IMG/VR virus record: IMGVR_UViG_3300043395_002952
Location: 1 to 23,455 of that record
Length of the DNA: 23,455 nt
Direction: 5' to 3' (one strand)
Source: a virus
Shown: positions 1 to 23,455 of the stretch, one piece after another
How positions within the stretch are numbered: position 1 is the first letter of the stretch
Layout: each line of letters begins with the position of its first letter
Translations under genes and position numbers: made by a program
Notes under the pieces: model-generated
Database searches by the model: none
Told to the model about the DNA's origin: nothing
The model's input: only the letters and a program-made list of their open reading frames with translations

Positions 1-2
1 AC

Positions 3-914
3 AACTTACAAAAATCAGATTTTATTTTAATTAATAATAATTTTCAAATAAAAGTTGATGAAAATAAATGTAATTTTTTATTAGAAACATTGCCTTGGTA
101 TGTTTTAATAGGTTTTGATGCATCTTTAAATAATCGTTTTGATTCAACCGGTAAAGAAGTATCATATTTAACGGCAGATGAAGCATTTGATGCATATTCA
201 TCAATACGAAAATATAAATTTTTATCTTACAATCGCAATTCCAATAGATTACATAGACCGTTTGTAATATCAAAAATGTATAATGATGGTATTTTAGAAA
301 ATTCATTAGTTTCTTTATACGAATCCAATCGATTAACGGATTATTCTATTTTGAAAAATAATGATAATTTAGAATATGAAACATTAAAATTTTCAAATAC
401 TGATAAAGACATTTTAGAAAAATTTGTAAATGAATCGTATCCGTTAAAATTAGAACACAATGATGCCGATTTAGTTGCTATTGGTGATAATCAAATTAGT
501 ACAAAAGAACATTTTTTAGATTCATATATTAATATTGTTTGTGAAACATCATGTCATTCAGAATTTACATTTATTACTGAAAAAACATTAAGACCAGTAA
601 TCAATTTACAGCCCTTTATTCTATTTGGAAATCCATATACATTACATGAATTAAAAAAATTAGGATTCAAAACATTTGATAAATGGTTTGATGAGAGCTA
701 TGATATGGAAAGAGATACAAACAAACGCTTTGAAATGGCTTATAATGAAATCAAACGTTTGAATGAACTTGATATTGATGAAATACATGAAATGTATTAT
801 GAAATGTTTGATATTTTAGAACATAATTTTAATAGATTAACATCTATTTACAAAAACTACGAATTACCTGTATATTTCAGTAATTCAATTTATAAACAAT
901 TAAATTCAAATTAA
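3..914 (+). CDS. Glycosyltransferase-like protein, paralogue 1 (5' end cut off)
   Basis: The frame is open from base 3 with no stop, so the gene begins before the window. A TTG at 90 is an ordinary internal leucine codon, because the residues before it read on smoothly. At least 303 residues are present. The protein shares two blocks with the genes at 5664 and 10130: a central basic block (SYNRNSNRLHRPF) and a C-terminal block with FITEKTLRP, LQPFI, LGFKTF and DESYD. A TEK/KP block followed by a hydrophobic strand recalls the nucleotide-sugar-binding half of GT-B enzymes such as GT10 fucosyltransferases, but I cannot prove that assignment. The neighbours are nucleotide-sugar enzymes, which supports a sugar-transfer role. 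No signal peptide or membrane segment is visible, so it probably acts in the cytoplasm. It ends one base before the next start codon. The family relationship is seen directly; the enzymatic role is inferred. Confidence 0.7.
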   Translation, partial: NLQKSDFILINNNFQIKVDENKCNFLLETLPWYVLIGFDASLNNRFDSTGKEVSYLTADEAFDAYSSIRKYKFLSYNRNSNRLHRPFVISKMYNDGILENSLVSLYESNRLTDYSILKNNDNLEYETLKFSNTDKDILEKFVNESYPLKLEHNDADLVAIGDNQISTKEHFLDSYINIVCETSCHSEFTFITEKTLRPVINLQPFILFGNPYTLHELKKLGFKTFDKWFDESYDMERDTNKRFEMAYNEIKRLNELDIDEIHEMYYEMFDILEHNFNRLTSIYKNYELPVYFSNSIYKQLNSN

Positions 915-915
915 T

Positions 916-1881
916 ATGCGTGTTTTAATTACGGGTGGTGCAGGATATTTAGGTTCGGTTTTGACTGAACGATTATTGAATAATGGTTATAGTGTTACCA
1001 TATTAGATAATTTGATGTATAATCAAACATCATTAATTCATTACTCACATAACAAACGATTTAACTTTATTTATGGTGATGTTAGAAACCATAAATTGTT
1101 AGAAGATTTAGTTACTACATTTGATGTTATAATCCCCTTAGCAGCAATCGTAGGATTTCCAGCATGTGATAGAGACAAAGACCTTGCAACCGCAGTAAAT
1201 TACGAACACGTTAAAAAGATATGTGAATTAGCAAAAAATACAAGAACAAAAGTTATATATCCAAATACAAATAGTGGATATGGGATAGGAGAGAATGGTG
1301 AGTGTACCGAAGAGAGTCCACTTAACCCAATTTCCCACTATGGAGTGACCAAAGTTAATGCAGAGAGAGAGGTATTATCCATCGGTGGCATTTCAATTAG
1401 ACTTGCCACCGTCTTTGGTTCATCTCCACGTATGAGAATGGATTTATTAGTAAACGAATTTGTTTACAAAGCATTAACCGATAAGTACATTACAATTTTT
1501 GAGAAAAACTTTACTCGTAATTACATCCATATTAGAGATGTTGCTAAAACATTTGAATATATGATAAATAATTACGATAATTTTAGTGGTGAAGTATTTA
1601 ATGTTGGTCTTTCAAACGCAAATCTTACTAAACAACAATTGGTAGAAAAAATTAAAGAATTTGTACCAAATTTTGCAATTACATATTCAGATTTTTATGA
1701 AGACCCTGATAAAAGAGATTATGTAGTTTCAAATAAAAAATTAGAAGATACCGGTTGGAAACCCGAATGGAGTTTAGAAGATGGAATTGAAGAACTTATA
1801 AAAACTTATACAATTTTAATACAAGATTTATCATCAAAATATAGGAATGGATTTCCGTTAGGTTATGGCACAAGGACGTAG
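916..1881 (+). CDS. NAD-dependent epimerase/dehydratase (extended SDR), nucleotide-sugar modifying
   Basis: This is a 321-residue extended short-chain dehydrogenase/reductase. The N-terminal Rossmann motif is TGGAGYLG (Gly7, Gly10, Gly13), with Asp31 closing the second strand (NAD-type) and GDVR around Asp55. The catalytic residues are canonical: Ser120 in NTNSGYG, Tyr142 and Lys146 (YGVTK). The C-terminal half has the family features NYIHIRDVA and VFNVG, and the length is usual for NDP-sugar epimerases and 4,6-dehydratases. The substrate cannot be read from the sequence. The gene follows the glycosyltransferase-like gene by one base and overlaps the RmlC-like gene by 17 bases, so translation is probably coupled. 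The partner suggests a 4-keto sugar intermediate. The fold and the NAD-dependent sugar role are firm; the exact reaction is open. Confidence 0.9.
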   Translation: MRVLITGGAGYLGSVLTERLLNNGYSVTILDNLMYNQTSLIHYSHNKRFNFIYGDVRNHKLLEDLVTTFDVIIPLAAIVGFPACDRDKDLATAVNYEHVKKICELAKNTRTKVIYPNTNSGYGIGENGECTEESPLNPISHYGVTKVNAEREVLSIGGISIRLATVFGSSPRMRMDLLVNEFVYKALTDKYITIFEKNFTRNYIHIRDVAKTFEYMINNYDNFSGEVFNVGLSNANLTKQQLVEKIKEFVPNFAITYSDFYEDPDKRDYVVSNKKLEDTGWKPEWSLEDGIEELIKTYTILIQDLSSKYRNGFPLGYGTRT

Positions 1882-2449
1882 TATATTTTACAAAGAAAGA
1901 AGTTGGAATGATTTCCACTATTACAATGGTTCAGTTTTACCGGAGGTTAAAATCGTACAACCATCCACATATTACGAATATCGTGGTTCAATCTCTACAA
2001 CTTATCATGCAGATTATTATGATAGATTGTTGCCCGCCGCTGAACGCAACAATGGGGTAAACTTTAAACACGATAGATACTCAAAATCTAAGATTGGTGT
2101 TTTAAGGGGTATGCATTATGATGAAAAGACTTGGAAATTGGTAAGTTGTTTGCAAGGAAAGATATATTTGGTAGTTATGGATGTTCGTCCTAAATCACCA
2201 ACCTATGGGAAATGGGAATCTTTTATAATTTCACCCGAAACAGCAACACAAGTCTTAATTCCACCTATGTTTGCAAATGGACATTATGTTATGGAAGATG
2301 ATTCTATCTTTTTTTACAAAATGGCATATGAGGGTGAGTATAATGATGAGAACAAACAAAAGACAATAGTATATAACGATAAAAGATTTAATGTTGAGTG
2401 GCCAGTAGCACAACCAATATTATCAAAAAGAGATAGAAATGGAAATTAA
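1865..2449 (+). CDS. RmlC-like dTDP-4-dehydrorhamnose 3,5-epimerase family protein
   Basis: The protein has 194 residues, close to the usual length of about 180. It follows the RmlC cupin pattern in order: a K-I-G-V-L-R-G-M-H block (Arg81, His84), Lys91 in TWKLV, QGKIYLVVMDVRP (Asp106, Arg108), GKW, the VLIPPMFANGH strand (130-140), the FFYK segment with Tyr151, and a final WP...SKRD. Enzymes of this family epimerise C3 and/or C5 of 4-keto-6-deoxy nucleotide sugars. The first 60 residues are unlike classical RmlC and contain an inserted Tyr-rich stretch, so the substrate may differ (CDP- or GDP-linked sugars are possible). The start overlaps the SDR gene by 17 bases and the stop overlaps the next gene by 11. 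This indicates one translational unit with the epimerase upstream and the thiamine-diphosphate enzyme downstream. Confidence 0.88.
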   Translation: MAQGRSIFYKERSWNDFHYYNGSVLPEVKIVQPSTYYEYRGSISTTYHADYYDRLLPAAERNNGVNFKHDRYSKSKIGVLRGMHYDEKTWKLVSCLQGKIYLVVMDVRPKSPTYGKWESFIISPETATQVLIPPMFANGHYVMEDDSIFFYKMAYEGEYNDENKQKTIVYNDKRFNVEWPVAQPILSKRDRNGN

Positions 2450-3077
2450 AAACTTAGAATATCATGAAGATAGATGGGTAGATGGTAATTTATCACCCGA
2501 AGAGTTGATACAATTTGAAGATGATGTAATTAAACATTGGGAAGCAGGTAAAATCAGAGGACCAATACACCTTTCAAATGGAAATGAAGAACAACTTATT
2601 GAAGTTTTCAAAAAAATAAGTGTTGATGATTGGGTTTTTTCCACTTGGAGGTCACATTATCATGCACTTTTACATGGAATTGATAGAAGTTGGTTGATGG
2701 GTGAGATTTTAGATGGAAAAAGTATTACAATTGTGAATAAAAAGTGTAATTTTTATTCATCTGCAATTGTAACTGGTATTTTACCCATCGCATTAGGTGT
2801 TGCTCAATCAATTAAACTAAAAGGTGAAGATAAAAAGGTATGGTGTTTCATTGGTGATATGACTTTTGAGACCGGAATCTTTTATGAGGTTCATAAATAC
2901 GCTAGAAATAATAATTTACCACTATATTTTGTGGTAGAAGATAATGGAGTTTCTACAAATACTCCAACTTTGGATACTTGGGGTGGAATTCAAAGAGAAA
3001 TTCCGGAAGATGTGATTTATTATCAATATAAATCAAAATATCCACACTACGGAACTGGAAAATGGGTAGTATTTTAA
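2439..3077 (+). CDS. Thiamine-diphosphate enzyme, E1-alpha/transketolase N-terminal-like subunit (short)
   Basis: At 212 residues this is much shorter than normal E1-alpha subunits (about 320-400). The E1-alpha pattern is visible: WRSHYHALLHG (70-80), the glycine-rich helix ITGILPIALGVAQ-type stretch near 110-123, then the cofactor site with Gly139-Asp140 and Asp168-Asn169, the spacing of the family's GDG...NN motif. Two changes stand out: GDG is GDM, and the first Asn of NN is Asp, so Asp140 and Asp168 could still bind the metal. The chain stops soon after the cofactor domain. The gene at 9592 supplies the matching pyrimidine-binding half with the catalytic Glu, so the two probably form one enzyme. 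In a sugar cluster such an enzyme could transfer a two-carbon unit to or from a keto-sugar. The fold is well supported; the reaction is inference. Confidence 0.8.
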   Translation: MEIKNLEYHEDRWVDGNLSPEELIQFEDDVIKHWEAGKIRGPIHLSNGNEEQLIEVFKKISVDDWVFSTWRSHYHALLHGIDRSWLMGEILDGKSITIVNKKCNFYSSAIVTGILPIALGVAQSIKLKGEDKKVWCFIGDMTFETGIFYEVHKYARNNNLPLYFVVEDNGVSTNTPTLDTWGGIQREIPEDVIYYQYKSKYPHYGTGKWVVF

Positions 3078-3081
3078 GAAT

Positions 3082-4287
3082 ATGTTATATAATGATGGGT
3101 TACATAGTTTTGATAAGTTCATTTCAGAGTGGAACTTAGATACTGAATATGTTTTATTCGGTGCAAGTAAAGAATGCATTCAATTTATCAGAACTATTGA
3201 CCATTTAATGGGTGAAAATTCATTAAAAATCAAATATATTGTTGACCATAATATAGAAAATCAAACTACATTAAATAATATCAATGAAATTAGTTCTTTT
3301 TATCATCAATCTAAAAATATTGAAACAAAAAGAAAAAATATTCAACTAATTCATATAGATAATTTTGAAATTACACCAAATACACAAGTTATTGTAACAA
3401 CCGATGTGTATAAACAAAAATATAAACAATTTTTAGAAGAAAAAGGTGTAAAATGGACTTGGTATAAGAATATTGCATCAATTTGGCCATATAAACACAA
3501 AAACATAGTTCATATATTTCAATCCGATGTATTAGTTACTGAAAAATGTAGTTTGAATTGTTCTCATTGTAATATGTTCATGCCACATTACGAATTTCCA
3601 ATTCATAGGGAGTTAGATACAATAATTTCTGATATAGATTCGTATTTTAAGATTGTAGATTATGTTAGTGTGTTTCATTTAGTTGGTGGTGAACCATTTT
3701 TATATCCAAATATAGAAAATGTAATTAAACACTTATTACAAAACTACATAACTAAAATTGATAAATTAATAATCACCACAAATGGCACTATTTTACCAAA
3801 AGATAGTATCATTCAATTGTTAAAAGATAATGATGTTATTTTGAGCGTTAGTGATTATAGTGATAAATTAGAATTTGTAAAAAGTAAAATAACAAAAGTG
3901 TTAGATGTTTACAAAAATAATAACATCAATCATTATGTTAGAAACGAAATCGAATGGTATGATTTTGGTGATTTAAGAGTTAAAAAAAACTTACCAACTG
4001 ATGAATTGATAAAACACTTTGATTCATGTACTGCACCATTTAGAGGATTGAACGATGGAAAGTTTTATTATTGTCATTTAAATACATCAGCAGTTAGAAC
4101 AAAATTATTTCCATTAAGTGAAAATGATTATGTAGATATAAACACAATTTCAAAAGAAGAATTATTAAAATTTGATTTGGGTTATACTGATTTAGGATAT
4201 ATTACATTTTGTAATAATTGCAATGGATGTAATACAGGAATTAAAGTACCAGTGAGTTACGAAAAACAAGGAATAAGGGACTTATGA
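3082..4287 (+). CDS. Radical SAM protein with N-terminal Rossmann-like domain
   Basis: The 401-residue protein has two parts. Residues 20-130 form an alpha/beta domain beginning YVLFGASKECIQF, similar to the small Rossmann-like domains attached to sugar-pathway proteins. From about 148 comes a radical SAM core with the cluster-binding CxxxCxxC (Cys156, Cys160, Cys163, in TEKCSLNCSHC) and the SAM-binding GGEP in HLVGGEPFLYP. The C-terminus has additional cysteines (SCTAPFRG, YYCHL and FCNNCNGCNTG), suggesting an auxiliary Fe-S cluster as in SPASM/twitch proteins. Radical SAM enzymes in glycan loci carry out deoxygenation, epimerisation or methylation; which applies here is unknown. It starts four bases after the thiamine enzyme and overlaps the next gene by ATGA, so it belongs to the same operon. 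The radical SAM assignment is firm, the substrate unknown. Confidence 0.9.
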   Translation: MLYNDGLHSFDKFISEWNLDTEYVLFGASKECIQFIRTIDHLMGENSLKIKYIVDHNIENQTTLNNINEISSFYHQSKNIETKRKNIQLIHIDNFEITPNTQVIVTTDVYKQKYKQFLEEKGVKWTWYKNIASIWPYKHKNIVHIFQSDVLVTEKCSLNCSHCNMFMPHYEFPIHRELDTIISDIDSYFKIVDYVSVFHLVGGEPFLYPNIENVIKHLLQNYITKIDKLIITTNGTILPKDSIIQLLKDNDVILSVSDYSDKLEFVKSKITKVLDVYKNNNINHYVRNEIEWYDFGDLRVKKNLPTDELIKHFDSCTAPFRGLNDGKFYYCHLNTSAVRTKLFPLSENDYVDINTISKEELLKFDLGYTDLGYITFCNNCNGCNTGIKVPVSYEKQGIRDL

Positions 4288-4724
4288 AAGTAATAATTGA
4301 TATAGATAATACATTATCGAATAGTAATATAAGATTTGCCCTAGCAACAAGACCAAATGGGAAAATAGATTGGGAAGCAGCACATATTCCTAATAATATT
4401 TTGATGGATGACCCATTTCATCCAATGATTGATTTGGCAAAAAAATATAAAAGAGATGGATTTGAAGTTATACTACTTACAGGTCGACCTGAATCAGTTA
4501 GAGGGGTTACAATCGAATGGTTAAAAAAATATGATATAGAATATGACCAATTGATTATGAGAAGTTGGGAAGATAATTTTTTAAAGGCACCAATTTACAA
4601 AAAGAAAATGTATGAAACTTATATCAAAGATGGAGTATTTTGTGCATACGATGATGACCAACGTATAATTGATATGTGGATAGATTTAAAAATACCTTGT
4701 TTTAAAGTTCATGTTATTGATTAA
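4284..4724 (+). CDS. HAD phosphatase resembling the 3'-phosphatase domain of T4 Pnkp (PseT)
   Basis: This 146-residue protein is a complete single-domain HAD phosphatase. Motif I is DIDNT (Asp6 nucleophile, Asp8), motif II is LLTGRPE (Thr66), motif III includes Lys101 (KAPIYKK) and motif IV is DDD (123-125). The order and the surrounding WL, MR and MW...C...V positions match the phosphatase half of T4 polynucleotide kinase; no kinase domain (P-loop) is attached. In this operon the substrate could be a phosphorylated sugar rather than a nucleic-acid 3'-phosphate, but the sequence does not decide between them. The start overlaps the radical SAM stop as ATGA, and the end overlaps the next gene by 14 bases. 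The phosphatase call is strong. Confidence 0.85.
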   Translation: MKVIIDIDNTLSNSNIRFALATRPNGKIDWEAAHIPNNILMDDPFHPMIDLAKKYKRDGFEVILLTGRPESVRGVTIEWLKKYDIEYDQLIMRSWEDNFLKAPIYKKKMYETYIKDGVFCAYDDDQRIIDMWIDLKIPCFKVHVID

Positions 4725-5667
4725 TAGAAATCCACAAACATTAGAAGAGCTAGGTTCAATTTATATTGGCCCATTAGTATTCAATTACTTTAAATGGTTA
4801 ATTGATAATTTAAATGGTGCAGATTTAGTTTTGTTTAATTCACGCGAAGGATATTTTTTAAAAGAGATTTGGGAACTATACAAAGATAAATACGATTTAC
4901 CAAAAAGTGTATATTTTAAAACATCTCGTAAGTTAGCATCAATGATTTCGTTTACAAATGAAACTGAAATATACGAATCATTCAAACTACATCGATATGA
5001 AGGTGATATTAACGATTTGTTATTTGATAGATTTGGTATTAAATCAAATGTTCCTACCAAATGGATTGATACGAAAATAGAACTACCAGATTTGAGTGAA
5101 TGGATAGAAACAATTATAATAAAATCAAATGAATTAAGAACCGAATATAAAAAGTATATCGATGATGTAATCGGTTCGGCAAAAAATATTATAATGGTAG
5201 ATAGTGGATTTCAAGGAACAACTCAATATTATTTAGAAAAAGTTTATGGATATAAATTCAGAGGAAAATATTTTACATATAAAGGTAACTTACCTATAAA
5301 AGATGCAGAAGGGTTATATCCATTTTATGAATCAAAATTTAAAGATAATATAATATTTTTTGAATCTATTTTTATAGATAAAGTTGGAACATATATTGAT
5401 TTGGTAAACGGGAATTTTATTAATGGTGATTGGGAAATAACCGAAGCAGATTTTAAAAATAAACAATCTATCATAAGTGGTATAAAAGAATATATAAAAT
5501 CCAATATGTCAACCCCATATTTGACTTCGTTGCAAATAGAATTTGGTGATTATATTTTTGATAAAATGTGTGAAATCGGATATATAGAAAATGAAACATT
5601 ATTTAATAGTTTCAAACATGAAAATAAATTTGTTAGAAATTCTATAAAAACAATAATTAGAAAATGA
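4711..5667 (+). CDS. COG5610-like predicted hydrolase-associated protein of glycan loci
   Basis: The 318-residue protein resembles the C-terminal region of COG5610 proteins (predicted HAD-superfamily hydrolases commonly found beside glycosyltransferases). The shared features are IGPLVFNYFKWL near the start, LFNSREGYFLKEIW (41-54, in the place of the family's 'LSRDGY' block), a Ser-Arg-Lys block (KTSRKLAS), and IMVDSGFQGTTQYYL (161-175, corresponding to 'VDxGxxGT'). The HAD domain itself is absent, although a separate HAD protein is encoded immediately upstream with a 14-base overlap; the pair may reproduce the two-domain arrangement. No signal peptide or membrane segment is seen. The biochemical role of this region is not established, so I give the family resemblance only. 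The gene overlaps the next glycosyltransferase-like gene by ATGA. Confidence 0.65.
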   Translation: MLLINRNPQTLEELGSIYIGPLVFNYFKWLIDNLNGADLVLFNSREGYFLKEIWELYKDKYDLPKSVYFKTSRKLASMISFTNETEIYESFKLHRYEGDINDLLFDRFGIKSNVPTKWIDTKIELPDLSEWIETIIIKSNELRTEYKKYIDDVIGSAKNIIMVDSGFQGTTQYYLEKVYGYKFRGKYFTYKGNLPIKDAEGLYPFYESKFKDNIIFFESIFIDKVGTYIDLVNGNFINGDWEITEADFKNKQSIISGIKEYIKSNMSTPYLTSLQIEFGDYIFDKMCEIGYIENETLFNSFKHENKFVRNSIKTIIRK

Positions 5668-6860
5668 TGGATAGTAAAATAAATTTTATATTTGGCGATG
5701 GTGAAATAAATGGAAATGAGTGGTTTCATCAATCCGCATTATATCATTATGTTATAAACAATCCAAATTTTACAAAAACAACAAATTATAGTTTATCGGA
5801 TTCAACTAAAAATATTTTCTTATTAGAATGTAGAACATCATTAGAAGATTTTTATAGAAAAGATTCGAATAATAAATCAGTTTTAGATATATTACCAATT
5901 CATATTATAGAATCTATAAAAAAAGGTAATACTAAAATTTTATTATCATCTATAGCAGAGGCAACTGAAATAGTACCTAATTTTTTTGATAATCTAACAA
6001 ACGAATTAAATAAATTTGGTTTAGATGAAACACATTTAATATTATTAGATTCTAATCAAAATTTTTTAGATGTATCTACCAAATTTAAAATATATACAAC
6101 TTTGCATTTTATAGTAATTTGTAGTTATCAACCAAATGAAATAAATGATTTAAATTATATATCAGAATTACCTACAAAAAAAGAAGTATTAGCTATAACA
6201 AAACGAAACAAACATTTCATATGTTTAAATAGAAATTCACAAAGACCACATCGTTATTATCTATCTTTGTTTTTTGAAAAATATAAATTATATAATAAAT
6301 CGTTATATTCTTTATTATTACCCTTACATCAGAACAATTATAAAAAATTAGAAGATTTAGAACGATATAAACCATTAGTAAGTGAACGAATTCCTATGGA
6401 ATTGGATACGCAAAATAGACTTAAATCACTAAATGGATTTCATGTAGGTAATACGTTTTTTAAAGAACATTATTTAGATTCATATTTTAATATTACAACC
6501 GAAACTTGCTTTCAAGAAGGACAAATATTTTTTACTGAAAAAATATTAAAACCAATAATGTGTTTACAACCATTTATAATTTTATCATCTGCAAATTATT
6601 TAAAAAAATTAAAAGGATTGGGATTTAAAACATTTGATTCTATTTGGGATGAAAGTTATGATGAAATTGAAGATAATGAAGACCGTTTGATTAAAATATT
6701 TAATCTAATTTTAAAAATAAGTCAATGGTCTTTGGAAGAATGTGAAAAAAACTATAAATCCGTTTTAGATATATGTATATATAATAGAGAACATCTATCT
6801 ACGTTTTGGAAAATAGATGAATTCAGTAATATTTTAAATTCAATAAAAAATGAATGGTAA
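5664..6860 (+). CDS. Glycosyltransferase-like protein, paralogue 2
   Basis: This 398-residue protein is homologous to the genes ending at 914 and 11563. The central block is FICLNRNSQRPHR (185-197, with Asn189, Arg190, Arg194, Arg197). The C-terminal block is FFTEKILKP (289-297), LQPFI (301-305), LGFKTF (319-324) and DESYD (329-333), followed by amphipathic helices. The N-terminal 180 residues have no counterpart that I recognise and are not visibly shared with the other two, a pattern expected if that half binds different acceptors. The architecture (variable N-half, conserved TEK/KP C-half) suggests a GT-B glycosyltransferase related to the GT10-like group; this is inference. Base composition is very low in G+C (for example 10 of 60 at 6241-6300), lower than the SDR genes that follow. 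It overlaps its neighbours by 4 and 11 bases. Confidence 0.7.
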   Translation: MMDSKINFIFGDGEINGNEWFHQSALYHYVINNPNFTKTTNYSLSDSTKNIFLLECRTSLEDFYRKDSNNKSVLDILPIHIIESIKKGNTKILLSSIAEATEIVPNFFDNLTNELNKFGLDETHLILLDSNQNFLDVSTKFKIYTTLHFIVICSYQPNEINDLNYISELPTKKEVLAITKRNKHFICLNRNSQRPHRYYLSLFFEKYKLYNKSLYSLLLPLHQNNYKKLEDLERYKPLVSERIPMELDTQNRLKSLNGFHVGNTFFKEHYLDSYFNITTETCFQEGQIFFTEKILKPIMCLQPFIILSSANYLKKLKGLGFKTFDSIWDESYDEIEDNEDRLIKIFNLILKISQWSLEECEKNYKSVLDICIYNREHLSTFWKIDEFSNILNSIKNEW

Positions 6861-7815
6861 AAAGGTTTTGATAACAGGTGCCAACGGCTTGGTTGGTAAT
6901 TATATGGTAGAAAAGTGTTTACAAAGAGGTGCAATCGTAACCGCAGTAGATATTGTAGTACCTGAAAATCAATTAGAAAAGTACAAAAATAGTGATTATC
7001 AGTTCATCAAAGCTGATTTAAGAGAATTCAAAAATTGTAAAAGAGTAGTGGAAGGACAAGATGTTATTTTCCACATTGCAGGTGTAAAGGGTTCTCCAAA
7101 AAGAGCAGCAGAACAACCGGCAGATTATTTTGTACCAATGTTGCAGTTCAATACCAATATGATGGAAGCTGCAAGATTAGAAAACGTAGAATGGTATGTT
7201 TATACATCAACAGTGGGAGTATATCAACCGGCGGAAGTATTTTATGAAGATGATGTGTGGAAAACCTTTCCATCAGAAAAAGACAAATATGCAGGTTGGG
7301 CAAAAAGACTTGGAGAATTACAAGCAGAAGTTTATTCCGTATCATACGATTGGAATAAAGCATCAATTGTAAGACCAGCAAACATTTATGGTAGACATGA
7401 TAACTTTGGTCCAGAATCTACTGTCATTGCATCCTTAATCAAACGTTTATTTGGTGAGAAAGAACATCCGTTAGTATGTTGGGGAGATGGTTCACCAATT
7501 AGAGATTTTATTTATGCAGGAGATGTTGCCGATGGTATTATTCAAGCATACCAACAAGGAATTACAAAACCAATCAATTTAGGTAGTGGAACTGGTGTAA
7601 CAATCAAAGAACTTGCTGAAACTTTGGTGGAAATATATGAGGAAATGTATGGTGAAAAAGTTGAAATAAACTGGGACCCAACTAAACCAAATGGAGATGA
7701 AAAGAGATTGATGAGTACGGAACGTGCAGAATCATTTGGAATCAAACAAAAAGTATCCTTAAAGACAGGATTACGACATACAATTGATTACTACTTAAAT
7801 GAATATAAAAAATAA
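6850..7815 (+). CDS. NAD(P)-dependent sugar epimerase/reductase, GDP-L-fucose synthase-like SDR
   Basis: This is a 321-residue extended SDR with TGANGLVG at the N-terminus (Gly10, Gly13, Gly16). It then shows a stretch typical of the GDP-fucose synthase/WcaG group: FNTNMMEAAR, YTSTVGVY, AGWAKRLGELQAE, IVRPANIYG and the C-terminal CWGDGSPIRDFIYAGDVADG-type block. The usual Tyr-x3-Lys active-site motif is not exact: the nearest tyrosine (147) and lysine (152) are separated by four residues, and the conserved string is GWAKR. Ser120/Thr121 occupy the serine position. The likely role is reduction or epimerisation of a GDP- or dTDP-linked 4-keto-6-deoxy sugar. G+C is visibly higher than in the gene before it. 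It overlaps the upstream gene by 11 bases and is followed after 3 bases by a second SDR of the same subgroup. Confidence 0.87.
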   Translation: MNGKKVLITGANGLVGNYMVEKCLQRGAIVTAVDIVVPENQLEKYKNSDYQFIKADLREFKNCKRVVEGQDVIFHIAGVKGSPKRAAEQPADYFVPMLQFNTNMMEAARLENVEWYVYTSTVGVYQPAEVFYEDDVWKTFPSEKDKYAGWAKRLGELQAEVYSVSYDWNKASIVRPANIYGRHDNFGPESTVIASLIKRLFGEKEHPLVCWGDGSPIRDFIYAGDVADGIIQAYQQGITKPINLGSGTGVTIKELAETLVEIYEEMYGEKVEINWDPTKPNGDEKRLMSTERAESFGIKQKVSLKTGLRHTIDYYLNEYKK

Positions 7816-7818
7816 GTT

Positions 7819-8811
7819 ATGAAAAAAACGGACAAGATTTTAGTTACAGGTGCAAGTGGATTTATTGGTTCACATCTATTAAGATTATTATGGGAAAGGG
7901 GTTATAGAAACCTACGAGCAACATCTCATAGTAGAAATTTAAGAAATGATTTTGTGGGAACATCTGAAATAGCATTTTACAAAGGAAATTTACAAGATGC
8001 AAAGTTTTGTAATGAAGTTTCCGATGGAGTAGATGTAGTATTCCATTGTGCAGCAAACACATCAAATGCATTAGATACAAAAGAGAATCCTTTATTACAC
8101 GTTACTCCAAATGTGGAAATGAATGTAAACTTAATGGAACAAAGTTGGAGAAATGGTGTTAAGAAATTTTTATTCATTTCATCTAATACAGTTTATCCAG
8201 ATATGAAAGATGAATATTGTACCGAAGATATTAATGTACATGCAACTCCAACATTCCCAATCTATGGTGCAGTTGGTAATATGAAAAGATATGGCGAATT
8301 ACTTTGTGATTATTTTTCACACCAAATTCACAACCCAATGCAATGTTTGATTGTTAGACCTTCAAATGCATTCGGCCCAAACGATAAATTTGATTTTGAA
8401 AAATGTCATGTTACACCTGCAAACATTCGTAAAGTTGCGGATAATTTAAATCCAATTCCGGTATGGGGTGATGGTTCTGAAATTAGAGATTTATTGCACG
8501 TAGAAGATATGGCAGATGGATTTATTTGGGTTGCTGAGAATAATGATACATACAACATCTTTAATGTTGCTTATGGAAAGGGTTATAGTGTTAATGAGGT
8601 ATTGGGTTGGATTAAAGAAATCGAAGGAAACACAAACCCAATCGAATTTGTAAATAATAAAGCACCGATGATTCCTGTTAGATTACTTTCATCTAAAAAA
8701 ATTAATGATGCAGGTTGGAAACCAAAAAGAGATTTGAAACAAGCTCTAAAAGAAACCATTGAGTGGTATAAAGAACACAAAAACGAATACAATCCAAATT
8801 CAAAACCATAA
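7819..8811 (+). CDS. NAD(P)-dependent sugar epimerase/reductase, second SDR of the same type
   Basis: The 330-residue extended SDR has TGASGFIG (Gly11, Gly14, Gly17), FISSNTVY around Ser121/Ser122, IVRPSNAFGP, and a C-terminal VWGDGSEIRDLLHVEDMADG-type block that matches the same block in the preceding gene. The active-site region reads IYGAVGNMKRYGELLC: Tyr149 lies seven residues before Lys156, so the textbook Tyr-x3-Lys is absent, as in the gene before it. Together the two suggest consecutive or heteromeric steps on one nucleotide sugar. The final residues GWKPKRDLKQALKETIEWY are the usual end of this family. The start follows the previous stop by three bases and the stop codon shares a base with the next start (TAATG). 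The sugar substrate is not identifiable. Confidence 0.87.
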   Translation: MKKTDKILVTGASGFIGSHLLRLLWERGYRNLRATSHSRNLRNDFVGTSEIAFYKGNLQDAKFCNEVSDGVDVVFHCAANTSNALDTKENPLLHVTPNVEMNVNLMEQSWRNGVKKFLFISSNTVYPDMKDEYCTEDINVHATPTFPIYGAVGNMKRYGELLCDYFSHQIHNPMQCLIVRPSNAFGPNDKFDFEKCHVTPANIRKVADNLNPIPVWGDGSEIRDLLHVEDMADGFIWVAENNDTYNIFNVAYGKGYSVNEVLGWIKEIEGNTNPIEFVNNKAPMIPVRLLSSKKINDAGWKPKRDLKQALKETIEWYKEHKNEYNPNSKP

Positions 8812-9590
8812 TGATTACGAAAGGTATATTAGGAATCGGTTGTTCATTTATGTGGGGTGAGGGTTTGTATTATTATACAGAATTAAACAATACACCTAAA
8901 TTAAAACCTACACATGGATTTGATGGTACACATATGCTGTCAGAATCACATATAAAATTTAAAGACAAACATAGATTTTTACAATTAGTATCAGATAACT
9001 ACGGAATGTGGAATATTTCTAATACTGGTAATGGTGGTTCAAACGTAAGAAACATACAAGATTATATTGATGCGTATTTAACAAAATCAACTCCAATAGG
9101 TTTAACTGATTTTGATTTAATTGTATATCAATTTACATCATCGGATAGAGATTTTATAAATCAACGAAGAACAGAAGAAGGTTGGATAACTGGAGACCCA
9201 ATGCCAATAGAAGAACAAATAGAATTTGTTAATAATGAAATTACTAAATGGGAATCAAATGGTATTAAAGTTGTAACATTTAGTTGGTATCCAGAATTTC
9301 CAAATCACCCATTATATCAAAAATATTTTAAACATAGACATCTTAATATTGAGGTAGATGGCGAGATTCAAAATTCATTTGAACATTTTTTAAAAAATGA
9401 TAAATATGGTATTACAATTTCATCTGATTTTGCATCAATTGGTATGCAAGTAAATGATATTCATTTTAATTTAAAAGGTCATCGTTGTATTGCAAATTCT
9501 ATAATTAAAAAATTAAATAACGATAATTGGATACCAACAAATATAGATGAAATTACGTTAATAGAAAATATTAAAAAACAATATACATAA
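8811..9590 (+). CDS. SGNH/GDSL-family hydrolase (putative glycan O-acyl esterase or acyltransferase)
   Basis: This 259-residue protein has the SGNH blocks in order. Block I is LGIGCSFMWGEG with the nucleophile Ser12. A glycine-rich NTGNGGSN (71-78) occupies the block II position. A strand LIVYQFTSSDRD follows at about 103-114, and the C-terminal NDIHFNLKGH (215-224) has Asp216 and His218 for the catalytic pair. The block V spacing is Asp-x-His rather than the more common Asp-x-x-His. No signal peptide or membrane helix is present, so a periplasmic role is unlikely. In a sugar operon such proteins remove or add acetyl or other acyl groups on the glycan. The family call is good; the substrate is inferred from the neighbours. 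It joins its neighbours by a one-base stop/start overlap upstream and a one-base gap downstream. Confidence 0.82.
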   Translation: MITKGILGIGCSFMWGEGLYYYTELNNTPKLKPTHGFDGTHMLSESHIKFKDKHRFLQLVSDNYGMWNISNTGNGGSNVRNIQDYIDAYLTKSTPIGLTDFDLIVYQFTSSDRDFINQRRTEEGWITGDPMPIEEQIEFVNNEITKWESNGIKVVTFSWYPEFPNHPLYQKYFKHRHLNIEVDGEIQNSFEHFLKNDKYGITISSDFASIGMQVNDIHFNLKGHRCIANSIIKKLNNDNWIPTNIDEITLIENIKKQYT

Positions 9591-9591
9591 T

Positions 9592-10137
9592 ATGAGTTCA
9601 CCAAATTATACACCATATGTAGATGCATTGACAACCGCAATGAAAACTATTATGGAAGATGATTCAACAATATTCATAGGACAACAAATTGTTTACTACG
9701 GAAATCCCATGTCAAAAACCATTGAAGGATTACCAAAAGAAAAAATGATTGAAGTACCTGTTATGGAAGAAACACAAATGGGTATGAGTTTAGGATTGGC
9801 AATGAATGGTCATAAAGTAGTTACATTTTATCCACGTTGGGATTTTCTTATTTGTGCAACAAATCAATTAGTAAATCATTTAGACAAGATAAAACTAATG
9901 TCAGACGATGAATGGAATCCACATATTCTTATACGAGTTGGTAAAGGCTCTGATAAACCATTAGACCCAGGTCATCAACACAAAGGAAATTATACCGAAG
10001 AATTTAAATCGATGTGTCCAAATATTGAATTTCATAATTTAAAGACTTGGCAAGATGTTGAATTAAGTTACAAATACGCAATTGAAAATGAAGGTATTCA
10101 TATATTGGTAGAATACCCAGAACTATATTATGCATAA
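9592..10137 (+). CDS. Thiamine-diphosphate enzyme, E1-beta/transketolase pyrimidine-binding subunit (short)
   Basis: The protein has 181 residues and corresponds to the N-terminal domain of E1-beta (normal length about 325). It begins YVDALTTAMKTIMEDDSTIFIG, continues with EVPVMEETQMGMSLGLAMNG where Glu59 falls at the conserved catalytic Glu, and then FYPRWDFLICATNQLVNH, which corresponds to the family's 'FADF...Q..N' helix. The transketolase C-terminal domain is missing. It contains HQHKGNYTEEF, comparable to the E1-beta loop. It lies 6.5 kb downstream of its natural partner at 2439, separated by seven genes. A functional two-subunit enzyme is inferred from the complementary halves, and nothing else in the window could supply the missing half. 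The start follows the SGNH stop by one base and the end overlaps the next gene by 8 bases. Confidence 0.8.
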   Translation: MSSPNYTPYVDALTTAMKTIMEDDSTIFIGQQIVYYGNPMSKTIEGLPKEKMIEVPVMEETQMGMSLGLAMNGHKVVTFYPRWDFLICATNQLVNHLDKIKLMSDDEWNPHILIRVGKGSDKPLDPGHQHKGNYTEEFKSMCPNIEFHNLKTWQDVELSYKYAIENEGIHILVEYPELYYA

Positions 10138-11563
10138 TCCGATAGATAATTTTTATGTAGTTTATGATTTTTTTGGACCAAATGGACATATTCCAAATGC
10201 GTTCAATTATTTCTATGCATATAAGTTTTTTGAAGAAGGTGGACAGATAAATAATGTAGTAAGTGACCATTTTTTTAAAAATTTTATACAAGTACCAGTT
10301 TATAATGCAGATTTAAATTTAAATGTAAATTTGTATAAAAAAATTTCATTTAATCAGTACAACGATATCAGAATAAAAACTGATAAATCATTTATTTATT
10401 TAGTAGAACCATTTGGTAGTTTTGCACAATTTTTAGGAAAACAAACACAATTTTCCGAATGGAATTTTTTAGATTTTATATCAGACCATGCTAAAAAAGA
10501 AATCAAAAACACACCTAATTTTTATTTACATATAAATTTTTCTACGGAAGGAGTTTTTGAAGAACATTTAATTGTTTATTTATACGAATTATTAAAAAAA
10601 TATGAAATACCTGCAAATAAAGTAATTTTTACTATTTCTAGTGTTGATATTGAAGAAATACATAATAAAATTTGTTTAGAAAACAACATATCGGAAAGAA
10701 TAAACGTAAAATATTGGGGTTGGTCTTTAAGAATGAAATCATTAGAAATGAAAAGAATTTATAATAACATAAATTATAAATTTTGGGACCACGTTGATAA
10801 CGATAGTACAATTGTAAAAGAAGAAGATGTTAATTTTGATAGAATACGACCACATAAATTTTTATTTATGAATCGTAGATTAAGACCACAACGAGTTGTT
10901 TTATTATCACTTTTAGGTTCTGATTTTATAAATCAAAATTTAGTATCATATGATATGAAGATGTTTGATAGAGAAAATGACCTTTCATTTTTTTCACATC
11001 ATTTGAAAACAAGTCATCTTGCTATAAATTCATTTAGAGAATTTCAACATTTGATAAAAGCACAACGTAAAACTATTGATTATGATGATATAGAATCAGT
11101 TTGGGGATTTAATTTTGAAAATAAAGAACCATATTTAGATACTTACATTCATATTTTATCAGAAACAAATTTTTATGAAACAGGTTTGTATTTATCAGAA
11201 AAAACATGGAAACCGATTGGTCATTTACAACCATTTATAATGATAAATAAACCAGGGGCTTTAAAAGAATTACATAAATTGGGATTTAAAACATTTTCAC
11301 CTTTTATAAATGAAGAATATGATAATATAGAACATGATTGTGAACGTATGGAATTTATATATGCAGAAATTATGCGTTTAAATTCGTTATCATTCGATGA
11401 AATACACAATTGGTATAAATCAATTTGGGATATACTTATTTACAATAGAAATCTTTTATTTGATTACGCAGATAAAAAAGATTGGATAGAAAATAATTTT
11501 ATAATAACATTAAGAGATTATATAAATGAAAAAGATAATAAAAATAATACAAGATTGGTTTAA
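10130..11563 (+). CDS. Glycosyltransferase-like protein, paralogue 3
   Basis: At 477 residues this is the longest of three related proteins in the cluster. It has FLFMNRRLRPQR (244-255, with Asn248, Arg249, Arg252, Arg255), then SEKTWKP (356-362), LQPFI (366-370), LGFKTF (384-389) and NEEYD (394-398). These match the blocks in the genes at 3-914 and 5664-6860. Residues 1-240 form a separate alpha/beta half (FYVVYDFFGPNGHIPNAF at the start) that could be the acceptor-binding domain of a GT-B enzyme. The assignment to a glycosyltransferase rests on the block order and on the operon, not on a proven homologue. It overlaps the upstream thiamine subunit by 8 bases, and its last 38 bases overlap a small basic gene in another frame. 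Confidence 0.7.
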   Translation: MHNPIDNFYVVYDFFGPNGHIPNAFNYFYAYKFFEEGGQINNVVSDHFFKNFIQVPVYNADLNLNVNLYKKISFNQYNDIRIKTDKSFIYLVEPFGSFAQFLGKQTQFSEWNFLDFISDHAKKEIKNTPNFYLHINFSTEGVFEEHLIVYLYELLKKYEIPANKVIFTISSVDIEEIHNKICLENNISERINVKYWGWSLRMKSLEMKRIYNNINYKFWDHVDNDSTIVKEEDVNFDRIRPHKFLFMNRRLRPQRVVLLSLLGSDFINQNLVSYDMKMFDRENDLSFFSHHLKTSHLAINSFREFQHLIKAQRKTIDYDDIESVWGFNFENKEPYLDTYIHILSETNFYETGLYLSEKTWKPIGHLQPFIMINKPGALKELHKLGFKTFSPFINEEYDNIEHDCERMEFIYAEIMRLNSLSFDEIHNWYKSIWDILIYNRNLLFDYADKKDWIENNFIITLRDYINEKDNKNNTRLV

Positions 11564-11645
11564 AAAGCGTAAATTAGAAAAACAATATAAGAAACGTTTG
11601 GAAGAATTGCGTAAGAGAGACCCATTCATTTACAAAAATCACTAA
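11526..11645 (+). CDS. Small basic phage protein (39 residues) ending RKRDPFIYKNH
   Basis: An ATG at 11526 opens a 40-codon frame (39 residues and TAA) that overlaps the end of the preceding gene by 38 bases and fills what would otherwise be a gap. The product begins MKKIIKIIQDWF, is rich in Lys/Arg with a long amphipathic helix (KKRKLEKQYKKRLEELRKR), and ends in RDPFIYKNH. I recall short proteins ending in a very similar RDPFIY tail from T4-like marine phages, which supports a real gene; this is from memory, not a search. The lysine codons and composition match the neighbours. Its function is unknown, and the basic helix would fit nucleic-acid or membrane contact. Confidence 0.65.
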   Translation: MKKIIKIIQDWFKKRKLEKQYKKRLEELRKRDPFIYKNH

Positions 11646-11654
11646 TTATCAAAA

Positions 11655-11697
11655 CATTCATATTTATATACTAAGATAGAGCAGTAAATTATGAATG
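11655..11697 (+). promoter_or_regulatory. Inverted repeat pairing the start codon of the 1968-residue gene with the promoter-element edge
   Basis: CATTCATA at 11655-11662 is the exact reverse complement of TATGAATG at 11690-11697, which contains the ATG of the gene at 11691. With one bulged T (11689), TTTA at 11663-11666 pairs with TAAA at 11685-11688, giving about 12 pairs and an 18-base loop. The left arm overlaps the ATATTTATATAC element. In read-through RNA the start codon would be masked. AT-rich chance pairing is possible, so confidence is moderate. Confidence 0.45.
11660..11671. promoter_or_regulatory. Conserved intergenic element ATATTTATATAC (copy 1), probable late promoter
   Basis: The 45-base space between the small gene and the 1968-residue gene contains ATATTTATATAC, identical over 12 bases to the element before 22174 and close to those before 17656 and 19943. 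On the minus strand it contains TATAAATA, the T4 late-promoter core; on the + strand the TTTATATAC part would be the -10-like face. Being about 20 bases from the start codon, it is a plausible promoter for the gene at 11691. The direction of action is uncertain. Confidence 0.5.
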
Positions 11698-14600
11698 AAT
11701 TAAGTAAATATCTGATGGAACAAATACTTTTAACCGAAGAGGAGTTAAAAGATTTTGTTGTAGTATATTCAGGTAGATTCCAACCATTTCACAAAGGTCA
11801 TTTTGCAACTTATCAAGGACTTGTAAAAAAGTTTGGTAAGGATAAAGTGTATATCGGTACATCTAATAAAACCGATAATCAAAAATCACCATTTAATTTT
11901 AAGGAAAAGAAAACCATAATGACTAAAATGTTTGGTATTCCATCAAACAAAGTGGTTGAGGTTAAAAATCCTTATGCTCCTACTGAAATACTTAAAAATT
12001 TCGATGAAAATAAGACTGGATTTATCACTGTCGTTGGTGAGAAAGATGAAGCAAGATTAGGTGGTAAATACTTTGAACCATATAAAGGTAAAATTGAATT
12101 TGGATATAAAGATAAAGGATATGTTTATGCTTCACCTGCTCAACCAAACGCAGTAAGTGGAACTGATGTTCGTAATTGGTTAAGTAAAGGTAGTGATGAG
12201 GAAAAAAGAAAGAATTTCTTAAAAGCATATCCAAAATTTGATGAAACAATTTATAAATTCATCACACTTAAATTAGCAAAATTAGGAGAAGGATTTCCTG
12301 GCGGAGTTGGAGTAGGATTATCATTACCGGGTGGATATATTAATGGTGCACCATCTGCAGAAGATACTAAAAAGGTTAAGAAAAAATTAGATAGTGAAGA
12401 TGATGTAAACGAAGCTATTAAATGGGAAGAAGATACATATAAAAAATGTATGCTTGGTAAATTACCACTTTCACTTAATATTGTTAAAAAATTAGTAAAC
12501 CCTATAAGAACAACATCATTACATGCAACTGATGTTGAAAATTTACCAAAAGTAGCAGCATTACAAGGAACTAAAAAATCAATTTCTACATTTAGTCAAA
12601 CTTCAAAATACGGAAAACTTGTACAAGGAAAAGCAATGCATACAAAAGGTGGTATAATTGTAGCATTATCAGGTGTAGTATTGGCTCAAAGTATAATGGA
12701 CTTGTGGACTGAACCAGATAAACAAGGTAGACGATGGGTAGAACCGGGAACTATAATAGATGGATTGGGTAGGGAAAGAGATGTTGTATTTAACTTTGCA
12801 CCTGAATTAAAAAAATATAAAGAAAATTGGAAACACCACTCTTTTGATGGTACAATTACTAATGCAGAAAAGGCCGAATTCATAAAGAAATATTATGAAG
12901 CTGCTGAAAAGTATATGTTGAGTAAGAAAAAAATATTTCAAGACCAATATTTAAATTCAAATAAATTATATTATGATTCAGATTGGAATGAGGTAGTTCT
13001 TACCGATATTAAAATTGAAAAGATTTTAGCAATTCCTTCTAATTGGAGTGATGATGATGTTGAAAATGAAAAAACATTAAAACAACTTAAACAAAAATAC
13101 AAAAATGTAGAAGTTGCAGATAAAGAATCCGAAATTCAAAGTTTTATTAAACAAAATGGTGGAACTATTACGGAATCGGTAAACGAAGAAATTAAATTAG
13201 ATGTTAATATCGGTGATACTGTCTTAATGGGTAAATTTAAGAACAAAAAAGTAGTTGTAAAATCAATTGGTAAAGATGAACATGGAATGCCAACAATTAA
13301 TGGTAAAAAAGCAACTACATTTAGAATATTACCAAAACAAAATATTTTTAAAGAAGATATGACAAACAATGTAGATATAGTTGATGAAATAATTGGTGAA
13401 TATTCCCACTTATTAGATTTATTAGAAGGAAATGATGACGAAAAATACGTTCACGTTGGATATGGTAAATATAAAGAAAAGGGACATGAAAAAGACCAAA
13501 ATGCACCTACATTTGAAAAAGATGATAGTGGTAAATACATTGAATTAAAATCAGATAACCCAACCGCACAAAAACCTAAACCAACTGGTCAAGCAATACA
13601 AGGTGCAGATATGTTTAAACATGATAAAAGTGTAAAACAACAACCTACTAAACAAACTGAACCAACACAAGATTGGACAAACGGAAAAGATGGTTGGGAA
13701 ATATTAGATGATGCACGTTCAAACGTAAAAAATATCAGAGATTATACTGATGAAGAATATCAAGGTGAGACGGGTGAGTATTTTGAGAATGCTGTAACTA
13801 AAAATGTTGCACCAAATGCATTCAAAGATGAAGCAGATATGATTCAGAAAATGAAAGCAGCCAAACCAACTTATTTATCATCGGAAGAGATGCAAAATAT
13901 GAGTAATACCGATGTTGGTGAAGTTCTTTCTGCAAGCGAGAGTGGTGGTAAGAAAGCAATGATTGCAAAAGGTAAATCTCTTGCAGATGAATATGGTAAA
14001 GATTGGAATAGATTAGAAAAAGGTATTCAAAAAGGTAACGATGTACCTTCACCAATTGCTTTGAGAGATAAGAATGGTGATTTACATTTAGTTGCGGGAA
14101 ATACACGTTTAATGTCATTCACTGCATATGGTAAAAAATTACCTGTAAAAGTTATTGATTATGATGGGGTGTTTAATAAAGAAGCAGAACCGGAAGATGG
14201 TGGTGTAGATGTTTCAAAATATAGTGTAAAGAATTTACAAAGAAAGATTAGTGGTTGGGCAGAAAAAGAAAAACAATTCTTTGAAAAACATCAAGAAAAA
14301 CCCAAATCAGAAGAACGTAGAAGTTGGAGTGAAGCATTAAAAGATAAAGTAAAGGGTGCAAGACATGCAATTGTTCATGGATTTAAGCATGAATATGAAA
14401 CATTTAAAACTGCAGGTGAAGCAGTAGTAATGTTTGCAAACGGAATGCCATTAACTGATGAACAAATTGATTCGGTTAAAGCAGTTGCTAAAAAAGTAGC
14501 AATAGCAACTATATTAGGAGTTGCAACTGGTGGATTATCACATGGAGTAATGCCATTTGTTGGACATTTAATAGCAGAATTCGTTCCTCATACTGTAGCT

Positions 14601-17597
14601 GAAACTATTGCAGTTGGTGCAGGAAAAGCAGCAATATTTGCAGATGTAAATGAACAAGAAAGATTAATGGGACAATTTATGGATAAAATTGCAGATGCAT
14701 TAGAAAATGATAAAATTCCAGCAGATGTAATGGAGAAAGCAATTGATTCATATAATAAACAACAAAATGTTTCTGAAATGAGTCAATCTCAATTAAAACA
14801 AATTGAAAAATACGCAGATAAACAATTATCACCTGAAGATATTGAGTTCAGTAGACATTTCTTTGATAGAGTTAATGATACTCGTAATGGTAAAGAAATA
14901 TCAGAACCAGAATTGACTGGATTCTTTAAAAGATTATCTCGTCATAAAAAAGAATTTAAAGATTTCTTAGAAAAATATCAACAAATTGTTGTTAAAGATA
15001 AGAGAAACGATATAAACATTCCATTTGTAAAAGTTGCAAATCATATTATTGCTAAAACAGTGATGAGAAAAGATGATTTTAAATCATCGAATCCAACTCT
15101 TGCAGTTGAGATTGCAGTACAAGTGGATAAAATTCCAGGTGGTTTAGCAAAAGGATTATCTTTAAATGATATTGCTAAAAAACATAATGTTTCAATTGAA
15201 GATATAACCGATGAATTTAAAAAAGGTTATAAAACTGAAAGAGAACATACAACTGATGGGGATATTGCAAAAGAAATTGCAATGGACCATTTATTCGAAG
15301 ACCCGCAATATTATACAAAATTAGCATCAGTAGAAGAAGATAGAATACCACAAAGTTTTAATTATGGAACTGGTTGGGATTATCATACTGCGATTGGAAC
15401 TAATCCTAACAAATATAGAGGTAAAACTAATTTCCCAACAAAAGATTCAGGTCAGCCAGATTTAGAAGATGAAGATGAAGAAGATGTAAATGAAATTGGC
15501 GTAGGAACTGGTCAAAATGGAATAAGACCCGAATATCCAAAGGGTGATAAATTATCAGATAGAATGGATGATGTTGAAAAAGCTAGAACTAAAACTGATT
15601 CTGATAAAGAATTACAATATAAAAAGATAAACGAAATCCAAAAAGGATTATTTAAGGGTAAAATAAAAGTTGGAGGTCAACCGGTTGAAGTTGAAGTTGA
15701 ATTAGTTGGTGCAGATAATAAAAATAGAGATTTTATTACAAAAGTAATTCATATTGATAAACAATATCAAAATAAATTACCAATAGGTTCTACATTACCT
15801 ATTCCTGCTAGAATATTTAGACATGGTGGATGGGTAAAAATCAAATCTTCTGCGTTCGAAAGTGCAATTGATGAAGTAACTGGTTCAGGTGATGGAACTA
15901 TGGGTGGATTCTTTAATGATGGTAATTCTACAACTGGTTATGCATGGAATGCAGATTGGAGTGATTACGATGAACAAGGATATTATTTAGATAATTTACC
16001 TGATTGGACCACTGTTCATCAAAAACCATCTGAATTTGAAAAGAAAAAAGCAACTGACCAAAAATTACCAATTGATAATCATAGTGATGGTAAAACAACA
16101 AAATACAATCGTATCTTAAAACAAAATTTTAAAGAACCACATGAGTTCTTAAAAACTGCAGATATTAAAGAGGTTTCGTCATCTGAAATTATAAAAGATT
16201 TAGATAAAGTAAAAAATGATTTACTTAAAAAAGTAGATGTATTAGTTGCCAAAAAGAAGAAATTATATTCTAATGTAGATATTGAATCACCAATGTCTGC
16301 AGATGAAAAAAAATTAGATAAAGAAATTGCTGATTTATTTTCACAAATCAACAAATTGGTTCTTCAAAAGAGAAGTTTAAAAGAAGGTCTTTTAAAAGAA
16401 GGTGGTGCATACGGACATATGAATCATCCATTTGATACCGAAATTAATTTAACATTCGGACAATTAAAAGATATTGTAAATCGTGCTTTAGATGGTAATT
16501 TAGAATTGGCTAGAGAGAAAACTGATGGACAAGCATTAGCAATCAGTTGGGTGAATGGTAAATTAGTTGCAGCTCGTAATAAATCACATTTAGCTAATAG
16601 AGGTGCAAATGCATTGGATATTAGTGGTGTTGCTACTAAGTTCGCTGGAAGAGGTGAATTGGAAAAAGCATATAACTTTGCAATGAAAGATTTAACAAAA
16701 GCTATATCATCACTTTCTGCTAAACAAAAAGAAAAGATTTTTAAGAATGGTGCGTGTTTTATGAATATTGAGGTAATATATCCAACATCAATAAACGTTA
16801 TACCATACGGACAACCTTTATTAGTATTCCACGGAACAATGGAATATGATGAGAGTGGTAACGCAATAGGTGAATCTGCAGAAGCAGGTAGAATATTGGG
16901 TGGTATGATTAAACAAATTGAACAACACGTACAAGATAATTACACTTTACAAGGACCTCCTGTATTGAAATTACCTAAATCACAAGACCTTTCATCTAAA
17001 AAAGGAAAGTATCTTGCTAAAATAACTAAATTACAAAAAGAATTTGGTTTAGGTGATACCGCTGGAGTTGCAGAATATCATCAAGCATGGTGGGAAAACT
17101 ATGTAGATAAGAAATCCCCAACAATCTTAGATAATAACACTAAAATTGGATTAGTTAAGAGATGGGCGTTTGGTGAAAAGGGATTCCGTATTGATAAGAA
17201 TACAATTACCGATGAAAAAACTCTTGCTTGGGCAACTAAGATGGATAAAGAGGACCAAAAAGGAATCGCTAAAGATAATCTAATGAAATTTGAAGATATA
17301 TTCTTAGGTGTTGGTGCAGAAGTTCTACAATTCACATCATCAGTATTAACTGTTAATCCAGATAAGGCTGTTAGAGATATGAAGAAGAGATTAGACCAAA
17401 CAATCAAAGATGTTGAAGCATCTGGAGACCCTAAAAAGATAGAAAAATTAAAATTAGAATTAAAAAGATTAAGTGCAATCGGTGGACCATCTAAAATAGT
17501 TCCAATCGAAGGTATTGTATTCATATATAATGGTCAAACATTCAAATTGACCGGTGCATTCGCATCATTAAATCAACTTTTGGGTATTTTTTACTAA
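11691..17597 (+). CDS. 1968-residue multidomain protein: nucleotidyltransferase + ParB-like + ligase-like (candidate virion polyprotein)
   Basis: Domains in order: residues 22-200, a cytidylyltransferase-fold enzyme with GRFQPFHKGH (28-37, the HxGH motif) and SGTDVR (156-161); about 500-550, an SH3-like segment (VNIGDTVLMGKFKN); 720-826, a ParB-like segment with VAGNTRLMSF (801-810); 930-985, a hydrophobic Gly/Ala-rich stretch; 1054-1115, SRHFFDRVNDTRNGK followed by NDINIPF; about 1183-1212, EHT...IAKEIAMDHLFEDPQYYTKL, resembling DUF5661; 1497-1565, a coiled coil; 1590-1968, a ligase-like nucleotidyltransferase with KTDG (Lys1610), ARNKSH, Glu1694, EGIVF (1940-1944) and FKLT (Lys1952). LxE/G tripeptide sites lie at 200/201, 579/580, 1565/1566 and 1570/1571, suggesting cleavage by a T4 gp21-type protease. 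Nothing indicates a frameshift. The likely role is an internal head protein injected with the DNA, able to modify nucleotides or nucleic acids; this is inference, while the motifs are seen directly. Confidence 0.85.
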   Translation: MNELSKYLMEQILLTEEELKDFVVVYSGRFQPFHKGHFATYQGLVKKFGKDKVYIGTSNKTDNQKSPFNFKEKKTIMTKMFGIPSNKVVEVKNPYAPTEILKNFDENKTGFITVVGEKDEARLGGKYFEPYKGKIEFGYKDKGYVYASPAQPNAVSGTDVRNWLSKGSDEEKRKNFLKAYPKFDETIYKFITLKLAKLGEGFPGGVGVGLSLPGGYINGAPSAEDTKKVKKKLDSEDDVNEAIKWEEDTYKKCMLGKLPLSLNIVKKLVNPIRTTSLHATDVENLPKVAALQGTKKSISTFSQTSKYGKLVQGKAMHTKGGIIVALSGVVLAQSIMDLWTEPDKQGRRWVEPGTIIDGLGRERDVVFNFAPELKKYKENWKHHSFDGTITNAEKAEFIKKYYEAAEKYMLSKKKIFQDQYLNSNKLYYDSDWNEVVLTDIKIEKILAIPSNWSDDDVENEKTLKQLKQKYKNVEVADKESEIQSFIKQNGGTITESVNEEIKLDVNIGDTVLMGKFKNKKVVVKSIGKDEHGMPTINGKKATTFRILPKQNIFKEDMTNNVDIVDEIIGEYSHLLDLLEGNDDEKYVHVGYGKYKEKGHEKDQNAPTFEKDDSGKYIELKSDNPTAQKPKPTGQAIQGADMFKHDKSVKQQPTKQTEPTQDWTNGKDGWEILDDARSNVKNIRDYTDEEYQGETGEYFENAVTKNVAPNAFKDEADMIQKMKAAKPTYLSSEEMQNMSNTDVGEVLSASESGGKKAMIAKGKSLADEYGKDWNRLEKGIQKGNDVPSPIALRDKNGDLHLVAGNTRLMSFTAYGKKLPVKVIDYDGVFNKEAEPEDGGVDVSKYSVKNLQRKISGWAEKEKQFFEKHQEKPKSEERRSWSEALKDKVKGARHAIVHGFKHEYETFKTAGEAVVMFANGMPLTDEQIDSVKAVAKKVAIATILGVATGGLSHGVMPFVGHLIAEFVPHTVAETIAVGAGKAAIFADVNEQERLMGQFMDKIADALENDKIPADVMEKAIDSYNKQQNVSEMSQSQLKQIEKYADKQLSPEDIEFSRHFFDRVNDTRNGKEISEPELTGFFKRLSRHKKEFKDFLEKYQQIVVKDKRNDINIPFVKVANHIIAKTVMRKDDFKSSNPTLAVEIAVQVDKIPGGLAKGLSLNDIAKKHNVSIEDITDEFKKGYKTEREHTTDGDIAKEIAMDHLFEDPQYYTKLASVEEDRIPQSFNYGTGWDYHTAIGTNPNKYRGKTNFPTKDSGQPDLEDEDEEDVNEIGVGTGQNGIRPEYPKGDKLSDRMDDVEKARTKTDSDKELQYKKINEIQKGLFKGKIKVGGQPVEVEVELVGADNKNRDFITKVIHIDKQYQNKLPIGSTLPIPARIFRHGGWVKIKSSAFESAIDEVTGSGDGTMGGFFNDGNSTTGYAWNADWSDYDEQGYYLDNLPDWTTVHQKPSEFEKKKATDQKLPIDNHSDGKTTKYNRILKQNFKEPHEFLKTADIKEVSSSEIIKDLDKVKNDLLKKVDVLVAKKKKLYSNVDIESPMSADEKKLDKEIADLFSQINKLVLQKRSLKEGLLKEGGAYGHMNHPFDTEINLTFGQLKDIVNRALDGNLELAREKTDGQALAISWVNGKLVAARNKSHLANRGANALDISGVATKFAGRGELEKAYNFAMKDLTKAISSLSAKQKEKIFKNGACFMNIEVIYPTSINVIPYGQPLLVFHGTMEYDESGNAIGESAEAGRILGGMIKQIEQHVQDNYTLQGPPVLKLPKSQDLSSKKGKYLAKITKLQKEFGLGDTAGVAEYHQAWWENYVDKKSPTILDNNTKIGLVKRWAFGEKGFRIDKNTITDEKTLAWATKMDKEDQKGIAKDNLMKFEDIFLGVGAEVLQFTSSVLTVNPDKAVRDMKKRLDQTIKDVEASGDPKKIEKLKLELKRLSAIGGPSKIVPIEGIVFIYNGQTFKLTGAFASLNQLLGIFY

Positions 17598-17601
17598 AAA
17601 T

Positions 17602-17669
17602 AACTCTTTCGCCATATTTATCTATATTAAAATAAAAACCTAATATATAATAATAATGGCGAAAGAGTT
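17602..17669 (+). promoter_or_regulatory. Perfect 14-bp inverted repeat masking the start codon of the gene at 17656
   Basis: AACTCTTTCGCCAT (17602-17615) is the exact reverse complement of ATGGCGAAAGAGTT (17656-17669), the start codon and first codons of the next gene. A nested pair, TATATTA (17623-17629) with TAATATA (17641-17647), stacks inside around an 11-base loop. The left arm lies just after the stop of the upstream gene (17597) and its end overlaps the start of the ATATTTAT element. RNA that reads through from upstream would bury the ATG; RNA started near 17625 or later would lack the left arm. No strong Shine-Dalgarno sequence is present. The repeat is certain; the regulatory reading is inference from the known T4 lysozyme-type arrangement. 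Confidence 0.75.
17614..17625. promoter_or_regulatory. Conserved intergenic element ATATTTATCTAT (copy 2), probable late promoter
   Basis: The 58-base space before the gene at 17656 holds ATATTTATCTAT, matching copies 1 and 4 except for the C at its ninth base and the last base. On the minus strand this is GATAAATAT, one base off the T4 late core TATAAATA. It lies between the two arms of the inverted repeat, about 31 bases from the start codon. The orientation is undecided, as for the other copies. Confidence 0.45.
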
Positions 17670-18315
17670 TAATAAGAAATTTATGCATCCAACTCGTAGA
17701 AAGTTGGTTGATATGGTTTTGCATGGTAAAGATTATGAAACAAATACAACTTTGGGTTGGACTGGTGAAAAAACACAACGTAAAGTAGGTGATATTTGGG
17801 AAGATGATACATACCGATACGAAAAGAAAGAAGGGTTTATATTAAAAACATCAAAGAATTCAGAAGCTTTTGATGAATTGCGTAAATGGAGAGATGAGCA
17901 AGGTAGATGTAAAAGTCCAACTTGTAATACAATTAAATTAACTCCAACTCATAAGAAATTAATTGAAAAGACAGGGTATTGTGCTAATTGCTTAGCAGAA
18001 ATAGAAGGTAAAATTCGTATTGCTGGATTATGGGAACAATATGAAGATTATAAAATCTATACTCGTATGTTAGTTGAGGGCAAAATCAAATTAGAACAAC
18101 TACAACAAGCCCATGCGGAAGCAAAACAATACTACGAATATACAAATGAAGATGGAACAAGTGAAAAGTGGGAATTACCACAACCACTTGAAGAAGTTAA
18201 AGCAGAATTAATGGAAATGATTGAATATGGTAAAGAGGAATTGATTAAAGTAGAGGAATTCCGTAATAAAGCATTTGAAATTCTAAAAGAAAACAATTTG
18301 GAACACTATTTGTAA
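17656..18315 (+). CDS. Zn-binding phage protein upstream of TerL; candidate terminase small-subunit position
   Basis: The 219-residue protein has a four-cysteine metal site: Cys85 and Cys90 (RCKSPTC), then Cys109 and Cys112 (YCANC), separated by a Lys-rich segment containing LTPTHKKLIEKTG. The N-terminal 80 residues contain a basic helix (HPTRRKLVDMVLHGKD), and the C-terminal 90 residues are strongly helical and acidic, probably a coiled coil. It ends two bases before the terminase gene, where T4 has the small subunit gp16, but I see no gp16 similarity. It could be a DNA-recognition subunit for packaging, or a separate late regulator. Its start codon lies within a perfect inverted repeat, suggesting controlled translation. 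Confidence is high for the gene and the Zn site, low for the function. Confidence 0.8.
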   Translation: MAKEFNKKFMHPTRRKLVDMVLHGKDYETNTTLGWTGEKTQRKVGDIWEDDTYRYEKKEGFILKTSKNSEAFDELRKWRDEQGRCKSPTCNTIKLTPTHKKLIEKTGYCANCLAEIEGKIRIAGLWEQYEDYKIYTRMLVEGKIKLEQLQQAHAEAKQYYEYTNEDGTSEKWELPQPLEEVKAELMEMIEYGKEELIKVEEFRNKAFEILKENNLEHYL

Positions 18316-18316
18316 T

Positions 18317-19903
18317 ATGGCAGGTGCATCGTTAAAAGATATTATAAAGATTGAGTATCAGAAATGTGCTGGTGACCCGATTTATTTCATGCGTAAGTAT
18401 TGTATGATTCAACATCCGGTTAGAGGTAAGATTCCATTTCACTTATATCCTTTCCAAGAGGATACTCTTACTGATTTTAAGGATAATCGTTTCAACATCG
18501 TTCTTAAATCCCGTCAGACAGGTATATCAACCTTAGTTGCGGGGTTCTCATTATGGAAGATGTTATTTAATCAAGATTTTAACGTATTGGTAATTGCAAC
18601 TAAACAAGAAGTTGCTAAAAACCTTATCACAAAGATTAGGGTAATGAACCAATACTTACCGAGTTGGTTAAAACAAACAACAGTTGAAGATAATAAACTT
18701 TCATTACGATACTCAAATGGTTCACAGGCAAAAGCAACTTCTGCAGCAGGAGATGCTGGTCGTTCTGAAGCCTTATCACTCTTAGTATTTGATGAGGCCG
18801 CTTTCATCGATAGTATTGAAGAGATATGGATTTCTGCACAATCTACCTTATCAACGGGTGGTAATGCAATTATCCTTTCTACACCTAATGGTGTGGGTAA
18901 TTTCTTTCATAGAACATGGGTTGGTGCAGAAGAAGGTAGAAATGGTTTCAACACCATTCGTTTACACTGGTCAGTTCACCCTGAGCGTGGACAAGCATGG
19001 AGAGATGAACAAGAAAAGTTATTAGGACCAAAGGGTGCAGCACAAGAGTGTGATTGTGACTTCGTAAGTTCTGGTGATACTGTTATTGACCCTGCGTTAC
19101 TACAATTTTATAGAGAATCATATTGCTTAGAACCATTAGAGAAGACTGGATTTGATGGAAATCTTTGGAAATGGGAATATCCTGATTATAATCAATCTTA
19201 TATGGTAGTTGCCGACGTTGCACGTGGTGATGGTGGTGACTATTCTACTGCACAAGTATTTGATATTGTAAATTCAACACAAGTTGCTGAATATAAAGGA
19301 AAATTAGATACAAAAGATTTTGGAAATTTTTTAGTTTCACTTGCAACCGATTATAATAACGCATTATTGGTAATTGAGAACGCAAATATTGGTTGGGCAG
19401 TTATCCAACAAGTAATCGATAGAAATTATCCAAACTTATTTTATATGAGTAAGGATTTAAAATATGTGGATATTGCACATCAGATGTCAAACAAATTTAG
19501 AGCAGAAGAACGAGGTATGGTTGCTGGGTTCTCTACTACCTCTAAAACCCGTCCTTTAATTATTTCTAAGTTAGATGATTACCTAAGAGAAAAATCCTTT
19601 ACAATCCGTTCTACGAGGTTGATAGATGAATTATTTACATTTATTTGGAATGGTAATCGTGCAGAAGCAATGAAAGGATATAATGATGACTTAGTAATGG
19701 CTTTATCAATTGGATTGTGGGTTAGAGATACTGCATTGAGATTAAGACAAGAAGGTATTGATTTAACTAAACAAGCATTAGGTGGTATAAATCAAAGTGT
19801 AACAGATATTGGTGGATTTGGTGGAAATAGTGCATTTGAAGAAAATCCGTGGCAAATGAGAGTGGGTGGAGCATCCGAAGATTTGACTTGGTTGATTAAA
19901 TAA
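18317..19903 (+). CDS. terL: Terminase large subunit, T4 gp17-like (TerL)
   Basis: This is the DNA-packaging ATPase and nuclease, 528 residues against about 610 in T4. The ATPase has the Walker A-like LKSRQTGIST (63-72), Walker B LLVFDEAA (155-162, Asp159 and Glu160) and the coupling motif LSTPNG (187-192). The C-terminal RNase H-like nuclease has its acidic residues in VVADVARGDGGDYS (Asp300), VIENANIG (Glu354) and YNDDLVMAL (Asp457/458). All essential residues are intact, so it should be active. It docks on the portal and pumps DNA into the prohead. The start is two bases after the Zn-protein stop; this ATG is the only sensible start because the N-terminal helix (SLKDIIKIEYQKC) is retained. 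Placement just before the portal is normal for T4-like phages. Confidence 0.97.
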   Translation: MAGASLKDIIKIEYQKCAGDPIYFMRKYCMIQHPVRGKIPFHLYPFQEDTLTDFKDNRFNIVLKSRQTGISTLVAGFSLWKMLFNQDFNVLVIATKQEVAKNLITKIRVMNQYLPSWLKQTTVEDNKLSLRYSNGSQAKATSAAGDAGRSEALSLLVFDEAAFIDSIEEIWISAQSTLSTGGNAIILSTPNGVGNFFHRTWVGAEEGRNGFNTIRLHWSVHPERGQAWRDEQEKLLGPKGAAQECDCDFVSSGDTVIDPALLQFYRESYCLEPLEKTGFDGNLWKWEYPDYNQSYMVVADVARGDGGDYSTAQVFDIVNSTQVAEYKGKLDTKDFGNFLVSLATDYNNALLVIENANIGWAVIQQVIDRNYPNLFYMSKDLKYVDIAHQMSNKFRAEERGMVAGFSTTSKTRPLIISKLDDYLREKSFTIRSTRLIDELFTFIWNGNRAEAMKGYNDDLVMALSIGLWVRDTALRLRQEGIDLTKQALGGINQSVTDIGGFGGNSAFEENPWQMRVGGASEDLTWLIK

Positions 19904-19913
19904 AAAAATGTAT

Positions 19914-19933
19914 ATATTTATAGTGTATAGGAG
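19914..19933 (+). promoter_or_regulatory. Intergenic element ATATTTATAGTG (copy 3) followed by a clear ribosome binding site
   Basis: The 39-base space after TerL contains ATATTTATAGTG (19914-19925). Its minus strand reads CTATAAATAT, an exact T4 late core. AGGAG at 19929-19933 is a strong Shine-Dalgarno site nine bases before the ATG at 19943, one of only two good sites in the window. Direction of the element is undecided; the ribosome site is firm. Confidence 0.55.
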
Positions 19934-19942
19934 AAATATACC

Positions 19943-20365
19943 ATGATAAAATTAAAAAACATATTCAAAGAGGAAGTAGAAGACTATCCATTTGACCAAC
20001 CAGAACATAATTTTTTAGATTATGATGAATTAGATGTTGAAGATGAAGATGAAGAAGATTTTTTAAACTTTTTAAAAGGTTATGCTTCAGAATTACAAGA
20101 AGCAAATTGTAATTGTGTTTACGAAGCAGAATATCAAGGTAGAGAGGTTAAGTTAGGTAAACCAATGCAAGGTGATGTTAAAAAGTTTAAAGTGTATGTT
20201 AAAAACCCAAAGACAGGAAAAGTTGTTAAAGTAAACTTTGGTCAAAAGGGTATGGTAATTAAAAAAGATAATCCAGAACGTAGAAAATCATTCAGAGCAA
20301 GAATGAATTGTGACCAACCCGGTCCACGTACTGGTGCAAGATATTGGTCTTGCAGAAAATGGTAA
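19943..20365 (+). CDS. Small conserved phage protein with acidic N-part and basic Cys-containing C-domain
   Basis: The 140-residue protein has two halves. Residues 10-42 are strongly acidic (DVEDEDEEDF). Residues 54-140 are basic: KKFKVYVKNPKTGKVVKVNFG, then ERRKSFRARMNCD and ARYWSCRKW, with Cys56, Cys58, Cys123 and Cys137. I recognise the FRARxNCD...YWSC pattern from other phages, without a known function. Between the halves lies SELQEANC: Leu51-Gln-Glu53/Ala54 fits the LxE/A rule of T4-type prohead proteases, so the acidic part may be a propeptide removed in the head. It starts after a good ribosome site and ends 11 bases before the portal gene. It is likely a head or core protein by position; that is inference. 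Confidence 0.78.
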   Translation: MIKLKNIFKEEVEDYPFDQPEHNFLDYDELDVEDEDEEDFLNFLKGYASELQEANCNCVYEAEYQGREVKLGKPMQGDVKKFKVYVKNPKTGKVVKVNFGQKGMVIKKDNPERRKSFRARMNCDQPGPRTGARYWSCRKW

Positions 20366-20376
20366 AATAAAAAAAT

Positions 20377-22113
20377 ATGGCAGATACTTCATTTTTTGGT
20401 AGGTTAAAAAAACTTTTTTCACAAAAAGCAATCATTACTGTCACACCAGATGGTAAAAGAAAGGTTTTTGACTTTGATGAAAGACAAGAAACAAACCTAT
20501 CATCATTAAGAGATAGATATACAAAGATACAAAAATCTTTTTATGAACAAGCAGGTGGTGCACAATCAATGGCATACCAACAAGTTCGTAGAGAGGTATT
20601 TAGAGATTATGATGCAATGGACCAAGACCCAATTATTGCATCTGCATTAGATATTTACGCTGATGAATCTACATTAAAGAACGAATTTGGTGAAATGCTA
20701 ATCATCCGTTCTGATAATCCACGTGTTCAAGAATTATTAGAGAACTTATATTATGATATTTTAAATATCGAATTTAGTTTATGGCCGTGGACTAGAAATA
20801 TGTGTAAATATGGTGATTTCTTTTTGGGATTGGAAATTGCTGATGGTAAAGGTGTAGTAAACGTTACTCCTTATTCACAATACAATACTGAAAGAATTGA
20901 AGGACACGACCCAACAAACCCAAATATGGTTAAATTCAGAGTAATGGATGATGCAATCGGTAAGGTTGATTATGACAACTTTGAAATTGCCCATTTCCGT
21001 TTACTATCAGATACTAACTGGTTACCTTATGGTAAATCTATGGTTGAGAATGGTAGAAGATTATGGAAACAATTGAGTTTAATGGAAGATGCGATGTTAA
21101 TCCATCGTATTATGAGAGCACCTGAAAAAAGAGTGTTTAAAATCGATATAGGTAATATTAATCCTACCGAAGTAGACAACTACATGCAACGTATCATTAA
21201 CAAAATGAAAAAAATTCCATTTGTTAATAAAGATACTGGTGATTATAACTTAAAATATAATATGCAAAACTTAACGGAAGATTTTTATCTACCGGTAAGA
21301 GGTAGTGATAGTGGAACTACTATTGATAATCTAAGTGGTTTAGAATATACTGCAACGGAAGATATTGAATACTTAAAAGCTAAATTATTTGCAGCATTAA
21401 AAATTCCAAAAGCATATTTGGGATATGAAGAGAACGTAAATGGTAAAGCAACTCTTGCAGCGGAAGATGTTCGTTTTGCAAGAACAATTGAAAGAATTCA
21501 AAAAACATTAGTTTCAGAATTATCAAGAATTGGTGTTATACATTTATTTGGTAATGGTATTCAAGATTCTGAAATGACTAATTTCGAAATTAGTTTAGTA
21601 AACCCATCTACAATCTACGAACAAGAAAAAGTAAATCTATGGTCTGAAAAGATTCGTTTAGCAACTGATATACAATCGTTGAAAATGTTGTCTAAGGATT
21701 GGATTTATGATAATATCTTTAAAATGTCTGATACGGAACAAACCGAACAAAGAGGTAAGGTTGTGGAAGATATTAAAGATACATTCCGTTACAATTCAAT
21801 TGAGAATGATGGTAATGACCCTGCAAACCCACCACAACAAACTGATGTTGAGGAAAGTTTAGAAAATTTAAAGACTGAACTTAAAGGAAAAGTGGGAAGA
21901 CCTCGCGAAGGTAATACATATGGTAAAGATAAACATCCTTACGGAAGAGACCCATTAGGTGATAATGAAAGAACTGCATCTCGTAGTAGAACATCAGAAC
22001 ACAAAGCAAAGAGTTTTATTAACGGAATTTCAGCAAAACGTAAGTATTTACACGAAACAAAAGATATGTTAGATGAAACTAATATTATCGATGATACGGA
22101 AAAATTCATTTAA
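20377..22113 (+). CDS. Portal protein, T4 gp20-like
   Basis: The 578-residue protein forms the dodecameric portal ring through which DNA is packaged and to which neck proteins bind. Recognisable gp20-type segments include DYDAMDQDPIIASALDIYADES (78-98), MCKYGDFFLGLE (142-153), the ALKIPKAYLGYEENVNGKATLAAEDVRFARTIERIQ stretch (340-375), which is the best conserved part of the family, and a long helical region after it. The length is near that of T4 gp20 (524). The last 90 residues are charged and include VGRPREG and KHPYGRDPLGD, a tail common in related phage portals. No Shine-Dalgarno site is visible at this ATG, so it may depend on coupling to the gene before it. It lies 11 bases after that gene and after TerL in T4-like order. 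Confidence 0.95.
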   Translation: MADTSFFGRLKKLFSQKAIITVTPDGKRKVFDFDERQETNLSSLRDRYTKIQKSFYEQAGGAQSMAYQQVRREVFRDYDAMDQDPIIASALDIYADESTLKNEFGEMLIIRSDNPRVQELLENLYYDILNIEFSLWPWTRNMCKYGDFFLGLEIADGKGVVNVTPYSQYNTERIEGHDPTNPNMVKFRVMDDAIGKVDYDNFEIAHFRLLSDTNWLPYGKSMVENGRRLWKQLSLMEDAMLIHRIMRAPEKRVFKIDIGNINPTEVDNYMQRIINKMKKIPFVNKDTGDYNLKYNMQNLTEDFYLPVRGSDSGTTIDNLSGLEYTATEDIEYLKAKLFAALKIPKAYLGYEENVNGKATLAAEDVRFARTIERIQKTLVSELSRIGVIHLFGNGIQDSEMTNFEISLVNPSTIYEQEKVNLWSEKIRLATDIQSLKMLSKDWIYDNIFKMSDTEQTEQRGKVVEDIKDTFRYNSIENDGNDPANPPQQTDVEESLENLKTELKGKVGRPREGNTYGKDKHPYGRDPLGDNERTASRSRTSEHKAKSFINGISAKRKYLHETKDMLDETNIIDDTEKFI

Positions 22114-22126
22114 CTTATAATTTTTA

Positions 22127-22138
22127 ATATTTATATAC
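22127..22138. promoter_or_regulatory. Conserved intergenic element ATATTTATATAC (copy 4), probable late promoter
   Basis: The 60-base space after the portal gene contains ATATTTATATAC, identical to copy 1 over all 12 bases, 36 bases before the ATG at 22174. Downstream lie a 7-bp hairpin (22143-22161) and a ribosome binding site AAGGA (22162-22166), seven bases from the start. Two exact 12-base copies, each in an intergenic space, argue for function. Confidence 0.5.
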
Positions 22139-22142
22139 AGAA

Positions 22143-22161
22143 ATTTTGAGTCTATCAAAAT
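22143..22161 (+). promoter_or_regulatory. 5'-UTR hairpin just before the ribosome binding site of the gene at 22174
   Basis: ATTTTGA (22143-22149) and TCAAAAT (22155-22161) form a perfect 7-bp stem around GTCTA. It directly precedes AAGGA. It could protect the 5' end of the message or tune ribosome access. No T-run follows, so it is not a terminator. Confidence 0.45.
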
Positions 22162-22173
22162 AAGGATTAACAA

Positions 22174-23046
22174 ATGAGAAAAATAAAACATTCGAAATTC
22201 AAAAATACAGGGTTCCTATTTGAGTTATTAACACGTCAAATAACGTTGGAAATATTAAACAACGCACCTGAAGAAAAAGCTAAAAAAATTGTACAAGAAT
22301 TTTTTGGTGGAAAAACTGAAATGTCAAAAGAATTGCGTTTATTTAATTTATTAATAAACGAAAAATATAATTCTGAAGCTAAAGCAGAAAAGTACATTGA
22401 TGCTATTATAGAAACTCGTACTAAATTAGATGAAACAAAATTAGCAAGAGAAAAATATAATCTTGTTAAGGCAATTAAAGAAAATTTCGAATTAGATACA
22501 TTCTTATCATCACCTGTAACTAATTACAAAGTATTAGCATCAGTTCATAAAATATTTGAAGCAAAGATACAAGATGTAACTAATGTTAAAGATGTCTTTG
22601 ATGCTAAATTAACATTAATTGAACACATTTCAACTGCAACACCATCTTTAAAACAAAAAGAAGATAAGTTGTTAGAAGATTACAGAAAACAAGAGAAGGA
22701 TTTAAGATTACTTACATATAAAATCTTAGTAGAAACCTTTAACAAGAAATATACTAACTTAAATGACGAACAAAAAGATATTTTAAGAGAATATATTAAC
22801 AATGTAAACAACACTTCTAAATTTGGTGAATATTATGATTCCAAATTAAAGAATGTTGTAACAGAATTACATAAACTTTATTCAGAAGTTAATGATAAAA
22901 TCACAAAAATTAAATTAAAAGAAACTATCAACGTAATGAAACAACAAAAGGTTGGTAAGAAAGTTACTGATGAGCAAGTTTCTGCGTTGATGATGTCATA
23001 TGAATTGATAAAGGAAATAAAAAATGTTAAAGAAAGAAAATCTTAA
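22174..23046 (+). CDS. Helical conserved phage protein downstream of the portal (unknown function)
   Basis: This 290-residue protein is almost entirely predicted helix and rich in Lys, Glu and Leu. The N-terminus (HSKFKNTGFLFELLTRQITLEIL, residues 6-28) is the most distinctive part and resembles the start of hypothetical proteins I have seen next to portals in T4-like marine phages; I do not know a function. There is no motif for an enzyme, no membrane segment and only low-complexity helical repeats. In T4 the genes after the portal encode prohead core and assembly proteins (67, 68, 21, 22), so a core or scaffold role is reasonable but unproven. It is preceded by a promoter-like element, a hairpin and a good ribosome site, and its end overlaps the next gene by 23 bases. 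Confidence 0.78.
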   Translation: MRKIKHSKFKNTGFLFELLTRQITLEILNNAPEEKAKKIVQEFFGGKTEMSKELRLFNLLINEKYNSEAKAEKYIDAIIETRTKLDETKLAREKYNLVKAIKENFELDTFLSSPVTNYKVLASVHKIFEAKIQDVTNVKDVFDAKLTLIEHISTATPSLKQKEDKLLEDYRKQEKDLRLLTYKILVETFNKKYTNLNDEQKDILREYINNVNNTSKFGEYYDSKLKNVVTELHKLYSEVNDKITKIKLKETINVMKQQKVGKKVTDEQVSALMMSYELIKEIKNVKERKS

Positions 23047-23455
23047 ATCGTACATAGACGAACTTATTAAAGAAATTGAAGAGGAGTTAGATGAGTCCAC
23101 TGCAACTGGTGCGGTTGATGGCTATCAGACTCCTTTTGCGTTTTCAGGTAAAAGAAAACAAGATAAAGAAAAGGCTGATTCTAATATAGAAGTAACTGGA
23201 TATACAAAGGTTAAGGATATTGATGAATCCATAATTATGGAAAAGCAATTCAAAGGATTGAATGATATATCCGATACAACACCTTTGACAAAAATTACTG
23301 ATGCACAAAAGTTAAAAATAATAACTGAATCTGGTAATATAATTGATTTTTTCGTTCCAAAAGGAAAAGATAGAAACTTTTGGCAAGTAATATCATCAGG
23401 TAAAGTAGTTAAAAGTTCTTCCGGTGGTAGTGTGATGTTAAAAGGAAAAGGATTT
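23024..23455 (+). CDS. Phage structural/core-type protein, N-terminal part (3' end outside the window)
   Basis: An ATG at 23024 opens a frame that remains open for 144 codons to the last base, so only the beginning is seen. It starts inside the previous gene with a 23-base overlap, in a different frame. The first 25 residues form a helix of alternating Lys and Glu (MLKKENLKSYIDELIKEIEE), followed by ELDESTATGAVDGYQTPFAF. I recall the TGAVxGYxTPFAF pattern from the N-terminal regions of several T4-like marine phage head proteins, but cannot name the function. Leu-Asp-Glu/Ser just before it fits the LxE rule for prohead protease cleavage, so the helix may be a propeptide. The rest is a beta-rich domain with IIDFFVPKGKDRNFW. 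Partial gene; identity uncertain. Confidence 0.72.
   Translation, partial: MLKKENLKSYIDELIKEIEEELDESTATGAVDGYQTPFAFSGKRKQDKEKADSNIEVTGYTKVKDIDESIIMEKQFKGLNDISDTTPLTKITDAQKLKIITESGNIIDFFVPKGKDRNFWQVISSGKVVKSSSGGSVMLKGKGF

Follow-up and report, generated by a model that had tools for sequence, protein, structure and literature searches.

A predicted start-masking hairpin with a candidate late promoter ahead of a terminase gene in an uncultured T4-like phage

Described systems and the hairpin ahead of TerL

In phage T4, the genes e, soc, 49, I-TevI and others possess a hairpin that masks the start together with a late promoter, and in the case of e the effect is about 100-fold (PMC3014915, PMC2988022). 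On read-through RNA of e and soc, the start is covered by a helix; the promoter is found inside the structure, and its RNA has no left arm. In I-TevI, segB and mobE of Aeh1, the late promoter likewise lies beside a start-masking structure, and the genes are embedded in other transcription units (PMC2988022). A comparable arrangement of candidate promoter and start-masking structure is predicted at two genes of a virus record of 23,455 bases (29.4% G+C), which was analysed at full length and is called the window here; its hairpin arms, elements and the three genes given below with coordinates lie on the plus strand. Unlike in the case of I-TevI, segB and mobE, the masked genes of the window do not encode endonucleases, but a Zn-binding-type protein and a giant cytidylyltransferase-like protein. 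The proposed mechanism is already known from T4 e, soc and I-TevI; the novelty lies in the genes concerned, in the promoter element, and in the fact that coding sequence would be masked at a start that has no Shine-Dalgarno sequence.

The hairpin consists of a left arm AACTCTTTCGCCAT at 17602-17615, which is the perfect reverse complement (14/14 pairs) of the right arm ATGGCGAAAGAGTT at 17656-17669, and the repeat reaches 20 nt at 90% identity. The right arm is the ATG plus codons 2-5 of the masked gene, a start that is conserved in all homologues. The 14-bp perfect inverted repeat over the ATG and the first codons, as described in the original prediction, is thus real, and also the nested 7-bp stem described there is present in the predicted minimum-energy fold, with the arms TATATTA at 17623-17629 and TAATATA at 17641-17647. 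For the hairpin region, the minimum-energy prediction gives -24.4 kcal/mol (z = -7.0), and none of 200 shuffles was equally good. When only the upstream stretch was shuffled, a stem of at least 14 bp with the start region of 17656 arose in 1 of 20,000 trials. A perfect stem of at least 14 bp with a gap of at most 60 was found anywhere in sequence of the window's composition in 3 of 40 shuffles, so that the hairpin is notable by its position, its G+C content and its conservation rather than by its length. No Rfam family scored above its gathering score within the window. An intrinsic terminator was considered for this hairpin and rejected, as the loop is too long, a T run is absent, and the terminator scan gave no terminator-like site there; that scan also gave none ahead of 17602 or ahead of 11655, where the second hairpin described below begins.

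The masked gene (17656-18315) encodes a protein of 219 aa with four invariant cysteines of the Zn-binding type and lies directly before the gene of the terminase large subunit, TerL (18317-19903), with a gap of 1 nt between its stop codon at 18313-18315 and the TerL ATG at 18317. TerL matches T4-type large terminases, the best-ranked annotated ones being those of Microcystis phage Mel-JY01 (54.9%) and Flavobacterium phage immuto (54.7%), and the portal protein matches a phage portal family. In Mel-JY01, the same region also encodes ribosomal protein S21. The 219-aa protein itself has no PHROG match and no Pfam match above cut-off, and its structural model of moderate confidence (mean pLDDT 73) has no PDB match at E <= 0.001.

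In T4 e and soc it is the Shine-Dalgarno sequence that is paired, and the promoter lies within the left arm, whereas in the window the predicted pairing covers the ATG and codons 2-5, and the candidate promoter is where the left arm ends. Also the promoter elements differ, being TATAAATA in T4 and ATATTTAT in the window, and the window's masked gene is the neighbour of a terminase. The 17656 start has no Shine-Dalgarno sequence; it has A at positions -3 and -6, as favoured in Flavobacterium johnsoniae, a member of the Bacteroidetes in which initiation proceeds without Shine-Dalgarno sequences and is tuned by open RNA near the start and by A at -3/-6 (PMC6847099). That study dealt with host genes and did not involve a promoter-hairpin switch. 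As initiation in Flavobacterium depends on structure at the start, a stem over the ATG should work well in a host of this type, if the phage has one. With regard to its predicted structure, the 17656 hairpin conforms to the type that is represented by T4 e, soc and I-TevI.

The candidate promoter element and predicted access to the start

The element ATATTTAT is located at 17614-17621, and its first two bases are also the last two of the left arm. The original prediction, in which the arm only touched the element, was correct as to the adjacency and has to be modified as to the contact, which is an overlap. A second instance at 11660-11667 was found by motif scan. Sites of the core TATTTATA lie at 11660, 17614, 19914 and 22127 in the window and are also present in the relatives G001, G002, G004, G005, G006 and L234. 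While the raw count of ATATTTAT in the window is not above chance (5 vs 9.2 expected), all four plus-strand copies are located in the four intergenic gaps of the window that exceed 20 nt. Among non-coding copies in the window and the long contigs of relatives that have a gene start at most 70 nt downstream, 81 are in sense and 11 in antisense orientation. Their neighbourhood reads tATAYTTATA and lies mostly 15-40 nt ahead of the ATG. In a relative of 287 kb, the structural part (200-287 plus 0-20 kb), which holds the genes of sheath, tube, baseplate, TerL, portal and capsid, has 25 sense and no antisense copies of ATAYTTATA, with 3 further copies in the replication region at 20-60 kb and an unassigned cluster of 7 at 70-100 kb. 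The sense orientation and the concentration in the structural half suggest that ATATTTAT is probably a late promoter, or more precisely its probable -10 element, and the promoter role that had been proposed for the element agrees with a distribution like that of a sense-oriented promoter of structural genes.

Read on the opposite strand, the core TATTTATA of the probable promoter gives the T4 late consensus, but here it is TATTTATA itself that is used in sense direction. The T4 consensus itself was found in sense before genes only 5 times in the window and its relatives, vs 69 times for TATTTATA, so the promoter is not of the T4 late type by sequence. Searches for the late sigma factor and coactivator (gp55, gp33) gave no match in relatives, in a setting without positive control. 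Several genes of Flavobacterium phage immuto are preceded by CTATTTATA. Some motif-bearing genes have a Shine-Dalgarno-like AGGAGA (window 19927-19942, L252 near 8731, L235:11398). In other cases, intrinsic terminators such as GGGAGTGGA..TCACTCCCTTTTTT are positioned directly ahead of the element (L240:420, L246:2230, L249:18730, L252:8700, and on the minus strand L257), and mark boundaries of transcription units.

The start at 17656 has a predicted exposure of 0.14 on RNA with its 5' end at 17604 or earlier, and of at least 0.69 when the 5' end is at 17614 or later. Like in T4 e and soc, a helix is thus predicted to cover the start on read-through RNA, a candidate promoter lies inside the structure, and its RNA would have no left arm. 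The predicted gain is similar, as the leader of T4 gene e rises in the same calculation from 0.28 to 0.54 with RNA from the nearer promoter. We regard it as fairly likely that the locus is best explained by an RNA hairpin that masks the start and whose left arm has a late promoter at its inner edge. RNA entering from upstream would contain both arms, the ATG and codons 2-5 would be paired, and ribosomes would start poorly. RNA begun at the ATATTTAT promoter would start a few bases inside the loop, after 17621, and so would lack the left arm and have an exposed start. Late RNA that is started locally would then be the main message for the 219-aa protein and perhaps for TerL, which follows after one base. 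Promoter activity, start site, timing and the inhibition of ribosomes are inferences, and a control of TerL, or its coupled translation, is inferred only from the gap of 1 nt.

Conservation and a second predicted hairpin at the giant gene

For the comparison with relatives, 80 related loci were fetched and further ones were collected by DNA pattern scans, the second of which returned mostly unrelated contigs and added L209. The repeat is kept in 9 of 9 distinct upstream sequences of one clade (window, L003, L006, L101, L009, L008/L087, L107, L010, L209), in which the protein is 77-100% identical to that of the window. The arms, the loss of which in close relatives had been named as evidence against the hairpin, are therefore retained, with some variation: the outer flank has diverged in L209 with a core of 11 intact pairs, and in L010 one pair is broken and not compensated. 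In L012 (75%) no more than an imperfect remnant is left. The hairpin is absent in the groups with 70% and 45-49% identity, although nearly all their members have the element ATAYTTAT. The hairpin can thus not be regarded as a feature of the whole 17656 gene family, as it is restricted to one clade. As the arms are nearly invariant in that clade, there is little true covariation at 17602/17656; the double changes that were counted there come from L012 and were set aside and not used as evidence, because L012 does not have the full hairpin.

The same layout of arm, ATATTTAT, and arm over the ATG is found in a second, weaker hairpin at the giant gene (11691-17597), which encodes 1968 aa with a cytidylyltransferase-like N-terminus. 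Here the left arm CATTCAT at 11655-11661 pairs with the right arm ATGAATG at 11691-11697, the latter being the ATG and the first codons. Motif-bearing starts were ranked by the length of the best stem that the start region can form with the sequence preceding the end of the motif; the 17656 gene of three clade members came first, and the giant-gene start of another relative was fourth. We collected 80 distinct orthologue starts, 78 of them with the motif; those with the layout include L099, L264, L280, L328 and L335. In many orthologues the arms differ in sequence from those of other relatives and nevertheless match each other, as do TAATCC with GGATTA, TCATTCAT with ATGAATGA, AATTTATTC with TGAGTGAATT, and ATAAATTATT with GAGTGATTTAT. 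By eye, both bases are changed in two pairs between L311 and L271 (C-G to G-C, U-A to C-G), and L271 has a bulge of one base.

A shuffle test (p <= 0.05) was applied to the pairing of the start region with the RNA that precedes the presumed transcription start. Pairing exceeded the shuffles at 9/9 starts of the 17656 gene in the hairpin clade, at 0/29 other 17656 starts, at 28/78 orthologues of 11691, and at 3/73 other motif-bearing starts, which is the level of chance. The latter show no excess, and the hairpin is therefore no general device of the phage. T4 gene e, included as positive control, was missed by this test, because its left arm is the promoter and is kept by the shuffle, so the test is blind to that design. 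Among the 11691 orthologues, own arms were better than swapped arms, with none of 2000 permutations reaching the value, and when the stop codon and the Leu codon were excluded, 15 of 5000 did, both without correction for relatedness. The same permutation gave no excess at the other motif genes. When dinucleotide shuffles were used and each of 33 protein clusters contributed a single value, the combined p was 8.5e-4 and 5/33 clusters were at or below 0.05; several clusters have no pairing, and the outcome of this strict test is moderate. In the subgroup of orthologues that is anchored by the stop codon, a formal count gave 88.3% paired cells vs 85.6% when shuffled (5/500), which is a modest difference, and one pair had changes on both sides. 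Between long and local RNA, the predicted exposure rises by a median of 0.31 at the 11691 gene vs 0.09 at other motif genes. The 11691 gene, which is absent from the original prediction, gives stronger and wider support for the masking logic than 17656. Its hairpin would be a less strong lock built in the same way, kept and re-matched in many relatives.

These data also bear on the possibility that the 17656 hairpin is a neutral inverted duplication, in which an ancestral template switch gave the clade an inverted copy of the gene start that was then inherited without function. The restriction to one clade with nearly invariant arms would be expected in that case, codons 2-5 of the gene show no unusual synonymous conservation, and stems of this length do occur in a few shuffled windows. 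However, the 58-nt gap with the left arm has changed less than the coding DNA on either side, being 91-100% identical to the window within the clade, where the gene behind it is only 79-83% and the end of the preceding gene 86-93% identical. The geometry moreover recurs at 11691 with differing but mutually matched arms, and other motif genes show no excess. A neutral origin is therefore rather unlikely.

Alternative roles and the relation of the two starts

A slightly less probable alternative, and likewise an unlikely one, is translational coupling, in which the hairpin would tie initiation to the arrival of ribosomes from the upstream gene that have reached its stop codon, with the local promoter being a separate matter. 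The stop codon of the giant gene at 17595-17597 is only 4 nt ahead of the left arm at 17602, and a terminating ribosome could thus open the base of the stem; if the first 6-8 nt of the arm are removed, the predicted exposure goes up from 0.14 to values of 0.37-0.46. The stop TAA of the upstream gene even forms part of the left arm in many 11691 orthologues. Yet the 11691 hairpin of the window is about 90 nt past the upstream stop (11563) and so beyond the reach of a terminating ribosome, and the placement of the left arm against the promoter element is not needed for coupling. The left arm of T4 e also adjoins a stop, that of nudE, and the leader nevertheless inhibits translation (PMC3014915). 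Although the promoter sits between two inverted 14-mers, the encoded protein has four invariant cysteines, and in T4 the operator bound by I-TevI overlaps with the late promoter of its gene (PMC2988022), a DNA-level operator for a repressor, possibly this Zn-binding-type protein itself, is very improbable, as one copy has to code for the protein start and the arms at 11691 vary among relatives but stay matched, which fits pairing and not a fixed binding site.

The masking of starts by hairpins next to a probable late promoter is the reading that we favour, and as a whole the interpretation of the original prediction is partly supported and plausible, with a limitation to one clade at 17656. 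The anatomy that had been likened to T4 does match, but as most relatives of the gene have no hairpin, it cannot be a general switch for packaging genes.

The giant gene is the first one after a stretch of about 11 kb (90-11563) in which the plus-strand element is absent and the genes of which are thus probably not driven by late promoters. By eye, these are sugar-nucleotide, epimerase-like and glycosyltransferase-like genes, and they read toward the late genes. It is conceivable, albeit doubtful, that start-masking hairpins are placed where an operon without late element meets late genes, with a conserved lock at 11691 and a stronger lock of one clade before TerL. If the 11691 start were masked on read-through RNA, few ribosomes would reach the stem at 17602, and the first lock would thereby keep ribosomes from the second, the packaging genes staying silent until the local promoters fire, in hosts that may lack Shine-Dalgarno initiation.

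If the masking is true, a textbook timing device of T4 would also operate in uncultured T4-like phages that use another promoter element and whose starts have no Shine-Dalgarno sequence, and such a device could rest on the coding sequence itself. The order of arm, ATATTTAT, and arm over the ATG could then serve as a signature for promoter-gated starts in metagenomes, and the hairpin layout makes a timing control at a packaging gene directly testable.

The giant protein has a DUF5661 domain, a weak RegB-like stretch and, as seen by eye, a ligase-like KTDG motif near its C-terminus; it is possibly a multi-enzyme virion protein. In L274 and L324, a terminator ends right at the promoter of the 11691 orthologue and the pairing is absent; an absence of pairing where a terminator precedes the promoter is only suggested by these few cases. 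Other orthologues (L325, L337, L340-L345, L347-L355) have an inner hairpin, such as TATATAGTA/TACTATATA or ATATAC/GTATAT, the left arm of which starts at the promoter element and the right arm of which lies just before the ATG, and which may be another form of the same lock.
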